In this document: positions 1-60,444 of the stretch, piece by piece | Layout of the letters: every line of letters starts with the position of its first letter | Position numbering within the stretch: position 1 is the stretch's first letter | DNA from: Alphaproteobacteria bacterium | Lineage (GTDB): Bacteria > Pseudomonadota > Alphaproteobacteria > JAJTHO01 > CANGXP01 | Assembly (NCBI GenBank): GCA_947457935.1 | Contig: CANGXP010000007.1 | Coordinates: 1-60,444 of the forward strand | Length of the DNA stretch: 60,444 bases | Direction: 5' to 3' | Program-made: the position numbers and the translations under genes | Notes under the pieces: model-generated | Seen by the model: the letters and a program-made list of their open reading frames with translations, nothing else | Databases searched by the model: none | Told to the model about the DNA's origin: nothing

Positions 1-105
1 CAGTGTCTTGCGGCTAATGCTAAATATCTCGCATGCCTTAGACTGCAACCCACCATCTTGAACGTATTTTACTGCTCGTTCCCGCAGATCTATGCTGTAG
101 CTCAT
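1..105 (-). CDS. IS630-family transposase, N-terminal part (runs off the window)
   Basis: The minus strand from an ATG at 105 reads into the window edge and gives 35 residues starting MSYSIDLRERAVKYVQ and ending SISRKTL. This is the helix-turn-helix start typical of IS630/Tc1-mariner-like transposases (a SxDLRxRAV motif followed by an A/S-rich helix and SRxTL). The catalytic DDE part would lie to the left of the window. The start codon is only a few bases from the end of the neighbouring gene on the same strand, so an IS terminal repeat probably lies around 105-150, but I cannot define it with only one end visible. Confidence 0.75.
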   Translation of the reverse strand, partial: MSYSIDLRERAVKYVQDGGLQSKACEIFSISRKTL

Positions 106-112
106 GAAACCA

Positions 113-646
113 TTATAACATGAGTAATTTTGTTTTGGAAGGACTATAGTAGGATGGTTCGTTGGGAGTGTCAAATTCATGAAGAGCACCAACAAATTCT
201 TTTGTGTCAAAACTTCGCCATTTCGCAATCAAGTCTCTAGCGTTTACTCTTTGTATATTTTCATCAAAAAAATCTTGAATCGGAAGGGATGCTTCTGATT
301 CTTGGCAATATTTGAGTATAACGCGGTCAGCAAAAACAATCTTATTATCCATATAATCAACAGTCTTCGCAAATCTAATATTAGAGCGTTCTTGACTGAG
401 AAGATATGATAAACGTATGCTTTGTATCTCACAATTTAGCGCACTTATGAGTTCTGTCTCTGGTACTTCTGCACCATAACTAAGACGAGGTTTTGAAGGC
501 TCACCGTTTAGTTTGATATGGGACGGGCAACGCATTCTAATCTTTTGAGATTCTTCGTCAAAATGGATGTCTTCTAAAATCCCCGTTTCAGAAAAAGTGG
601 TCTGTAATGCGGAAACAATCATTTCGTTATTTTCAATCCAGCTCAT
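113..646 (-). CDS. hypothetical protein, possibly altered at its C-terminus by the adjacent IS
   Basis: This is an unrecognised soluble protein of 177 residues, acidic and without a signal peptide or membrane segment. It starts MSWIENNEMIV at 646 and ends SYYSPSKTKLLML. Its last codons lie within about 10 bases of the IS630-type transposase start on the same strand, so the final residues may be read from IS end sequence rather than from the original gene. It lies 43 bases downstream of the glycosyltransferase gene on the same strand. I assign no function. Confidence 0.6.
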   Translation of the reverse strand: MSWIENNEMIVSALQTTFSETGILEDIHFDEESQKIRMRCPSHIKLNGEPSKPRLSYGAEVPETELISALNCEIQSIRLSYLLSQERSNIRFAKTVDYMDNKIVFADRVILKYCQESEASLPIQDFFDENIQRVNARDLIAKWRSFDTKEFVGALHEFDTPNEPSYYSPSKTKLLML

Positions 647-689
647 AAAATAATCTCCAAAATATCTGTGCCATTAGGAAGTATAATTC

Positions 690-1592
690 TCATAAAACTT
701 TTAAAACTTCATCTACAGTCATTTTTTGCAGTTCTGGGACACGCAGAATCGTCACCGCCTGTCCCCGTTGTCCACAGCGTTTGGGGTCAGACGCATTGCC
801 ATACAGCACAATACTTTTGCAGCCAGCAATGGCGATAACATGCATCGGGCCCGTATCATTGCCCACGGCAACAACAGCACCTTTTGCGAGAGAAGCTATA
901 TCAACGAAATCGGTTTGATTTGTAAAATTTTTCACGCGTGGCTCAAGGGCAGCAATCGCATCGGTTTGCGTGGCATCAGCCGAGGTGCCCAGCAACACAG
1001 GCAGAATCCCTTGCTCTAACAGATGCTTGGCAAGAGCGGTATATCCCTCCACCGACCAGCGTTTTTCAGGGCGATGCGGCGCACCCCCTGCAACTAGCAG
1101 TGCGTATTTTTCAGGTAAATCAAAATTCTTTTGAGAGGGCGGCATCCAGTCCAGTGTTGGCGATGGAATATCATGCAGTCCCACCAACGCCATTTGTTCA
1201 GCAATTCTATCCAACGTATGCATTGTGCCGCGATGGGGGGTATTATGCCTGTGCGAACAGCCCCAAACGCGCCCGCACCATCGCGGTTGACGGGGGAACA
1301 GCATCCAGAAATACCAATCAGTCCTGTCAGAATTTTGCAGGTCATACACAAAGGAAAAGCCCGCCTTAAGTATGTTTCGTCTCAAAGTAAGCACGCTTTT
1401 GATGCCGCCACGATCATCCACCCACACAGCGTTAAAATACCCCGTCATCAGGGCAAGTTTCTCAAACGGCTTGGTAGTAAGCAAGGTTATTTCAGCATCA
1501 CGATGTTTTTCGCGCAAGGCTTTAAACGCGCCAAGACACTGGATTAAATCGCCAAAAGCACCGTGTTTGATGAGGAGAATTTTAGGGGGCAT
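690..1592 (-). CDS. glycosyltransferase family 9 (ADP-heptose:LPS heptosyltransferase-like)
   Basis: This 300-residue protein starts MPPKILLIKHGAFGDLIQ, the N-terminal nucleotide-sugar-transferase signature of GT9 (K-x-GxxGD). Near residue 245 it has GNDTGPMHV, the conserved C-terminal GT9 donor-binding motif. Members such as WaaC, WaaF and OpsX add heptose or related sugars to the lipopolysaccharide inner core in the cytoplasm. The gene starts 8 bases after the toxin gene upstream, so it may be co-transcribed with the vapBC-like pair. No other LPS gene is nearby, so the exact acceptor cannot be stated. The family call is secure; the sugar is not. Confidence 0.85.
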   Translation of the reverse strand: MPPKILLIKHGAFGDLIQCLGAFKALREKHRDAEITLLTTKPFEKLALMTGYFNAVWVDDRGGIKSVLTLRRNILKAGFSFVYDLQNSDRTDWYFWMLFPRQPRWCGRVWGCSHRHNTPHRGTMHTLDRIAEQMALVGLHDIPSPTLDWMPPSQKNFDLPEKYALLVAGGAPHRPEKRWSVEGYTALAKHLLEQGILPVLLGTSADATQTDAIAALEPRVKNFTNQTDFVDIASLAKGAVVAVGNDTGPMHVIAIAGCKSIVLYGNASDPKRCGQRGQAVTILRVPELQKMTVDEVLKVL

Positions 1593-1600
1593 GAGATTTC

Positions 1601-1987
1601 TTAGCGTACCAGCACAATATCAACGCCAACATCAATATCTTTCCAAGCCATATCAGCCGTCAAGGCAGGAATCTGTTGCTCTTTTGCCAGAGCAAGACAC
1701 GCCCTGTCTGCAAAGGAAAGTCCCTTTGCGCGTGTGGTGGTAATCATTTTTGCGGCAAGGGAGGCATGATGCTCGGTGAAGGTAACGATAGACAGTTTTA
1801 GAGAGGATATTTTTTTGCTGGCAAACTCAAAGTCCATATTGCGGAGACACATTTTTGCAAGTGTTTCGCTGTAATTAACGGTTGAGACCAACTTTTCTCC
1901 TTCTAGCAAAACAGCTGCTTTAGGGTCGATGGGTTCCTGTAAAATAATCGCCATGAGCACAGATGCGTCTAGAACAATGAAAGACAT
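1601..1987 (-). CDS. PIN-domain ribonuclease toxin (VapC-like)
   Basis: This 128-residue protein has the full PIN acidic set. Asp is in VLDASVLMA (residue 7), Glu in NYSETLAKM (about 41), Asp in SFADRACLA (about 94), and a last Asp in LTADMAW (about 113). Family members cleave tRNA or other RNA with Mg2+ and are held inactive by a cognate antitoxin. Its start codon overlaps the antitoxin stop by one base (TAATG), which indicates translational coupling. The gene order antitoxin-toxin is the usual one. The target RNA cannot be read from sequence. Confidence 0.88.
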   Translation of the reverse strand: MSFIVLDASVLMAIILQEPIDPKAAVLLEGEKLVSTVNYSETLAKMCLRNMDFEFASKKISSLKLSIVTFTEHHASLAAKMITTTRAKGLSFADRACLALAKEQQIPALTADMAWKDIDVGVDIVLVR

Positions 1988-2256
1988 TATAGTTCTTCCA
2001 TTTCACGACGTGCTTCTTCGCGCCGATCCGCAATTAGCTCATCAACAAGAGATCCTTTGTAATCTTTAAAATAAGGTGCAAATGCCCGCTGCACGCTCTC
2101 TAAAAGTTGCGGCCAAGTTTTTAAATTAATTTCTCCAGTCTCTTCATCTTCAACCGCGTAGAGTTTCGCGCCCACAGAAACACCAAGTTTTTCTCGTAGT
2201 TCCAATGGCAGCACAACACGGTTGTTTTTGTCTATTTTCATTGAAAAGGTTGTCAT
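1987..2256 (-). CDS. AbrB/MazE-fold antitoxin (VapB-like)
   Basis: This 89-residue protein begins MTTFSMKIDKNNRVVLPLELREKLGV, a standard swapped-hairpin AbrB DNA-binding domain (KIDKNNRVVLP). The C-terminal half is charged and helical (KDYKGSLVDELIADRREEARREMEEL) and is the likely toxin-wrapping tail. It precedes a PIN toxin with a one-base overlap. By family precedent it neutralises the toxin and represses its own promoter, which should lie between 2257 and about 2320. I saw no obvious palindromic operator there. Confidence 0.88.
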   Translation of the reverse strand: MTTFSMKIDKNNRVVLPLELREKLGVSVGAKLYAVEDEETGEINLKTWPQLLESVQRAFAPYFKDYKGSLVDELIADRREEARREMEEL

Positions 2257-2324
2257 AGAAAATCCTCCATAAAAAACTTATACACCATTTTTTGGAGAAA
2301 TGCCATTTTTATCTATGGGGCGCT

Positions 2325-2456
2325 TCTAAAAACCCTTTTATCGGGATGAGTGGCGAGGAAGAAGATTTTTCTGAAACGCAAGCGTACTCTTCCGTACGTG
2401 CGGATTCAGAAAAATCTTCTGACGCTGCCAATCGCCCTAGAAAAGAGGTTTTTAGA
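2325..2456. repeat. large imperfect palindrome, family A (copy A1)
   Basis: A 132-base hairpin lies just beyond the stop of the hit gene. Outer arms TCTAAAAACC (2325-2334) and GGTTTTTAGA (2447-2456) match perfectly. Inner arms GAAGATTTTTCTGAA and TTCAGAAAAATCTTC also match, and the tip is GTAC-TCTTCC-GTAC. A related copy (A2) lies at 55861-55982. It shares the flanks (TTATCGGGATGAGTGGC on one side, CCAATCGCCCTAGAAA on the other) and the tip, while the stem differs. Open frames across it are artefacts of the palindrome. Confidence 0.85.
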
Positions 2457-2462
2457 GATGCC

Positions 2463-2816
2463 CTATGCAACCATCCGCCCCAAGCTCTTTCCCCCCAAAA
2501 TATGAATGTGAAAATGCGGCACTTCTTGACCGCCGTTAACGCCGTGATTAGCCAGAATGCGATAGCCACCTTCCACAAGCCCTAGTTCCCGCGCAACAGT
2601 CCCCACCGCTTTGAAAAAACCTGCCACGTCAGCGGGGGGCGCAAAGGCGGAAAAATCATCCAGAGACATATAATCGCCCTTGGGGATAACCAAAACATGC
2701 ACGGGGGCTTGCGGATGAATATCGTGGAATGCCAAGGAAAACTGGTCTTCATAGACTTTTTTGCAAGGAATTTCCTCACGCAAGATTTTCGCAAAAATAT
2801 TTTGGGGGTCGTACAT
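2463..2816 (-). CDS. hinT: HIT-family nucleotide-binding protein
   Basis: A histidine-triad protein of 117 residues from the ATG at 2816, which reads MYDPQNIFAKILREEIPCKK. This start is preceded by AAGGAAA; longer forms have no ribosome site. The triad HFHIHIL (H-x-H-x-H) is present near the C-terminus, and the HxNxGxxxGQ region (NHGVNGGQEVPH) is complete. Members hydrolyse AMP- or ADP-linked phosphoramidates. The gene is divergent from rluD, with only 27 bases between the two starts, so at least one promoter must lie inside the neighbour. A large palindrome follows the stop. Confidence 0.9.
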   Translation of the reverse strand: MYDPQNIFAKILREEIPCKKVYEDQFSLAFHDIHPQAPVHVLVIPKGDYMSLDDFSAFAPPADVAGFFKAVGTVARELGLVEGGYRILANHGVNGGQEVPHFHIHILGGKSLGRMVA

Positions 2817-2843
2817 ACCGTTTCCTTGTGTTACAGAGGGGCG

Positions 2844-3800
2844 ATGAACACACCCTCCCTTTTTATTATTCCTGAAGACTTGCACCACATGCGGGTAGAC
2901 AAAGCACTTGCAACGCTCTGCCCTGAATTATCACGCACGCGTATCAAAGCCTTGATAGAACAACAGGCGGTGCTGTGCAATAATTCTCTCTTAACAGACG
3001 TATCGTTAAAAGTCGTTATGGGTGATACCTTCGCCATCACGATTCCCGATGTTATCGAAACCACGTTGCTTGCACAAGATATTCCCCTTGATATTGTGTT
3101 CGAGGACGCAAATTTGTTGGTTATCAATAAACAAGCAGGGTTAGTGGTGCACCCTGCCGCAGGCAACCCTGATAATACGCTAGTAAACGCCTTGCTTGCC
3201 CATTGTGGGGACAGTTTAAAGGGAATTGGTGGCGAAAAACGCCCTGGATTGGTACACCGTTTAGACAAAGATACCACAGGCTTAATGGTTGTTGCTAAAA
3301 CCGAACAGGCGCATCATCTGCTTGCCGCACAGTTGCAAGATAGAACCATGAGCCGCACTTATCACGCCCTTATTTGGCAACACATCTTGCCGTATACTGG
3401 CGAGATTACGGGTGATATTGGCAGGCACCCGATTCATCGGCAAAAAATGGCGGTAGTGAGTCGTAATGGCAAAGAAGCGCTCACCTATTACCAGACGCTG
3501 GAATTATTCAAGCATTGTAGCTTGGTGGAGTGTAAATTGGCATCAGGGCGAACCCATCAAATCCGCGTGCATTTCAGCCATTTGGGGCATCCCGTGGTGG
3601 GGGATTCGGTATATAGTCGCCAGCAACGCGGTAAACACCTTGCGGAAGATGTTACGCTAAAAGCCCTTAAGAGTTTCCCCCGCCAAGCACTCCATGCATG
3701 GCAACTTGCGTTTATTCATCCTGAAACCAAAGAAGAGATGACGTTTAACGTGCCGTTGCCTACGGATTTTCAAGAGTTGCTCAATTTGGTTCGTAAATAA
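2844..3800 (+). CDS. rluD: ribosomal large-subunit pseudouridine synthase, RluD type
   Basis: This 318-residue protein starts MNTPSLFIIPEDLHHMRVDKAL. It has an N-terminal S4-like RNA-binding segment (residues about 14-65) and the RluA-family catalytic motif GLVHRLDKDTTGLMVVAK with the essential Asp (about residue 138). RluD makes pseudouridines in helix 69 of 23S rRNA. The start at 2844 follows an AGAGGGG ribosome site; the in-frame ATG at 2697 would lie inside the divergent hit gene and is rejected. An intrinsic terminator follows the stop. RluC cannot be fully excluded, but overall form and the RAQ-like insert fit RluD. Confidence 0.88.
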   Translation: MNTPSLFIIPEDLHHMRVDKALATLCPELSRTRIKALIEQQAVLCNNSLLTDVSLKVVMGDTFAITIPDVIETTLLAQDIPLDIVFEDANLLVINKQAGLVVHPAAGNPDNTLVNALLAHCGDSLKGIGGEKRPGLVHRLDKDTTGLMVVAKTEQAHHLLAAQLQDRTMSRTYHALIWQHILPYTGEITGDIGRHPIHRQKMAVVSRNGKEALTYYQTLELFKHCSLVECKLASGRTHQIRVHFSHLGHPVVGDSVYSRQQRGKHLAEDVTLKALKSFPRQALHAWQLAFIHPETKEEMTFNVPLPTDFQELLNLVRK

Positions 3801-3806
3801 AAAAAA

Positions 3807-3836
3807 CGGGAGACATGCTAGTGCCTCCCGCTTCTT
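3807..3836. terminator. bidirectional intrinsic terminator between rluD and amt
   Basis: CGGGAG (3807-3812) pairs with CTCCCG (3825-3830), flanked by an A-run on the left (3798-3806) and a T-rich tract on the right. It lies between two convergent genes and can serve both strands. Confidence 0.8.
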
Positions 3837-3855
3837 TACATCACGTTATTTTGGG

Positions 3856-5202
3856 TTAACGCACAACTTCCCCATGTAAATGAAGGTCAATGCCTTCTTC
3901 TTCATGGAGGCTTTCAACGCGTAACCCCACAACAGCTTGCACAATTTTGAGCAAGATGAATGTTGCCACAGAGGCATATACCGCGACTGCAACAGAGCCT
4001 AAAATTTGTGCAATAAGCAGGTCTGTGTTGCCTTGCAATGCACCTGCAACGCCACCAATTGCCTCGTCTGCAAAGACACCTGTGAGAATTGACCCCACAA
4101 TGCCGCCCACACCATGCACACCGAATGCATCGAGAGAGTCATCATATTTGAAGGTGGATTTCAACCAGTAGCAAGCCCATGGGCAAATCACGCCAGCAGA
4201 CAAACCAATAATCAACGCGCCTGTTACATCAACAAAACCAGAAGCAGGGGTAATTGCAACAAGACCCGCGACCGCGCCAGACAACGTGCCCACAACAGAC
4301 GGTTTACCTTTGAGTGCCCAGTCAACCAGCATCCATGTTAAACCCGCTGTTGCTGCGGCAACTTGGGTTACTAACATTGCCATGCCTGCCCGCTCATTAG
4401 CAGCCAACGCCGAGCCTGCATTAAAGCCAAACCAGCCCACCCACAGTAAAGATGTGCCAATGAAAGTCAGTGCCAGATTGTGCGGTTCTTCTTTGTTGGA
4501 TGTCTTCCGCTTGCCTAACACAATCGCCGCAACCAACGCTGCAAATCCTGCATTGATGTGCACTACAGCACCGCCTGCAAAATCAACCATTGCACCGAAG
4601 CCAAGAACGCCTGCAAAGTCTGCTATACCAACGCCGCCTAATGCACCCGCAGGACCCCACACAGCGTGGGCAACAGGTAAATACACAACCGTGAGCCATA
4701 ATGCACTTAACAGTAATACAGAGGAAAACTTAATGCGGTCAGCAACAGACCCAAACAAAATCGCGGTGGTAATCGCCGCAAAGGTCATTTGGAACATCAC
4801 AAACACAGATTCAGGAATGGTTGTGCCACTCACAATCGAACCCATGGTCATATCGCCCAACAAAATGCGTGATGCACCACCCAAATACCCGCTTCCTTCT
4901 GTGAAAACAAGGCTGTAACCATAAAGTACCCACAAGACAGACACAAGGCAACACGCCGCTAAACTTTGCATCATCGCTGCAAGAAGGTTTTGCTTGCGTA
5001 CTAACCCACCGTAAAATAGCGCAAGACCAGGGATAAGCATCATTAATACTAGAGCTGTTGAAATCATCATCCATGCCGTGTTGCCTTTATCAATCGTTGG
5101 CACGGCATCTTGTGCAAAGGCCGCAAGCGGCATTGCCCCTAACAGTGCGAGGCTGCAAAACAGCATCGGCAGCAGTTGAAAAAGTCTTCTCAAGTGTTTC
5201 AT
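3856..5202 (-). CDS. amtB: ammonium transporter, Amt/MEP/Rh family
   Basis: This 448-residue membrane protein has an N-terminal signal peptide (cleavage near AAFAQDA, residue about 30) and about eleven membrane segments. The Amt signature DFAGGAVVHINAG carries the first pore histidine, and DAFGVHGVGGIVGS carries the second. The phenylalanine and tryptophan gate region FGFNAG is also intact. It conducts ammonium across the inner membrane. The usual partner glnK is absent next to it, which is less common for bacteria. The C-terminal tail (LRVESLHEEEGIDLHLHGE) keeps the regulatory form that interacts with PII, so a PII protein is probably encoded elsewhere. Confidence 0.95.
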   Translation of the reverse strand: MKHLRRLFQLLPMLFCSLALLGAMPLAAFAQDAVPTIDKGNTAWMMISTALVLMMLIPGLALFYGGLVRKQNLLAAMMQSLAACCLVSVLWVLYGYSLVFTEGSGYLGGASRILLGDMTMGSIVSGTTIPESVFVMFQMTFAAITTAILFGSVADRIKFSSVLLLSALWLTVVYLPVAHAVWGPAGALGGVGIADFAGVLGFGAMVDFAGGAVVHINAGFAALVAAIVLGKRKTSNKEEPHNLALTFIGTSLLWVGWFGFNAGSALAANERAGMAMLVTQVAAATAGLTWMLVDWALKGKPSVVGTLSGAVAGLVAITPASGFVDVTGALIIGLSAGVICPWACYWLKSTFKYDDSLDAFGVHGVGGIVGSILTGVFADEAIGGVAGALQGNTDLLIAQILGSVAVAVYASVATFILLKIVQAVVGLRVESLHEEEGIDLHLHGEVVR

Positions 5203-5524
5203 TAGTCTGTCTCCCTTGTATAGGTTTTAAAAAGCAGTGTTGCACTGCACTAATTTTCGCTAGAGACACTAAAGAACAAGCATTTATAGAGTGTAAAGAA
5301 AAACAATTTATTCAGCAGGCGCATTTTTTCAAAGGCATGAGGAAAAATCACCTATATCAAGCGTTTTTCCTAGAAAATAAAGCGGTTATAGGGCGTGTTG
5401 TAAATGCCACACATGAAGCAATCTCCAAAAAACACATACAAAGGTATTCGAAGCAACACTTTTTTAAACATTCCTTGGTATAATCTCTTGAAATACTTCA
5501 CCCCTTTTATTTTAAGAGTGACAC
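5203..5524. promoter_or_regulatory. divergent intergenic region between amt and the chemoreceptor
   Basis: These 322 bases hold no supported gene. A good -10 hexamer TATAAT lies at 5479-5484, about 40 bases before the chemoreceptor start; no clear -35 box stands 17 bases upstream of it. The region is AT-rich (A/T runs near 5290-5390). The amt promoter must also lie here, but I cannot identify it with confidence. Confidence 0.45.
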
Positions 5525-7198
5525 ATGTACCTTTCTCTGAAGCAAAAATTCCTTGGTCTTAGCGCTGTAATGGCAGTTTGCTCCATCACGGTTTTAATAA
5601 ATATTGATGCAGGCACAAAAAAGTTATCGGGAGAGATTGAATCTGCCGCCGTGATAAATCAAATCACCCATAATTTTATGGAGGGTGATATGATGCATGA
5701 TGCTATTCGTGGAGACGTTATTTTATCCCTCTGGGCAGCACAAAACAATCAAGCAGCGTTGCTGAAAGAAGCGCAAGACGGCTTAAAAGAACACGCTGCC
5801 ACTTTCAGAGAAATGATAGAGGCAAACAAAACTGCAATTTCAGATAAAGAATTACAACAAGATGTAAAAAAAGCTGCAATTCTTGTTGATGCCTATATCA
5901 TTGCGGCAGAAAAAAACATTACCTTAGCGCAACAAGATCCTACTGCAGCAGCGGCAGCGTTGCCAGCATTTCAACAAGCGTTTGAAGCACTGGAAGATAT
6001 TAACGGTGCGATAGGAGATAAAATACAAGATTTATCAAATGGCAGTAAAGCTATTGAACTTGCAGAAGACATTCAAAAAGAAAACCTGATATTTTCTGTT
6101 GTATTATTGTTTCTTAACATAAGCCTTTCTGTCTTCACCATGCTTTTCGTATTTAAGCCGTTCAGAAAAGTGAATGATGCGATGAATGTGTTGGCGACAG
6201 GCGATAAACAAGTTGTTGTGCCTTACATCAGCAAAACAGATGAAGTGGGCAAAATGGCAAAATCGTTGCAAGTGTTCAAAGAAAATGCGCTAGAGGTGGA
6301 GCGTTTGCAACAAGAGCAACAACGCCTGCAAGAAGAAAACATCAATAATCGCAAGCAATCAATGGATGCACTTGCCAATAGCTTTGAAGAACGCGTTTCC
6401 AGCATTGTGAACAGCGTTAATGATGCAGCAACAGGCTTGCAAAGAACCTCAGAAGAGCTGTCCAGTGTTGTTACAGAAACAAAAAATCAAAGCAATGAGG
6501 TGTTGTCTTCTGCACAAAATGCTAACGCTAACGTTCAATCCGTTGCTGCCGCAGCCGAAGAGCTGTCTGCCGCCTTAAGTGAAGTATCGCAAACAGTGGC
6601 ACGCGCCTCTGAAATGTCGCGCAATTCCGCAACCGATGCTGCATTGTCGCAAAAAGAATTAGATAACCTGCAAAAAGCCATCAGCGATGTTGACCAAATC
6701 ATTAGCGATATTGATTCAGTAACAGAGCAGACAAACCTTCTTGCGCTCAACGCAACCATCGAAGCCTCACGCGCAGGCGATGCGGGCAAAGGTTTTGCCG
6801 TGGTTGCAGCAGAGGTGAAAAACTTGGCGAATCAAACAGCGCAAATGACCAAAGATATTGCGCTTAAAATTGAAGCCGTGAAAAACTCTGCAAAACAAGC
6901 AATTCAATCAACCACTACCATCATCAAGCAGGTGCAAGATATTGATGCGGCAACCACTAGTTTTGCCGCCTCTATTGAACAACAAACAGCCGCAACGGTT
7001 GAAATTAGCCGCAGCACGCAACAAGCGTCAACGGGCACAGCGCACGTTTCTGAAAGCGTGGTGGGGATTCAATCTACCGCAGATCAAACCTTTGCTTCTG
7101 CCCAAGCGGTTGAGCATTCGGCAGAGCAGCTTTCCGCTCAAGCTGCCGCTCTCAAAACCCAAGTGGATGCATTGTTAAATGAAATTCGCGCGGCGTAG
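5525..7198 (+). CDS. methyl-accepting chemotaxis protein
   Basis: A 557-residue chemoreceptor. TM1 is at about 8-26, a helical periplasmic sensor at about 27-188, and TM2 at about 189-211. A HAMP domain follows (about 212-265), then a long cytoplasmic coiled coil with the hairpin tip [18 protein letters not shown] at about 400. The sensor contains [10 protein letters not shown], a motif shared by many alphaproteobacterial receptors with a helical-bundle sensor. There is no C-terminal CheR/CheB-binding pentapeptide. It signals to CheA through CheW. No che gene is nearby, so it is an orphan receptor, and its ligand is unknown. Confidence 0.93.
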
Positions 7199-7223
7199 GG
7201 AATCAATGATAACCCTGCGTGTC

Positions 7224-7243
7224 ATCCCCTCGAAAGAGGGGAT
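7224..7243. repeat. short perfect hairpin, GTCATCC type (family C)
   Basis: ATCCCCTC-GAAA-GAGGGGAT, preceded by GTC and followed by CCAC, lies 25 bases after the chemoreceptor stop. It resembles the dispersed hairpins starting GTCATCC that are common in alphaproteobacterial intergenic DNA. It may also end chemoreceptor transcription, although no T-run follows directly. Confidence 0.6.
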
Positions 7244-7322
7244 CCACATTTCTTAAATAAGAGACAGTTCTAAACGAGTAATAATACTTTGAGATTCTTA
7301 GCAGAGCTTGAAACAACAAAGC

Positions 7323-7428
7323 CCGTCATGCCGCTACCCGAGGCATTGCCGAGGGAAGTGCGGCATCCGTTTTTTACAAGAACAGACCCCGCACTTCCTC
7401 TCCTTTTAGTCGATGTGGCGGGGTGACG
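7323..7428. repeat. large imperfect palindrome, family C
   Basis: The arms start CGTCATGCCGC on the left and end GGCGGGGTGACG on the right. The inner parts GAGGGAAGTGCGG and CCGCACTTCCTC pair well. It fills most of the gap 7199-7497, which otherwise holds no gene. The class differs in sequence from the GTAC-tipped family A. Confidence 0.7.
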
Positions 7429-7497
7429 TTCCAGCCTCATACTTACGCCTGCAGCCCTACCAAAAATTTTACTCGAAATTGAAGATGAAGGGCAGTT

Positions 7498-8319
7498 TTA
7501 CCCTCGACACGCCTGACACACAAACTGATTCTCCCTGTTCGTCTTATGGTCATCGGTAGTAAGTTCCGTGCCGCAAACAGTGCAGTGAATTGCCGCAACG
7601 GGTTGCAGCATGTCATCCACTGCAACGCGGTCATCAAATACAAAGCAGTTGCCTTCCCATAAACGGGCGGTGTTGCCCGTATCCTCAAGGTATTGCAAAA
7701 TGCCGCCTTCAAGGTGATACACCTCGCTAAAGCCTTGTTCCTTGGCGTACGCTGTAGATTTTTCACAGCGAATACCGCCCGTGCAAAACATGGCGATTTT
7801 TTTGTGTTTCGCTGCATCAACATTTTTATCAAGCCATGCGGGAAACTCCCGAAAGTTTTGGATAACGGGGTTTACCGCGCCTTTAAATGTGCCAAGGCGC
7901 ACTTCATAATCATTGCGTGTATCAATAACAAGCGTTTCAGGGTCATTAAGCAGCGCGTCCCATGTTGTGGCATCGCAATAGGTGCCGCGATTATCCCGCG
8001 CATTAATGCCGTCAACCCGCATCCCCACAATCTCTTTTTTAAGGCGCACTTTCATGCGGTTAAAAGGTTTAGCGTGATGATAGCTTTGCTTCCATGTTAA
8101 ATCGGCGAAACGCGCATCTTGTTTTAGCCAGCCAAGAAAGGCGAGTAACGGTTCTGGCTCTCCCGAAATGGTCGCGTTAATGCCTTCTTCTGCCAATAAA
8201 ATAGAGCCACGCAACTCATGCTTCCTCGCTTGCTCTAAAAACGGTTCTTTCAGCGCGGTAAAATCGGGCAAGGGCACGAATTTATAAAAAGCGGTAACAA
8301 GGATAGGGGCGGTTTGCAT
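7498..8319 (-). CDS. trhO: tRNA uridine-34 hydroxylase, rhodanese-like (TrhO/YceA)
   Basis: This 273-residue protein starts MQTAPILVTAFYKFVPLPDF and contains EEGINATISG, the signature of the TrhO N-terminal acylphosphatase-like domain. A rhodanese domain follows, with the active-site loop CTGGIRCEKST (Cys about 179). A C-terminal cysteine group (CTVCGTE and CQACRG) could bind a metal. TrhO makes 5-hydroxyuridine at the wobble position of tRNAs. The protein is shorter than the E. coli form (about 350), as is common in alphaproteobacteria. It is a single-gene unit bracketed by repeats. Confidence 0.92.
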   Translation of the reverse strand: MQTAPILVTAFYKFVPLPDFTALKEPFLEQARKHELRGSILLAEEGINATISGEPEPLLAFLGWLKQDARFADLTWKQSYHHAKPFNRMKVRLKKEIVGMRVDGINARDNRGTYCDATTWDALLNDPETLVIDTRNDYEVRLGTFKGAVNPVIQNFREFPAWLDKNVDAAKHKKIAMFCTGGIRCEKSTAYAKEQGFSEVYHLEGGILQYLEDTGNTARLWEGNCFVFDDRVAVDDMLQPVAAIHCTVCGTELTTDDHKTNRENQFVCQACRG

Positions 8320-8361
8320 AGCGCGAGACTATACGGGAAAAGCGTGATTTTGACAATCGCA

Positions 8362-8427
8362 AAAAAGGCAGGAGTAAGGAGGCGAGAGTCAATACCGCTC
8401 CTGCCTCTCAACTCTCGCCTCTCGCCT
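8362..8427. repeat. palindromic repeat, family B (AGGCGAGAG type)
   Basis: GGCAGGAG-TAAGGAGGCGAGAG on the left is mirrored by CTCTCGCCTCTCGCCTTTT on the right, with a central CTCCTGCCTC. It lies between the trhO start and the stop of the DUF6362-like gene. Related elements occur at 18049, 27566 and 36521. Confidence 0.7.
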
Positions 8428-8428
8428 T

Positions 8429-8869
8429 TTACAATCTAACCACCTTCTGCTCCGTCTCCTTCACCACCCCAATCCCATTCAGCCGTTTTGCCATTGTTAG
8501 CAACGCCTCAACATAGATTTTTCGCAAGGTTACATGGCTTCTGCCGTCCATGTCTTCCAAGCGTCGCCACGGGATATTGCAGGCGCGTGCCCACACAATG
8601 CGTCGTTGCTCCATGTTGAGTGAAAGCAACCACACCAGTGCCTCATCCATGCGGTCAATAGCATCAGGTAAAGCAGCCAACCGATTTTTAGCGAACTGTT
8701 CTCCCATGAAAATCTCTGCGCTAGAGCGCACCACTTCGGGCCAATACGTCAGCCTACTTTTCAGATGCACTTTAGGCAGGCGTTTCAGGGTTTCGGCCGC
8801 TTCAATCAGGGCTTCTTCCACCCGTTCGGGCAGCCACAGGGTAATAGAACGAAAACTACGCATCATCAT
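8429..8869 (-). CDS. small putative DNA-binding protein (DUF6362-like)
   Basis: This 146-residue protein starts MMMRSFRSITLWLPERVEEAL. Its second half has a sigma-region-4-like helix-turn-helix, RRIVWARACNIPWRRLEDMDG followed by VTLRKIYVEAL. It resembles the DUF6362 family, found in alphaproteobacteria and their phages, but I make that call from memory of the pattern only. It forms an operon with the 114-residue gene 5 bases upstream and sits behind an operator matching that of the divergent repressor gene. A role in regulation or in a phage programme is an inference. Confidence 0.6.
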   Translation of the reverse strand: MMMRSFRSITLWLPERVEEALIEAAETLKRLPKVHLKSRLTYWPEVVRSSAEIFMGEQFAKNRLAALPDAIDRMDEALVWLLSLNMEQRRIVWARACNIPWRRLEDMDGRSHVTLRKIYVEALLTMAKRLNGIGVVKETEQKVVRL

Positions 8870-8874
8870 CCTCC

Positions 8875-9219
8875 CTAGCCTAACGTGTAATGAAAGGTCA
8901 TCGCAGGCGCGCTGTCTTCATAGATTGGTGCAACACACGGATAAGAGAGTGTCTTGCCGCCCATTTTCTGGATATAGACGTTGGCGGCCAGCACCAGCGC
9001 GCGCAAATCAGCAAATTTGCCGTCTAGCAGATAGGTGTCTTCATCAAGTATGCATAACCGTAAGCCGAGTACGGCTTTTACCTGTTCCAGCAACGGAATA
9101 AGCGGTTTGGTGTCTCGGGCTTGTTGCGTTTCTTCTGTAAAAGAGTCAAGGGATTGGCGGGATAAAACGGGCGCAGAGCGTAAAAATCGTGCCGTATCAT
9201 TGTTTAAGCGTGAAACCAT
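8875..9219 (-). CDS. hypothetical protein, first gene of a repressor-controlled operon
   Basis: This 114-residue soluble protein starts MVSRLNNDTARFLRSAPVLS after a GAGAGGAC ribosome site. I recognise no domain. It precedes the DUF6362-like gene by 5 bases, so the two are likely co-transcribed. A 17-base operator-like sequence (9241-9257) lies just upstream of its start and matches the perfect operator at 9353-9369 near the divergent XRE/S24 repressor. It is therefore probably repressed by that protein. Confidence 0.6.
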   Translation of the reverse strand: MVSRLNNDTARFLRSAPVLSRQSLDSFTEETQQARDTKPLIPLLEQVKAVLGLRLCILDEDTYLLDGKFADLRALVLAANVYIQKMGGKTLSYPCVAPIYEDSAPAMTFHYTLG

Positions 9220-9240
9220 GGTGATGTCGTCCTCTCGTAC

Positions 9241-9257
9241 GTTTCCATTTTGGATAC
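9241..9257. promoter_or_regulatory. operator-like site O1
   Basis: GTTTCCATTTTGGATAC is an imperfect dyad that differs from O2 (9353-9369) at only two positions. It lies 22 bases upstream of the start of the leftward two-gene operon, where bound repressor would block transcription. Confidence 0.7.
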
Positions 9258-9352
9258 TTTTTGTAGTTCTCTTGCGATGAGCCTTCTTATTTTTGTTGTT
9301 TTACGGCATAAAGTATTAAAAAACACTTTACATCGTATACATTATGATGTTA

Positions 9353-9369
9353 GTATCCATTATGGATAC
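9353..9369. promoter_or_regulatory. operator-like site O2
   Basis: GTATCCAT-T-ATGGATAC is a perfect 8+1+8 inverted repeat, about 65 bases upstream of the repressor start. With O1 it frames a divergent promoter region of about 215 bases, the layout expected for an autoregulated phage-type repressor. Confidence 0.75.
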
Positions 9370-9434
9370 GAATTTGTCAAGGGGGCGGACAAAATTTTAT
9401 TGCTGTTCGCGCTATTCACGGGTATGGCTAGGGG

Positions 9435-10145
9435 ATGACTGTTCATCACAAATTACATTTGCTCCGCATTCAGAAAAACTTGAGTCTTCAAGCGCTTGCA
9501 GAAAAAATCGGCACAACGAAATCACAAGTTGATAAGCTGGAAAAAGGCGACCGACGGTTGACCATCGAATGGCTGCAAAAACTGTGTGAGGCGTTGGATG
9601 TCACCCCCGCAACGCTTTTTGAGGGTGAGGAGGGGGATACCCCTGCATCGATCATGCTGCACAATACGCCCTATCCCGATCTATCCAACACGCCGTATAT
9701 TTCAACGATTGCCGAACCGCCGCCCTCTTTCGGCACAACCCAAGCGGCGCGTGGCGGTGCCTATCCGTTGTTACCCGTTTATGGGCAGGTGGATGCCCTC
9801 AGTGATGAGCTGCGGAATTTTACGAAACCCACCAGTCATACAGCCGCGCCGCCTGCGTTGGCATCGTGTGCGAAGGCGTTTGCGCTCTATGTGGTGGAAA
9901 GCAGCATGGAACCCCGTTTTTCCGTGGGCGACATGGTGTTTGTGAATCCTGAAAAACCCCTCACGCCGCACTGCTATGTCTTGATTATCCACAATAATGA
10001 TACAGGGCTTATCCGTCAGTTTTTGTATAAAAAAAACAGCGCGGTTTTTTATCGTGATTTGGCAGAGCCAACCGAAAAAAGTCTGTTATTCACCGATATA
10101 AAGCATATCTATCGTATCGTCGGCAGTTATGAGGGCGGGTTTTGA
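9435..10145 (+). CDS. XRE-family repressor with S24 (LexA/CI-like) C-terminal domain
   Basis: This 236-residue protein has an HTH_3 domain (residues about 5-62, with LSLQALAEKIGTTKSQVDKLEKG) followed by a linker. An S24 peptidase-like domain comes next, with VESSMEPRFSVGDMVFV, where Ser157 is the expected nucleophile. At the place of the catalytic Lys (normally in a sequence like VKR) it has LIRQF, with Arg194. It may therefore be unable to cleave itself, and induction would need another route. The paired operators upstream indicate autoregulation and control of the leftward operon. Whether it also governs the GTA-like cluster 6 kb away is unknown. Confidence 0.85.
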   Translation: MTVHHKLHLLRIQKNLSLQALAEKIGTTKSQVDKLEKGDRRLTIEWLQKLCEALDVTPATLFEGEEGDTPASIMLHNTPYPDLSNTPYISTIAEPPPSFGTTQAARGGAYPLLPVYGQVDALSDELRNFTKPTSHTAAPPALASCAKAFALYVVESSMEPRFSVGDMVFVNPEKPLTPHCYVLIIHNNDTGLIRQFLYKKNSAVFYRDLAEPTEKSLLFTDIKHIYRIVGSYEGGF

Positions 10146-11059
10146 CGCTTTTTCTTACCCTACTCACAAAAATCATCCCGCTCTATGGTATGATAGCCAT
10201 GGGCTATATTGGCGGCAAGTACCTCAATATTAGCCGCACAGACATTGCCACCGTGGTGATTTATCTGTTCGTGCCCGTTGTGTTTTTTGGCGCGGTTGCC
10301 ACAACCCCCTTAACCCCGCAATATCTCGCGTTGCCGTTTGTGGCGTTGTTTATGAGCGCGATTATGGCGTTTAGCGTGTTTGCCTTGGCGGGAAAAATTT
10401 ATCAAGACAGCCAGAAAAACCTCATAGGGATGGCAGCTTGTACGGCGAACACAGGCTATTTCGGTATGCCCATTTTTCTTGCGCTGTATCCTGAAACCCA
10501 TGTGGGGGTTTATCTACTCGCGATTTTAGGCATCACGATTTCAGAGTCCACCATCGGCTATTATTTGTTGGCGCGGGGAAATTTCACGGTGCGTGATAGC
10601 CTCATAAAGCTTGCTAGAATGCCCACGATTTATGCCGTTGCGGCGGGCTTGATGTTTAATCTCTCAGGTTTCACAATGCCTGAAATATTTATGGAAACCC
10701 ACGCCAAGTTTCGTGGCGGGTATATCATTTTAGGGATGATGATGATTGGCCTCGGGCTGTCAGGAATACAGCATTTCATCTTTGGCAAGCGATTTCTCTC
10801 ACTTCTCCTGATCCAAAAGTTCATCGGCTGGCCATTGTTAGCGTTCGCAATTATCGCCCTTGACCGCCACACCCTACAGTTATTCGACGACCTTGCCCGC
10901 ACCTGTATCCTGATTTTCTCCACCGTGCCGCTTGCCGCCAACACTGTTGCCTTTGCAACAACGCTCAACATTCACCCTGAAAAAGCCGCTGCCGCCGTCA
11001 TGCTCAGCACCCTTGTTGCGCTCGTCTACATCCCCTTGTTCTATGCGATTGCACTTTAA
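10142..11059 (+). CDS. AEC-family (auxin efflux carrier-like) transporter
   Basis: A membrane protein of about 305 residues with ten predicted segments in two groups of five separated by a short loop, the AEC/MLE family plan. The motif TANTGYFGMPIFLALYP (about 97-115) is the conserved N-G-x-x-P crossover region of the family. The reading frame opens with TTG at 10142, which overlaps the repressor stop by four bases (TTGA), so translation is coupled to the repressor; a later Met could be the true start. Family members move malate, malonate or other organic acids. The substrate is not readable. Confidence 0.85.
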   Translation: MTLFLTLLTKIIPLYGMIAMGYIGGKYLNISRTDIATVVIYLFVPVVFFGAVATTPLTPQYLALPFVALFMSAIMAFSVFALAGKIYQDSQKNLIGMAACTANTGYFGMPIFLALYPETHVGVYLLAILGITISESTIGYYLLARGNFTVRDSLIKLARMPTIYAVAAGLMFNLSGFTMPEIFMETHAKFRGGYIILGMMMIGLGLSGIQHFIFGKRFLSLLLIQKFIGWPLLAFAIIALDRHTLQLFDDLARTCILIFSTVPLAANTVAFATTLNIHPEKAAAAVMLSTLVALVYIPLFYAIAL

Positions 11060-11060
11060 T

Positions 11061-13736
11061 TTAATATGTATTGGCGTGTTCCCGCATTGCTCTTACAAGA
11101 GGATATAATGGAACAATATTATTCCTTGCTTCCAACGATTGTGGATCGTTACTCAATGAACTTCTACGCGCTTCATTTAAGGCAATGGTAATCAAATCTG
11201 CAACATCAGTTTTTTGTACAGCGGCATTGTTAGGCAATTCTAAGTACCGTGTTGTACTAGCATGAGGAGAGGGGGTTGTTCGAACTGGGGTATACTGGAT
11301 AGCTTCTTTCGGGGGTTGTGTTCGTAAGAAATCAACATAATCGTTTAGCATAGGAAATACCTCATTAACGATTTGTTGCGCTTGTTTACTCCCCTTATCA
11401 ATAGCTTCTTTTAACTCATCTGATCGGGCTTGAGACTTTGCCAATTGTTTTTCAAACTGTTGTTCCGCACCAGCTTTGAAAGCCCACTCTTCTTCACCAG
11501 TATGAGGGTTAGTAACTAAGTAGCCGTAAGGTTCGTATTTATCAGAATAAGGGTTTAGATCAGCGGGTGTTGGCATTCTTGTGTCAAGCCGCGATGCTGG
11601 TTTTCTTGCCAGTTCATAAGGAATACGAATCTCCTTAGCAATAGCAGCATAAATTTCCCCCCATTGTTTGGGAGATTCCGAATTTTGCCCTTGTCCCAGG
11701 AAACGTCTGCACACAGCGCTGCTAGGGGCTTTGTTGCTTTGTGCTGCCAAAATAAACGAATCTCTGAGCGCATGGGCTAAATCTTCTGCAGCAGACGCCA
11801 AATTTAGTCCGGGCGTTGGTGTATCTGATTGCTTAGCCCATGTTGTGGTAAATTCTTTATAACGATGGAATGCATCAAAGACACGCACTCCCACAAAATA
11901 ATCATAATCAATATTCAAAGATTCTTGAAAGGAAGATTTTTCTTTAAAAGGCAGAACGGCTTGAATACTTCTAAGTCCGGGAAGCATCAGTTCATTGTTG
12001 CGAATTAGTCCCATAGATCTTAAAGGTGCAGCTAAACCAATAAGATTTAACAAAGATACGATAGGCTTTGTTATAAAACCCAACGGCTGAGTAATTTGTC
12101 GATACTGTTGTTTAAAAACATAAGATAAGTTGTTAACTTCTTCTTGATTCTCTTTCCTGTTATTAAAAAGGCGACAGAATTTTTTTGCAAGCCATAAGCC
12201 ATTATCTTTTCTTGAATTTTGATTAAGATGAAAGCCTTGCGTGCGTGAGTTTATAGTGTATCTTAGGGGATTGATCAGCCTTTCTGCTTCATGGATGTTT
12301 GTTAACATGCGTTGTCCCGCAAAATGCTGAAACGCACCCACGTTGAGATGAGGATCTCCATTCACGAAATATTTCTTCATCATGCCAGCGGTTTTTGCAG
12401 GGGTATCATGAAACAGACGTTCAAAAAGGCTTGCTCTAGTAGTATTCCCCGAGTTGTCTATTTCCGCTTCCATCTCTTTAAAGCGCATCTGACTTATTAT
12501 ATCTAGGGGCAGATATCCTTGGGTTTGTCCTTCACTACTCTGTCTAAGCTCAAAATTAGACATCATTCCTTCGATGCCTGCCGCTTTGAGTTGCTTTTTT
12601 AAGAGTCGTTTTTTTGCAGCGTGTTCTGTGGGATGCGCTGTTACATCTATAGCATCTAACTCTACTTTATGTTTTCCTGTTATGCCTTTGTCTTGAAACA
12701 AAAAGAATTCAGGATCTTCTCTACACAAATCACCAATAACTTTTTTATACATCGCTTTATCGCATAGCGCGATAGAGGCAAAACATTTGCGCATAGCAGG
12801 CATAATATCCATGGTAAACTTTGTTTCCATGTCAACGAGGCGGGCACTAATGTTCTCTAATTCATGTCTATCTTTATCAAAAAATGCCATCAATTGCCCA
12901 ATGCGGTGAAAAGGGCGTAATAAAGGTATTTTATCAAGATACAGCAACCCACTCCGAATTTTTAGAACAATATTCTGTGCAACAGGATGCCAGTTTACTG
13001 GAGCTGAAAAATCTAATAGGTTATAATGCTTTAATTTTTTTAATTGCGCTTCAAGTTTTAAGTATTCTTCCATTTCAGGAAAAAATTGCTCTTTATAAAT
13101 GCGCCGCATTTGTCTTGTATCGTTTTTTAACCGCTCGATGACTTGCTCTTTATCTACGCGTGCTTGAATGCCGATTAAATCTGCGGTTGCCCCAAAAGAA
13201 TTGTTGAAATTTATTGTAGCTGAATGATCTGGATTATAATGAGAGTATATAATTTGGGGGGGGGTATGAGAAGAGAGTGAAGAGTAAGTGATACCTGTGC
13301 TAAGACCGTCCTGAAAATGGGTGAACCCTTCTAAGGTCGTGCGTATTTGTCTGGCAGGTAAAGATGTATCACCCGCAATAGCTTTAAGTTGAACCGCTAT
13401 CGCTGCATCATCAGGCAGCAGTTGGGGTGTTGTTGCTTGGGCAATTTGCTTGAGTAGATGTAATTTGTGCTCAAGTGTATCGCTGATTCCTTGTCCTGAA
13501 TCATCAATTCTATATATGATTGCCATAGCAGCGGGTGAAACTGAGAATGCTGGATTCTTGCTCCAAAGGGTCTTTAATGCTTTAGTTGTATTACTACTAA
13601 GAATATCAAGAATTTCTTTTGTCGCAACAATAGCCGTTTGACCATGCAGATTTCTAATGCGGGCATTAGCAGGCGCAACGCTAAAATCATTAAGTGCTGT
13701 TGAAACGGTTTCTAACAGTGATACAATGTCAGCCAT
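11061..13736 (-). CDS. large hypothetical protein, no recognised domain
   Basis: An unrecognised protein of 891 residues starting MADIVSLLETVSTALNDFSV. It has no signal peptide and no convincing membrane segment. It is mostly helical and charged, with a possible coiled coil at about 200-250 (KNDTRQMRRIYKEQFFPEMEEYLKLEAQ) and another at about 755-800. Pro/Thr-rich stretches lie near 695-715 and 810-830. Its DNA is clearly more AT-rich than the neighbours, which hints at transfer. It stands alone, with its stop 2 bases from the convergent AEC gene. A secreted effector or structural role is possible but unsupported. Confidence 0.7.
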   Translation of the reverse strand: MADIVSLLETVSTALNDFSVAPANARIRNLHGQTAIVATKEILDILSSNTTKALKTLWSKNPAFSVSPAAMAIIYRIDDSGQGISDTLEHKLHLLKQIAQATTPQLLPDDAAIAVQLKAIAGDTSLPARQIRTTLEGFTHFQDGLSTGITYSSLSSHTPPQIIYSHYNPDHSATINFNNSFGATADLIGIQARVDKEQVIERLKNDTRQMRRIYKEQFFPEMEEYLKLEAQLKKLKHYNLLDFSAPVNWHPVAQNIVLKIRSGLLYLDKIPLLRPFHRIGQLMAFFDKDRHELENISARLVDMETKFTMDIMPAMRKCFASIALCDKAMYKKVIGDLCREDPEFFLFQDKGITGKHKVELDAIDVTAHPTEHAAKKRLLKKQLKAAGIEGMMSNFELRQSSEGQTQGYLPLDIISQMRFKEMEAEIDNSGNTTRASLFERLFHDTPAKTAGMMKKYFVNGDPHLNVGAFQHFAGQRMLTNIHEAERLINPLRYTINSRTQGFHLNQNSRKDNGLWLAKKFCRLFNNRKENQEEVNNLSYVFKQQYRQITQPLGFITKPIVSLLNLIGLAAPLRSMGLIRNNELMLPGLRSIQAVLPFKEKSSFQESLNIDYDYFVGVRVFDAFHRYKEFTTTWAKQSDTPTPGLNLASAAEDLAHALRDSFILAAQSNKAPSSAVCRRFLGQGQNSESPKQWGEIYAAIAKEIRIPYELARKPASRLDTRMPTPADLNPYSDKYEPYGYLVTNPHTGEEEWAFKAGAEQQFEKQLAKSQARSDELKEAIDKGSKQAQQIVNEVFPMLNDYVDFLRTQPPKEAIQYTPVRTTPSPHASTTRYLELPNNAAVQKTDVADLITIALNEARRSSLSNDPQSLEARNNIVPLYPLVRAMREHANTY

Positions 13737-13758
13737 TCAAAATCCCTATACTAAAACA

Positions 13759-13787
13759 ATAGTATAATAAAATTGTGTTACCGTAAA
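13759..13787 (-). promoter_or_regulatory. possible promoter of the 891-residue gene
   Basis: On the minus strand, TTTACG (13787-13782) and TACTAT (13764-13759) are separated by 17 bases, about 25 bases upstream of the start at 13736. The boxes are imperfect. Confidence 0.35.
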
Positions 13788-13813
13788 GGACTATTAAAAT
13801 ATAAAATGGTTTT

Positions 13814-14557
13814 TTATGGAATAAAATGAGGGGATTGTTTTACTCCCAACTTCTCCTTTAAAAACAACGCGAGTCTCTCCTCGGGATTGTTTTGAATCAT
13901 TTGGGTGAGGGAGGCAGCGGCGGCGGCTTTTTTATCGGCATCGGTGAGCGCTAAAAAATACAGCGCAAAGGCGCGGTATTCGGTGTTTTGGGGGTCGTTT
14001 TTTGCAAGGGTGCGGAACTGATGTGCGGCTTTTTTAATCTTTTTAGGGTTTTCTAAAGTTTCATAAAACAGAGTCATTGCAGAGGCATACAGCGCGAATT
14101 CGTTTGATTCTGTGGCTTCTTCCAGCGTTTTTGCATCATCGCGCTCAACAGCCGCCGCTGTTGCGCTCACTTCGCCCATTTGTCGTAAGAGTGCACGCGC
14201 TGCAACCCGATAGCCAATTGCTTCTAAGGAAGCGGGCATCAGGTCTGTGGCTACATTAAAAGTGTCAATGCTGGCGTTAATGGCGGTGAGGCTTTTTGCA
14301 ATCTCCCCGTTGATATAATAGCTTAGTGCTTTGTAATACAATGCTTTTGCAAGAAGAAGCGTGATTTTTTTACCACCGGCATCGGTTGCCCCCTTGGCAA
14401 GCGCAATAACACGTTGCAACTCCACAGGGCTGTAATTTTGTTTTGCTTCTTCAAACAGCGCGTTGACCTGCCTTGATGCATTGCTTTCGCTGGCAGCCCT
14501 TGCGGGGTGCACCAGAATTGTGTATAGGCAGAGGGCAATAAGAAATTTTTTTACCAT
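13814..14557 (-). CDS. secreted helical-repeat-like protein
   Basis: 247 residues from the ATG at 14557, which opens MVKKFLIALCLYTILVHPARA, a clear signal peptide cleaved near ARAASE. An in-frame upstream extension to 14821 would run over purU and is rejected. The mature part is helical and Ala/Lys-rich, with tetratricopeptide-like pairs (for example ALYYKALSYYINGEIAKSL and NTEYRAFALYFLALTDADKK). A periplasmic TPR-like scaffold is likely. It is divergent from purU, with 38 bases between starts. Confidence 0.7.
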   Translation of the reverse strand: MVKKFLIALCLYTILVHPARAASESNASRQVNALFEEAKQNYSPVELQRVIALAKGATDAGGKKITLLLAKALYYKALSYYINGEIAKSLTAINASIDTFNVATDLMPASLEAIGYRVAARALLRQMGEVSATAAAVERDDAKTLEEATESNEFALYASAMTLFYETLENPKKIKKAAHQFRTLAKNDPQNTEYRAFALYFLALTDADKKAAAAASLTQMIQNNPEERLALFLKEKLGVKQSPHFIP

Positions 14558-14595
14558 ATGCCAAGTTCTATACCCGCTCACAAAAGGACGCAACA

Positions 14596-15453
14596 ATGAC
14601 AACGAAGCCTGTCTACATTTTAACCCTCTCCTGTGTCGATAAAATCGGGATTGTGGCGGCTGTGTCTGGGTTTTTGGCGCAACATGGCTGTAATATTCTG
14701 GAATCTGCACAATATTTTGATACGGGGACAGGGCGGTTTTTTTTGCGCACCGTTTTTGCAAGCGAGCAGGGCAAGGAGCGTGCCGCGTTATTACAGGCAT
14801 TCCAAGCGATTCGCGAAGCATTTGCCATGGACGCCCAACTTTATGACATGCGGCAGCCGCCTAAAGTGTTGCTGTTGGTGTCAAAATTTGATCATTGCTT
14901 GCAAGAATTACTTTACCAGCAACGGGCAGGGAGCCTTAAGATGGCGGTAACGGCGGTTGTTTCGAACCACCCTGATGCTAAGCCCTTGGCGGATTTCTAT
15001 CGTCTGCCGTATTATTATTTCCCGATGAAAAATGGCGATAAGGCAGCGCAAGAGGCGCGTATTCTCGAGATTATCGAGGCAGAGGGCGTAGATTTGGTGG
15101 TGCTGGCGCGGTATATGCAAATTTTATCGCCAGAACTGTGTGTGAAATTACAAGGCAAGGCGATTAACATTCATCACTCGTTTTTGCCCAGCTTTAAAGG
15201 CGCAAAGCCCTACCATCAGGCACACCAACGCGGCGTGAAAATTATGGGGGCAACGGCGCATTATGTGACCTCTGACCTCGATGAAGGCCCGATAATTGAA
15301 CAAGAAACCACCCGCATTACCCATGCGCATACGCCAGAGGAAATGATCGAGATGGGCAGATCATTAGAAAGCCTCGTGTTAGCACGAGCGGTGAAATATC
15401 ACCTTGAGCATCGCGTGGTGCTGAATGGCGCGAAAACGGTGGTGTTTCGGTGA
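14596..15453 (+). CDS. purU: formyltetrahydrofolate deformylase
   Basis: This 285-residue protein has an N-terminal ACT domain (residues about 6-80, with DKIGIVAAVSGFLAQHGCNI) and a formyl-transferase-fold catalytic domain (about 88-285). The catalytic region INIHHSFLPSFKGAKPY and the SDLDEGPII loop keep the Asn/His/Asp set. PurU hydrolyses 10-formyl-THF to formate and THF, balancing one-carbon units and feeding PurT. The start follows AAAAGGA. No folate gene is adjacent. Confidence 0.95.
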   Translation: MTTKPVYILTLSCVDKIGIVAAVSGFLAQHGCNILESAQYFDTGTGRFFLRTVFASEQGKERAALLQAFQAIREAFAMDAQLYDMRQPPKVLLLVSKFDHCLQELLYQQRAGSLKMAVTAVVSNHPDAKPLADFYRLPYYYFPMKNGDKAAQEARILEIIEAEGVDLVVLARYMQILSPELCVKLQGKAINIHHSFLPSFKGAKPYHQAHQRGVKIMGATAHYVTSDLDEGPIIEQETTRITHAHTPEEMIEMGRSLESLVLARAVKYHLEHRVVLNGAKTVVFR

Positions 15454-15545
15454 GGAATGGGGAACGGGTTTCGGGTTTCGGGTATGGGGTCTCGTTAAGG
15501 GGCTCTTGCTTTTTGCGAAAAAAATAGCTATAAATGGAGGCTATT

Positions 15546-15800
15546 ATGGTTGAAGTTATTTCCTCAGCAGAAGCGCAAAACAACTTTGGTGCATTGTTAG
15601 ACAAGGTGCAGCGCACCCCCGTGATTATCCAACGGCATAAACGTGATTGCGCGATGATGATGTCGATGGAGGAGTATATAGACTGCCGACTAGCAAAAAA
15701 TGCGCGCTTGCTTAACGCTGCGGAAAAATTAGGCAGAACCGCTCAAGCAAATGGCTTAACGCCTGAGATTTTAGCGGAGATACTCGCTGATGATGCTTAA
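15546..15800 (+). CDS. Phd/YefM-family antitoxin
   Basis: 84 residues from the ATG at 15546, preceded by a TGGAGG ribosome site; the ATG at 15534 contains that site and is rejected. The protein starts MVEVISSAEAQNNFGALLDKVQ, a Phd/YefM N-terminal DNA-binding domain (S-x-x-EAxxxFGxLLdkV). The C-terminal half is acidic and helical and should bind the toxin. It overlaps the PIN toxin gene by 11 bases. Confidence 0.85.
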   Translation: MVEVISSAEAQNNFGALLDKVQRTPVIIQRHKRDCAMMMSMEEYIDCRLAKNARLLNAAEKLGRTAQANGLTPEILAEILADDA

Positions 15801-16206
15801 GCGCTTAGTTTTTGATACAAACGTCTTGGTGAGTGCTGTTCTTTATCCTGATTCAAATGCTGGACGCACGTTTTTTTATGGGTTAGATGTTGCGCTATTA
15901 CTCGCGTCAAAAGACACCGTTGTTGAGTTGGAAAGTGTATTACAGCGTTCAAAATTTGTCCGCTATGCAACGATGCTAGAAAGAGAAGAATTCTATCAAG
16001 AGTTTCTAAGTGCTGTTGAGTTTATCGAAGTAGGAGACTGGACACCCGTTTGCCGAGACCCCAAAGATGATAAGTTTTTAGCACTGGCAGTGGCAGGGAT
16101 GGCAGATTTTTTGATTACGGGGGATGAAGATTTGTTGGTGTTACATCCTTTTCAAAAAGTTGCGATTGTGACACCCCAAGATTTCCTTGCGTTACACGCT
16201 TCCTAA
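15790..16206 (+). CDS. PIN-domain toxin (COG1569 type)
   Basis: This 138-residue protein starts MMLKRLVFDTNVLVSAVL, with the first PIN Asp at residue 9. Glu in ELESVL, Asp in DPKDDKFLALA and Asp in ITGDEDLL complete the active site. The phrase DPKDDKFLALA-x-x-G-x-ADFLITGDEDLL is characteristic of the COG1569 toxin class. It is translationally coupled to the Phd-like antitoxin. The pair lies directly before the GTA-like cluster, and two more toxin-antitoxin modules lie within that cluster. Confidence 0.88.
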   Translation: MMLKRLVFDTNVLVSAVLYPDSNAGRTFFYGLDVALLLASKDTVVELESVLQRSKFVRYATMLEREEFYQEFLSAVEFIEVGDWTPVCRDPKDDKFLALAVAGMADFLITGDEDLLVLHPFQKVAIVTPQDFLALHAS

Positions 16207-16236
16207 ATTTTTTTTCGCCCCCCCCCCTTTACAAAC

Positions 16237-16265
16237 TTGCGAAAATATGAGAGAGTGCAATTATA
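16237..16265 (+). promoter_or_regulatory. candidate promoter of the GTA-like cluster
   Basis: TTGCGA (16237-16242) and ATTATA (16260-16265) are 17 bases apart. Initiation near 16272 would give a leader of about 70 nt that ends at the terminator 16310-16340. Ten C residues in a row (16218-16227) after a T-run lie just upstream. Confidence 0.45.
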
Positions 16266-16309
16266 GGGTGTAGAGATGTGCCCAGAGAGATAATGTTTTA
16301 GAATTCACT

Positions 16310-16340
16310 GCCGCTTTCCTTAAGGAATGCGGCTTTTTTT
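16310..16340 (+). terminator. intrinsic terminator in the cluster leader
   Basis: GCCGC-TTTCCTTAAGGAA-T-GCGGC followed by seven T residues forms a strong hairpin, since the inner TTCCTTAAGGAA also pairs. It ends 22 bases before the first cluster gene. It can end the toxin-antitoxin transcript or, with the promoter at 16237, act as an attenuator. Confidence 0.8.
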
Positions 16341-16362
16341 ATGTCCATTTTTAGGAGAACAT

Positions 16363-16830
16363 ATGCCGCGTGACTGCATTGACGTGACCGATACGCCTGT
16401 GCCTGAAAAAGTAGAGAAAACAAAAGCTAAAAAAACCGTTGCCAAGAAAACAGTATCGAAAAAAACAACGCCTAAAAAAGTGACGGCGAAAACGCCCGCG
16501 AAAACAGTGGTGAAGAAAACGGTTAGCCCATCGGTGAAAGCCGACAAAAAACCGCTGTCTGTAGAACAGTTGTATGGATTTTTAGAAGCGATTGCCGAGG
16601 GTGAGGAGTTTTCCGTAGAGCAACGGATGAAAGCAACGTTGACGTTATTAAACAAAAAAGGGGAGCATATGAGTGACCAAACACCTGATACAAAGTCCCA
16701 AACGCATGAAGCGTTTTCCTTTAGCCAAGAGCAGCTTGAAGAGCTTAGAGCCACGGTTTTACATAAAATTGCTCAGCTCGATGGCAGAATACAAAAGAAA
16801 AAGTCTACTAAGCAGTCTGACACCGACTGA
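16363..16830 (+). CDS. Lys/Ala-rich small-terminase candidate (GTA gp1 position)
   Basis: 155 residues from the ATG at 16363, preceded by TAGGAGAA. Residues about 10-65 form a histone H1-like basic tail with repeated AKKT/KKTV units (for example KKTVAKKTVSKKTTPKK). A predicted helical part follows (SVEQLYGFLEAIAEG), then a C-terminal coiled-coil-like segment (QEQLEELRATVLHKIAQLDGRI). An internal in-frame ATG at 16669 has its own AGGGGAG site and could yield a 53-residue short form. Its position before the large terminase matches GTA gp1. Small-terminase function is inferred from position; the basic tail suggests direct DNA binding. It overlaps the terminase gene by 50 bases. Confidence 0.6.
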   Translation: MPRDCIDVTDTPVPEKVEKTKAKKTVAKKTVSKKTTPKKVTAKTPAKTVVKKTVSPSVKADKKPLSVEQLYGFLEAIAEGEEFSVEQRMKATLTLLNKKGEHMSDQTPDTKSQTHEAFSFSQEQLEELRATVLHKIAQLDGRIQKKKSTKQSDTD

Positions 16831-18043
16831 ACTGTTGGTACTGGCACACGATTGGCACTTTTGGGCACGCGAAGAGCAACTGTCCCCCCAAGGCGATTGG
16901 CGGATTTGGCTGATTCTGGCGGGGCGCGGTTGGGGAAAAACCCGCACGGGTGCAGAATGGGTGATTTCCTGTGCTTGTGCGAACCCGTCTGCACGGATTG
17001 CGCTGGTGGGGGAAACCTTGGCGGATGCGCGGTCTGTGATGGTGGAGGGTGAAAGCGGGATTTTGGCGATTGCACCCCTCTGGATGCGCCCCAAGTTTGA
17101 GCCGTCTAAACGGTTGCTGACGTTCCCGAATGGCGCGATGGCGACGCTCTATAGTGCTGATGAACCTGAGCAGTTGAGAGGCCCGCAATTTTCCCACGCA
17201 TGGGGCGATGAGCTGGGCAAATGGAATTATGACGCGAGTTTTGAGAATTTACAGTTGGCGTTGCGGTTGGGGGATCATCCACAACTGTTGCTCACCACCA
17301 CCCCACGCCCGACACCGTTGTTAAAAAAATTACTCGCGCAACAGGGCGTGGTGATCACACGGGGGACGACCTTTGATAATCAAGCGAATCTGCCGAAAGT
17401 GTTCTTGGAGGAGATTATCGCGGCGTTTGATGGAACACGGCTGGGACGGCAAGAACTCTATGCCGAAATGCTGGAAGAAGTGACGGGCGCGTTGTGGACA
17501 CGGCAGATGATTGAGCAGGCACGGGTGCCGAAAATGCCTGTGATGCAGCGGATTGTCGTCGGGGTTGACCCTGCGGTGTCGTATAGCGCGACCAGCGCGG
17601 AGACAGGTATTGTTGTGGCAGGTTTGGGGCAAGATGGGGCGTATTATGTGCTTGCTGATGTGTCTGGTAAAATGACGGTGGATACATGGGCAAAACGGGT
17701 GATTAACACCTACCACCAATGGCAGGCAAGCCGCGTTGTTGCCGAAGTGAACAATGGCGGTGCGCTGGTGGAGCAGATGCTACGCGGTCATGCGGCAGAC
17801 TTAAGTTATAAGGCCGTGCGGGCTTCTTATGGGAAATTGGCACGCGCTGAACCGATTGCCGCGCTGTATGAGCAAGGCAAGGTGCATCACGTGGGCATGT
17901 TTCCCCTGTTAGAAGACCAACTGTGCCAGTTTGATGGCACAGGCACGGTTTCCCCTGACCGCTTAGATGCCCTTGTGTGGGCGTTAACCGAGCTGATGCA
18001 GGTGCCGAAGGGGCGGGGGAGTTATCGGATACGGGTGTTGTGA
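16781..18043 (+). CDS. phage/GTA large terminase subunit (gp2-like)
   Basis: 420 residues from the ATG at 16781 (MAEYKRKSLLSSL). Walker A is GRGWGKT at about 48-54, Walker B is WGDELGKW at about 140, and LLTTTPRP is the coupling motif. A C-terminal RNase H-like nuclease domain begins VVGVDPAVS and includes EVNNGGALV and SPDRLDALVWAL. It powers headful DNA packaging through the portal. It follows the small-terminase candidate with overlap and is separated from the portal gene by a family B palindrome. The length and motifs fit RcGTA gp2 relatives, and the enzyme looks fully intact. Confidence 0.93.
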   Translation: MAEYKRKSLLSSLTPTELLVLAHDWHFWAREEQLSPQGDWRIWLILAGRGWGKTRTGAEWVISCACANPSARIALVGETLADARSVMVEGESGILAIAPLWMRPKFEPSKRLLTFPNGAMATLYSADEPEQLRGPQFSHAWGDELGKWNYDASFENLQLALRLGDHPQLLLTTTPRPTPLLKKLLAQQGVVITRGTTFDNQANLPKVFLEEIIAAFDGTRLGRQELYAEMLEEVTGALWTRQMIEQARVPKMPVMQRIVVGVDPAVSYSATSAETGIVVAGLGQDGAYYVLADVSGKMTVDTWAKRVINTYHQWQASRVVAEVNNGGALVEQMLRGHAADLSYKAVRASYGKLARAEPIAALYEQGKVHHVGMFPLLEDQLCQFDGTGTVSPDRLDALVWALTELMQVPKGRGSYRIRVL

Positions 18044-18048
18044 GGGTA

Positions 18049-18140
18049 TAGGGTTCAGGCACGAGGCGCGAGGCACGAGGGTTTAAAAGACAATCGTATC
18101 TTTCATATCCTCCTGCCTCGCGCCTCGTGCCTTAACCCTA
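18049..18140. repeat. palindromic repeat, family B, between terminase and portal genes
   Basis: TAGGGTT-AGGCACGAGGCGCGAGGCA on the left is mirrored by TGCCTCGCGCCTCGTGCCT-AACCCTA on the right, around an AT-rich loop of about 40 bases. It starts 6 bases after the terminase stop. Confidence 0.85.
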
Positions 18141-18156
18141 AAACAAGGAGTTTACA

Positions 18157-19320
18157 GTGTTTTCATTCTTAAAAAAACAACCCCCCCACACCAAACGGAG
18201 TGGGGCAGGGGCAGTGTTGTCGTATACCCAAGTGGGGCGGGCAACATGGACACCCAAACGCTATGACGCGTTGGCGGATGTTTCATATGCAAAAAATGTG
18301 ATTGCCTATCGTTGCATGAAGGAAATTGCCCAAAGCGCTGCAACGGTGGATGTGTTGCTGTTCCAAGGTGATAGAGAATTGGTGACGCACCCTGTGTTGT
18401 CGCTGCTGAATCGCCCGAATCCGTCACAAGGGCGGGTGACGTTTTTGGAAATGGTGTTTTCGCAACTGCTGCTGGCAGGTAATGCATACATTGAGGCGGT
18501 GGAGAATGATAACGGCTTGCCGCAGGAGTTGTGGGCGTTGCGTCCTGACAGGATGCAGGTGGTTGCGGGCAGATATGGGTTGCCTGTGGGCTATGAGTAT
18601 AGTGCCGCTGGACAAACCAAGCGTTGGGCGGCTGATGACGTGAGTGGGCGTTCACTCATTTTGCATTTAAAGCAATATAACCCGCTGAATGATTGGTATG
18701 GACAGAGTGCGGTGGAGACGGCAAGCTATGCCATTGACCAGTTTAATGCCGCGTCCGTGTGGAATCAGGCATTGTTGCAAAATGGCTGTCGTCCGTCTGG
18801 TGCCTTAGTGGTGGAAGGCAAAGAGGAGGGCGGCTTGCTAACCGATGAGCAATACACCCGCCTGAAAGAGCAACTCGAAGAAAATTATACAGGGGCGATG
18901 CAGGCAGGCAGGCCGTTGTTGCTGGAGGGCGGCTTAAAATGGGTGGATATGATGCTTTCACCCAAAGATATGGATTTTATGAACATCAAACATACGGCAG
19001 CGCGGGAGATTGCGCTGGCGTTTGGCTATCCGCCGATGTTGTTAGGGATTCCCGGAGACAATACCTACGCCAACCAAAAAGAGGCACGACTTGCCCTGTG
19101 GGAACAAACGATTATTCCCTTATTAAGGCAGGTGCTGGATAGTATGAGTCATTGGTTGAGTCCGTATTTTGGGGAAGAATTGCGTTTAACTTTCGATGAG
19201 GATTCGATTAGTGCGCTGAATGCCAAACGCGAAATGTTGTGGACGCGGATTAATGCGGCGACGTTCTTGAGTGATGCGGAAAAGCGCATCGCTGTTGGAT
19301 ACGAGCAGGGGCAGAAATGA
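18157..19320 (+). CDS. HK97-family portal protein (GTA gp3-like)
   Basis: This 387-residue protein starts MFSFLKKQPPHTKRSG. It carries HK97-portal features: AYRCMKEIAQSAATV at about 50, VLSLLNRPNPSQ at about 80, the conserved LLAGNAYIE at about 110, and the C-terminal IALAFGYPPMLLGIPGDNTYANQKEA (start and end of a known conserved block). Twelve copies form the DNA entry vertex bound by terminase. The gene start follows AACAAGGAG. A TGAGTG/CACTCA dyad lies in the coding sequence at 18641-18658. Confidence 0.94.
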   Translation: MFSFLKKQPPHTKRSGAGAVLSYTQVGRATWTPKRYDALADVSYAKNVIAYRCMKEIAQSAATVDVLLFQGDRELVTHPVLSLLNRPNPSQGRVTFLEMVFSQLLLAGNAYIEAVENDNGLPQELWALRPDRMQVVAGRYGLPVGYEYSAAGQTKRWAADDVSGRSLILHLKQYNPLNDWYGQSAVETASYAIDQFNAASVWNQALLQNGCRPSGALVVEGKEEGGLLTDEQYTRLKEQLEENYTGAMQAGRPLLLEGGLKWVDMMLSPKDMDFMNIKHTAAREIALAFGYPPMLLGIPGDNTYANQKEARLALWEQTIIPLLRQVLDSMSHWLSPYFGEELRLTFDEDSISALNAKREMLWTRINAATFLSDAEKRIAVGYEQGQK

Positions 19321-19376
19321 GATTTTGTTGATATTTCGCACAGAAAACGGTAGTATAATTGGCAGAGGATAGAGAT

Positions 19377-19631
19377 ATGACCCTGCAGATTACCTTATCA
19401 GATGCCATGGCAGTGCAAATTCAACAAGCAGTCGCGCAGAGCGGCAAAAGCGTTGATGCCTTTGTGGAAAAAGTACTGGAAGAGCGATTGGCAGAATACG
19501 CGTTTGATGAAGTGTATTGGCGTGAAGAAATTGCACGGCGGATTGCGCGGATTGAGAGCGGGGAGGAGAAAATGATTCCCATGGACGAATTCTTCGAGGG
19601 TGTTTTTGCACGCATTGAAGAATTGCCATGA
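19377..19631 (+). CDS. antitoxin of a ParE-type toxin-antitoxin pair
   Basis: 84 residues from the ATG at 19377: MTLQITLSDAMAVQIQQAVAQSGKSVDAFVEKVL, a ribbon-helix-helix-like N-terminus. An acidic toxin-binding tail ends IPMDEFFEGVFARIEELP. A TTG at 19359 in frame is less likely. It overlaps the toxin start by four bases. TATAAT at 19354-19359 is a good -10 box for its own promoter, so this module is expressed separately from the phage genes around it. Confidence 0.8.
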   Translation: MTLQITLSDAMAVQIQQAVAQSGKSVDAFVEKVLEERLAEYAFDEVYWREEIARRIARIESGEEKMIPMDEFFEGVFARIEELP

Positions 19632-19933
19632 AATACAAGTATCAAGTTTACATTTCGCCGCGTGTGCAGGTAGAATTTGATGCGGAAATAGTCTATTCTG
19701 CAAAAAGTTGGTCAAAAGCGCATGCGCGTCGGTATGCCCAAGAAATTCAAAAGATTGTACAGGAGTTACGTTATAATCCCTACATCTACACCCTAAAACC
19801 GCATCTTGGTGCGAATATTCGCAGTGTTGACTATAAAGGCACACGGATTGTGTATCGTGTGCAGGAAGAACAAAAATTAGTGGAAATTCTGGGATTCCCC
19901 AGCATTCATAGCTTTAAAACATTTGAGGGATAG
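19628..19933 (+). CDS. RelE/ParE-superfamily toxin
   Basis: This 101-residue protein has the ParE/RelE pattern: YISPRVQVEFDAEIVYSAKSWSKAHARRYAQEI, then LRYNPYIYTLKPHLGANIRSVDYKGTRIVYRV (given here as landmarks, not a continuous quote). The family inhibits gyrase or cleaves mRNA at the ribosome; the fold alone does not tell which. The gene is coupled to its antitoxin (ATGA overlap) and is followed 5 bases later by the first of two membrane-protein genes. Confidence 0.85.
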   Translation: MKYKYQVYISPRVQVEFDAEIVYSAKSWSKAHARRYAQEIQKIVQELRYNPYIYTLKPHLGANIRSVDYKGTRIVYRVQEEQKLVEILGFPSIHSFKTFEG

Positions 19934-19938
19934 TGCTG

Positions 19939-20565
19939 ATGCTGTTTAACAAAGATCCCAAACGCTGGGCAGCGGTACGAGTTCGCCCCATAGACGAGGA
20001 AAAGTACCTGTTTTTTCCGTTTGATTGTCAGAACGGCGGTGAGGGATTTATTATTAATAAAGAACAGGCCGAACGCTGGAAAATGGCGGAATGGTCGCCG
20101 TTTAACTTTGTGTTCGTGCCGTTGGTGTTTGTGCTTGCAGTCGCTTTGCTGATAACGGGATTTAAGGTGCATGGCTGGCTTTTAGGTTTAGGTTTGGGGA
20201 TTGGCGCGGGGTATTTGCTCTATCAATCGCGTATTAAAATGTATGCTAAACTGGTGAAAGAACTGCCCAAAGCAGGGGTAACACTTTCAGAAGCGCGATG
20301 TTGGCAAGAATATGCCGCACAGTTAAGTGGCTGGCGGGTGTTTGGCTCGGTGGTGTTTTGGTTGTTGCTATTGGTGACGGTGGTGTTGAGTTTGTTCACG
20401 AATTTTAGCATGATTGTGCATTCAGGGCAGATGATTGCGGTGTATATCGGGGTATTAGCGTTGCTGGCACACTTGACGCGCCGCACGCCAAAACTGTTGA
20501 AATATTATCGCCTTGCGAAAAAGAATAAGGTTGTCGTTGGCTCTATGGCGGGCTTTGAACAATGA
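19939..20565 (+). CDS. membrane protein of unknown function, first of a paralogous pair
   Basis: 208 residues from the ATG at 19939 (a GTG at 19933 is also possible). The N-terminus has VRVRPIDEEKYLFFPFDCQNGGEGF, followed by two membrane segments (about 57-95), a cytoplasmic loop, and two more (about 135-178). The same plan, including an R-V-x-V-R-P start and an FPF-x(5)-GG-x-G-F/Y motif, recurs in the next gene. It overlaps that gene by four bases (ATGA). I do not recognise the family. It lies inside the GTA-like cluster after a toxin-antitoxin pair, so it is probably cargo. Confidence 0.7.
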   Translation: MLFNKDPKRWAAVRVRPIDEEKYLFFPFDCQNGGEGFIINKEQAERWKMAEWSPFNFVFVPLVFVLAVALLITGFKVHGWLLGLGLGIGAGYLLYQSRIKMYAKLVKELPKAGVTLSEARCWQEYAAQLSGWRVFGSVVFWLLLLVTVVLSLFTNFSMIVHSGQMIAVYIGVLALLAHLTRRTPKLLKYYRLAKKNKVVVGSMAGFEQ

Positions 20566-21248
20566 TTGTGTTCTGGAAGCCGTTGCGCTCTAAGGCGCGG
20601 CATTATCGGGTGATTGTACGCCCTACACTAAAGGGCGAGTTTTTGGTGTTCCCGTTTGGGTATAAACGGGGCGGCAAGGGCTATGTGCTGAGTCTAAGTC
20701 TTAAAAATGAATTGGAAAGAGCAAGCTGGTTTTTGCTGGATACGGTGTTGTTGACGGCAGTCTTGCTGGCATTATTTTCCAGTATTATTGTGGGGATGGT
20801 GGGATTAGGCATAACAGCGGGATTGCTGGTTTTTTGGCAATTTACGGTGCTGCGACGATTTGAGCAACGTCTTGCACGCATTATCCCACGGGCGCGTCCT
20901 GCCCCTGTGCGCCTGACGAAAGAGCGCTATGACTTGGAATATGCGAGCCAGTTTTCAGTTCGGTATTTGCTGGGACTGATTGCGGGCAGTGGATTGCTGG
21001 GGATTGCTTCGGTGGTGGCAATGTTGGTGTTGCTGGATGCACAAGAATTTGGCGGCGCACTGCTTGGGTTACTCACCTTTGCGGGCGCAGCATTTGCGGC
21101 ATGGAAGGGCTATACGTTGTGGCGACTGAAGAAACGCGCTTTTGCATTTTCAGTAGCGGCGGGCGACCCTGTGGATATTGGGTTGCCTGAGCAGAAGCCA
21201 GAAGTTGGAGAGCAGAAATCTGAAGAAGGTCAGCAAGCAGAAAATTGA
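20562..21248 (+). CDS. membrane protein of unknown function, second of a paralogous pair
   Basis: This 228-residue protein starts MIVFWKPLRSKARHYRVIVRP. Like its upstream neighbour it has VRP-x(4)-EFLVFPFGYKRGGKGY, two membrane segments at about 55-95 and two at about 150-190, and a loop that begins PVRLTKERYDLEYASQFS, which parallels the neighbour's VTLSEARCWQEYAAQLS. The C-terminus has repeated Gln/Glu-rich units (EQKPEVGEQKSEEGQQ). The two genes are tandem paralogues translated together, so the products may form one complex. Function unknown. Confidence 0.7.
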   Translation: MIVFWKPLRSKARHYRVIVRPTLKGEFLVFPFGYKRGGKGYVLSLSLKNELERASWFLLDTVLLTAVLLALFSSIIVGMVGLGITAGLLVFWQFTVLRRFEQRLARIIPRARPAPVRLTKERYDLEYASQFSVRYLLGLIAGSGLLGIASVVAMLVLLDAQEFGGALLGLLTFAGAAFAAWKGYTLWRLKKRAFAFSVAAGDPVDIGLPEQKPEVGEQKSEEGQQAEN

Positions 21249-21276
21249 TTTTTTAACAATTCTATGATATAACGAT

Positions 21277-21627
21277 ATGTACGATGATGTGAAGGTCTGC
21301 GTTTACTATGATGAAAAAGGCTTTTCTTCTTTTGAAGATTGGTTTCTTGCGTTGAAGGATAAAAAATAAAGGCTTCCATCCTCCACAGAATTGGGAGAAT
21401 GGCACGGCGAAATTTTGGTGACTTTAAAAACTTGAAAGAGGGACTCTATGAACTCCGTTTCGAAATTATGGGCGGCGTTCGAGTATACTTTACACAAGAT
21501 GGGGCGAATGTTGTGATTTTGCTCTGTGCAGGAAATAAGCATAGACAAGATAACGATATTAAAAAAGCGCGCCTATATTGATGCCTACAGAGAAGGACAA
21601 GGATATGCCAACCCTACGAAGTTTTGA
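21277..21627 (+). pseudogene. frameshifted addiction-module toxin (COG3657/HigB-like)
   Basis: From the ATG at 21277 the frame reads MYDDVKVCVYYDEKGFSSFEDWFLALKDKK and stops after an A-run near 21366. The next frame continues without loss of homology as KASILHRIGRMARRNFGDFKNL, then YELRFEIMGGVRVYF and ILLCAGNKHRQDNDIKKARLY, where a second stop occurs. A further shift gives YIDAYREGQGYANP to a stop at 21627. Together these rebuild a whole COG3657 killer protein broken by two frameshifts. The first break lies in AAAAAA, so slippage or a sequence error is possible for it. Confidence 0.75.
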
Positions 21628-21862
21628 TGATCTGGTTATAGAGTAGTTGCAGGATCGTGAGCTTGCGGCTGAATACCTCAATGTTGCGTTGGCTGAAGTG
21701 CAAAAAGATGAAGATGTTGTGTACTTTCAGCATTGCTTAGGATTGTTAGCAAGAGCATCAAAGCATAAGGCAGTGGTGGAAGAGAAAATAGGTTTCCCTG
21801 AAATGTTTGGTATTTTGCGACAGGCAGGGCTGAGAGTCAGTGTAGGACAGCCTGTTGGTTAA
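21605..21862 (+). pseudogene. antitoxin of the COG3657 module, interrupted by an amber codon
   Basis: The ATG at 21605 opens MPTLRSFDDLVIE, the usual start of the COG3636 antidote family. Codon 14 is TAG (21644-21646), and the same frame then continues LQDRELAAEYLNVALAEVQ, also as expected for the family, to 21862. A single base change therefore separates it from an intact gene. The C-terminus (FGILRQAGLRVSVGQPVG) fits the helix-turn-helix end. Restart at TTG 21647 would lose part of the N-terminus. Confidence 0.75.
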
Positions 21863-21887
21863 TCAATAATCGAACAAAAAACACACA

Positions 21888-21913
21888 AACCCGCCTTAGT
21901 GCGGGTTTTTTTG
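21888..21913 (+). terminator. intrinsic terminator after the decayed toxin-antitoxin pair
   Basis: AACCCGC-CTTAGT-GCGGGTT followed by TTTTT. It lies upstream of the prohead-protease gene and would stop reading from the head genes before it unless another promoter or antitermination is used. Confidence 0.85.
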
Positions 21914-21925
21914 TAGTCACTCCAC

Positions 21926-22028
21926 TTTAGAAAATTACAGGGCTGCAAACTATCCTTAGCATCGCTTGTGTACGGAAGTGTACACGTCGCTCCGCTGCGG
22001 CTGTTTTCGCCGTCTGTAATTTCCTAAA
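21926..22028. repeat. large imperfect palindrome, family A (copy A3)
   Basis: Arms TTTAG-AAATTACAG and CTGTAATTT-CTAAA enclose a GC-rich stem with the tip GTGTAC-GGAA-GTGTACAC. It lies directly before the prohead-protease gene. Confidence 0.75.
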
Positions 22029-22058
22029 TTGAAACGACTACTTATGGAGAAAACAATC

Positions 22059-22691
22059 ATGCAAAACGAACGACACAACGCGCTGTTTGAACTAAAAGCC
22101 CTTGAGAACACAGGGTTTTTTAAGGGATATGCGAGCGTGTTTAATGTGGAAGATGGGCAGCGGGATGTCATTAAAAAAGGGGCGTTTAGCGAGAATCTAA
22201 AGGCATGGCAGGCAAAGGGTGATTTGCCGAAATTGCTGTGGCAGCATAGCCCCTCTGCGCCGATTGGCGTGCTCACAACATTACAAGAAGACAACTACGG
22301 CTTGTATGTGGAAGGGCAACTGTTGCTGGATGTGACACAAGCCCGTGAGGTCTACGCGCTGATGAAAGCGGGCGCGTTGGATAGCATGTCGATTGGCTAT
22401 CAGGTGGAGCAAGCGCATAGCGAGGGGACTCCTAAAAAACGAATTATTACCAAAATCGCGCTGTGGGAGGTATCTATCGTGACGTTTCCTGCCAATGAAA
22501 AGGCGAAAATTACCGCTGTTAAAGCGGTGAACATTACTGCGCCGCGCGATTTTGAACAATTCCTGCGCGAAGCAGGATTCTCACGGCGTGATGCCGTCTC
22601 GATTACGAATCATGGCTTTAAAGCAATGCCGTTGCAGCGGGAAGCTGCGGATTTGGTGCGCTTAGCCGACACGATTCGTGAACTGATTTAA
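22059..22691 (+). CDS. HK97-family prohead protease (GTA gp4-like)
   Basis: 210 residues from the ATG at 22059, which follows TGGAGAAAA; starts at 22029 and 22044 are less well placed. The U35 protease motifs are present: GYASVFNVEDGQRDVI at the N-terminus, LLWQHSPSAPIGV with the catalytic His (about 66), LDSMSIGYQV with the catalytic Ser (about 116), and LWEVSIVTFPANEKA at about 145. It removes the capsid delta domain during maturation. It sits directly before the capsid gene, the standard order. Confidence 0.93.
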   Translation: MQNERHNALFELKALENTGFFKGYASVFNVEDGQRDVIKKGAFSENLKAWQAKGDLPKLLWQHSPSAPIGVLTTLQEDNYGLYVEGQLLLDVTQAREVYALMKAGALDSMSIGYQVEQAHSEGTPKKRIITKIALWEVSIVTFPANEKAKITAVKAVNITAPRDFEQFLREAGFSRRDAVSITNHGFKAMPLQREAADLVRLADTIRELI

Positions 22692-22711
22692 CCCTTTCAA
22701 GGAGTAACATA

Positions 22712-23914
22712 ATGACAACTTTTGAAATTAAAGCCGCTGTTGATGACCTCGGCAGCGCGTTTGCAGCGTTTAAGGAAGCGAATGATAGACGGTTGCAAGA
22801 ACTGAGCAAAAAACACGCAAGCGATGTGCTGTCTGAAGAAAAAGTAAACCGCTTAAATGGCGAGTTAGACCGCTTGCAAGGACAAGTGGATGGCTTGACG
22901 GCGGCGGTGAAACGCTCGCCTCTTGATGGTTCTGCCCAAAAATATAGTACAGCAGAACGAGAGCAAAAGGCGGCGTTCAACCGTTTTTTGCGGACAGGGC
23001 AGCATGAGGGTTTGCAAGGGTTAGAAGGCAAAGCCATGTCTGTGGGGACAGATGCAGACGGCGGCTTTATGGTGCCTGATATTCTGTATCAACAACTAAC
23101 CCAAACATTGATGGTGCTGTCGCCCATCCGTGCGATTGCGAATGTTATTAACATTGGTGGGGATGCGGTGGATATTTTGGTGGATAACACCGATGCAGGC
23201 TCGGCTTGGGTTGCAGAAACAGCAACACGGGCGGAGACAACCTCACCGCAACTGCAACGCGTGAAAATCACGCCATATGAGTTGTATGCACAACCGCGTT
23301 TAACCCAACAACTGATTGATGACAGCCGTTTTGATGCGGATGCCTTCATCACGCAAAACATTGCCGAGGCTTTCGCCAAAGCAGAGGGCACTGCGTTTGT
23401 TTCAGGCGATGGCACAGGCAAACCTAAAGGTTTCCTTGCTTACAGCGCGGGAACAACATGGGGCACGATTGAGCGCGTGAAAACAGGGGTTGCAGGCAAT
23501 TGGGCGGCAAGTTCTCCCGCTGATGTGCTGGTGGATTTAATGTTCAGGCTGAAAACCAGCTACATGAATGAAGCCTCGTGGTTAGTGAATCGGAGTGTGT
23601 TGTCAGAAATTCGCAAATTCAAAGGTTCTGATAACAATTACTTGTGGCAGCCCAGCACGCAAAGTGGCACGCCGTCTACGTTGCTTGGGTTTAATCTCTA
23701 TCTTGCTGAAGAGATGCCTAATAAGGCAACCGATAGTTTGTCGGTGGCGTTTGGGAACTTTAAGGTGGGGTATACGGTGGTGGATCGTCAAGATGTGCGT
23801 ATCTTGCGGGATCCGTTCTCGGCGAAACCCTACGTTCAGTTTTATGCAACAAAGCGTGTTGGCGGCGATGTGACCAACTTTGAAGCGATTAAGCTGCTTC
23901 AGTTTGGTGTTTAG
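22712..23914 (+). CDS. HK97-fold major capsid protein (GTA gp5-like)
   Basis: This 400-residue protein has an N-terminal coiled-coil delta domain (residues about 1-100, with LSEEKVNRLNGELDRLQGQVD), expected to be cut off by the protease, then the HK97 coat domain starting near VGTDADGGFMVPDILYQQL. The ends of conserved strands (VDNTDAGSAWVAE and QPRLTQQLIDDS) and C-terminal QFYATKRVGGDVTNFEAIK are present. It builds the shell. The frame is fully open and the start follows AAGGAG, so the gene is under selection. Confidence 0.95.
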   Translation: MTTFEIKAAVDDLGSAFAAFKEANDRRLQELSKKHASDVLSEEKVNRLNGELDRLQGQVDGLTAAVKRSPLDGSAQKYSTAEREQKAAFNRFLRTGQHEGLQGLEGKAMSVGTDADGGFMVPDILYQQLTQTLMVLSPIRAIANVINIGGDAVDILVDNTDAGSAWVAETATRAETTSPQLQRVKITPYELYAQPRLTQQLIDDSRFDADAFITQNIAEAFAKAEGTAFVSGDGTGKPKGFLAYSAGTTWGTIERVKTGVAGNWAASSPADVLVDLMFRLKTSYMNEASWLVNRSVLSEIRKFKGSDNNYLWQPSTQSGTPSTLLGFNLYLAEEMPNKATDSLSVAFGNFKVGYTVVDRQDVRILRDPFSAKPYVQFYATKRVGGDVTNFEAIKLLQFGV

Positions 23915-23931
23915 TTATAGCACTTTAGTTA

Positions 23932-24059
23932 GAGGGTAGCGTCATTCTTCGCGAAATCCTTGATTTTCCAAGGATGAAGGTGGAGAATCTATACTGTTTT
24001 ATGGATCTTCCGCCTTCGTCTTCGCTTTGCTCGACTACGCGAAAGATGACGCTCCTCCC
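23932..24059. repeat. large imperfect palindrome, family C, after the capsid gene
   Basis: AGCGTCATTCTTCGCG on the left pairs with CGCGAAAGATGACGCT on the right. Further inward GAAGGTGGAGAATC pairs with GATCTTCCGCCTTC. The tip is near TATACTGTTTTA. It fills the gap between the capsid and connector genes. Confidence 0.75.
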
Positions 24060-24094
24060 TATACCTTAGTATTTCTCTCTAGCCTATCAACTTG

Positions 24095-24132
24095 CAGCCA
24101 TCTCTCATATTGGGAGGTGGCTGTTCTTTTTT
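24095..24132 (+). terminator. intrinsic terminator before the connector gene
   Basis: CAGCCATCTC pairs with GAGGTGGCTG around a 9-base loop, and is followed by TTCTTTTTT. The ribosome site of the connector gene (TTGGAGA) begins at the T-run, so the terminator lies in the untranslated leader of the next gene. Confidence 0.75.
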
Positions 24133-24143
24133 GGAGATTCTCC

Positions 24144-24758
24144 ATGAGTATGACTCTTTTAACGCCCCCGAGTGTTGAACCGCTGACATGGGCGGAAGTG
24201 AAAGCTTTTTTGCGACTGGATAACGACGCGGAACAAAGCCTTGGCAACACGTTTATTATGGCGGCACGGCAGTTGGTGGAAAATTATACAGGGCGTGCGC
24301 TGCTCAGCCAACGTTGGCGCATGAGTTTAGATGCATGGCCGCGCCCTGTGCAGCAATCAAGCTATAGCAATACAGGGTGTGTGGTGAATATGTTTGCACG
24401 CCGCATATTTTTGCCCAAAATCCCTGTGCTTGCCGTTGAAACCATGAAAGTGTTTGCGGCAGACGGCACAAGTATAACTTTACCCGAAACGGTGTATAGC
24501 ATTGACCCGATTTCGGGGAAAGTGGCGTTCTCTAGCAGTGCTGCGTTGGTTGACCCGTCCAAACCAACGGCAGGTATTGAGATTGATTTTAGTGCGGGCT
24601 ATGGCACGACGGCGGACAGTGTCCCCGCGCCGCTTAAACACGCAATGCTGGTGCTGGTTGGTTTAAGTTTTGAGGAGCGTATTCCAGAACACGGCGCATT
24701 GCCGAGTGCTGTTATGTCGTTATTAAAGCCCTATCGGTTTGCGAAAATATCGGTATAG
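24144..24758 (+). CDS. head-tail connector protein (GTA gp6-like)
   Basis: 204 residues from the ATG at 24144 (MSMTLLTPPSVEPLTWAEVK), preceded by TTGGAGA; the longer frame from 24027 runs over a terminator and a repeat and is rejected. The N-terminal PPSVEPLTWAEVKAFLRLD and VENYTGRALLSQRW are typical of phage gp6-like adaptor proteins. The middle has an inserted beta region, and the end PLKHAMLVLVGLSFEERIP fits the C-terminal helix. It attaches below the portal. Confidence 0.88.
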   Translation: MSMTLLTPPSVEPLTWAEVKAFLRLDNDAEQSLGNTFIMAARQLVENYTGRALLSQRWRMSLDAWPRPVQQSSYSNTGCVVNMFARRIFLPKIPVLAVETMKVFAADGTSITLPETVYSIDPISGKVAFSSSAALVDPSKPTAGIEIDFSAGYGTTADSVPAPLKHAMLVLVGLSFEERIPEHGALPSAVMSLLKPYRFAKISV

Positions 24759-24888
24759 GTGCATACGATACTATGTTTTTGCCTGATAAAGTTAGCAGAA
24801 AATAGGGCTGTCTTAAGGGGATTTTAAGGGTTGTGTGGGATTGTAGGAACAGTTCCATCCCCTTTCACCCTTTTTGTTGAGACCTGTT

Positions 24889-25695
24889 ATGACCCAACCT
24901 TGGCAAGCTGCTTTTCATGCTGTCAACAGTAATACGCCGACAGAGCAGTTATTTGCGCTATTGGTGGATGATGTGTATAGCATGATGCGCGGTATTAGCG
25001 GGCTGGGGTTAAATGCGTGTGCGTTTGTGTTGGGCGAGAAATTTGCCTATTTCCGCAACAAAGGGCAACGCCCTGATGCGGAGGCTTTGGGCGAACTTGC
25101 AGCATTATATCGGGTATTGGCACAAGATTTCAAGCAATCCTATTTTGACGAGTTGCAACAGCAGAATCAACAGCAGTTGCTGAAAAGTGTTTACACGAAA
25201 CGTAGTGTTAAAACTAAGGAAGAGGGGCATTTGACACCGCTTGATGTGCAAGTGATGCTGCCGATTTATAATGCGGTATGGCATTTGCATTATCAGGCAT
25301 TCTTAGATGAACCTGCGCTGACGATTTCTGCATGGAATGTGAAAGACACCCATCAAAATCGCGCTATTCGTGCCGTATTGTTTGATATGGATTACGACAG
25401 GCTGGCGTTGCTGTGTTTGATGATGGCGGAATCTTTAAAAGAGGTGCAGGGCGCAAGCAAAAAACTGCAGAAAACTATCGAGGAAAAAGCACGGATTATG
25501 CTGACCATTTTGGCGCACCGCGTTGAAACCCCCGATTATTATGCAGCAGAACTGCTGACGCTTGATAGCCAAGAGCTATACACTGACTTAACAACGCTGA
25601 TTAGTGCGCTGAAAGAACGCAAACCGATGAGCAAAGATTTGTTTGGTTTTGTTGTGCCGTTTCCCAGCAACAACCAAGACAAAACAATTGAATAA
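24889..25695 (+). CDS. unknown helical protein inside the head-tail gene block (1)
   Basis: 268 residues from the ATG at 24889 (MTQPWQAAFHAVNSNTPTEQL). I recognise no family. It is soluble and mostly helical, with a Gln-rich segment (ELQQQNQQQLLKS, about 90-102) and a repeat-like C-terminal half. It and the next gene occupy the space between gp6-like and gp7-like genes, where RcGTA has nothing. A leader with no terminator precedes it (24759-24888). Base use is like the structural genes. It could be an accessory head protein, a regulator or cargo. Confidence 0.65.
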   Translation: MTQPWQAAFHAVNSNTPTEQLFALLVDDVYSMMRGISGLGLNACAFVLGEKFAYFRNKGQRPDAEALGELAALYRVLAQDFKQSYFDELQQQNQQQLLKSVYTKRSVKTKEEGHLTPLDVQVMLPIYNAVWHLHYQAFLDEPALTISAWNVKDTHQNRAIRAVLFDMDYDRLALLCLMMAESLKEVQGASKKLQKTIEEKARIMLTILAHRVETPDYYAAELLTLDSQELYTDLTTLISALKERKPMSKDLFGFVVPFPSNNQDKTIE

Positions 25696-25734
25696 TCAGC
25701 CAAAGATACCCATATAGAGAGAAGAAGCCTCTGA

Positions 25735-26610
25735 ATGAAAAAGCCGCCCAATATGGATTTGCTGAAAACACTCTCAAAAATTGCGCAACGCAATGTGCAA
25801 GGGAAAGCTGTGTCCGCAGAACCCGTATTTATGGACAAGGAAGAATTTTTAGCGCGTGTTACAGTGGAACAAGAACGCTTTAAGCGTCTTTCCGTGGGTC
25901 AGTTGTGTGCCGAATTGATGGCACTGAATGAACATTTACGCTCTTCAAAAGAACCTGAGGTGCGCGGACTGATTGAGCTACGCGCCATGACGCTGGTGTT
26001 GGTAGAAAAATATTTTTGTGAACCGCTAAAACCGTTCACGATGGCCGCAACGCATGAAGCAATGAATACGTTGTTTGTAGAACGTTATGTGTTTGGCACG
26101 GATACGGAAAAATCGTGGTTGCGGTTGATTACGGAGTGTTTGACAGGCTTTCATAAGCTGGAAATGACGCATGATCCGCTGCATTGGTTGGTTGATTGGA
26201 ACCCGATGGACTCTCGCGTGCATCAGGCAAAAGTCTCCCTGCTTGATAAGGGTACGCCAAAAACGCTGACCGAACTATTTTTGTTGTTAAGTGAGCGTGA
26301 GGTTGCACTTCTTTCGGGCACTATAAAAGCAGATGATGGGGAGCAGCGGGCTGCAGGCAACTTATGGCAGTCTATTAGTGATACAAGGATGATGCGCAGT
26401 GCGGTGGAGGTGTATTGGTGCAATCACCCACTTGTGCCTAAGGATTATCGGCATTTTATTTTGGAAAAAACCCCGCAGGCGCAACTAGCGTTTTTGCAGG
26501 CGAAGAAACAGCAATTGTTTATGTTAGGTGTTCCTGTGAAAAAGCAGGCGCGCGCTAAAACAACGGAAGATGTGATGGCGAGTTCGTCGTTTACGCTCTA
26601 CCAACAATAA
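25735..26610 (+). CDS. unknown helical protein inside the head-tail gene block (2)
   Basis: 291 residues starting MKKPPNMDLLKTLSKIAQRN. No recognised domain, signal peptide or membrane segment. It has a conserved-looking Trp/His core (HDPLHWLVDWNPMDSRVH, about 140-157) and a basic C-terminal end (VPVKKQARAKTTEDV). It follows the other unknown gene by 39 bases, and a family A palindrome closes the pair, so the two look like one inserted cassette. Confidence 0.65.
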   Translation: MKKPPNMDLLKTLSKIAQRNVQGKAVSAEPVFMDKEEFLARVTVEQERFKRLSVGQLCAELMALNEHLRSSKEPEVRGLIELRAMTLVLVEKYFCEPLKPFTMAATHEAMNTLFVERYVFGTDTEKSWLRLITECLTGFHKLEMTHDPLHWLVDWNPMDSRVHQAKVSLLDKGTPKTLTELFLLLSEREVALLSGTIKADDGEQRAAGNLWQSISDTRMMRSAVEVYWCNHPLVPKDYRHFILEKTPQAQLAFLQAKKQQLFMLGVPVKKQARAKTTEDVMASSSFTLYQQ

Positions 26611-26628
26611 CTTTTTTCTACTTCTACT

Positions 26629-26731
26629 ATGTCTTGCTGCAAATGCCTGTTCCTTGCGCTTCCGTTGCTCATGTACTAAGAAGTACACTGCGCTACGGTT
26701 CTCAGAAACTGTCATTTTCGCTAGCGACCTA
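26629..26731. repeat. large imperfect palindrome, family A (copy A4)
   Basis: It starts TATGTCTTGCTGCAAATG and ends CATTTTCGCTAGCGACCTA, with the tip CATGTAC-TAAGAA-GTACACTGCG. It is nearly identical to copy A5 at 41253-41376 between tyrS and the helicase gene, and related in inverse orientation to A6 at 30948-31094. Confidence 0.85.
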
Positions 26732-26747
26732 GCGAAGTATAAAAAAG

Positions 26748-26811
26748 TATAATTTTATATATATATCAATATTTTAAAAAGACTCGTTAGGAAACTAGCG
26801 GGTCTTTTTTT
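26748..26811 (+). terminator. -10-like box and intrinsic terminator before the gp7-like gene
   Basis: TATAAT at 26748-26753 is followed about 20 bases later by a hairpin, AAAGAC-TCGTTAG-GAAA-CTAGCGG-GTCTTT, and seven T residues (26776-26811), 22 bases before the next gene. No good -35 box is seen. If the -10 box is real, the terminator would act as an attenuator; if not, it ends the upstream cassette. Confidence 0.65.
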
Positions 26812-26833
26812 ATGCCTCAAAAGGATAAAGACG

Positions 26834-27163
26834 ATGCACACGCTTAACACATTGACACAGCGGGTCACCCTACAACAGCCTGTTTATACGGCGAATGCGA
26901 GTGGAGGGCGGACAACAACATGGAGTACAGTCACCGATTTATGGGCGAATGTGACGGCAAAACCGCTCAATGTGGCGGTGGTGGCAGAGCAAAAACAGGT
27001 AGCCAATCGCTATACGGTGACGGTGCGCAATATTGTGACGATTGAGGAAAGTATGCGATTTTTGTGGCAGGGGCGCAGTTTACGCGTTGTCGGGCTGCCG
27101 CCTGTGACAGCTGAGAGTTTGTATCGGGAAATTGACTGCACTGATGCGTTAACAATGGAGTAA
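26834..27163 (+). CDS. head-tail joining (head closure) protein (GTA gp7-like)
   Basis: This 109-residue protein starts MHTLNTLTQRVTLQQPVYTANASGGRTTTWSTV. It has the small beta-barrel pattern of phage head closure proteins, including TDLWANVTAKP, YTVTVRN, MRFLWQGRSLRVVGLPP and a C-terminal YREIDCTDA. It bridges the connector and tail. It is four bases from the next gene, so gp7-gp8 form a tight unit. Confidence 0.88.
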   Translation: MHTLNTLTQRVTLQQPVYTANASGGRTTTWSTVTDLWANVTAKPLNVAVVAEQKQVANRYTVTVRNIVTIEESMRFLWQGRSLRVVGLPPVTAESLYREIDCTDALTME

Positions 27164-27166
27164 AAT

Positions 27167-27565
27167 ATGGAAAAAGATATGAGTTTTACGGTGCAGGGTG
27201 TTATCTATACCGTGCTGACAGGAGATGGTGCGTTGATGGCAAAAATCAACGAGGTGTATGATGTTGCTCTCGAAGGGGCGGTGTTACCCTATATTACCAT
27301 CGGGCAAGATGTGGCGCGGGCATGGAACACCAAAAGCAAAGACGGGCAAGTTTTTGATGTGAGCGTTCACTCATTTTCAGGTCAAGAAAATTTAGCGGAA
27401 GCCAAAGGCATCGCCGAAGAAGTGTATAGATTACTGAAAAACATGAGTTTCTTGTTGGGGGATGGCACATTGGTGCGCTCTACCTACTTGCAAACAGCGA
27501 CAACGGTTGTACGGCGGCAGGTGGTGGATGTGGAGCAGACGTTTCGGGTGTATGTGCAGAAGTAG
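27167..27565 (+). CDS. tail terminator protein, DUF3168 (GTA gp8-like)
   Basis: This 132-residue protein has the DUF3168 pattern: FTVQGVIYTVLTGDGALMAKI, VYDVALEGAVLPYITIGQ, QVFDVSVHSFSGQENLAEAKGI (read as separate landmarks), and a C-terminal VVDVEQTFRVYVQ. It caps the tail tube on the head side. Start 27167 has GGAG six bases upstream; Met at 27179 is an alternative. A TGAG/CTCA dyad lies within it at 27360-27373. Confidence 0.87.
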   Translation: MEKDMSFTVQGVIYTVLTGDGALMAKINEVYDVALEGAVLPYITIGQDVARAWNTKSKDGQVFDVSVHSFSGQENLAEAKGIAEEVYRLLKNMSFLLGDGTLVRSTYLQTATTVVRRQVVDVEQTFRVYVQK

Positions 27566-27653
27566 GCAATAGGCGAGAGTAGGGAGGCGGGAGGAAAGGG
27601 GAAAGCCTTACTGTCGCCTCCTGCCTTTTGTCTCCTGCCTTTAAAAAGGAACT
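27566..27653. repeat. palindromic repeat, family B, between gp8- and gp9-like genes
   Basis: AGGCGAGAGTAGGGAGGCGG on the left is mirrored by CGCCTCCTGCC and TCTCCTGCCTTT on the right. It starts at the gp8 stop codon and ends at the ribosome site of gp9. Confidence 0.75.
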
Positions 27654-27659
27654 TTTCAT

Positions 27660-28058
27660 ATGACATTTTATTTCGGACGCGACTTTCAGTTGCGCGTCAT
27701 CAGCGGCGGTGCGCCTATTTTAGTGGGCGGGCTGACCACCACAGATTTTGCGGTGAACACAACTGTATTGGAGGCAAGTAGCCCACAAAATGGCGCGTGG
27801 CAACAACGGGTGAGTGGACTGCGCAATGTGCGTATCAGTGCAGAAGGCGTGTTTGAAGATTCAGCCGCCGAAGCCTTGTTACGGGCGACTGCCTTAGGCG
27901 GCAATGCGATTGAGTGTTCACTCATTTTTGCGGGGGGTGATACGCTACAGGGATTTTTTGTGGTGAACCGTTATGAACGGGCGGGAACAATGGCGGAGAT
28001 GGAAAGCTATCGTCTCACGCTCGAGTCCGCAGGAACATTGACGTATACAGGAGCATAA
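27660..28058 (+). CDS. major tail protein, TP901-1 type (GTA gp9-like)
   Basis: This 132-residue protein starts MTFYFGRDFQLRVISGGAPI and includes the family stretch VSGLRNVRISAEGVFEDSAAE and the end MAEMESYRLTLESAGTLTYT. In RcGTA it builds the tail tube. Here the next gene, 2 bases on, is the gp12-like DUF2460 gene. The chaperone and tape-measure genes that should follow are absent. A perfect TGAGTG-TT-CACTCA dyad lies at 27911-27924. Confidence 0.88.
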   Translation: MTFYFGRDFQLRVISGGAPILVGGLTTTDFAVNTTVLEASSPQNGAWQQRVSGLRNVRISAEGVFEDSAAEALLRATALGGNAIECSLIFAGGDTLQGFFVVNRYERAGTMAEMESYRLTLESAGTLTYTGA

Positions 28059-28060
28059 TC

Positions 28061-28681
28061 ATGCCAGCATTTCACGAGATACGCTTAGCGGAAGACATTT
28101 CTTATGGCAGCAGCGGGGGGCCTGAATTTTCGACCACCATTGTTGCCTCACTCTCAGGGTTCGAGCAACGCAACGTGAATTGGAGCGCGGCACGGGCTAA
28201 ATATAATGTTGCCTACGGCGTGCGGACGGAGCAGCAGTTAGAGGCGTTGCTGGCGTTCTTTCGCGCTCGTCAAGGCAAGGCATTCGGCTTTCGCTATAAA
28301 GATTGGACGGATTATCAATCAGCAGCGTTGATAACCCCTACTGACCAATTACTCGGCACGGGTAATGGGGTGAAAACAGCGTTTCAATTGGTGAAAAGTT
28401 ACACTTCGGGCAGTGTTACTGTTGCACGGACGATTAGTAAACCTGTAGCGGGTACGGTGCGGGTGTCATTAGCGGGAACAGAGCTGACCAGCGGCTTTAC
28501 GGTGGATAATACAACAGGTATTGTGACGTTCACCACGCCGCCTGCGAGTGGCGTTTTGGTTAAGGCAGGCTTTCAGTTTGATGTGCCTGTGCGGTTTGAT
28601 ACGGATAGTTTATCGGCAACGTTGGATAGTTACGGCATAACGTCCCTGCAAAGTGTGCCTGTTGTTGAGGTTCGGCTATAA
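28061..28681 (+). CDS. distal tail protein, DUF2460 (GTA gp12-like)
   Basis: This 206-residue protein starts MPAFHEIRLAEDISYGSSGGPEFSTTI. It has the DUF2460/TIGR02217 marks NVNWSAARAKYNVAYG, FFRARQGKAFGFRYKDWTDY and, at the end, VRFDTDSL-x-ATLDSYG. In RcGTA the protein forms the distal tail ring that connects the tube to the hub. Immediate succession to gp9 means the tube, if any, has no length ruler encoded here. Confidence 0.92.
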   Translation: MPAFHEIRLAEDISYGSSGGPEFSTTIVASLSGFEQRNVNWSAARAKYNVAYGVRTEQQLEALLAFFRARQGKAFGFRYKDWTDYQSAALITPTDQLLGTGNGVKTAFQLVKSYTSGSVTVARTISKPVAGTVRVSLAGTELTSGFTVDNTTGIVTFTTPPASGVLVKAGFQFDVPVRFDTDSLSATLDSYGITSLQSVPVVEVRL

Positions 28682-28780
28682 TCGCACGCATAGGGACTGC
28701 GCCACGCCTTCAGCCTCAGTCATTGACCATAAGTCAACTCCGTTCGGCTTACGGCTCGCTCGTCGCCTCTTCATGCGATT
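28680..28780. repeat. large imperfect palindrome, family A-like (copy A8)
   Basis: AATCGCA (28680) pairs with TGCGATT (28774-28780). The tip is TTGACC-ATAA-GTCAA instead of the GTAC form, but the flanking CTCCG-TTCGG matches the family A side pattern. It begins within the stop codon of the gp12-like gene. Confidence 0.6.
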
Positions 28781-28808
28781 CTTAACAATATTAAATGAGT
28801 GTTCATTT

Positions 28809-29660
28809 ATGAAAACTTTAACAACAAACATTGTGGCAGAAGCGGTGACAACCCTTGCGTTGTGCTATCGGCTGACGCGCACGGATGGCGTGATACTCAC
28901 CTTCACCAGCCTTGATAGGGATTTAGCCTTAAGTGGCGTGACCTATCGCGCCACAACCAGCCTAAGTGCCACCGCCATTGAAAGCACGGCAGATTTACGG
29001 GTGGACAACCTTGATGTGGAGGGCATCTTAAGCGATGACAGCATCACGGCGGAAGATTTACTGAGCGGTGTGTATGATAACACGTTGGTGGAAGTGTTTT
29101 TGGTGGATTATACGAATCCCCCTGCCGCCATTACGCCGCAAACAGTGCTGTGGTTGCGTTCTGCCTATATTGCAGAGATTCGCATTAGTGACGGTAAGTT
29201 TATAGCAGAATTGCGCGGGCTTGCATCAAAACTCGGCGCAATACCGATGGAGGTGTATACGCCCACCTGTCGCGTGAAAAAGTTGGGCGATGCGCGGTGT
29301 AAGGTCAATACCGCCGCCTATACCTTCAGTTATACGGTGGCCACATTATTGAGTGAGCGTTCATTTACGCATAGCAGCACCGCACAAGCAGATGGATACT
29401 TTCAGTTTGGCACGTTAAAATGGACAACAGGCGCGAACGTAGGGCGCGAGGCAAGCATTAAAACCTATACTTCGGGCGTGATAGAATTGTTGGAACCCCT
29501 GCCGTTTGCGCTTGCGGTGGGGGATGCGTTTACTGCCATTCGGGGTTGTAATCGGCAATTTGCCACCTGCCGCGATGTGTTCAATAATTTGGCAAATTTT
29601 CGTGGCGAGCCACCGCATCTGCTTCCCGGGATTGATAAGTTGATTAGCCCGTTGGGCTAG
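28809..29660 (+). CDS. baseplate hub protein, DUF2163 (GTA gp13-like)
   Basis: 283 residues from the ATG at 28809 (MKTLTTNIVAEAVTTLALCYRL). The longer frame from 28653 runs over a repeat and is rejected. DUF2163/TIGR02218 features are present: DGVILTFTSLDRDLALSGVTY, the cysteine motif PTCRVKKLGDARCKV (about residue 154-168), and the C-terminal GCNRQFATCRDVFNNLANFRGEPHLPG-type block with further cysteines. RcGTA gp13 is an Fe-S-containing hub protein; the cysteines are all kept here. Confidence 0.92.
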   Translation: MKTLTTNIVAEAVTTLALCYRLTRTDGVILTFTSLDRDLALSGVTYRATTSLSATAIESTADLRVDNLDVEGILSDDSITAEDLLSGVYDNTLVEVFLVDYTNPPAAITPQTVLWLRSAYIAEIRISDGKFIAELRGLASKLGAIPMEVYTPTCRVKKLGDARCKVNTAAYTFSYTVATLLSERSFTHSSTAQADGYFQFGTLKWTTGANVGREASIKTYTSGVIELLEPLPFALAVGDAFTAIRGCNRQFATCRDVFNNLANFRGEPPHLLPGIDKLISPLG

Positions 29661-29669
29661 GGGGGGGAA

Positions 29670-30266
29670 ATGGATACGTTTTTGGAAAATTACGCAGCGT
29701 TGAAAAACACGGCAGAATTGTTATCGTTCAAATGCTACATTCGTACAGGGAAAGTGCCGCAAGAAGTACGTTATATTTTGCAGGAGCTGCAGCAGTTTGG
29801 GGAAGAAATGAAATATGACCCCAATCAGCCGCGTGTCCCTGCGGGAAGTCCTGATGGCGGACAGTGGACAAGTGGGGAGGGAAATTCTACAGAAATAACA
29901 CCCCTTGGACAAATCAATGATCCTCCAATAAAACCATCTTATCTGGTTGAAAATACGATAGGTTTTTTCTTAGGAGGCGGTGCTGTTACTGTTGCTAAAC
30001 GTGCGTTGAGTGCATACAGACTAAGCAGAAATACTCAAAAAGGCTTTACTGATCATGGTAATTTAAGAAGTGGACAGCGTGCAATTACGGATAAACAGAT
30101 AAAGCAAGCAGTAAGATCTGCGGAAAAATCTGGAAATGTAATCGAAAAGATAGGCAGATACGGCACATTACAAAAAAGATATAAAGGTGATAATGGTGTA
30201 ACCGTTATCATACAAATGGAAGGTAGGAATGCTGGCAAAGTCATCACGCTTTATCGCCATCAGTAG
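29670..30266 (+). CDS. probable polymorphic toxin (BECR-type ribonuclease-like C-terminus)
   Basis: This 198-residue protein is in three parts. Residues 1-48 are a helical N-terminus. Residues 49-69 hold YDPNQPRVPAGSPDGGQWTSG, split here as YDPNQPRVPAG and SPDGGQWTSG, a motif seen just before toxin domains in alphaproteobacterial phage-linked proteins. A hydrophobic stretch lies at 95-108. The C-terminal domain (about 122-198) reads FTDHGNLRSGQRAI with His129 and Arg133, later KRYKGDNGVTVIIQ and KVITLYRH, like small BECR RNases or DUF4258 domains. The next gene looks like an immunity protein. It lies between gp13- and gp14-like genes, where RcGTA has nothing. Confidence 0.65.
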   Translation: MDTFLENYAALKNTAELLSFKCYIRTGKVPQEVRYILQELQQFGEEMKYDPNQPRVPAGSPDGGQWTSGEGNSTEITPLGQINDPPIKPSYLVENTIGFFLGGGAVTVAKRALSAYRLSRNTQKGFTDHGNLRSGQRAITDKQIKQAVRSAEKSGNVIEKIGRYGTLQKRYKGDNGVTVIIQMEGRNAGKVITLYRHQ

Positions 30267-30276
30267 GAATTGTATT

Positions 30277-30549
30277 ATGAATCTTACATTTGAAAAAATC
30301 AACGCCGCTTTTATCGAAGAAGACCTAGAAGGATTTATTGAGGAAGGCGCACCTGCTGATGAATATAGTTCAGAAGCACAAAGCGTTGCAGAAGCCTTGG
30401 CAAAAATTCCTATGGAAAAAATCACCATGTCTGTTGTGGCGGCGACGATTGCGTTGGTGTGGGCAAAAAGTTTTGGAAGAACAGCGGCGGAGATGGAACA
30501 ACGACTTCCTGCGTGCCAACGTCTTGCCGAAAAACTGTTAACACCATGA
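30277..30549 (+). CDS. probable immunity protein for the preceding toxin
   Basis: 90 residues from the ATG at 30277 (MNLTFEKINAAFIEEDLEGFIEEGAPADEYSSEAQ, given as a landmark in two parts: MNLTFEKINAAFIEED and GAPADEYSSEAQ). It is small, strongly acidic and helical, and the G-A-P-x-D-E-Y-x-x-E-A pattern resembles DUF1871-like immunity proteins. It follows the toxin by 10 bases and overlaps the gp14-like start (ATGA), so toxin, immunity and peptidase are translated from one message. The immunity role is inferred from order, size and charge. Confidence 0.6.
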   Translation: MNLTFEKINAAFIEEDLEGFIEEGAPADEYSSEAQSVAEALAKIPMEKITMSVVAATIALVWAKSFGRTAAEMEQRLPACQRLAEKLLTP

Positions 30550-30959
30550 ACCCCTTTGCAACGGAGGCGACCCAATGGCTCGGCACGCCGTTTCATCCTC
30601 ATGCTGCTCTTAAAGGCGTGGGGTGTGATTGCTATGGGTTGATTGCAGGGGTGTATAGCGCGGTGACAGGGCTTGAAGTTGTTTTACCCACAGACTATCC
30701 GCCGCAGTGGCGGGTGATTGCCGACTATGCGCCGCGCTATCGTGAACATTTACTCACTTTTGCGGAACGGGTTGTAACCCCTGTGGCAGGCGATGTGCTG
30801 GTGTTTGCTATCAATGGCAGAGAGGCGCATTTGGGGATATTAGTGAATGAACATTCATTCATTCATGCGCGGGGGGAGCGGGGCGTGGGCACGGTGTGCC
30901 TGAATGATTTTAAGGAGAAGTGGCGGAAGCGCCATCACTCAACGTACAGGTTCTGTTGA
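30546..30959 (+). CDS. NlpC/P60 cysteine peptidase of the tail hub (GTA gp14-like)
   Basis: 137 residues from the ATG at 30546. ATQWLGTPFHPHAALKGVGCDCYGL gives the WLGTP-x-x-H and G-C-D-C-x-G-L core with the catalytic Cys (about 29). His in EAHLGILV (about 98) and a later His complete the triad. In RcGTA gp14 cuts peptide bonds in peptidoglycan during DNA entry. The reading frame is intact. Its last codons fall within a family A palindrome. Confidence 0.9.
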   Translation: MNPFATEATQWLGTPFHPHAALKGVGCDCYGLIAGVYSAVTGLEVVLPTDYPPQWRVIADYAPRYREHLLTFAERVVTPVAGDVLVFAINGREAHLGILVNEHSFIHARGERGVGTVCLNDFKEKWRKRHHSTYRFC

Positions 30960-31094
30960 GATTTTAAGGATTTTGAGGCGAAAATGACGAAATTTCGAGA
31001 ACCGCAACGCAAATGTACGTTCTTGTACATGCGGAGCGGAAGCGCAGAAAAACGTCATTTGCAGACCAAAAGACGACAAATATCAACAGAACCT
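30948..31094. repeat. large imperfect palindrome, family A (copy A6)
   Basis: AGGTTCTGTTGA (30948) pairs with TCAACAGAACCT (to 31094), and the tip is AATGTAC-GTTCTT-GTACAT. Compared with A4 and A5 it lies in the reverse orientation (GCGAAAATGAC and GTCATTTGCAGAC flanks). It includes the stop codon of the gp14-like gene. Confidence 0.85.
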
Positions 31095-31113
31095 AGATTA
31101 AAGGAATAACACC

Positions 31114-32739
31114 ATGGCAACACTGGTTTTTGCAGCAGCCGCTTCGGCGGTGGGGACAAGCGCGGGTTTGAGCACCCTTGGCACCACGATTCTCGCAACC
31201 GCAGCCAGCGTCGCGGGCAGCTATGTGGATAATGCCCTCACAGGGGCGGGGCAACAGGGCACGCGGCTTAATACCACGGTTCTTGAGATTCCGCAGGTGT
31301 TGTCTTCCAGTTATGGACGGGCGATTCCGTTGGTCTATGGCACAGCGCGGGTGGCGGGTAACGTGATTTGGATGAGCAAACCTACGGTGACAACGATTAG
31401 TCACACGCAAAATGTACGGTCAGGCAAGTTCTCCAGCAAAACGGTGACGGCGGGGACAGAGCGCTATACGCTGGCAGATATGGCGATTGCGTTGACATCC
31501 GTGCCCTCGCTCTTGGCAAATAACGTGGTGGGCAGCGCCAGTGATGAGGATGATCAGATTGTCTTTAAAACGCGGGGTGGGATTGTGGCGGTGCGGCGCA
31601 TTTGGGCGGATAGCCAGCTTATTTATGATGCGCGAACGTTTAACCTCTCGGCAGAGCAAACTAACAATTATACGTTTGAGGCTCTTTATGATGGGCAGGA
31701 GACGCAAACGGCGGATGATTTAATCGAAAGTATTGTGGGGGCTGGGAATGTGCCCGCGTTTCGGGGCTTAGCGTATATTTTGCTTACGGAGGTGCGCCTC
31801 AGTGACTTTGGCAATCGCGTGCCGAATTTCACCATGGAGGTGGTTGCAAGTTTGCCAAAAGTAGTGTGCGAAGAAACGCCACAAGGGTTGGCGGAAAATG
31901 CAGCAGGCGATATTTTCGTGAGTAATACCTTGCGCCGCACGATTACCCGCTTTGATAGCAAAACGCTGAAAACAAAGGCAACGCTGGGCAGAGCAGGCGT
32001 GGAGAATGACTATTTAGGGACGTTGAAAGCCATGCCGTGGGGCTTAGTTGTAACCCCTGATGGCGATATTTGGGTGACAGCACAGGGCGATGCAACCGTG
32101 CAGCGGCTTAATCCCGATACAGGGGCGGTGATTGCCAATATCGCGGTGGGGAATTATCCTAGAGAGATGGTGGTGGATAATGCAGGGTTTGTGTGGGTGA
32201 CATTCCCGACGCTGAATCAGGTTAGCAAGATTAATCCGAGTACCAATACGGTTGCGGCGAGTTATACTGTGAGCGGTGCGCCATGGGCAATTTGCAAGGG
32301 GCTTGATGGCAATCTGTGGGTAACAACCAACAGCGAGGTGGTACGCCTTAACCCCACAACGGGCGCGGAAATTGCGCGGATTAGCGTAGGGCTATTCCCG
32401 TGGGGCATTGCCTGCAACCCTGTGACGGGCGCGATTTGGACGGCGTTAAGCGGGGAAGATATTCTTGTGATTATTGACCCCGCCACAAACACGGTGGTGA
32501 AACAGCGCAATACGGGGACGTATCCCACTGCTGTGAGCACGAGCGCAACGGATGAATACGGTAGTGTGGCGGTGACGCTCCTTTATGGCAACCAACTGAA
32601 AGTGTATTCACGCACCTATAGTGAATTGCTGGAATATGGCACAGTGGCGTTTCCCGCCAATTGTCTGCATCGCGCCAATGGCGAGGTGGTGGTGACGCAA
32701 AGTAAATATGATTTTGTGATGGTGGCGGAGGGGAGGTAG
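31114..32739 (+). CDS. tail hub N-terminal domain fused to a beta-propeller (gp15-like, part 1)
   Basis: This 541-residue protein has residues 1-245 that match the start of RcGTA gp15/rcc01698: an Ala/Gly-rich opening MATLVFAAAASAVG, then SSSYGRAIPLVYGTARVAGNVIW, and FRGLAYILLTEVRLSDFGNRVPNFTMEV. Residues 250-541 are about six repeats of some 42 residues with the blade pattern PWGLVVTPDGDIWVT...V-x-R-L-N-P-x-T-G, a streptogramin-lyase/NHL-like beta-propeller. In RcGTA this place holds a TIM-barrel glycosidase domain. The propeller may bind a cell-surface ligand. The rest of gp15 is encoded downstream beyond a tRNA gene. Confidence 0.8.
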   Translation: MATLVFAAAASAVGTSAGLSTLGTTILATAASVAGSYVDNALTGAGQQGTRLNTTVLEIPQVLSSSYGRAIPLVYGTARVAGNVIWMSKPTVTTISHTQNVRSGKFSSKTVTAGTERYTLADMAIALTSVPSLLANNVVGSASDEDDQIVFKTRGGIVAVRRIWADSQLIYDARTFNLSAEQTNNYTFEALYDGQETQTADDLIESIVGAGNVPAFRGLAYILLTEVRLSDFGNRVPNFTMEVVASLPKVVCEETPQGLAENAAGDIFVSNTLRRTITRFDSKTLKTKATLGRAGVENDYLGTLKAMPWGLVVTPDGDIWVTAQGDATVQRLNPDTGAVIANIAVGNYPREMVVDNAGFVWVTFPTLNQVSKINPSTNTVAASYTVSGAPWAICKGLDGNLWVTTNSEVVRLNPTTGAEIARISVGLFPWGIACNPVTGAIWTALSGEDILVIIDPATNTVVKQRNTGTYPTAVSTSATDEYGSVAVTLLYGNQLKVYSRTYSELLEYGTVAFPANCLHRANGEVVVTQSKYDFVMVAEGR

Positions 32740-32808
32740 AAGGGGGCTAGGCACTAGGGTTTAGGCATTGGGGGAAGTGCATAGAAATCATCAGAATGCG
32801 TTAGAAAA

Positions 32809-33183
32809 CTAGTCAGCTAATTTTTTACAGGTACCATCAAAAAATCCTGTTGTTGGTGTTTTTAAGGCAAGAATTTTGCTCAGCTTTGAAAACTGTCCAA
32901 CGAACGAATTATCCTTGTAGATTTGAATTATATCTCCAATATCTGAAATTTCATCGTAATAATACATTAATTCATTTGGAATTTCAGTGTAGAAAATGCC
33001 ATCGGATTTGCTCCAAAGGTGAACCCAGAATCTAAATTCATTGAGTTTAATGAAAATTTTCCCTGCAGTTTTCTGATCTGCTGAAGAAAATACTCCATCG
33101 CACTCATATTTTGATTGAATTTCTGAAAACTTAATTTGCACAAGAAGCAAAACAGCAAACAGAGCAAAAAGTAGTTTTTTCAT
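32809..33183 (-). CDS. small secreted hypothetical protein
   Basis: This 124-residue protein on the opposite strand to the cluster starts MKKLLFALFAVLLLVQIKFSE, a signal peptide, followed by YECDGVFSSADQKTAGKIFIKLNEFRFWV (landmarks YECDGVFSSAD and FRFWVHLW). Two cysteines (Cys35 and one near the end, DGTCKKLAD) could form a disulphide. AT-rich compared with neighbours. It lies next to a duplicated end of tRNA-Ser and may have come with an integrated element. Confidence 0.6.
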   Translation of the reverse strand: MKKLLFALFAVLLLVQIKFSEIQSKYECDGVFSSADQKTAGKIFIKLNEFRFWVHLWSKSDGIFYTEIPNELMYYYDEISDIGDIIQIYKDNSFVGQFSKLSKILALKTPTTGFFDGTCKKLAD

Positions 33184-33235
33184 AAGATCTTTACCTCAAA
33201 ATCTGCTTTGAAGATGGTTTCTTTTAGCTTCTAAA

Positions 33236-33256
33236 AATGGCGGAGAGAAAGGGATT
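33236..33256. repeat. duplicate of the tRNA-Ser 3' end (possible att site)
   Basis: Twenty-one bases here are identical, in direct orientation, to 33388-33408, the 3' end of the tRNA-Ser gene on the minus strand (tRNA residues through the acceptor stem and CCA). Integrases commonly leave such a copy. A broken second tRNA gene is the alternative. Confidence 0.65.
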
Positions 33257-33337
33257 GACTTGACGCTTTGCGTCTGCGCCGCCACGGCGGGCTGTTGCCC
33301 TTGTGGTCGAACGTCGTTCTCATCCCACATCTCGTGT

Positions 33338-33390
33338 ATTTCAATAAAACAGGGGGGCGTTGTTACGCTTATCCCCTGTTTTATTGAAAT
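33338..33390. terminator. 18-bp-arm perfect hairpin downstream of tRNA-Ser
   Basis: ATTTCAATAAAACAGGGG and CCCCTGTTTTATTGAAAT are exact mirrors separated by 17 bases. It begins at the tRNA CCA end and probably ends tRNA transcription on the minus strand, since the arm is A/T-rich at the outer side. Confidence 0.7.
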
Positions 33391-33480
33391 GGCGGAGAGA
33401 AAGGGATTCGAACCCTTGATACGGTTACCCGTATACACACTTTCCAGGCGTGCGCCTTCAACCACTCGGCCACCTCTCCG
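33390..33480 (-). tRNA. tRNA-Ser (anticodon GGA), CCA encoded
   Basis: On the minus strand CGGAGAGGTGGCCGAGTGG opens the gene. Acceptor arms CGGAGAG and CTCTCCG pair, the anticodon loop is CTGGAAA (GGA), a long variable arm follows as in tRNA-Ser, and the T loop is GGTTCGAATCC. CCA is encoded at 33392-33390. It stands inside the GTA-like cluster, opposite to it. Confidence 0.95.
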
Positions 33481-33539
33481 TTTTGATTCTGTGCGGTCAT
33501 TCTACAGAAGAGCAAACACGCTATATAAAGGTCAACAAC

Positions 33540-34919
33540 ATGTCAATTTCTTTCGGAACAGACACCAGCCCGCTTGCGGCAAGCGCATTGCCGAGCATTA
33601 ACGTTGGTTTGGGCTGGTATAACAACAATCGCAAACGTCTGAAAAAGTTTGCAACGCAATACATGGCACTTGATACTGCAGCGGTGGCAACGCTGAAAAG
33701 TCAAGGCGAGGCGGATGTGTCAACGAGTGCGGTGCAATCGTCACGGGCGGGGTTTAATGAATTGCGGGTGCGGTTGCCTGTGCTCAACCAGTATTACACC
33801 TATACAGGGATGCATGGGGGGACGGCTGATGCGTCTGTGCTTGCGAAAATTAAGGCGATTATCCTTGATTGGGCAACAAAAAATAATCCCACAGGAAAGC
33901 CCATTGATGAAACCAATTTTGAAAATCTGCTGCGCGTTGCCAAGGCACGGTGGGCGGATTTTAACATGAGTGAACAATCACTCATTGCCGCGTGGGTGAC
34001 TAAGCTGAAAATAGCAAAAGAAACGTGGTCATTCACGCCGCTTTTAGGCGAAGGGCAATTACAATACGGCAATCACTATACGCACCATTATAAAATTTTA
34101 TTGCAGGTCTATGATTTTTTAGGGCTTACCAGTCATTACAATGCTTTGCTTGCAACGATAGATAGCTTTGCGGCGGTGAATTTTCCGTTTGGTAATGCCG
34201 CGGTGACGTATCCCATGACACGCGCTGTGGTGGGGGCTAATAAAAGTGAACAGCGATTTGATATAAATGGGAATTATCTGTCAAGATTTGTGGCAGGGGG
34301 GACGATTATCATCACAGGCAACACGCAAGGCAATAACGGGACGTTTACGATTGCATCGGCAAGTTATCTGAGCGGTTCTGACAAAACGCGCATTTTTGTG
34401 CAGCAAACACTGGCGAATGATGGCGGTGGCGGGACATTACAAGAGGTGTTTCATCCAAACGGTCACGCCATCCCCCGTGCGGCAACGGATGTTGGCGAGA
34501 GCATTGATTACATCAGGCGGGACGCGCTGCATTATCAGAATTATGATCTTGAACCATGGCTGGAAATCGCGCTGCTGGCAGGGGGCACGCGCTATCAAAC
34601 GATTGTGGATAATGCGTTTAATTTTTTAAGCACTAATGTGTTGAACCCTCCTGCAAAACACTATGAGTTTGCAGCAAGCACCGATCCATTTGATGCGGAA
34701 CGCTGGAGTGTCTCGAACACCGCCTATTTGCAGCCAGAGGCGATGTATCATCCTGATAAAATGGCGCGGTGTGTATTTACCTATCAGTATTATAAACAAG
34801 GGCTTGTCCCCAGTTTTATGGTGGATGAGCGTTTGTTCACGCTTGCAGTGCGGTCGGATATTCTGCCGAGTGCGTGGTATTATTATTTTCGTTGGGCATT
34901 TGGGGGGATTTATGGCTGA
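33540..34919 (+). CDS. alginate-lyase-like protein with inserted beta domain (putative tail depolymerase)
   Basis: 459 residues from the ATG at 33540; the longer frame runs through the tRNA and is rejected. The helical body has QYGNHYTHHYKILLQVYDFL (about 175-194) and, after an inserted beta-rich segment (about 236-302, with IIITGNTQGNNGTFTI), IRRDALHYQNYDLEPWLEIA (about 325-344). Both recall the N-x-H and R-x-x-ALxYHxYxLxPL motifs of PL5/PF05426 mannuronate lyases. It overlaps the following hub gene by 8 bases, so a particle role is likely. The substrate is not known, and catalysis is inferred. Confidence 0.6.
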   Translation: MSISFGTDTSPLAASALPSINVGLGWYNNNRKRLKKFATQYMALDTAAVATLKSQGEADVSTSAVQSSRAGFNELRVRLPVLNQYYTYTGMHGGTADASVLAKIKAIILDWATKNNPTGKPIDETNFENLLRVAKARWADFNMSEQSLIAAWVTKLKIAKETWSFTPLLGEGQLQYGNHYTHHYKILLQVYDFLGLTSHYNALLATIDSFAAVNFPFGNAAVTYPMTRAVVGANKSEQRFDINGNYLSRFVAGGTIIITGNTQGNNGTFTIASASYLSGSDKTRIFVQQTLANDGGGGTLQEVFHPNGHAIPRAATDVGESIDYIRRDALHYQNYDLEPWLEIALLAGGTRYQTIVDNAFNFLSTNVLNPPAKHYEFAASTDPFDAERWSVSNTAYLQPEAMYHPDKMARCVFTYQYYKQGLVPSFMVDERLFTLAVRSDILPSAWYYYFRWAFGGIYG

Positions 34920-36519
34920 TGTACAAAGCGTCGTGCAGGATTTGTTGCGGCAGGCGGGTTTTAGCGCGTCTCAGGTGAATTATACGGCTCTTGAAGGGGC
35001 ACTCTCAGGGCTGGTTATCAGCGACAGAAGTGATATTCGCAATGTGGTGGAGCAACTGCAAGCCTTCTATCAGTTTGATAGTATTGAGAAAGATGGGGTG
35101 CTGACGTTCATTCCGCGTGGCAAACAAAGCGTGATGACCATAAACGAGGCAGATTTTCTGCCGAATAGCTTTACCATTACGCGTTTGCCCGATGTGCAGT
35201 TGGCAGAGCAATTGAATGTAACCTATGCCGATAAAGCGAGTGACTATCAAACCGTGACGCAATCAGCGGTACGGCAGCTTGCGCCTGCAAGTAGTCAAAA
35301 AACGGTAAAAACCAACTTTGTGCTGGCGGCAGAGGTGGCGAAACGGCAGGCGGATACGCTGCTGGACGCGGTGTGGGTGGAGCGGTTTCAGTGCAAATTC
35401 TCTTTGCCCTTAAAATATGCGGTGTTGGAAGCGGGCGATGTGGTGACACTGACCACCGCTGCGAAAACTTTTGTGGTGCGGATTACGCGCACGCTGTATC
35501 AGAATGCGAGTTTACAGGTGGAAGCCGTGACAACGGATGCGGCGGCGTATATTCAGACAAGTTTTGGTACAACCCGCCCCTCGAGTCAAATTGTGGTGGC
35601 AACGGGCAAGAGCAGGCTATTTTTGCTGGATATTCCTCTCTATAATGAGGCAGACGACAGCCCGAGTTTCTTCATGGCGGTGAGCAAACAGCGCGATGAT
35701 ATAAGCTGGCAATATGCAACCGTCTATGAATCGTTAGGCGACAACATCTATACCCCAAAAACGGTGATAACCAAGGAGGCAATCACGGGCAAAGCCACCA
35801 CGGTATTGAGTGGGACTGCGCCAACTGCCTACCTTGATGAAAAAAATACCGTCACCGTGACGCTGAATGATGGCACGCTTGCCAGTACCACCGATGCCTT
35901 GTTGCTGCGGGGTGCGAATGTGGCGTTGTTGGGCGATGAGTTGCTTCAGTTTGGCGTGGCAACGTTGGTGGGCACGCATACCTATCAGTTGTCACGGCTG
36001 CTTAGGGCGCGACGCGGCACGGATGCAGCTATGCTCACCCATGCAATTAACGAACGATTTGTGCTATTGGGGGAGGAAATTTTCCAACAACCCGCTGGCT
36101 TATTGAATGTGACATATACCTATAAAGCGGTGTCCTCAGGGCAATTGCTGGACGATGCGAGTGAGTATTCATTCACGCCTGCAGCCGCAAATTTAAAGCC
36201 GTTATCGCCTGTGCATGTTGCAGGGGCGCGGGATAGTAGTGGGAACTTAACGATAACATGGATACGCCGTAGCCGAGCCAACACAGGCTGGCAAGATGGC
36301 ATTGAACTGCCGCTTGCAGAGGCTTTTGAGCAATACGATGTGGACATGATGAACGGGGCAACCGTGGTGCGGACACTCACCACCACCAGTCCCACAACGC
36401 TTTACACCGCCGCGCAACAAGTCACAGATTTTGGATCTGTGCAAAGTGCGGTAGTTGCGAAAATTTACCAACGTTCAGCCGTCATCGGCAGAGGCGTTGG
36501 GAGAACAGCTATTGTATAG
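34912..36519 (+). CDS. tail hub C-terminal part (gp15-like, part 2)
   Basis: 535 residues from the ATG at 34912 (MADVQSVVQDLLRQAGFS). It covers the putative phage tail protein region (PF13550-like: VVQDLLRQAGFSASQVN, GVLTFIPRG, LPDVQLAEQLNVTYADKASDYQ) and the rcc01698 C-terminal region (YQLSRLLRARRGTDAAMLTH and ERFVLLGEEIF). These are found in one polypeptide of about 1300 residues in RcGTA. Here the hub is spread over 31114-32739 and this gene, with a lyase gene between. A TGAGTATTCATTCA dyad-like site lies at 36162-36175. Confidence 0.85.
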   Translation: MADVQSVVQDLLRQAGFSASQVNYTALEGALSGLVISDRSDIRNVVEQLQAFYQFDSIEKDGVLTFIPRGKQSVMTINEADFLPNSFTITRLPDVQLAEQLNVTYADKASDYQTVTQSAVRQLAPASSQKTVKTNFVLAAEVAKRQADTLLDAVWVERFQCKFSLPLKYAVLEAGDVVTLTTAAKTFVVRITRTLYQNASLQVEAVTTDAAAYIQTSFGTTRPSSQIVVATGKSRLFLLDIPLYNEADDSPSFFMAVSKQRDDISWQYATVYESLGDNIYTPKTVITKEAITGKATTVLSGTAPTAYLDEKNTVTVTLNDGTLASTTDALLLRGANVALLGDELLQFGVATLVGTHTYQLSRLLRARRGTDAAMLTHAINERFVLLGEEIFQQPAGLLNVTYTYKAVSSGQLLDDASEYSFTPAAANLKPLSPVHVAGARDSSGNLTITWIRRSRANTGWQDGIELPLAEAFEQYDVDMMNGATVVRTLTTTSPTTLYTAAQQVTDFGSVQSAVVAKIYQRSAVIGRGVGRTAIV

Positions 36520-36520
36520 G

Positions 36521-36590
36521 CGGTAGGCGGGCGTAGGGAGGCAGAAGAGGAAAAGCCTCCTGCCTTTCTACTCTCGCCTTGCCTGCAGCT
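36521..36590. repeat. palindromic repeat, family B, after the hub gene
   Basis: AGGCGGGCGTAGGGAGGCAG on the left is mirrored by CTGCCTTTCTACTCTCGCCT on the right around GAGGAAAAGCCTC. It begins directly after the stop at 36519. Confidence 0.7.
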
Positions 36591-36620
36591 TACCTTTTTA
36601 CAGCAATGGAGATTACAGTT

Positions 36621-37106
36621 ATGCCAACCCCCAGACTTTCTTTTCCCTATATCGAAACGCAACAAGCACAAAAAGAGGTGACACACGCAGACAGCCTCAA
36701 CCGCTTGGATGCATTGGTGCAAGCGGCCGTTGAAGACAAAGATCTTGCTACACCGCCAAGCAGCCCCGCAGAAGGCGTGGTATATATTGTGGCTGCTAGT
36801 CCTACAGGAGCATGGGCAGGACAGGCGGGGAAACTCGCGCAATTCATTGGTGGCGTGTGGAAGTTTTACACCCCCGCAACTGGCTGGCAAGTGTGGGTGA
36901 AAGACGAAAAACGCGTGCTGTTTTATGATGGCAGCGCGTGGCAAACTCCACTCCCTGTTGTGCCTTCTTATACCGTTGCGGGCTTACCGAGTGCAAGTGT
37001 TGCCGCCAATTTGATTTATGTGAGCAATGAAAGCGGCGGGGCGGTTCTCGCGTTTTCTGATGGGACGAATTGGCGGCGGGTGACGGATAGGGCGATTGTT
37101 AGTTAA
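36621..37106 (+). CDS. DUF2793 phage/GTA-associated protein
   Basis: 161 residues from the ATG at 36621 (MPTPRLSFPYIETQQAQKEVTHADSL, landmarks LSFPYIETQQAQKEVTH). This is the DUF2793 start (L-x-x-P-Y-x-x-x-x-Q-A-Q-K-x-V-T-x-N/H), followed by GAWAGQAGKLAQFIGGVWKF and DGTNWRRVTD, all typical. DUF2793 proteins follow the hub gene in many alphaproteobacterial GTA-like and prophage clusters and may be fibre or decoration components. The starts at 36579 and 36606 are alternatives. Confidence 0.85.
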   Translation: MPTPRLSFPYIETQQAQKEVTHADSLNRLDALVQAAVEDKDLATPPSSPAEGVVYIVAASPTGAWAGQAGKLAQFIGGVWKFYTPATGWQVWVKDEKRVLFYDGSAWQTPLPVVPSYTVAGLPSASVAANLIYVSNESGGAVLAFSDGTNWRRVTDRAIVS

Positions 37107-37156
37107 TTTATATATTCGAATCAGTCCGCCTTCGTTCCTGCGGAACTATAGCGTGA

Positions 37157-37222
37157 CAGCCTCCGCTTAGCTGCTCGTTTTCTGCTCGGCAAGCCGAGCC
37201 GAAGCTCGCAGAGCGTAGGCTG
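37157..37222. repeat. GC-rich hairpin downstream of tRNA-Thr (family A-like, A10)
   Basis: CAGCCT-CCGCTTAGCTGC and GCAGAGCG-TAGGCTG pair, with an inner CTCGG-CAAG-CCGAG. Its right arm overlaps the CCA end of the tRNA by two bases. It may end tRNA transcription on the minus strand. Confidence 0.6.
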
Positions 37223-37296
37223 GTGCCATCGAAGGGACTCGAACCCCCGACCCACGCATTACGAATGCGTTGCTCTACCGACTGAGCTACGATGGC
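37221..37296 (-). tRNA. tRNA-Thr (anticodon CGT), CCA encoded
   Basis: On the minus strand GCCATCGTAGCTCAGTCGG opens the gene. Acceptor arms GCCATCG and CGATGGC pair, the anticodon loop is TTCGTAA (CGT), and the T arm is GGGGGTTCGAGTCCC. Discriminator A is followed by encoded CCA (37223-37221). 76 nt. Confidence 0.96.
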
Positions 37297-37353
37297 ATCA
37301 AAATAACAGAAAATTCTTATAGCCCATTTTTTAGTTTAAGCAAGGGACTCCTT

Positions 37354-37539
37354 ATGGTGATTCGTGAGTATGAAGAAGAAGCGCGTAATCTCACGCTGCA
37401 TGTGGCGGTGTGTGCGGAACGCTATCAAAACCTACATTTCCGTTTGGAGCGGCTGGAGCGCGTGGTGCTCATCACCAGCAGTACGCTGTTTGCAAGTGTG
37501 CTTACTTTAATTGCAACCCTATTACAGAAAATTCATTAG
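37354..37539 (+). CDS. small XhlA-like membrane protein
   Basis: 61 residues from the ATG at 37354 (MVIREYEEEARNLTLHVAV). An N-terminal amphipathic helix is followed by RLERLERVV and one C-terminal membrane segment (LITSSTLFASVLTLIATLL). This is the layout of XhlA/holin-associated proteins that help endolysin release. The longer frame from 37270 overlaps the tRNA and is rejected. Confidence 0.65.
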   Translation: MVIREYEEEARNLTLHVAVCAERYQNLHFRLERLERVVLITSSTLFASVLTLIATLLQKIH

Positions 37540-37549
37540 GAGAAACATT

Positions 37550-37702
37550 ATGTTACAAAACTTTCTAACACCTGAACAAAATCTACCAACCCTAGAAAAA
37601 GGTGGAGATAGGCAATACGAAAGACAGCGTCTCGAAGAGTATGAGAACAAAGGCAGCGAGACGCACGAGCAATTTTCCAAAAGAGAAAAGAAGTCTGCCT
37701 AA
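37550..37702 (+). CDS. small charged hypothetical protein
   Basis: 50 residues from the ATG at 37550, preceded by a strong TAGGAGAA site. Sequence starts MLQNFLTPEQNLPTLEKGG and ends EQFSKREKKSA. It is hydrophilic, rich in Glu/Lys/Arg, with no recognised domain. It lies 10 bases after the XhlA-like gene, and its stop touches the convergent bioB stop. Confidence 0.55.
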   Translation: MLQNFLTPEQNLPTLEKGGDRQYERQRLEEYENKGSETHEQFSKREKKSA

Positions 37703-38671
37703 CTAGGCGACCTCCATCACCTTCGCGCCGATGGCTGCAATCATCGCGAGGTCTGCTTGTGTTTCATTATTGCCCGTGGTGAGGAGTTTCTCACCATAAA
37801 AAATAGAGTTTGCCCCCGCAAAAAAGCACAGGATTTGTGCTTCACGGGAGAGTTCTAAGCGTCCTGCAGACAAGCGTACACGGGTTTTGGGCATGGTAAT
37901 GCGAGCCGCTGCACACATGCGCACTAACTCTAATGCATCAATTTTTTGTACATTACCTAGAGGCGTGCCGCTCACAGGAACAAGCGCGTTGATGGGTACG
38001 CTTTCAGGCTGCGGGGTCATGTTGGCAAGCACAGCGAGCATGGCGGCGCGGTCTATCACGCTTTCGCCCATACCGATAATACCGCCGCAACACACTTCAA
38101 CACCTGCTTTTCGGACGTTTTGAATAGTATTCAGGCGGTCTTGGTAGGTGCGGGTGGTGATGATGTCGGCGTAATATTCAGGGCTGGTGTCAAGGTTGTG
38201 ATTATAGGCGGTAAGCCCCGCTTCTTTAAGCTGCTCAGCTTGATTTTCATTGATCATCCCAAGGGTAACACACGCTTCCATGCCCATTTGCCGCACGCCT
38301 TTGACCATTTCTAGCACGCTTTGGAATTGTGCATCGGCTTTGTGCGTTCCCTCTGGTGGTTGTCGCCATGAGGCACCCATGCAGAAACGGCTTGCGCCGT
38401 TGGCTTTGGCAAGGGCTGCTTCTTTGAGCACCGTATCAACCGAGAGCAATGGCTCTTTCTCCACCCCTGTTTCTTTGAAATGGGCGGATTGCGGGCAGTA
38501 TTTGCAATCTTCAGGGCAACCCCCTGTTTTAATACTGAGCAGGCTGGCAAGCTGAATAGAATTTTCAGGCTGATGGGCACGATGGACGGCATGTGCCTCA
38601 TACAGCAACTCGAAGAGCGGCTTTTCAAGGAGCGTTTGGATTTCAACGGTTGTCCAGTTGTGGCGTGTCAT
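37703..38671 (-). CDS. bioB: biotin synthase
   Basis: A radical SAM enzyme of 322 residues with [16 protein letters not shown] carrying the C-x3-C-x2-C cluster ligands (about 51-58). [21 protein letters not shown] and the C-terminal [12 protein letters not shown] with the Arg that serves the 2Fe-2S cluster are also present. It inserts sulphur into dethiobiotin. No other bio gene is nearby. It lies on the opposite strand between the two parts of the lysis block, so the lysis genes were either split by it or inserted around it. Confidence 0.96.
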
Positions 38672-38721
38672 GATTCATTCCTTTTAGAAGATTTTTATAG
38701 GCAAGGAGAAAGGGAAACGCA

Positions 38722-39219
38722 ATGCAAGATACAGATAAACGGTTTCAAAAAGCGGTTAAGGTCCTGCTTGCCCATGAGGGCGGCTATGCTGATGTTGCGG
38801 GAGACAGAGGCGGCGAGACAAATTTTGGCATCAGTAAAAAATCATATCCCCATCTCAATATTAAAGAGCTAACGGCGGAACAAGCGATTGCGATTTATTA
38901 TCGCGATTATTGGCGGCTTTATGGCTATGGGCGATTGCACAAAACCAGTGTTGCCACAAAAGTATTCGATTTAGCGGTGAATACAGGGGCACGGAGCGCG
39001 CACATTATCTTGCAACGGGCGTTAAAACGCTTAGGCAAACGCCTCAAAATAGATGGCATTTTAGGACGACACACAATTTCTCTCGCCAACGCAATGGATG
39101 AGGAAATGCTGCTGGCTGGGCTTCGCGTGGAGGCAACAGCGCACTATCGGCGGCTCATTACTGCCAATCCTATTTTGAAAAAATTTGAACAGGGTTGGAT
39201 GAAACGCGCACAATTTTAA
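38722..39219 (+). CDS. GH108-type lysozyme (endolysin)
   Basis: This 165-residue protein has FQKAVKVLLAHEGGYADVAGDRGGETNFGIS, shown here as landmarks; the catalytic Glu is in HEGGY (about 21). IAIYYRDYWRLYG and a C-terminal PG_binding_3 region (KVFDLAVNTGARSAHIILQ) follow. It cuts the glycan strands of peptidoglycan and is the usual endolysin of GTAs and alphaproteobacterial prophages. The ribosome site is GCAAGGAGAAAGG. The holin gene follows by 12 bases. Confidence 0.9.
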   Translation: MQDTDKRFQKAVKVLLAHEGGYADVAGDRGGETNFGISKKSYPHLNIKELTAEQAIAIYYRDYWRLYGYGRLHKTSVATKVFDLAVNTGARSAHIILQRALKRLGKRLKIDGILGRHTISLANAMDEEMLLAGLRVEATAHYRRLITANPILKKFEQGWMKRAQF

Positions 39220-39231
39220 CAGGAGAACGAT

Positions 39232-39405
39232 ATGAAAAACTTTTTTGACTGGCTATTAGTACGTTTAAATGAACGCTCAACATGGGTGGGTTTAACAGGG
39301 ATGCTTGCGGCAATTGGCGTGGGAATATCTCCCCAACAATTAGAAGTCATTACAACGGTTGGCGTTGGCACAGCGAGTGCAATATTGGCTTTTACCAAGG
39401 ATTAG
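39232..39405 (+). CDS. holin-like small membrane protein
   Basis: 57 residues from the ATG at 39232, preceded by AACAGGAGAA. Two hydrophobic segments (about 18-33 and 38-54) with a short amphipathic N-terminus (MKNFFDWLLVRLNERSTWVG). Size, topology and coupling to the GH108 gene fit a holin that opens the inner membrane. Its stop overlaps the convergent secreted-protein gene by four bases. Confidence 0.75.
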   Translation: MKNFFDWLLVRLNERSTWVGLTGMLAAIGVGISPQQLEVITTVGVGTASAILAFTKD

Positions 39406-39905
39406 TAGATAGCTAAACCGCCGCGTAAAGCGTCCCCCATGGGTTGTTCAAAAAAGAAGCCTTTTTTTACAAGGACTTCTTCAGGAGGGGGCGGCAAGCT
39501 TGTTGCATTGCCTCTATAAATAATGGTGAGATCACTGAGGCGTTTTGAAACCATGGTGGTGTTTTTGTGTTCCCAACGGATGGTGTTGGTGGAATGTTTG
39601 TAGGCAACATAACAGGATTCCACAGCACCATCCCACAAAATACAGAGATTGCCGTTGCTGCCGACACGCCATTTCCCCATCACATCCTCGCCTGCAGCGG
39701 GTTGCCAAATGGTTTTTCCCGTTGGGCTGAAATATTGCCAAAAAGGAATGCCGTCAACTTCGCCTGAGAGCGTATTCCCGCTCAGCGCTTTTAGTAAATC
39801 CGTTGCCTCAACGGCTTTTTTCCGAGATTTCAATAATCCTTGCGCGGATGCAGGTGGGTGCATACCCATTAATAAAATAATGAAAAAAATAACACTGAGA
39901 CGCAC
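39402..39905 (-). CDS. secreted hypothetical protein (DUF995-like)
   Basis: 167 residues with a signal peptide (MRLSVIFFIILLMGMHPPASA). The mature part reads LSGNTLSGEVDGIPFWQYFSPTG, then GKWRVGSNGNLCILWDG and ESCYVAYK, a pattern seen in small periplasmic DUF995-like proteins of alphaproteobacteria. Two Cys in CILW and ESCY may form a disulphide. It is divergent from tyrS. Function unknown. Confidence 0.7.
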   Translation of the reverse strand: MRLSVIFFIILLMGMHPPASAQGLLKSRKKAVEATDLLKALSGNTLSGEVDGIPFWQYFSPTGKTIWQPAAGEDVMGKWRVGSNGNLCILWDGAVESCYVAYKHSTNTIRWEHKNTTMVSKRLSDLTIIYRGNATSLPPPPEEVLVKKGFFFEQPMGDALRGGLAIY

Positions 39906-40008
39906 AGAGAAAACTCCTTTGCAATAGAGAGTATTAGTAAGATATTTCTGTAGAATGTCAAGTTTTTAGTGTTGTTGTTCGCGATGTTCTCGCCTAGAGT
40001 ACAACGCT

Positions 40009-41241
40009 ATGAAATCAGACCTTCTCCACACCCTTTCCACACGCGGTTTTATCCATCAAGGCACAGACCTTGAAGCATTAGATGCGCTCTGTGTATCGCA
40101 AAGAATCACAGGGTACATTGGCTTTGATGCAACGGCGGATAGCTTGCACATTGGCAATCTTTTACAGGTTATGTTATTGCGGCGTTTGCAGCAAGCAGGG
40201 CACACGCCGATTGTGCTGATGGGTGGCGGGACAACCAAGGTGGGCGACCCTTCAGGTAAAGATGCCGTACGGCAACTGCTCGATGATGCCGCGATTAATC
40301 AGAACATCAGCGGCATTCAACAGATTTTTGCAAACTACATTGATTTTAACAAGGCGCAGCTTGTCAATAATGATGACTGGCTACGCGAGCTGAATTACAT
40401 TGCCTTTCTGCGCGATTTTGGGGCGCATTTCTCGGTGAATCGAATGCTGTCGTTTGATAGCGTGAAATTGCGTCTGGAACGGGAACAGCCGCTGTCTTTC
40501 CTTGAATTTAACTACATGATTCTCCAAGCCTATGACTTTTTAGAGCTCAACAAACGCTATGGCTGCGTGTTGCAAATGGGCGGCTCTGATCAGTGGGGTA
40601 ATATTGTCAACGGCGTGGATTTAACGCGTCGAATCTTAAGCAAAACAGTGTTTGGCTTAACCTCGCCGTTGTTGACGACGGCAAGCGGCGCAAAAATGGG
40701 CAAAACCGCCCAGGGAGCCGTGTGGCTCAATGCGGATAAGCTCTCTCCCTATGATTTTTGGCAGTTCTGGCGCAACACGGAAGATGCGGATGTGGGGCGT
40801 TTCTTAAAATTATTTACAGAATTGTCGCTTGAAGAGATTGCAAAATTAGAAGCCCTTGGTGGTGCAGAAATTAATGAGGCGAAAAAGATTCTCGCAACGG
40901 CGGTGACAACGCTATGTCATGGCGAAAAAGCGGCAATAGAGGCAGAAAAAACCGCTAAAGAGACATTTGAGCAAGGATTATCCAGCGCGGGACTGCCCAC
41001 CACCAATATTCCCAAAGCCACGCTAGAAAAGGGTTTGCCATTGTTAGACGCGTTGGTGCAGGCAGATTTAACGCCCTCAAAAAGCGAAGCACGAAGATTT
41101 ATTAAAGTTGGGGCTATACGTATCAATGATTGTGTGATACAACAGGAGCAACATTTAATTCGCCTTGAGGATTTCCAACAAGGCGAGACGCTTAAACTCT
41201 CGGTCGGCAAGAAGAAGCACGGACTGCTGAAAATTGCGTGA
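40009..41241 (+). CDS. tyrS: tyrosyl-tRNA synthetase
   Basis: A class I synthetase of 410 residues. [14 protein letters not shown] gives the HIGH-type motif (HIGN, about 45-48), [25 protein letters not shown] the tyrosine pocket (quoted in part as [11 protein letters not shown]), KMGKT the KMSKS-type loop (about 228), and the C-terminal S4 domain (about 345-410) is complete. It charges tRNA-Tyr. Followed by a family A palindrome. Confidence 0.97.
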
Positions 41242-41252
41242 ATGTTACTGAC

Positions 41253-41376
41253 AAAAAGCCTTTATGTCTTGCTGCAAATGACTGTTCCTTGCGCTTCCGT
41301 TGCTCATGTACCCAAAAGTACACTGCGCTACGGTTCTCAGAAACAGACATTTTCGCTAGCGACCTAAAGACTTTTT
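41253..41376. repeat. large imperfect palindrome, family A (copy A5)
   Basis: Outer arms AAAAAG-CTTTATGTC and GACCTAAAG-CTTTTT. The inner 100 bases are nearly identical to A4 (26629-26731), with the tip CATGTAC-CCAAAA-GTACACTGCG. It lies between two housekeeping genes. The rest of 41377-41480 holds no gene. Confidence 0.85.
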
Positions 41377-41480
41377 AATACGCTCAGTGGTTTGCGCTTT
41401 TTGGCTATTATTTCCAAAAAGTAAGGATTTTTTGGAAATATAACCCGTAGCAATGATGCTACCTTAGTTTAGGACGTACT

Positions 41481-43124
41481 ATGACTGATACACTACCCGT
41501 AACCGCTGCTGATGCAGCGAGCTTTGCAGCGTTTAACCTGCATGAACTAACCCTTAAAGCCATTAATGACAGTGGCTATACAACCCCCACCGCGATTCAA
41601 CAACAAGCCATTCCCATCGTTTTAGCAGGCAATGATATTGTGGGTTGTGCCCAAACAGGCACAGGCAAAACTGCGAGTTATACTCTGCCGCTCATTGAAA
41701 AGTTGCTGACAGGTCGCCGCAGAGCGCGGATGCCGCGTGCGCTCATTCTCGCCCCTACCCGCGAAATTGCGCTGCAGGTGGAAGAAAACTTCAAAAAATA
41801 TGCAAAACATCATCGCCTCTACAGCGTAACGCTCGTGGGCGGTATGTCGCCTGTGATGCAGGAACGCGCCATTATGAATGGTGTAGATGTGCTGATTGCC
41901 ACTCCCGGTCGATTGATGGATCATATGGCGCGCGGCAAGATTATTCTTACCGATGTGCAAACACTCGTGATTGATGAAGCCGACAGAATGCTGGACATGG
42001 GCTTTATTCCTGATGTGGAAAAAATTGTGCGTACCCTGCCAGCAACGCGCCAAACATTGATGTTCTCTGCCACCATGGCGAAACCGATTCGGGTGCTTGC
42101 GTCAAAATTCCTCAATAGTCCTAAAGAAGTGACGATTGAGCCAAAAGTGATGACCTCGGCGAGTGTTGAGCAGTTTTACTGCCCCGTGCCAAACACCCAT
42201 GAAGCGAAACGCGAAGCATTCCGCAAACTCATTGAATTACAAACGATTTACAAGGCCATTGTGTTTTCTAACCGCAAACGGGATGTGTCTATTATCGCCA
42301 AAGACCTAACCAAAAATGGCTTCAGAGCGGCAGAACTCCACGGAGACATGAGTCAAGGGCAACGTCTCAAAACCCTTGCACGCTTCAAAGAAGGAAAGAT
42401 TGATTTCCTTGTAGCAAGTGATGTTGCCGCACGCGGGATTCACGTGGAAGCCTTGCCAACCGTGATTAACTATGACGTACCAACCAAGCCAGATGACTAT
42501 GTGCACCGTATTGGGCGGACAGGGCGTGCGGGGGATATTGGTAAAGCGTTCACGCTTGTGACTAATGACCAGAAAAAGCATTATGACGATGTGTTGTCAC
42601 ACATTAAATCAACCATGGAACTGTTCGATTTGGGCTACAACATTGTGTTTGATGAACGGAGCGCGGCACCAAGCCGTGGTCGTGGTGGTAGAAGCGGTGG
42701 TCGCTCGTTTGGCGGCGGCGGTGGTCGTCCTCAAGGTGGATTTAACAGAGGCGGTGGCGAAGGTCGTCGTTTTGGTAACAGCGAAGGTCGCCCTCAAGGC
42801 AACGGTGAAAGCCGTCGTACAAGAGCTGAAGGCGAGGCGCGTCCTCAAAGTGGGGAAGGGCGCCGCTTCAATAACGAAGGGAGCAATCCCCGCCCCCGTT
42901 TCAATGCAGAAGGAGCTGGCAGCGGTAATCCCCGTCCGCGTTTTGCAAAACCTGAAGGCGCAGCAACGGGCGACAAACCAAAGTTTCAAGCGCGTCGTGG
43001 CAACAGCAATGGTGCGCCGCGCCGTGCAGAAGGCGGCGAGTCTGCTGGTGGTGAGGGCATGCCTTCGTTCTTGAACCGCAGTGCGAAAAGACCGAATTCG
43101 AACGCTAAGAAGACCTCCGCATAA
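41481..43124 (+). CDS. rhlE: DEAD-box RNA helicase, RhlE type
   Basis: This 547-residue protein carries the Q motif (TPTAIQQQAIP), motif I AQTGTGKT, Ib TPGRLMDH, II DEADRML, III MFSATM, V ASDVAARGI and VI HRIGRTGRAG. From about residue 395 it has a long Arg/Gly-rich tail (GRGGRSGGRSFGGGGGR and repeats of EGRRFN/RPQG) that binds RNA non-specifically. It probably acts in ribosome assembly or RNA decay. The gene is 3 bases before ispDF. Confidence 0.93.
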   Translation: MTDTLPVTAADAASFAAFNLHELTLKAINDSGYTTPTAIQQQAIPIVLAGNDIVGCAQTGTGKTASYTLPLIEKLLTGRRRARMPRALILAPTREIALQVEENFKKYAKHHRLYSVTLVGGMSPVMQERAIMNGVDVLIATPGRLMDHMARGKIILTDVQTLVIDEADRMLDMGFIPDVEKIVRTLPATRQTLMFSATMAKPIRVLASKFLNSPKEVTIEPKVMTSASVEQFYCPVPNTHEAKREAFRKLIELQTIYKAIVFSNRKRDVSIIAKDLTKNGFRAAELHGDMSQGQRLKTLARFKEGKIDFLVASDVAARGIHVEALPTVINYDVPTKPDDYVHRIGRTGRAGDIGKAFTLVTNDQKKHYDDVLSHIKSTMELFDLGYNIVFDERSAAPSRGRGGRSGGRSFGGGGGRPQGGFNRGGGEGRRFGNSEGRPQGNGESRRTRAEGEARPQSGEGRRFNNEGSNPRPRFNAEGAGSGNPRPRFAKPEGAATGDKPKFQARRGNSNGAPRRAEGGESAGGEGMPSFLNRSAKRPNSNAKKTSA

Positions 43125-43127
43125 GTT

Positions 43128-44285
43128 ATGAAACAAAGGGACGTTGCCGCTATAATCGTTGCTGCAGGAAGCAGTAGCCGTTATGGCGGCAATATTCCTA
43201 AACAATATGAGATACTAGGTGGCAAGTCTTTGCTGCTGTATAGTGTAGAGGTGCTTCTCGCGCACCCCGCTATTTCCCGTGTTTTGCTGGTGATCAACAA
43301 AGAGCATCACGCCTTTGTCGCGGCATTAAAACTTTCCTCTCGTGTAGAAATTGTAATCGGCGGTGCTTCGCGCCAGCAATCGGTCAATAATGGCTTGAAA
43401 GCCTTGCAAAATAAGCCGCCGCATGGGGTGTTGATTCACGATGCAGCGCGACCGTTTATCACCGCACAAACCGTTGATGCCCTTCTTGTGGCGTTAGAAA
43501 CAAGCGATGGCGCGATTCCCGCAAGCCCTATTGCCGATACGCTCAAAAAAAATACCCCCGCCCAAAAAATTGAAAAAACCGTTGAACGGCATCATTTATG
43601 GGCGGCACAAACCCCGCAAGCATTTGACTATGCAAAAATTTTCCATGCCCACACCGAATTTGCGGCGATTGAAGCAACCGATGACGCACAACTCGCAGAA
43701 TTAGCGGGTTTCAGCGTTGCACTTGTGCCGCATTCACGGCATAATTTTAAAATCACCACACAAGAGGATATGCAGATGGCAGAAGCCTTGATTGCACAGA
43801 CAAAACCACGGCAACAGCGCATTGGGCAAGGCGTTGATGTGCATAGCTTTACAGCGGGCGATTTTGTGACACTATGCGGCGTGAAAATCCCACATATCCA
43901 CGCCCTTAAAGGGCATTCGGATGCGGATGTGGCGCTTCATGCCCTAACGGACGCCTTGTTAGGCACGATTGGCGCAGGCGATATTGGCGTGCACTTTCCC
44001 CCCTCTGATAATCAATGGCAAAATGCCGATTCACTGATTTTTTTGCGTCACGCGGTAAAATTACTCCACGCCAAAGGCGCGGAAATCAACAATATTGACG
44101 TAACTATTTTATGCGAACGCCCTAAAATTCTGCCGCATCGCGTAGCCATGGTCGCTGTTCTCACCAAAGAATTAGGACTTGCCGACGATCAGGTGAGCAT
44201 AAAAGCCACAACCACAGAAAAACTGGGATTTTTAGGGCGTGAAGAGGGGATTGCCGCGATGGCAGTGGTGAGCGTGGTGGTTTAA
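43128..44285 (+). CDS. ispDF: bifunctional IspD/IspF isoprenoid enzyme
   Basis: A 385-residue fusion. The IspD part (about 1-225) has AAGSSSRYGGNIPKQYE and HDAARPFIT, and makes CDP-methylerythritol. The IspF part (about 228-385) has RIGQGVDVHSF, the metal ligands in KGHSDADVALHALTDALLG, and ATTTEKLGFLGREEGIAA, and makes the cyclodiphosphate. Fusion of the two is frequent in alphaproteobacteria. IspE is not here. Confidence 0.96.
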   Translation: MKQRDVAAIIVAAGSSSRYGGNIPKQYEILGGKSLLLYSVEVLLAHPAISRVLLVINKEHHAFVAALKLSSRVEIVIGGASRQQSVNNGLKALQNKPPHGVLIHDAARPFITAQTVDALLVALETSDGAIPASPIADTLKKNTPAQKIEKTVERHHLWAAQTPQAFDYAKIFHAHTEFAAIEATDDAQLAELAGFSVALVPHSRHNFKITTQEDMQMAEALIAQTKPRQQRIGQGVDVHSFTAGDFVTLCGVKIPHIHALKGHSDADVALHALTDALLGTIGAGDIGVHFPPSDNQWQNADSLIFLRHAVKLLHAKGAEINNIDVTILCERPKILPHRVAMVAVLTKELGLADDQVSIKATTTEKLGFLGREEGIAAMAVVSVVV

Positions 44286-44309
44286 GAAATAGATAAATAA
44301 AATACTTGA

Positions 44310-44329
44310 CTAATATATATATATATTAG
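44310..44329. promoter_or_regulatory. AT-rich perfect 20-base palindrome
   Basis: CTAATATATATATATATTAG directly follows TTGA (44306-44309), so it overlaps a possible -35 element and spacer upstream of the small secreted-peptide gene. It may be a regulator site or only a low-complexity tract. Confidence 0.35.
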
Positions 44330-44408
44330 CGTGAATTATTCAATTTCGTCTAGGTTCGCTTAGCGATGAGAATAATCCAATTAGCCCTGCCCAGAGCAGG
44401 TTTATGTT

Positions 44409-44528
44409 ATGAAAATCTCATTGGTTGTTGTCTTGTTGCTCTCTTGTTTATGGTTTGCCCCCTCTGGCAATGCTGCCATAAATCAATGCACAATCAAAGT
44501 GTGCATTGAAATCCCTGCTGTTAATTAG
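44409..44528 (+). CDS. 39-residue secreted peptide
   Basis: MKISLVVVLLLSCLWFAPSGNA is a clean signal peptide. The remaining AINQCTIKVCIEIPAVN is only about 17 residues with two Cys. A strong terminator follows the stop by 2 bases, and a possible promoter lies upstream, so it looks like a complete small transcription unit. Its 3' part is antisense to the C-terminal extension of the vapC-like gene. No ribosome site better than weak (GTTATG context) is seen. Function unknown. Confidence 0.45.
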   Translation: MKISLVVVLLLSCLWFAPSGNAAINQCTIKVCIEIPAVN

Positions 44529-44936
44529 CGCAAAGCCCTCACTCTCAACTATTCGGAGAGTGGGGGCTTTGTTTTTAGAGGGCTTTAGAACATTAGTCAA
44601 CATGGGGAAATGCTTGGTGTTGAGGGTAACAAGGCGAACGTTGAGTTCTTGCGCCGTTGCGGCGATGATGGCATCCACCATATCTGTACCATGACTTTTT
44701 GCGTATTGTTTTTCAATAAGTCCGCCAATTTTTGCGATTTCCTTGTTTACAGGGAGTATGGTGCATTGTGACAAGAAAAATTCCAGCATGTCCATTTCTT
44801 GCGGACGCACACCGCGATATAATTCGGCAACAGTCATTGCAGAAAGTGTTATGGTATCACCCAGATTTTCTATAAAAGAGCACGCAGGTGCATGACGTCG
44901 AAAATAATCAATAAGAACGCATGTATCAAGAAGCAT
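44448..44936 (-). CDS. PIN-domain toxin (VapC-like) with C-terminal extension
   Basis: 162 residues starting MLLDTCVLIDYFRR with the first Asp, then Glu in AELYRGV, Asp in DMVDAIIAATA and Asn/Thr in TLNTKHFPML, a complete PIN set. VapC proteins of this class normally end soon after KHFPML plus about 10 residues. Here some 35 more residues are read (including EGFALINSRDFNAHFDC), encoded across an intrinsic terminator and antisense to a small peptide gene. The tail may be read-through of a lost stop codon. It overlaps its antitoxin by 11 bases. Confidence 0.8.
   Translation of the reverse strand: MLLDTCVLIDYFRRHAPACSFIENLGDTITLSAMTVAELYRGVRPQEMDMLEFFLSQCTILPVNKEIAKIGGLIEKQYAKSHGTDMVDAIIAATAQELNVRLVTLNTKHFPMLTNVLKPSKNKAPTLRIVESEGFALINSRDFNAHFDCALIYGSIARGGKP
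44531..44576. terminator. strong intrinsic terminator
   Basis: CAAAGCCC-TCACTCTC pairs with GAGAGTG-GGGGCTTTG around a 9-base loop, followed by TTTTT. It ends the small-peptide unit on the plus strand and lies inside the extended reading frame of the vapC-like gene on the minus strand. Confidence 0.85.
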
Positions 44937-45210
44937 TGAATTGCTCTAACTGAAGTTCTCCGCGTGCTCTAACGGTTTTTCTCGATTTCTTCAATATCTC
45001 TTCTACTTCAGGATAATCAGCCCACATGCCAAACGCTGCTTCGATAGCCTTTTTGCGTTGTGCGGCTTTTTCTTCAGGGGTTGAGGTCGTATAGCGCAAT
45101 GCGTCGACAGCCTCACGAATCAGGCTGCTTTGTTGTTTGCCTGAATTCTTGGCAAAAGTCTTTAGCCATGCCGCTTGTGCAGGGGTGAGGTAAACTTGGG
45201 TGCGAACCAT
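44926..45210 (-). CDS. ribbon-helix-helix antitoxin of the VapC-like toxin
   Basis: 94 residues from the ATG at 45210: MVRTQVYLTPAQAAWLKTFA, the RHH core (strand T-Q-V-Y-L, then two helices with SSLIREAVDAL). The C-terminal part is charged and binds the toxin. An upstream ATG at 45234 would give MSTTSNSI before it; the mapped -10/-35 places the transcription start at about 45235, so that form would be leaderless. Neither start has a clear ribosome site. Expected to repress its own promoter. Confidence 0.78.
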   Translation of the reverse strand: MVRTQVYLTPAQAAWLKTFAKNSGKQQSSLIREAVDALRYTTSTPEEKAAQRKKAIEAAFGMWADYPEVEEILKKSRKTVRARGELQLEQFNAS

Positions 45211-45233
45211 GATGCTATTTGAAGTAGTAGACA

Positions 45234-45270
45234 TATACAGTACTGTATACAGCATTTGCTTTTTTGTCAA
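45234..45270 (-). promoter_or_regulatory. promoter and operator of the VapC/RHH module
   Basis: On the minus strand TTGACA (45270-45265) and TACAGT (45247-45242) have a 17-base spacer. The perfect palindrome TATACAGTACTGTATA (45234-45249) covers the -10 box and reaches the possible ATG at 45234, as expected for RHH autorepression. Confidence 0.75.
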
Positions 45271-45290
45271 GAAGCGTGTAGGAAGTGATC

Positions 45291-45749
45291 ATGAAAAACA
45301 CCCTGATAAAACTCTACTGCACTTGGTTTGGTGCGGGACTCAGCCCTAAAGCCCCCGGAACGATGGGATCGATCGCCGCACTCCCCTTTGCATGGGGCAT
45401 TGCGTATTATGGCGGCTCAGTAGCCTTGCTGGCGGCAGCGTTGGTAGTGTTTGCAATCGGCGTTCCCTTAAGCACAATGTTGGCAAAAGACTTAAAAACC
45501 GATGATCCGCAATGTATTGTGGTGGATGAAGTGGCGGGGCAATGGCTTGCGTTGGCGGCAGCACCTTTAACTTGGCAGACGTATTTGTTGGGATTTATTT
45601 TATTTCGTTTGTTTGATATTACGAAACCGTTTCCTGTGTCTTGGGCAGATGAAAAACTGCAAGGCGGGTGGGGGATTATGCTGGATGATATTTTTGCGGG
45701 CGTTTATGCGTGGTTTTTATTGCAGGGGATGCTGTTGTGGATACTTTAG
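45291..45749 (+). CDS. pgpA: phosphatidylglycerophosphatase A
   Basis: 152 residues from the ATG at 45291 (MKNTLIKLYCTWFGAGLSPKAPGTMGS) after GGAAG. The PgpA motifs GLSPKAPGTMGS, DDPQCIVVDEVAGQW and FRLFDITKPFPVSWAD are all present, with several membrane segments. It removes phosphate from PGP to give phosphatidylglycerol in the inner membrane. It overlaps pncC by 13 bases. Confidence 0.93.
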   Translation: MKNTLIKLYCTWFGAGLSPKAPGTMGSIAALPFAWGIAYYGGSVALLAAALVVFAIGVPLSTMLAKDLKTDDPQCIVVDEVAGQWLALAAAPLTWQTYLLGFILFRLFDITKPFPVSWADEKLQGGWGIMLDDIFAGVYAWFLLQGMLLWIL

Positions 45750-46204
45750 CGGCAACGGTTCTGGGGCAATGCAAAGCGAAAGGCTATACGCTTGCCTGTG
45801 CGGAATCGTGTACAGGAGGATTAATTTCTGCGGCACTCACTGATATTGCTGGCAGTTCAGCCGTCTTTACCCACGGCTTTATTACATATGCTAACAACGC
45901 AAAAATTGCGATGTTGGGCGTGTCTGCAGTTGATTTAGAACAATTTGGGGCAGTGAGCGAAACGGTTGTACGGCAAATGGCAGAAGGCGCACGGCGGGTG
46001 AGTGGCGCGGATATTAGTGTTGCAACAACAGGCATTGCAGGCCCTTCTGGCGGAACAGCGCAAAAACCTGTTGGTTTAGTATTTGTGGCGGTTGCAAGCC
46101 CTGATCAAACGCTTGTTAAAGAATTGCGACTGCAGGGCAATCGGCAGGAAATTCGGGCGCAAACGGTGGAGTATGCGCTGAAAATGCTACAAGATCTTAT
46201 CTGA
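45737..46204 (+). CDS. pncC: nicotinamide-nucleotide amidohydrolase (CinA C-terminal domain)
   Basis: About 155 residues from GTG at 45737, which has AGGGGA eight bases upstream; ATG 45710 lies well inside pgpA and has no ribosome site. It consists of a single CinA C-domain: LACAESCTGGLISAALTDIAGSSAVF, TYANNAKIAMLGV, and TTGIAGPSGGTAQKPVGLVFVA (landmarks). It deamidates NMN in NAD recycling. Stand-alone pncC beside pgpA is common. Its end overlaps the convergent RatA-like gene by 18 bases. Confidence 0.92.
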   Translation: MDTLAATVLGQCKAKGYTLACAESCTGGLISAALTDIAGSSAVFTHGFITYANNAKIAMLGVSAVDLEQFGAVSETVVRQMAEGARRVSGADISVATTGIAGPSGGTAQKPVGLVFVAVASPDQTLVKELRLQGNRQEIRAQTVEYALKMLQDLI

Positions 46205-46642
46205 TGAACGCCGCCCATAACGACGATGTGCCTCGGTTTCAAAGGCACCAACCATGCGTTTTACAACCTCAAAAAACAACCCGCTAATAAGCCCTTGTAA
46301 AACTTTATTGCCAAACTCAAAGTCGATAAAAAAATCAATTTCGCAATGAACGTTTTCCAGCGCCCGAAAGCGCCATTCATTGTGCAAATGTTTGAAAGGA
46401 CCGTTGAGGTATTCCACCTTAATGTTCTCATGCGGCAAAAAATGGACTTTTGAGGTATATTTTTCGCGGAGTACCTTATAGCCAATCAGTAAATCCGCTG
46501 TAAGATTTTCTGTGGTGCGATTTTGCACCCGCACCCCCTGACACCACGGCAAAAATTTTGCGTAAGAATCCACATCCGCGACAAGTGCAAAAACTTGGCT
46601 TTGGGAGTAAGGAAGGATTTTCTTTTCAGTATATTTCGGCAT
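46187..46642 (-). CDS. RatA/Coq10-family START-like protein
   Basis: This 151-residue protein starts MPKYTEKKILPYSQSQVFALVADVDSYAKFLPWCQGVRV, the standard opening of the family (here seen as landmarks YSQSQVFALVADVDSYAKF). FLPHENIKVEYLNGPFKHLHNEWRF and IDFEFGNKVLQGLISGLFFEV follow. In mitochondria and alphaproteobacteria the likely role is ubiquinone binding (Coq10); in E. coli the relative RatA blocks ribosome association. It lies 12 bases downstream of lipA on the same strand. Confidence 0.9.
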   Translation of the reverse strand: MPKYTEKKILPYSQSQVFALVADVDSYAKFLPWCQGVRVQNRTTENLTADLLIGYKVLREKYTSKVHFLPHENIKVEYLNGPFKHLHNEWRFRALENVHCEIDFFIDFEFGNKVLQGLISGLFFEVVKRMVGAFETEAHRRYGRRSSDKIL

Positions 46643-46654
46643 GAGAGGTGTTCG

Positions 46655-47602
46655 TTATTTACCCGTTGCCATGCGTGCTTCACGCAATTTCACAAAATCA
46701 CTATCTGCATGATAACTCGAGCGGGTTAGAGGACTCGCAGAAACCATTAAGAACCCTTTGCCGTACGCCATTTTTTCCAATGCTTTAAATTCATCAGGGG
46801 TAACGAAATTCAGCACAGGGTGATGTTTGGGCGTGGGTTGCAAATATTGTCCGATAGTGAGGAAATCCACATTTGCAGAACGTAAATCATCCATCACTTG
46901 GTAGATTTCTTCTTTTTGTTCGCCTAATCCTACCATAATGCCAGACTTGGTGAAAATGGACGGATCTTGCTTTTTGATGGAATCCAGCAAGCGGAGACTG
47001 TTGAAATACCGTGCGCCCGGACGCACAGACGTGTAAAGGCGCGGCACAGTCTCCAAATTATGATTGTAGACATCAGGGCGCGCCTCAACAACGCGGGCAA
47101 TATATTTTTCTTTACGCAAAAAATCAGGGGTTAGAATTTCGATAGTGGTGTGGGGGGATGCTGCGCGAATAGCGCGAATGGTTGCGGCAAAGTGTTCCGC
47201 GCCGCCGTCTTCCAAGTCATCCCTATCAACAGACGTTACAACAACATGCGCAAGTCCCAACTCTGCAACGGCTTTACCGACATTTTCAGGCTCATGCGGA
47301 TCAAGCAAATCAGGGCGACCTGTTGCCACATTGCAAAAGGCACAGGCACGGGTACACACACTGCCCAAAATCATAAAAGTAGCGTGTTTTTTTGCCCAAC
47401 ATTCACCAATGTTGGGGCAGGCTGCCTCTTCACACACTGTATTGAGTTTTAAGCCCCGCATGAGATTGCGCGTTTTATGATATTCTTCCGAGACGGGTGC
47501 TTTAACACGAATCCAGTCAGGCTTTGCAAGACGCGGTGAACTCGGTTTATTGATATGATGCGGCTGGCGCACCGTTTCTTTTACAGTTTCGATAGTTTCC
47601 AT
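46655..47602 (-). CDS. lipA: lipoyl synthase
   Basis: A 315-residue radical SAM enzyme. The auxiliary cluster motif is [13 protein letters not shown] and the SAM cluster motif is [32 protein letters not shown] and the C-terminal R-S-S-Y-H-A (TRSSYHAD) are present. It inserts two sulphurs into octanoyl groups on lipoyl domains. It is typically next to the Coq10/RatA-like gene in alphaproteobacteria, as here. Confidence 0.97.
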
Positions 47603-47640
47603 GAAAACATTTTAAAGAGCGGTGAAAAGAAAATAAAGAG

Positions 47641-49050
47641 TTATTTTTTCGTTAATTTCAACGCAACAAACGTGCGTTCCTGTCCGCGTTGAATCCGCAA
47701 CAGTACAGAGCGTTTTTCTTGCTCTACGGCTTGTTGGATATTTTCCTTCACGGCATTTAGGCTATCTGCAGGGTTTTGATTAACTTCTAAAATGATGTCA
47801 CCTGCTTTGATGCCCTTAATGGCTGCATCACTTGCGGGATCAACATCCACCACTACCACGCCTTTCTCATCAGAGAGATTATCTTTCAACTTCAAGCCTT
47901 CGATGGTTTCTGTCTGAACTTCATCAGGCTTGTTGTTTTGGGACAGCGTAATTTTGCCTGATTTTTCTGCCTCTTCGAGGTTAGCAATAGTAACATTCAG
48001 TGTTTTGCGAGCGTCATTTCTTTTAATAACAACAGGCACGGTTCTGCCAATTTTGGTGTCCGCAACAAGGCGCGGCAGGGCGTATTTTTCGCCAATCTCT
48101 TTGCCGTCATAACTTAAAATGAGATCGCCCGCTTGAATACCTGCTGCTTTTGCAGGTCCTTTGGGATCAACTTCCGCAACAAGCGCGCCGCGTGCCGTAT
48201 CAATGCCTAGGCTTTCGGCAATCTCAGGGGTAACAGGTTGAAACCGCACGCCTAACCATCCGCGTTTTGTGCTGCCAAACTCTTGTATTTGCTTGATAAT
48301 CGGCTGTGCTAAATCAGAAGGAACAGCAAAGCCAATGCCAACGCTGCCGCCTGTGGGGGAGAAAATAGCGGTGTTGATACCAATAACTTCGCCCTCGCTG
48401 TTGAATAGAGGCCCGCCAGAGTTACCGCGATTAATCGCTGCATCGGTTTGAATGAACTCATCATACGGCCCTGCATTGATGTTCCGAGCACGGGCGGAAA
48501 TAATCCCTGCGGTGACGGTGCTGCCCAACCCAAACGGATTGCCCACTGCCATAACCCAATCGCCCACACGCGCTTTTGTGGAATCACCCCATTTTACAAA
48601 CGGCAATTTTTTATTGGTTTTTATTTTGAGCAGAGCAAGGTCAGTTTTTGGGTCATGTCCTAACACTGTTGCTTCTAATTGCGTATTATCATGCAGCGTG
48701 ATGGTTATTTCTTCAGCTTTTTCAATAACGTGATTGTTGGTTACCATCAACCCATCCTCACTAATAATGAATCCCGACCCTAAAGAGGTGGCTTTTTGGG
48801 GTGCTTTATCCAGCGGCATCCCGCGACGTTGAAATTCTTTGAAAAACTCTTCCATGGGAGAGCCTTCAGGAAATTCTGGCAAAACAAGCTGTTGTTTTAC
48901 ATCAACAAGTTGGGTAGTTGATATGTTTACAACAGCGGGGAGGGCGGCTTCTGCTAAATCCGCAAAACTTTCAGGGGCGGATGCCATTGCAGCAGATATT
49001 TTAAGGGTAAGCGTGAAGATAATTGCGTAAAACAGGGAGGATAGGCGCAT
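47641..49050 (-). CDS. degP: periplasmic serine protease, Do/DegP family
   Basis: 469 residues with a signal peptide (MRLSSLFYAIIFTLTLKISAAMA). The triad is His in VTNNHVIEKA (about 105), Asp in PKTDLALLKI (about 136) and Ser in NRGNSGGPLF (about 210). Two PDZ domains follow (about 255-350 and 380-465). It degrades or refolds misfolded envelope proteins. Whether it is DegP, DegQ or MucD cannot be decided from sequence alone. It lies 38 bases upstream of lipA on the same strand. Confidence 0.93.
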   Translation of the reverse strand: MRLSSLFYAIIFTLTLKISAAMASAPESFADLAEAALPAVVNISTTQLVDVKQQLVLPEFPEGSPMEEFFKEFQRRGMPLDKAPQKATSLGSGFIISEDGLMVTNNHVIEKAEEITITLHDNTQLEATVLGHDPKTDLALLKIKTNKKLPFVKWGDSTKARVGDWVMAVGNPFGLGSTVTAGIISARARNINAGPYDEFIQTDAAINRGNSGGPLFNSEGEVIGINTAIFSPTGGSVGIGFAVPSDLAQPIIKQIQEFGSTKRGWLGVRFQPVTPEIAESLGIDTARGALVAEVDPKGPAKAAGIQAGDLILSYDGKEIGEKYALPRLVADTKIGRTVPVVIKRNDARKTLNVTIANLEEAEKSGKITLSQNNKPDEVQTETIEGLKLKDNLSDEKGVVVVDVDPASDAAIKGIKAGDIILEVNQNPADSLNAVKENIQQAVEQEKRSVLLRIQRGQERTFVALKLTKK

Positions 49051-49106
49051 GTCAATAACTCTCTTTTTTAGGTAAGATACGCATACTCCCTTAGAAAATC
49101 AAGGAA

Positions 49107-49730
49107 CTACTCATCACTATCTTTCCCCGCCCAATACCCCGTTTTCAACAAGCGTTTTTGCAAAGGGCGGTTAAAGGTGGGAACTTCTTCTTTCAATGTT
49201 TTTTGTGAGGCTGCAAAATTATCAATGACGGTGAAATGCACATCAGGATCGCCGAAGGTTTTTGAAGCGGCATTAATCGCGACACCAAGAAGAAGAGCAA
49301 GTGGGCTGCCATCGCCTTGGTTGTTCTGCTTATAAAAACTACCATCTGTTCCTAATTTAATATCGCCTAGATAAATCGCCTCTCCTGCTTCAACACTAAA
49401 TTCACTATAATACGGTTTGTGGGTGATTTTATGCAGCCCTGCATTTGCCTGCCATTCGGGAAGTAGTGTAATATTGGTTATCACATAGTTCCCAGCAGGG
49501 ATAACATACACAGCAAGTCCCTCGTTCGCTTCCATTCTGAGGGTGCGCGACGTGGGCTTTTTGAACTCGTCAAAGCGTGTCCATGTAATGCTTTGACCGC
49601 CTTGAATGCGGGTCATCACCACCGCTTTATTTTCAGGGATAGTAATCGTTTTTTTGATAGCTTCAAAATTGCCTGTGGCACACCCTGTGAGCAGGAAAAC
49701 GACAACAACAGTAAAAAAATGAGGGCGCAT
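49107..49730 (-). CDS. lipoprotein of unknown function
   Basis: This 207-residue protein starts MRPHFFTVVVVFLLTGCATG, with a lipobox LTGC (Cys17). The mature part has VMTRIQGGQSITWTRFDEF and a beta-rich middle (VYVIPAGNYVITNITLL, YYSEFSVEAGEAIYLGDIKL), the plan of small periplasmic carboxypeptidase-regulatory-like or DUF2846-like folds. It is divergent from the glycine-zipper lipoprotein gene. No function assigned. Confidence 0.75.
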   Translation of the reverse strand: MRPHFFTVVVVFLLTGCATGNFEAIKKTITIPENKAVVMTRIQGGQSITWTRFDEFKKPTSRTLRMEANEGLAVYVIPAGNYVITNITLLPEWQANAGLHKITHKPYYSEFSVEAGEAIYLGDIKLGTDGSFYKQNNQGDGSPLALLLGVAINAASKTFGDPDVHFTVIDNFAASQKTLKEEVPTFNRPLQKRLLKTGYWAGKDSDE

Positions 49731-49810
49731 AAAAAATCCATCTAGGCGAGAAGCATTTTGTTTGCTAATGTTTTTTTATCGTTATTTCAAGAATAATCAC
49801 AGGGAAGTCT

Positions 49811-50452
49811 ATGCGTCGTTTTATCACTGCTGTTTCGTTAAGCGCGATTGTGTTGGTTGCGGGTTGCGCGAAAAATATTGACCCGAATGTGTATACAGAA
49901 TCTTCCGTGGGGCAGGTGTCCGACACCTATCAAGGGATGGTTTTGAGCGTGCGCGATGTAACGGTGCAGAGCGGGGATAAACTCACCGATAATGGGTGGG
50001 GTATGGTTCTTGGTGGCGGAGCGGGTGCGTTAGCGGGCAATCAAATTGGCACAGGAGCTGGCAATACGGCGGCAATTGTTGGTGGCGCGGTGATTGTGGG
50101 CGCATTGGGTGCGCTGGCACAAGGTGAATTGTCTAAGCAACCTGCGCTTGAATATATTGTGAAATATTGGGATGTGGAGAATATCGGCACGGTAACAACC
50201 ACAGGCGAAGATGAGTTTGACAGACCCGATGGGAAGAAAAGCTCTAAAAGCTATTCTAAACAAAAATCAACCAATCGGGCGAATGAGCGCGTCATCACGT
50301 TGGTGCAGGGTGTGAACCCACGCCTCGAGATTGGGCAGAAAGTATTTATCCTCATTACTTCAAACGGGCGTTCGCGCCTTGTTGCGGATAATAGTGGTAT
50401 TCAGCAGCTTAATCAGCCTGTTATTAATGCGGCAACACCAAAAACTCGCTAG
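49811..50452 (+). CDS. outer-membrane glycine-zipper lipoprotein (SlyB/Pcp-like)
   Basis: This 213-residue protein starts MRRFITAVSLSAIVLVAGCAKN, with lipobox VAGC (Cys19). A glycine-zipper segment follows (GMVLGGGAGALAGNQIGTG and AAIVGGAVIVGALGAL, about 60-100), then a beta domain with ERVITLVQGVNPRLEIGQKV, as in SlyB/Pcp proteins. Relatives stabilise the outer membrane under stress. A family A palindrome follows the stop. Confidence 0.85.
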   Translation: MRRFITAVSLSAIVLVAGCAKNIDPNVYTESSVGQVSDTYQGMVLSVRDVTVQSGDKLTDNGWGMVLGGGAGALAGNQIGTGAGNTAAIVGGAVIVGALGALAQGELSKQPALEYIVKYWDVENIGTVTTTGEDEFDRPDGKKSSKSYSKQKSTNRANERVITLVQGVNPRLEIGQKVFILITSNGRSRLVADNSGIQQLNQPVINAATPKTR

Positions 50453-50454
50453 GA

Positions 50455-50558
50455 TAGCGGTCTTCATTTAAATTGCTACATCGTCATGCTTCTGCTCATG
50501 TATGTTTGTATACACTTCGCCTCGCCTTCCTTGTATCAATCTAAAGCAAGACCACTAT
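50455..50558. repeat. large imperfect palindrome, family A (copy A7)
   Basis: TAGCGGTCTT-(C/A)-TTTA-ATTG-TACA on the left mirrors the right arm (TGTATCAATCTAAAGCAAGACCACTA, quoted as TGTATCAATCTAAAG and CAAGACCACTA). The tip is CATGTATG-TTTG-TATACAC. It lies between the lipoprotein gene and aat, ending 2 bases before the aat start. Confidence 0.8.
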
Positions 50559-50560
50559 AA

Positions 50561-51211
50561 ATGAATATTGATGCAGACATTGTGCTGAAAGCCTATCAGC
50601 TTGGGCTTTTCCCGATGGCCGATGGCAAAAATAGCGATACGATCCATTGGATTGATCCTGAATGGCGCGGTATTCTGCCGTTTGATGCGTTTCATATTCC
50701 GCGCAGTTTGCGTAAAGTGATGCGGCGTGGAGTTTACACAATAAAATGCAATACCGATTTTCGCAGCGTTTTATGTGCCTGTGCAGAGACAACAGCGCGG
50801 CGGGAAGATACGTGGATTAATAGAAAAATCGCCGATATTTTTACAGATTTACATGAGCAGGGCTATGCGCATAGCGTTGAGACGTGGCGGGGTGATGATC
50901 TTGTGGGCGGTTTGTATGGATTGGCGATAGGCGGGGTGTTCTTTGGCGAAAGCATGTTTTCGCGTAGCGATGATGCCAGCAAAGTTGCACTCGTTGATTT
51001 GATGATGCGTCTTAGAAAAAGTGGGCTTGTGTTGCTGGATACGCAGTTTCTGAATGAACATTTGCGCCGTTTTGGTGCAGTGGAAGTGCCGCGTGGCACC
51101 TATAAAATGATGCTGGAAAATGCCCTTGCTGTACCAGCACAATTTTATTGCGGCGATTTTTCTGTAGGGGCGGTAGAGTCTTTTTTACAATCTAACACCC
51201 ACACATCATAA
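50561..51211 (+). CDS. aat: leucyl/phenylalanyl-tRNA-protein transferase
   Basis: This 216-residue protein includes AYQLGLFPMADG, RSLRKVMRRGVYTIKCNTDF, YAHSVETWRGDDLVGGLYGLAIGGVFFGESMFS (landmarks VETWRGDDLVGGLYGL, FFGESMFS) and LLDTQFLNEHLRRFGAVEVPR, all Aat signatures. It adds Leu or Phe to N-termini for N-end-rule degradation by ClpAP. A palindrome covers its whole upstream region, so its promoter must lie within or before it. Its 3' end overlaps the convergent DUF2155 gene by 67 bases. Confidence 0.95.
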   Translation: MNIDADIVLKAYQLGLFPMADGKNSDTIHWIDPEWRGILPFDAFHIPRSLRKVMRRGVYTIKCNTDFRSVLCACAETTARREDTWINRKIADIFTDLHEQGYAHSVETWRGDDLVGGLYGLAIGGVFFGESMFSRSDDASKVALVDLMMRLRKSGLVLLDTQFLNEHLRRFGAVEVPRGTYKMMLENALAVPAQFYCGDFSVGAVESFLQSNTHTS

Positions 51212-51612
51212 ACGGGATGCTCAAGAGCAGATAGGGCGGGGGATGAGGCGAACATCCATCCCGAAAACAGCATTTTCTTATTCTCATTCGGGCGCACTTC
51301 ATCCACAATCAGGAACGCACCACTTTCAGGTGTTTCTTCAGGCGGACTTTTTTTGCAATGCCGCGCAGTAATTTCTAAGCTGCCAAATTTAACAATACCA
51401 TTAACAGGCACATCGAATTTTTTAACCCGCGCCGTTGTTTTATCCAATCCCTGCATCACCACCGTGGTGTAAACTTCCGCTTTTTCTTCAGAAAAATCAG
51501 GGGAGATGATTTGTGAGGGCAGCACTGGATCGAACGGCTCGCTTTCTTGCGCAACAGACGTATTTGCTGCAAGCAATAACAGTCCTGCAAAAAAAACAAA
51601 AGTATGGTTCAT
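51145..51612 (-). CDS. DUF2155 periplasmic protein
   Basis: 155 residues with a signal peptide (MNHTFVFFAGLLLLAANTSVA). The DUF2155 core is LDKTTARVKKFDVPVNGIVKFGSLEITARHC, then FSGWMFASSPALSALEHPVYDVWVLDC (landmarks). Two conserved Cys (about 93 and 144) probably pair. It is nearly confined to alphaproteobacteria and often lies with mlaD and NDUFA12, as here. Function unknown. Confidence 0.88.
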   Translation of the reverse strand: MNHTFVFFAGLLLLAANTSVAQESEPFDPVLPSQIISPDFSEEKAEVYTTVVMQGLDKTTARVKKFDVPVNGIVKFGSLEITARHCKKSPPEETPESGAFLIVDEVRPNENKKMLFSGWMFASSPALSALEHPVYDVWVLDCKKDSTAPTEKSPQ

Positions 51613-52131
51613 TTAGTTCGGCTGTGCTGGTGTGGGGGCGGGTGTTGCAGCGGCAGGATCTTCTTTTGTTTTGCTTTCAGCAGCAGAGAAAACAAATTTT
51701 CCCAGCATGTCTGTGATGCTTACGGGCGATTGGGTGAAGGTGAAGCTATCGCCCGCTTTCAATGTTTCTTCCTCGCCGCCAACCGTCATGGAGACATAAT
51801 TCCCGCCCAGTAAGCCTTCTGAAGCAATGGAAATAACCGTATCTTTGGGGAGTTTGATTTCAGGGTCAATAGCAAGACTGAGGGTTGCAAGAAAGCTTAC
51901 GGGGTCAAGTTTCATGCCAGTGACCGTGCCGATTTTGATACCGCTTACTTTGACATCTGTGCCGATAGAAACGCCGTCAACCTTATCAAAGCTTGCTTTA
52001 AGCAGGTAGCCTTTGTTGTTGCTGCCGATGCTGCTGCTATTATACGCCATCAGCATAAAAAAGCCCGCAATACATAGCACAACGGCACCTAAAATTGTTT
52101 CAATCAAACTTTTATTCATAAAAATACTCAA
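51613..52131 (-). CDS. mlaD: MlaD-like MCE-domain lipid transport protein
   Basis: 172 residues with one N-terminal membrane anchor (about 12-31) and an MCE domain (about 38-118: YLLKASFDKVDGVSIGTDVKVSGIKIGTV, seen as FDKVDGVSIGTDVKVSGIKI). A hydrophobic segment and a Pro/Ala tail follow. It is the periplasmic part of an ABC system that moves phospholipids between membranes; the other mla genes are elsewhere. It abuts the DUF2155 gene without a gap. Confidence 0.9.
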   Translation of the reverse strand: MSIFMNKSLIETILGAVVLCIAGFFMLMAYNSSSIGSNNKGYLLKASFDKVDGVSIGTDVKVSGIKIGTVTGMKLDPVSFLATLSLAIDPEIKLPKDTVISIASEGLLGGNYVSMTVGGEEETLKAGDSFTFTQSPVSITDMLGKFVFSAAESKTKEDPAAATPAPTPAQPN

Positions 52132-52137
52132 AAAAAG

Positions 52138-52497
52138 TTATGCTGTAGGGGGTGTCCATGATTCATAATCCCCTGTTGCTTTCGCACGTTTGCCGCCGTT
52201 TAGCAAGTGACCATCGGGGAGATACGCGTAGGGTGTGCCTGTGAGGTTTGGTAAATGGGGCTTTTGCCAAGGATAGCGTTGCGGTTCAGACGGCGGATTA
52301 TCGTTGGTTTTGTGTATCCATCCATGCCATTCAGCAGGCACCTTAGAGCCATCTTCAATGCCTTTATACACAACCCAGCGGCGTTCGGTTTTTGTATCTT
52401 TTGCGCGTTTCGAGCGATAATAAACATTCCCAAACGCATCTTCCCCGACTTTTTCGCCGTGGAGTTTGGTAAAGAGTCTTGTCACCAGCGTTGCCAT
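52138..52497 (-). CDS. NADH:ubiquinone oxidoreductase NDUFA12 (B17.2)-family subunit
   Basis: 119 residues: TKLHGEKVGEDAFGNVYYRSK, then RRWVVYKGIEDGSKVPAEWHGWIHKT and PHLPNLTGTPYAYLPDGHLL (landmarks), the NDUFA12 pattern. It is an accessory subunit of complex I shared by mitochondria and alphaproteobacteria. This gene strongly supports the alphaproteobacterial assignment. It heads the mlaD-DUF2155 unit. Confidence 0.95.
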   Translation of the reverse strand: MATLVTRLFTKLHGEKVGEDAFGNVYYRSKRAKDTKTERRWVVYKGIEDGSKVPAEWHGWIHKTNDNPPSEPQRYPWQKPHLPNLTGTPYAYLPDGHLLNGGKRAKATGDYESWTPPTA

Positions 52498-52558
52498 TGT
52501 ATAGGTACTATCTATTAGAAGTTTAGAGACAACTCACTCGTAATAAGGAACGCAAAAA

Positions 52559-53026
52559 ATGTCTAGTGCTATCACACAACGCTTGCAAGATTTGGGGTTA
52601 GTGTTGCCCGTTCTCTCCACGCCTGTTGCAAATTATGTGGGATATGTGCAAACAGGGAGTTTGGTTGTTATTTCAGGGCAATTGCCGATTAAAGACGGCG
52701 CGATTACCTGTGTGGGGAAATTAGGACGCGATGTGACGATTGAGCAAGGCAAAGAAGCGGCAAAGCTTTGTGCGCTATATTTGCTGGCACAAGTGCAACA
52801 TGCCTGTGGGGGTGATTTATCCCGTGTGAAACGCTGTGTGCGGGTGGGCGGATTTGTGAATTCTACGGATGATTTTGTTGACCAGCCGCAAATTGTGAAC
52901 GGTGCTTCAGATGTTCTTGTGGCCGTGTTGGGCGATGCAGGACGGCACGCACGCACGTCACTCAGCGTTAATTCATTGCCGCGTGGCGCAGCAGTGGAAG
53001 TGGAAGCTATTTTTGAGATTGAATAA
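52559..53026 (+). CDS. RidA-family protein
   Basis: This 155-residue protein contains VANYVGYVQTGSLVVISGQLPIKDG, NLxxL-type helix (LCALYLLAQVQHACGGDLSRVKR) and ARTSLSVNSLPRGAAVEVEAIFEI, the RidA/YjgF signature of the longer, atypical branch (COG0251 YjgH-like). RidA hydrolyses reactive enamines. In this branch the catalytic Arg is replaced by the Arg in HARTSLS. It starts 62 bases from the divergent NDUFA12 gene. Confidence 0.9.
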   Translation: MSSAITQRLQDLGLVLPVLSTPVANYVGYVQTGSLVVISGQLPIKDGAITCVGKLGRDVTIEQGKEAAKLCALYLLAQVQHACGGDLSRVKRCVRVGGFVNSTDDFVDQPQIVNGASDVLVAVLGDAGRHARTSLSVNSLPRGAAVEVEAIFEIE

Positions 53027-53057
53027 TTCTCTTAGCCGTTCTAAACAATATGAAATT

Positions 53058-53199
53058 AGGGCTTGCGTAGGTGATGGATTTTTTGATGATTTCAAGGCAG
53101 AAAATTACGAAAAAACGTAAGTTTACATAAGGTAAATTCGGCTTTTGAGTGATTTTCTAACGATGAAAGAGCAAAAAAGACGAGCACTGCGTAAGTTCT
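53058..53199. repeat. large imperfect palindrome, family A-like (copy A9)
   Basis: AGGGCTTGCGTAGGTGATGG on the left mirrors the right arm ending GCACTGCGTAAGTTCT. GCAGAAAATTACG pairs roughly with GAGTGATTTTCTAACG. The tip is GTTTAC-ATAA-GGTAAAT with flank TTCGGC. It fills the space between the RidA-like and pcm-like genes. Confidence 0.65.
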
Positions 53200-53218
53200 G
53201 AAAAAAGAGTAACGGTCT

Positions 53219-53857
53219 ATGAACTATACCCAAACGCGTGATAACATGGTGGAAAGCCAGCTACGCACGAATAAAATCGTCGATGCGCGGCTTATTGCAG
53301 CCTTTGCGTCTGTGGAGCGTGAGCAGTTTTTGCCGCTTGAGTTGCAACCCATTGCCTACGTTGACGAAGAAATTTCGTTAAGCAACGGACGTTTTTTGCT
53401 GGAGCCGATGGTTTTTGCGCGTTTGGTGCAAGCGGCGGCGATTAAACAAACAGATAGAGTGTTGGTGGTCGGTGCAGGGTGTGGGTATGGCGCGGCGATT
53501 GTTGCGAGGCTTACAACAGATGTTGTTGCTCTAGAATCAGACGAAACACTTTTACACAATCCCGAAAAATTAGCAGGGATAACAGTTGCCATCGGTGCTC
53601 TTGACGAGGGATGCGCCGCACACGCCCCTTACGATGTGATTGTTATTGAAGGTAGTGTTGCAGACGTGCCTCCCGTAATTTCTGCCCAACTTGCAGACGG
53701 GGGGCGACTTGTTACTATTGTGAGAGAGGATGCCTACACTACAGGACAAGCGGTTTTATTATTAAAACAGGCAAACGCATTGTCACAAACGCGATTGTTC
53801 GATGCATCAACGCCCTATTTAACAGGGTTTGCCTCTAAGCCATCTTTTGTGTTTTAA
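53219..53857 (+). CDS. protein-L-isoaspartate O-methyltransferase family protein
   Basis: This 212-residue protein starts MNYTQTRDNMVESQLRTNKIVDARL, the usual opening of the alphaproteobacterial PCMT form. The SAM motif is VLVVGAGCGYGAAIVARL and a second is PYDVIVIEGSVADVP. It is often found before rhodanese and tolC genes in this group, as here. Repair of damaged aspartyl residues is the family role. Confidence 0.9.
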   Translation: MNYTQTRDNMVESQLRTNKIVDARLIAAFASVEREQFLPLELQPIAYVDEEISLSNGRFLLEPMVFARLVQAAAIKQTDRVLVVGAGCGYGAAIVARLTTDVVALESDETLLHNPEKLAGITVAIGALDEGCAAHAPYDVIVIEGSVADVPPVISAQLADGGRLVTIVREDAYTTGQAVLLLKQANALSQTRLFDASTPYLTGFASKPSFVF

Positions 53858-53858
53858 T

Positions 53859-54185
53859 ATGGAACAGAGTGTGGATATTCAACCCAGCGCGGTAAAGGCA
53901 ATGCTCGATGCGGGGGAAGATTTTTTGTTGGTTGATGTGAGAGAGCCAGAAGAGTTTTTACTCGCAAAGATTGAAGGAGCAAAAGCAATCCCGCTGAGAA
54001 CATTGCCAGAGAATATTATTGATTTGCAACAAGACAAGCCCGTTGTTTTTATGTGTCATGGTGGCGTGCGGAGCACGAATGCCGCGTTATGGGCAAGAAA
54101 ACAAGGGATTGAGAACGCGCGAAGTATGCGGGGCGGTATTGATGCGTGGTCTGTGGAGATTGATACAACTATACCAAGGTACTGA
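53859..54185 (+). CDS. rhodanese-like sulphurtransferase
   Basis: 108 residues from the ATG at 53859, one base after the pcm-like stop. It is a single rhodanese domain with FLLVDVREPEEFLLAKIEGA and the active-site loop FMCHGGVRSTNAA (Cys about 65). It may pass sulphur to unknown acceptors. It is part of a probable operon with the pcm-like and tolC genes. Confidence 0.9.
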   Translation: MEQSVDIQPSAVKAMLDAGEDFLLVDVREPEEFLLAKIEGAKAIPLRTLPENIIDLQQDKPVVFMCHGGVRSTNAALWARKQGIENARSMRGGIDAWSVEIDTTIPRY

Positions 54186-54209
54186 TAAAAAATTAGGGAA
54201 GCGATAAAA

Positions 54210-55841
54210 ATGACAAGTAAAAACAATACCCTGCTAGGCATGATCAGCGCGACAGTTTTGTGTTTAACAGCAACAGCAGTGATTGCGCAAACCCCATTTA
54301 CTGCGCAACCCAGCGTTAGGGTTGTCGAAACAAAAGAACCAACACAGCCTGTTGCGGAAACAGCAACGCAAGCAATAATTTTGCCCGCTCCATCGGTCGA
54401 TGTGCCTGTTGAAGAAGTAAAGCAACCAGAACAACCTGCTGTGGTTGCCAATGTGGCGCAAAATGCTCCCGTAGCGCAACAACAGCCAACAACCATGCAA
54501 GAAATAGTTGACGCTGTTGATGCAGAACAAGCCCCTGTAGAGGGGCTGGCGGCTGCATTAGTTTCTGCTTATCAGAACAACCCTGAGTTAGACACCCAGC
54601 GGTTTGCGCTCAAAGTAACGGATGAAGATTATGCGGTGGCGCGTTCTGGATGGCGACCACAAATTACTGCGGAAGGAACAATTGGCAGTATTGAAAGCGA
54701 TAGAGATATTGCGGGTCTTCAAAGCAGCCGTGATCCACAAACTGCTTCTTTAAGAGCGCAACAACCCTTGTATCGGGGGGGACGTACCATCGCTGAGCAG
54801 AATTTTGCGATGAACAGCATTATGCGTGGTCGTGCCGTTCTCAAAGATACTGAACAAAAAGTGCTGCTTGATGCCGTAACGGCGTATATGAACGTGTATC
54901 AGGCGTTTGAAGTGCTGAAACTGAATGAGAAAAACGAGAAGGTTTTGAAAGAAAACCTCCAAGCAACCAAAGATAGATTTGATGCAGGAGAAGTCACTTT
55001 AACAGACACGGCGCAAGCAGAATCACGGCTTGCAACCGCCATTTCTGATACAACACGGGCACGGGGGGAATATGCCTCCGCACGCGCAACATATGTGCGG
55101 GTTATTCGGGCAGAACCCGCTGCAATTACCAAGCCAGAGGTTACCTTAACGCTCCCTGCTTCTTTAGAGGAAGCAACGGCAGCGGCGGAACAAGACAGCC
55201 CCAGAGTGGTAGCGAGTGACTTTGCAAGAAAAGCCGCCGTTGATTTAATTGAGCGTCAAAAGGGGCTCATTCGTCCTGAATTACGATTAGAAGGCGTTGC
55301 GGAATCGGCTAAAGATAGCAGCACACTTGGTGGAGAAGAAAACAGCTTTACAAGCATCCTAAGACTGTCAATACCGCTCTATCAAAGTGGGGCAGAATAT
55401 GCGCGTATTCGTGCAGCACAACAAAGTGCGGCACAACAACGGGTGGATGTGTTGAACGAACAAAATACTGCTGTTGAGAATGTTATCAGAGCGTGGAACA
55501 GCTTAGAGACGGCTATTTCGCAAATTGAGTCGCTTGAAACAGCGATTAACGCTGCAGAAGTTGCGCTGGATGGCGTGCAACAAGAAGCTGTGGTGGGGGC
55601 GCGTACTGTGCTTGATGTGCTGGATGCGGAGCAAGAATTGCTGAATGCGCGGGTGAATTTAGTGCGGGCTGACCGTGACAAAATTATCGCGCAATATACG
55701 GTATTAGCCGCAATTGGACAGCTTACAGTGCAACAGTTAGGGCTGCAGACAAAAATTTATGACCCCGTTGTGAATTTTAATAATACAAAAGACAAGTGGT
55801 TTGGGTATACTAACGAGGAACAAAGAACGATACTGCAATAG
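54210..55841 (+). CDS. tolC: TolC-family outer membrane channel
   Basis: 543 residues with a signal peptide (cleavage near VIAQTPF). A low-complexity Pro/Val/Gln/Glu-rich segment follows (about 30-105), which is unusual, and then the OEP repeats: GLAAALVSAYQNNPELDTQR, VTAYMNVYQAFEVLKLNEKN, DRFDAGEVTLTDTAQAESRLA and later VGARTVLDVLDAEQELLNARVN (as landmarks). It forms the trimeric exit duct for type I secretion or RND efflux. No pump gene is adjacent. Confidence 0.93.
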   Translation: MTSKNNTLLGMISATVLCLTATAVIAQTPFTAQPSVRVVETKEPTQPVAETATQAIILPAPSVDVPVEEVKQPEQPAVVANVAQNAPVAQQQPTTMQEIVDAVDAEQAPVEGLAAALVSAYQNNPELDTQRFALKVTDEDYAVARSGWRPQITAEGTIGSIESDRDIAGLQSSRDPQTASLRAQQPLYRGGRTIAEQNFAMNSIMRGRAVLKDTEQKVLLDAVTAYMNVYQAFEVLKLNEKNEKVLKENLQATKDRFDAGEVTLTDTAQAESRLATAISDTTRARGEYASARATYVRVIRAEPAAITKPEVTLTLPASLEEATAAAEQDSPRVVASDFARKAAVDLIERQKGLIRPELRLEGVAESAKDSSTLGGEENSFTSILRLSIPLYQSGAEYARIRAAQQSAAQQRVDVLNEQNTAVENVIRAWNSLETAISQIESLETAINAAEVALDGVQQEAVVGARTVLDVLDAEQELLNARVNLVRADRDKIIAQYTVLAAIGQLTVQQLGLQTKIYDPVVNFNNTKDKWFGYTNEEQRTILQ

Positions 55842-55860
55842 CATCGTTAGGACATCTCTA

Positions 55861-55982
55861 TTAACCCATTTATCGGGATGAGTGGCTAGGAAGGGCAAGG
55901 CGAGCAAACGTAAGCGTACTGTTGTACGTGCGGATTGAGAGCATTGTCCTGACAACGCCAATCGCCCTAGAAATGTGGTTAA
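55861..55982. repeat. large imperfect palindrome, family A (copy A2)
   Basis: TTAACC (55861) pairs with GGTTAA (55977-55982). It shares TTATCGGGATGAGTGGC, the tip GCGTACTGTTGTACGTGCGG and CCAATCGCCCTAGAAA with A1 (2325-2456), while the stem between differs but still pairs. It lies between tolC and popZ. Confidence 0.85.
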
Positions 55983-56038
55983 AAGCTGTCCGTTAATAAT
56001 AAAGGGGGGTACCCCCTCACTTGCGGAGAATAAAAATA

Positions 56039-57007
56039 ATGCAAACAACCGCTGTTAAAGATGCTGTGGATAGCAAAGATGAACCCTCGATGGAGGAAAT
56101 CCTTGCGTCTATTCGCAAGATTATTTCCGAGCAAGACGCACCGCCCGCTGAAGCACAACCCCCTGTAGTTCAAGAAGAGCTTGTTGTTGCGGAAGAAGAT
56201 GAAGAGCCATTTGAGCTGACACAAGTATTAGAAGATGATGGCTCTATTACTGACCTTGCTATCCTTAGAGCACCCCCTGCACCCTTTGAAGAAATGTTGG
56301 CAACAGAGACAGCCGATACCCTATCTGTGCAGAGCAACGTTGAGCAGCAAGAAATACACGCTTCTGTTGATTTTGTGATGGAAACAACGGATGCAACAAT
56401 AGAAGAAAATGATGCGTTTTTTGAGCGTGGTGATGCTGATTTAGACGTATCTACACAAGCAGAAACTACAGAACAACAGGAGCAAGAGGATTTTGCTCCT
56501 ATCGCTTTTGAATCTGTTGAAGATGCAGAAATTGATGAGGCAGCGGTTGAGGCAGTTGCTGCAGACTCTTTTGTTGAAGAAGAAAACAGTGAGTTTAATG
56601 CCGTAACAACAGAATTAGTGGAAAAAGAAGAGGAAGAAGCGTTCTTACCCCCGCATTTGGATATTCACGAGCAACTTGAGAATATCGCCGCTGAAATGAA
56701 CAAAGAAGACGAGGAATTCCCCATGAAACAAGTCTTTGAAGAAGAATCTGTATCATCTGCCCCTGCTGTTGACGGATTGTTGTCAACAACAGCGGCGCAA
56801 GCATCTTTGGCGGCATTGGCAAACCTCAAACGCACGCTAGCACAACCTACGCCTGTGAAAGTAAGCACAGAAGAAGGGCGAACCGTTGAAGATTTGTTGA
56901 GCGACTTGTTAAAACCAATGCTGAAAGAATGGCTGGATACCAACTTGCCGCCGATGATAGAAAATATTGTAACAGCGGAAATCAAGAAGTTGACAAGCTC
57001 GCTCTAA
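56039..57007 (+). CDS. popZ: polar organising protein PopZ (DUF2497)
   Basis: 322 residues from the ATG at 56039, after CGGAGAA; the ATG at 56021 lacks a site. The N-terminal helix PSMEEILASIRKIISEQ is the DUF2497 signature. A very acidic, disordered middle follows (about 40-240), longer than in Caulobacter (177 residues in total), then the oligomerisation end (about 280-322: VEDLLSDLLKPMLKEWLDTNLPPMIENIV, landmark LKPMLKEWLDTNLPPMIE). It builds the pole hub that anchors the centromere. Upstream of valS, the standard alphaproteobacterial order. Confidence 0.92.
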   Translation: MQTTAVKDAVDSKDEPSMEEILASIRKIISEQDAPPAEAQPPVVQEELVVAEEDEEPFELTQVLEDDGSITDLAILRAPPAPFEEMLATETADTLSVQSNVEQQEIHASVDFVMETTDATIEENDAFFERGDADLDVSTQAETTEQQEQEDFAPIAFESVEDAEIDEAAVEAVAADSFVEEENSEFNAVTTELVEKEEEEAFLPPHLDIHEQLENIAAEMNKEDEEFPMKQVFEEESVSSAPAVDGLLSTTAAQASLAALANLKRTLAQPTPVKVSTEEGRTVEDLLSDLLKPMLKEWLDTNLPPMIENIVTAEIKKLTSSL

Positions 57008-57016
57008 GCCGTATTC

Positions 57017-59662
57017 ATGGCGGGTATGCTAGAGAAAAACTTCACCCCCGCAACGCTTGAACAATACCATTATGACCGCTCCGAACGGCTTGGCGCTTTT
57101 GCCGCTGATGTAAACAGCGACAAACCGCCGTTTGTGATCATGATGCCCCCGCCGAATGTGACGGGATCTCTCCACATCGGGCACGCGCTCACCTTTACCT
57201 TGCAAGATATTTTGTGCCGTTTTCAGCGGATGCGTGGGCATAACGTGCTGTGGCAGGCAGGCACTGATCATGCTGGCATCGCCACGCAAATGGTGGTGGA
57301 GCGCGAACTCGCCAAAGACGGCATTACGAGGCAAGAACTCGGGCGCGAAAAATTCTTAGAAAAAGTGTGGGAATGGAAAGCGCAATCAGGGGGCACGATT
57401 GTGCAACAATTGCGTCGTTTGGGTGCGTCTGCTGATTGGTCACGCGAACGTTTCACTATGGATGAGGGCTTGAGTGCAGCCGTTCGCAAGGTGTTTGTCG
57501 ATTTATATAATGAAGGGCTGATTTATCGCGATAAGCGTCTCGTCAATTGGGATGTAAAACTGCAAACCGCTGTCTCTGATTTAGAGGTGGTGACCAAAGA
57601 AGTTGATGGCAATTACTATCACATTCGCTATCCCTTTGAAGAGGGTGATGGCGAGATTGTTGTTGCCACAACCCGCCCTGAAACGCTGTTTGGCGATACG
57701 GCGGTGGCGGTGAATCCTGAGGACGAAAAATATAAATCACTGATTAATAAAAACGTACTCCTGCCTCTTACCACGCGCCGCCTGCCGATTATCGCCGACA
57801 CCTACAGCGATCCTGAAAAAGGCACAGGGGCGGTGAAAATAACCCCTGCCCACGATTTTAACGACTTTGCCGTAGGGAAACGCCACAATCTTGAACAAAT
57901 TAATATTCTCAATGCCGACGGCACGTTGAATGAGGTTGTCCCTCAAGAATTCCAAGGCTTAGACAGGCTTGTTGCGCGGGAAAAAGTGGTCGCAGCCCTA
58001 GAAGCGCAAGGCTTCTTGATGAAAATCGAACCAACGAAACAATCCGTGCCGTTTGGCGATCGTTCAAACACCGTGATTGAGCCGTTTCTGACGGATCAGT
58101 GGTATGTGAATGCGGAAGTACTCGCCAAACCTGCGCTTGAAGCCGTGCGATCAGGCAAAACGAAATTTATCCCCGAACAATGGCAGAACACCTACTTTGC
58201 GTGGCTAGAAAATATCCAGCCGTGGTGTATTTCGCGGCAACTGTGGTGGGGGCATCAAATTCCTGCGTGGTATACGCCTGATGGCACACCGATTGTGGCG
58301 ATGACAGCAGCAGAGGCGCAAAAAATTGCAGGGGTAGGGGTTGCGCTCACACAAGACCCCGATGTGCTCGATACGTGGTTTTCCTCAGCCTTGTGGCCAT
58401 TTTCCACACTAGGATGGCCTGAAAAAACAGCAGAACTGGAAAAATTTTACCCCACCGCAACGCTGGTTACGGGTTTTGATATCATTTTCTTCTGGGTTGC
58501 TCGCATGATGATGATGGGCCTGCATTTTTTAGGCGATGTCCCCTTTAAAAACGTCTACATTCATGCGTTGGTGCGCGATGAATTCGGGCAGAAAATGTCG
58601 AAATCCAAGGGCAATGTGATTGACCCACTCAAAGTTATTGACGAATACGGCTGTGATGCGATGCGCTTTACGCTGAGCATTCTGGCGGCACAAGGACGCG
58701 ATGTAAAGCTTGCCATGAATCGCGTTGAGGGCTATCGCAACTTTGCCACAAAGCTGTGGAATGCCTCGCGCTATGCCGAGATGAACGGCGCGGCATTGAA
58801 CGCAGACTATCACGTTGATGCGTGTCAACACGCGCTCAATCAGTGGATTTTGGTGGAATTGCAGGCAACAGCAACGGCGGTTGCGGATGCGCTGGATGCC
58901 TACACCTTCAATGAAGCGGCAGAACGCGCCTATCATTTCGTGTGGGGAACGTTTTGCGATTGGTATCTGGAGTTTACAAAACCATTACTACAAAGCAACG
59001 ATGCACGAATTGTTACGGAAACGAAACAAACAATCACATTTGTGCTGGCAGAAATTGTAAAAATTCTCCATCCGTTTATGCCGTTTATCACTGATGAATT
59101 GGCAGAAAAGCTAGGATTTTCCGATAAACCATTGTTGTTTTCGTCGTGGACAGCACTATCGTTGCCCGCAAATTTCACCACAGCAGCAAAAAATGTTTCG
59201 ATATTGCAACAAATAATCACCGAGATTCGTTCTGCCAAGGCAGAAATGAATGTACCCGCTGCTACCCCCTGTGATGCGGTGGTGATTGGTGCAACACCTG
59301 TACAGCAAGGAATACTCAATGAAAACAGTATTTTATTGCAAAAAATGGCGCGTTTAAAGACGCTTGTGTTTAGTGATGTCGCGCCGCCACAATCTGTGCA
59401 GCTTGTTATTGATGGCATGACAATCGCCCTGCCTCTTGGCGGCATGATTGATATAGACCAAGAAAAACAACGACTTAATAAGGAATTAAAAGCATTGGAA
59501 GCGGATATTGCGCGGGTGGATGCTAAACTCAATAATCCGCAGTTTGTGGCAAAAGCCTCCGCAGAAATCGTTGTGGAACAGCAACAAAAACGGGAGGGAT
59601 TTATCGTTACAAAAAACAAGCTAGAGCAATCTCTAAAAATTTGTTCAGGTAAAATACAATGA
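57017..59662 (+). CDS. valS: valyl-tRNA synthetase
   Basis: A class I synthetase of 881 residues. PPPNVTGSLHIGHAL carries HIGH, the editing domain is present (about 200-340), KMSKSKGN is at about 530, and the C-terminal coiled coil (about 815-880, LNKELKALEADIARVDAKL) is complete. ATG at 57026 is an alternative start. It charges tRNA-Val. Nine bases after popZ, so co-transcribed. Confidence 0.97.
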   Translation: MAGMLEKNFTPATLEQYHYDRSERLGAFAADVNSDKPPFVIMMPPPNVTGSLHIGHALTFTLQDILCRFQRMRGHNVLWQAGTDHAGIATQMVVERELAKDGITRQELGREKFLEKVWEWKAQSGGTIVQQLRRLGASADWSRERFTMDEGLSAAVRKVFVDLYNEGLIYRDKRLVNWDVKLQTAVSDLEVVTKEVDGNYYHIRYPFEEGDGEIVVATTRPETLFGDTAVAVNPEDEKYKSLINKNVLLPLTTRRLPIIADTYSDPEKGTGAVKITPAHDFNDFAVGKRHNLEQINILNADGTLNEVVPQEFQGLDRLVAREKVVAALEAQGFLMKIEPTKQSVPFGDRSNTVIEPFLTDQWYVNAEVLAKPALEAVRSGKTKFIPEQWQNTYFAWLENIQPWCISRQLWWGHQIPAWYTPDGTPIVAMTAAEAQKIAGVGVALTQDPDVLDTWFSSALWPFSTLGWPEKTAELEKFYPTATLVTGFDIIFFWVARMMMMGLHFLGDVPFKNVYIHALVRDEFGQKMSKSKGNVIDPLKVIDEYGCDAMRFTLSILAAQGRDVKLAMNRVEGYRNFATKLWNASRYAEMNGAALNADYHVDACQHALNQWILVELQATATAVADALDAYTFNEAAERAYHFVWGTFCDWYLEFTKPLLQSNDARIVTETKQTITFVLAEIVKILHPFMPFITDELAEKLGFSDKPLLFSSWTALSLPANFTTAAKNVSILQQIITEIRSAKAEMNVPAATPCDAVVIGATPVQQGILNENSILLQKMARLKTLVFSDVAPPQSVQLVIDGMTIALPLGGMIDIDQEKQRLNKELKALEADIARVDAKLNNPQFVAKASAEIVVEQQQKREGFIVTKNKLEQSLKICSGKIQ

Positions 59663-60105
59663 TTATAAAAAAAGATTTACAAAACTGGTCATTGCAAAAA
59701 GAAGCCATGGGTATGTTCTTTGAGGATAATGATGGTTTTAGGTTTTTTGCAAGTCGGGATATAGGGGAAGAGCTTTTGGCTTCTGAAATTCATGGAAGCA
59801 TTTTTACAGTTACCAAAAAAGTTACGGTTACCAAAGAAAATGATATGCATGAATACGCCTTGCAAGGCTTTGTTCAGCATTATGATGTTGAAATACGCTT
59901 GCGGCCTAAAACAGCTCGTGAAAATATACTTCTTATACTTTCAAGAGTTTGTAAGAAACTTGAATTTTCAGCTTTTACGGATGAGATGGGGACAGAAGAC
60001 CCTTCGGCATGGTACTTTATTGATGATACTGGTTCTATTTTTGCTGCTTATTGTGATCCACAGGAGGATGAAACCTTTAGAGTGTATGCTCAAGTGCATT
60101 GTTGA
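59659..60105 (+). CDS. hypothetical protein coupled to valS
   Basis: This 148-residue protein starts MIIKKDLQNWSLQKEAMGMF with four bases of overlap (ATGA) with valS. It has no signal peptide or membrane segment and no domain I recognise. Its C-terminal third reads DEMGTEDPSAWYFIDDTGSIFAAYCD. The DNA is more AT-rich than valS. Coupling implies real translation. Confidence 0.65.
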   Translation: MIIKKDLQNWSLQKEAMGMFFEDNDGFRFFASRDIGEELLASEIHGSIFTVTKKVTVTKENDMHEYALQGFVQHYDVEIRLRPKTARENILLILSRVCKKLEFSAFTDEMGTEDPSAWYFIDDTGSIFAAYCDPQEDETFRVYAQVHC

Positions 60106-60211
60106 TGTTTAGTATTCGAAAAACATACCTTCTCCGTTTACAAGCAGCCTAACACTGAGTAGAAATAGACCATTAACGCACTAACACTTGCATCAATTCC
60201 CTACCCCCGCT

Positions 60212-60229
60212 AGTGAATAAGTATTCACT
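60212..60229. promoter_or_regulatory. TetR-type operator
   Basis: AGTGAATA-AG-TATTCACT is a perfect 8+2+8 dyad, 13 bases upstream of the TetR start, the expected place for autoregulation. Confidence 0.7.
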
Positions 60230-60242
60230 TACGGAGTTGCCC

Positions 60243-60444
60243 ATGCGCCCCAACAAATCGAGAGTACCTCTGGAAAACGCCGCGTTAGAGCTTTTTGTGC
60301 AGAAGGGCGTTGCGGAAACAAGCGTGCGCGATATCGCCGCAAAAGCCAACATCGCCGAGGGCACACTTTATCGCCATTACCCCAGTAAAGAAGCCTTTGC
60401 GCGCCACCTCTATCAAAATGCGGCCGCCAAAATTAACAGCGATA
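60243..60444 (+). CDS. TetR/AcrR-family regulator, N-terminal part (runs off the window)
   Basis: The first 67 residues from the ATG at 60243 hold the TetR helix-turn-helix: AALELFVQKGVAETSVRDIAAKANIAEGTLYRHYPSKEAF (landmarks VRDIAAKANIAEGTLYRHY). Ligand-binding part beyond the window. ACGGAG lies upstream. A perfect dyad lies just before the start. Confidence 0.9.
   Translation, partial: MRPNKSRVPLENAALELFVQKGVAETSVRDIAAKANIAEGTLYRHYPSKEAFARHLYQNAAAKINSD

Follow-up and report, generated by a model that had tools for sequence, protein, structure and literature searches.

Gene Content of the Locus

The window, i.e., the whole stretch of 60,444 nucleotides analysed here, contains a GTA-type gene cluster, the features of which are compiled in Table 1. 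Capsid, terminase, portal and protease genes are present in GTA order, as judged from Pfam matches, and the reading frames of both the hub genes and the main head genes are intact, matching their families over the full length. A tape-measure gene (gp11) was found neither between the tube gene, which ends at 28058, and gp12, which starts at 28061 (2 nt apart), nor by a match elsewhere, with the search for PF09718 being a weak test, since a GTA-bearing control also gave no match. The promoter/terminator scan of the locus was uninformative.

Table 1. Features of the split-hub locus with their positions in the window.
Feature	Position	Strand	Basis or remark
GTA-type head and tail-tube genes	16673..28058	+	terminase, portal, protease, capsid, connector, head completion, terminator, tube
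gp12, distal tail protein (DUF2460)	28061..28681	+	closest to split-hub phages
gp13, hub protein	28806..29660	+	closest to split-hub phages
gp14, NlpC/P60 peptidase	30540..30959	+	
gp15N-propeller	31114..32739	+	iris/penetration and adhesin-like part of the megatron (residues 1 to about 250), then seven-bladed propeller (about 255-541)
Propeller domain, located where RcGTA gp15 has its peripheral (TIM-barrel) domain	31876..32736	+	pLDDT and Foldseek
800-nt interruption between gp15N-propeller and lyase-like gene	32740..33539	.	minus-strand ORF 32809-33183 and tRNA-Ser(GGA) 33390-33479
Polysaccharide-lyase-like protein, 459 aa, not gp15-derived	33540..34919	+	Pfam PF05426 in relatives, AlphaFold, Foldseek
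Beta insert within the lyase-like protein (residues about 220-305)	34197..34454	+	alignment, model, Foldseek
gp15C	34912..36519	+	central and fibre-binding domains of the megatron; family and gp15 matches
DUF2793 protein, possible fibre	36615..37106	+	after gp15C in phages too

Between the portal and protease genes (19933-21248) lie two overlapping genes for probable membrane proteins, the first without a Pfam match, and two genes of 273 and 291 aa, without Pfam or NCBIfam match, are located between the connector and head-completion genes (24874-26610). The segment from gp13 to gp14 (29670-30549) encodes a DUF4258-like protein with a DPNQPRVPAGSPDGGQW motif and a small acidic ORF; the DUF4258 match (E = 0.0041) is below the cut-off, there is no NCBIfam match, and the two genes are possibly a toxin and immunity pair.

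Due to the minus-strand ORF and the tRNA-Ser gene that separate them, gp15N-propeller and the lyase-like gene are probably not part of one transcript in the window. The tRNA-Ser(GGA), which lies within the hub module and is probably the resident copy, has its 3' end repeated exactly over 22 nt at a distance of 152 nt and is accompanied by an 18-bp perfect inverted repeat; this arrangement (33235-33479 as a whole) looks like an integration scar; in the related genome G003, an integrase-like gene adjoins the orthologous tRNA (L175).

Two Genes for the Megatron Hub

The RcGTA megatron gp15 is composed of an iris (residues 1-46), an adhesin-like (47-229), a peripheral (230-744), a central (745-984) and a fibre-binding domain (985-1304) (PMC7296036). 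In the window, homologous parts are encoded by two genes. The product of the first, gp15N-propeller (541 residues), aligns in phmmer with the RcGTA gp15 chain (6TBA/6TEH) via its residues 1-108 (gp15 1-105) and 190-256 (gp15 148-214) at a whole-protein E-value of 2.2e-16, confirming the assignment of its N-terminal ~245 residues to gp15 that had been made in the original prediction; it is also matched by the PHROG 4271 tail protein (E = 1.8e-47) and NCBIfam GTA_megatron (E = 2.4e-42, 144.9 bits). The propeller region gives Vgb_lyase, SGL and NHL matches. In the AlphaFold model, residues 255-540 have a pLDDT of mostly >90, and the first 250 residues show a low-confidence fold. Since the solved folds closest to the propeller by TM-score in Foldseek are seven-bladed (the designed v13WRAP-T, TMt 0.87; Vgb lyase, 0.83) and the six-bladed Pizza6 scores lower (about 0.72 TMt), seven blades are assigned rather than the about six proposed earlier, whereas the proposed fusion of gp15N to a propeller holds. 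The propeller alignment contains no invariant histidine, by which a streptogramin-lyase role is ruled out.

The second gene, gp15C, begins within the lyase-like gene, the last 8 nt of which it shares. Residues 5-530 of its product correspond to gp15 767-1297 (E = 1.6e-30), Phage-tail_3 (E = 1.1e-35) and Rcc01698_C (E = 2e-24) domains are present, and positions 760-1297 of GTA_megatron match with E = 3.1e-104 and 349.9 bits. The two hub genes cover complementary gp15 ranges (1-214 and 767-1297), in agreement with the earlier claim that the N- and C-terminal parts reside in separate genes; the hub is, however, divided between two genes only and not three, with the gene between them being lyase-like and not gp15. 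From these matches and the domain layout of RcGTA gp15 it follows that the absent part is the peripheral domain. The predicted lack of a TIM barrel was corroborated by GTA_TIM (PF13547), which matched neither the window's genome, including the remainder of the locus, nor any of the other three genomes from this order, with the Caulobacter control being positive.

The NCBIfam entry for the GTA megatron (NF048004), with a cut-off of 800 bits, refers to a single chain of ~1300 residues. Both hub genes score far below this cut-off individually, and together they supply homologous N-terminal, central and fibre-binding domains. In L047, the homologue is a single chain in which gp15N is fused directly to gp15C, without peripheral domain or PF13547; the junction, therefore, tolerates change.

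The Lyase-Like Protein between the Hub Halves

The protein encoded between the hub halves has neither a PHROG nor a gp15 match, and, given its lyase-like fold in addition, a gp15 fragment is ruled out. With the alginate lyase family PF05426, the window protein alone gives E = 0.018 and 14.9 bits, which is below the gathering cut-off of 22.2; 13 of the 17 members of the lyase-like family are matched at E-values of up to 0.05 (best E 1.2e-5). The AlphaFold model is helical (pLDDT 82.5) and resembles PL38 BoPL38 and PL5 Smlt1473 with a Foldseek probability of 1.0, but remotely (E about 2.5e-3, TMt 0.50-0.62). The product is likely a lyase-like protein, for which a helical-toroid fold is predicted. 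Residues N178, H182, H183, R327, H331, Y332 and Y335 are invariant in the family alignment. The counterpart of Y335 in Smlt1473 is the last tyrosine of the motif RALHYHDY, a catalytic residue.

The beta insert resembles a domain of the phi92 and K1F endosialidase tailspikes in Foldseek and is missing from some aligned relatives; in a BFVD fold search with the lyase-like protein, it was mainly this insert that was matched. Among annotated phages, the lyase-like protein has no match; it weakly resembles lyase-like proteins encoded on Burkholderiaceae chromosomes. Although missed in the original prediction, its gene is probably the most informative part of the locus for cell contact. A fragment of a second lyase-like gene is located at a contig end elsewhere in the window's genome (L068, G000:C61, 1-375).

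Occurrence of the Module in Phages

While a viral scan with gp15N-propeller as a single sequence gave no matches and alignments were needed, searching with a profile of the lyase-like protein brought up 19 viral contigs, which include near-copies of one another and are not 19 independent cases. gp15N-propeller precedes the lyase-like gene in 19/19 of these contigs, and gp15C follows it in all 18 that are long enough. The module genes overlap as TAATG and ATGA in L064 and L065, and in L160 a gap of ~540 nt separates the first two; L157, carrying DNA polymerase-like and helicase-like genes, reads as a phage. One chromosome outside the order, that of the Rhodospirillales MAG BROCD014 (L075), also has the module, located after gp12-gp13-gp14. 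Because the same gene order is present in the viral contigs and in this MAG, the split is an established phage module and not decay.

In 15 phage contigs (L153-L166, L168), an extra, bare gp15N of about 205-208 residues is encoded directly upstream of gp15N-propeller; it is absent from L064, L065, L152, L075 and the window, while L167 begins too late to tell. The bare gp15N sequences form one clade in the gp15N tree. Their presence next to gp15N-propeller suggests a mixed hub with two kinds of N-part.

Relatives within the Order

The order is represented by four genomes, i.e., that of the window and G001, G002 and G003. A survey of 385 genomes of the class yielded the lyase-like protein in these four, together with one weak match. 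In G001, as in the window, bioB and GH108 are neighbours of the lyase-like gene, gp15C and DUF2793. gp15N-propeller is present in G002, and gp15N was not found in the fragmented drafts G001 or G003; the capsid gene is also present in these two. In both G002 and G003, gp15C is on a different contig from the lyase-like gene, which sits apart, among unrelated genes. Simple counting for this one genome pair indicates purifying selection, with dN/dS values of 0.095 (lyase-like gene), 0.31 (gp15C) and 0.085 (a transporter as control).

Next to GTA pieces in the relatives, toxin-antitoxin-like genes were recognised from translations, namely VapBC-like genes between gp15C and DUF2793 in G001 (L021), HigBA-like genes after gp15N-propeller in G002 (L020) and a VapC-like gene before gp15C in G003 (L023). 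Contig C62 of G001 (L022) holds a second lyase-like copy with a partial gp15C, and a RelE-like gene, likewise read from translations, lies between lyase-like gene and gp15C. Contig C88 of G002 (L024, 1-2548) shows a rearranged order, with gp15C followed directly by a terminase gene whose product is 55% identical to that of the window. In L013 (G056:C1), a gp15 match is part of an uninterrupted frame that spans 32,612 aa, far longer than any known gene, which is perhaps masked sequence or due to another genetic code.

Origin of Head and Tail Tip

In the gp15C tree, 17 of the 18 split sequences form a clade (94/98), with only L075 unplaced, and a single origin for all split forms is not rejected (p = 0.37). 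The sequences of the window, G001 and G003 group in a supported clade (98/94), which together with the phages L152, L064 and L065 makes up a set of six rows (100/100), and it is with these same phages that the window groups in the gp15N tree. The capsid, on the other hand, shares about 45-54% identity with the better of its GTA-type matches from across the class, versus 42.5% with the best annotated phage, and gp6 and the tail tube also match the standard GTA. gp12 and gp13 are closer to phages than to the standard GTA (57 vs. 49% and 51 vs. 36%, respectively). The border between GTA-like and phage-like genes lies between the tail tube and gp12, exactly where the tape-measure gene would sit.

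Since gp15C of the host is nested among phages and the head genes follow those of alphaproteobacterial GTAs, the element looks like a GTA whose tail tip derives from phages. The split arrangement would have arisen in phages, and an ancestor of the order, equipped with the usual GTA head genes, probably acquired the phage module including gp12-gp14. In this exchange, the tape measure would have been lost or have remained at another site; since no tape-measure gene was found, the particle may be non-functional. The original prediction of a clear change in the cell-contact part of a GTA stands insofar as a propeller occupies the peripheral slot; however, this change was not invented within the GTA but is an established phage module.

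Proposed Function and Alternative Explanations

We assign a probability of roughly 0.6 to the reading that the locus encodes a phage-acquired tail-tip module belonging to a GTA-like element of Alphaproteobacteria, with the megatron gp15 made as two polypeptides, a propeller standing for the TIM barrel and a lyase-like gene lying in between; the gene architecture, homology, conservation and predicted folds are observed, and assembly, enzyme activity and a role in transfer are inferred. gp13, gp15N and gp15C would form a trimeric hub of the usual kind, positioned below the distal tail protein, while the propeller would form an outward-facing binding surface, replacing the peripheral domain. The lyase-like protein, either virion-associated or released, would cleave acidic surface or biofilm polysaccharide and would serve this order as the tailspike TspA serves the GTAs of Rhodobacterales. 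That the host surface target may change, as originally suggested, is plausible.

We see about even odds for the wider view that the split megatron is a previously undescribed tail-tip class, comprising a hub N-part with propeller, a free hub C-part, a dedicated lyase-like protein and, in many phages, a second bare N-part suggesting a mixed hub, and that at least one bacterial order has swapped its GTA tail tip for this phage module, keeping the lyase-like protein as its TspA equivalent. Searches of open-licence papers, with the terms used, gave no description of a split megatron.

Unlikely, but the most serious among the alternatives, is a decaying prophage or GTA remnant from which nothing is assembled, with the split, the tRNA interruption and the absent tape measure as marks of decay. 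The empty tape-measure slot without a match elsewhere, the tRNA and minus-strand ORF within the unit and the dispersal of module pieces in G002 and G003 would all agree with it; however, phages conserve the very same split, intact frames with full-length family matches are found for the hub and main head genes, and the lyase-like gene is under purifying selection between G002 and G003.

It is more improbable still that the host kept these proteins for another task, the lyase-like protein being a lone secreted polysaccharide-degrading enzyme and the hub genes bystanders. The lyase-like gene follows gp15N-propeller in every one of the 19 viral contigs and overlaps gp15C in the window, which speaks against such a task, even if it is more constrained than gp15C by dN/dS and weakly similar to chromosomal genes of Burkholderiaceae. 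Its position apart, among unrelated genes, in G002 and G003 also fits a separate task, but RcGTA TspA is likewise encoded outside its own cluster (PMC13420450). Finally, an assembly or frameshift artefact, conceivable in a draft assembly of 72 contigs, is refuted by identical gene borders in many viral contigs and other bacterial genomes.

As a probably phage-acquired tail-tip module of a GTA-like element, the locus points to tail-tip exchange between phages and GTAs, which bears on the question of which cells receive DNA. The peripheral slot of gp15 is shown to be modular, accommodating a TIM barrel, no insert, or a chain break with propeller and lyase-like gene. The megatron is used as a marker protein of GTA-type baseplates (PMC13420450); with its two parts in separate genes, neither of which reaches the family threshold, the split megatron could be missed by surveys.

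Comparison with Known Systems

The N- and C-terminal parts of the hub are homologous to the RcGTA megatron gp15 (Rcc01698; 6TBA/6TEH; NF048004) and occur in the same order after gp12-gp13-gp14. While the RcGTA megatron is one chain with a TIM-barrel peripheral domain, two chains are present here, a propeller is added and the TIM barrel is lacking. The megatron of roseophage R4C (8GTC) belongs to the same hub lineage and has a carbohydrate-binding domain added in the peripheral region, as an insert in a mannanase-like domain (PMC10276861); unlike the split hub, it is a single chain. A precedent for a hub of several chains is that of lambda (gpL/gpI/gpJ; PMC13243795), where, however, the gpJ-like part is one chain, whereas the corresponding part is divided here.

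RcGTA TspA is a detachable, biofilm-degrading tailspike that contacts the peripheral domain of the megatron and that its authors found in Rhodobacterales but not in other megatron-encoding Alphaproteobacteria (PMC13420450). The lyase-like protein would be analogous to it in its proposed role as glycan-degrading protein of a GTA tail tip and is a candidate for this role beyond the Rhodobacterales, i.e., in a group from which TspA was not reported. TspA is, however, a right-handed beta-helix trimer, in contrast to the predicted helical toroid of the lyase-like protein, which, in addition, is encoded inside the hub module.

Virginiamycin B lyase (Vgb) and gp15N-propeller have the propeller fold in common, but the catalytic histidine of Vgb has no invariant counterpart. 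The lyase-like protein is predicted to resemble PL38 BoPL38 and PL5 Smlt1473 in a helical-toroid fold and has a RALHYHDY-like motif; it differs from these remotely similar enzymes by its own tailspike-type beta insert, which not all family members possess, and by having phage tail genes as neighbours.
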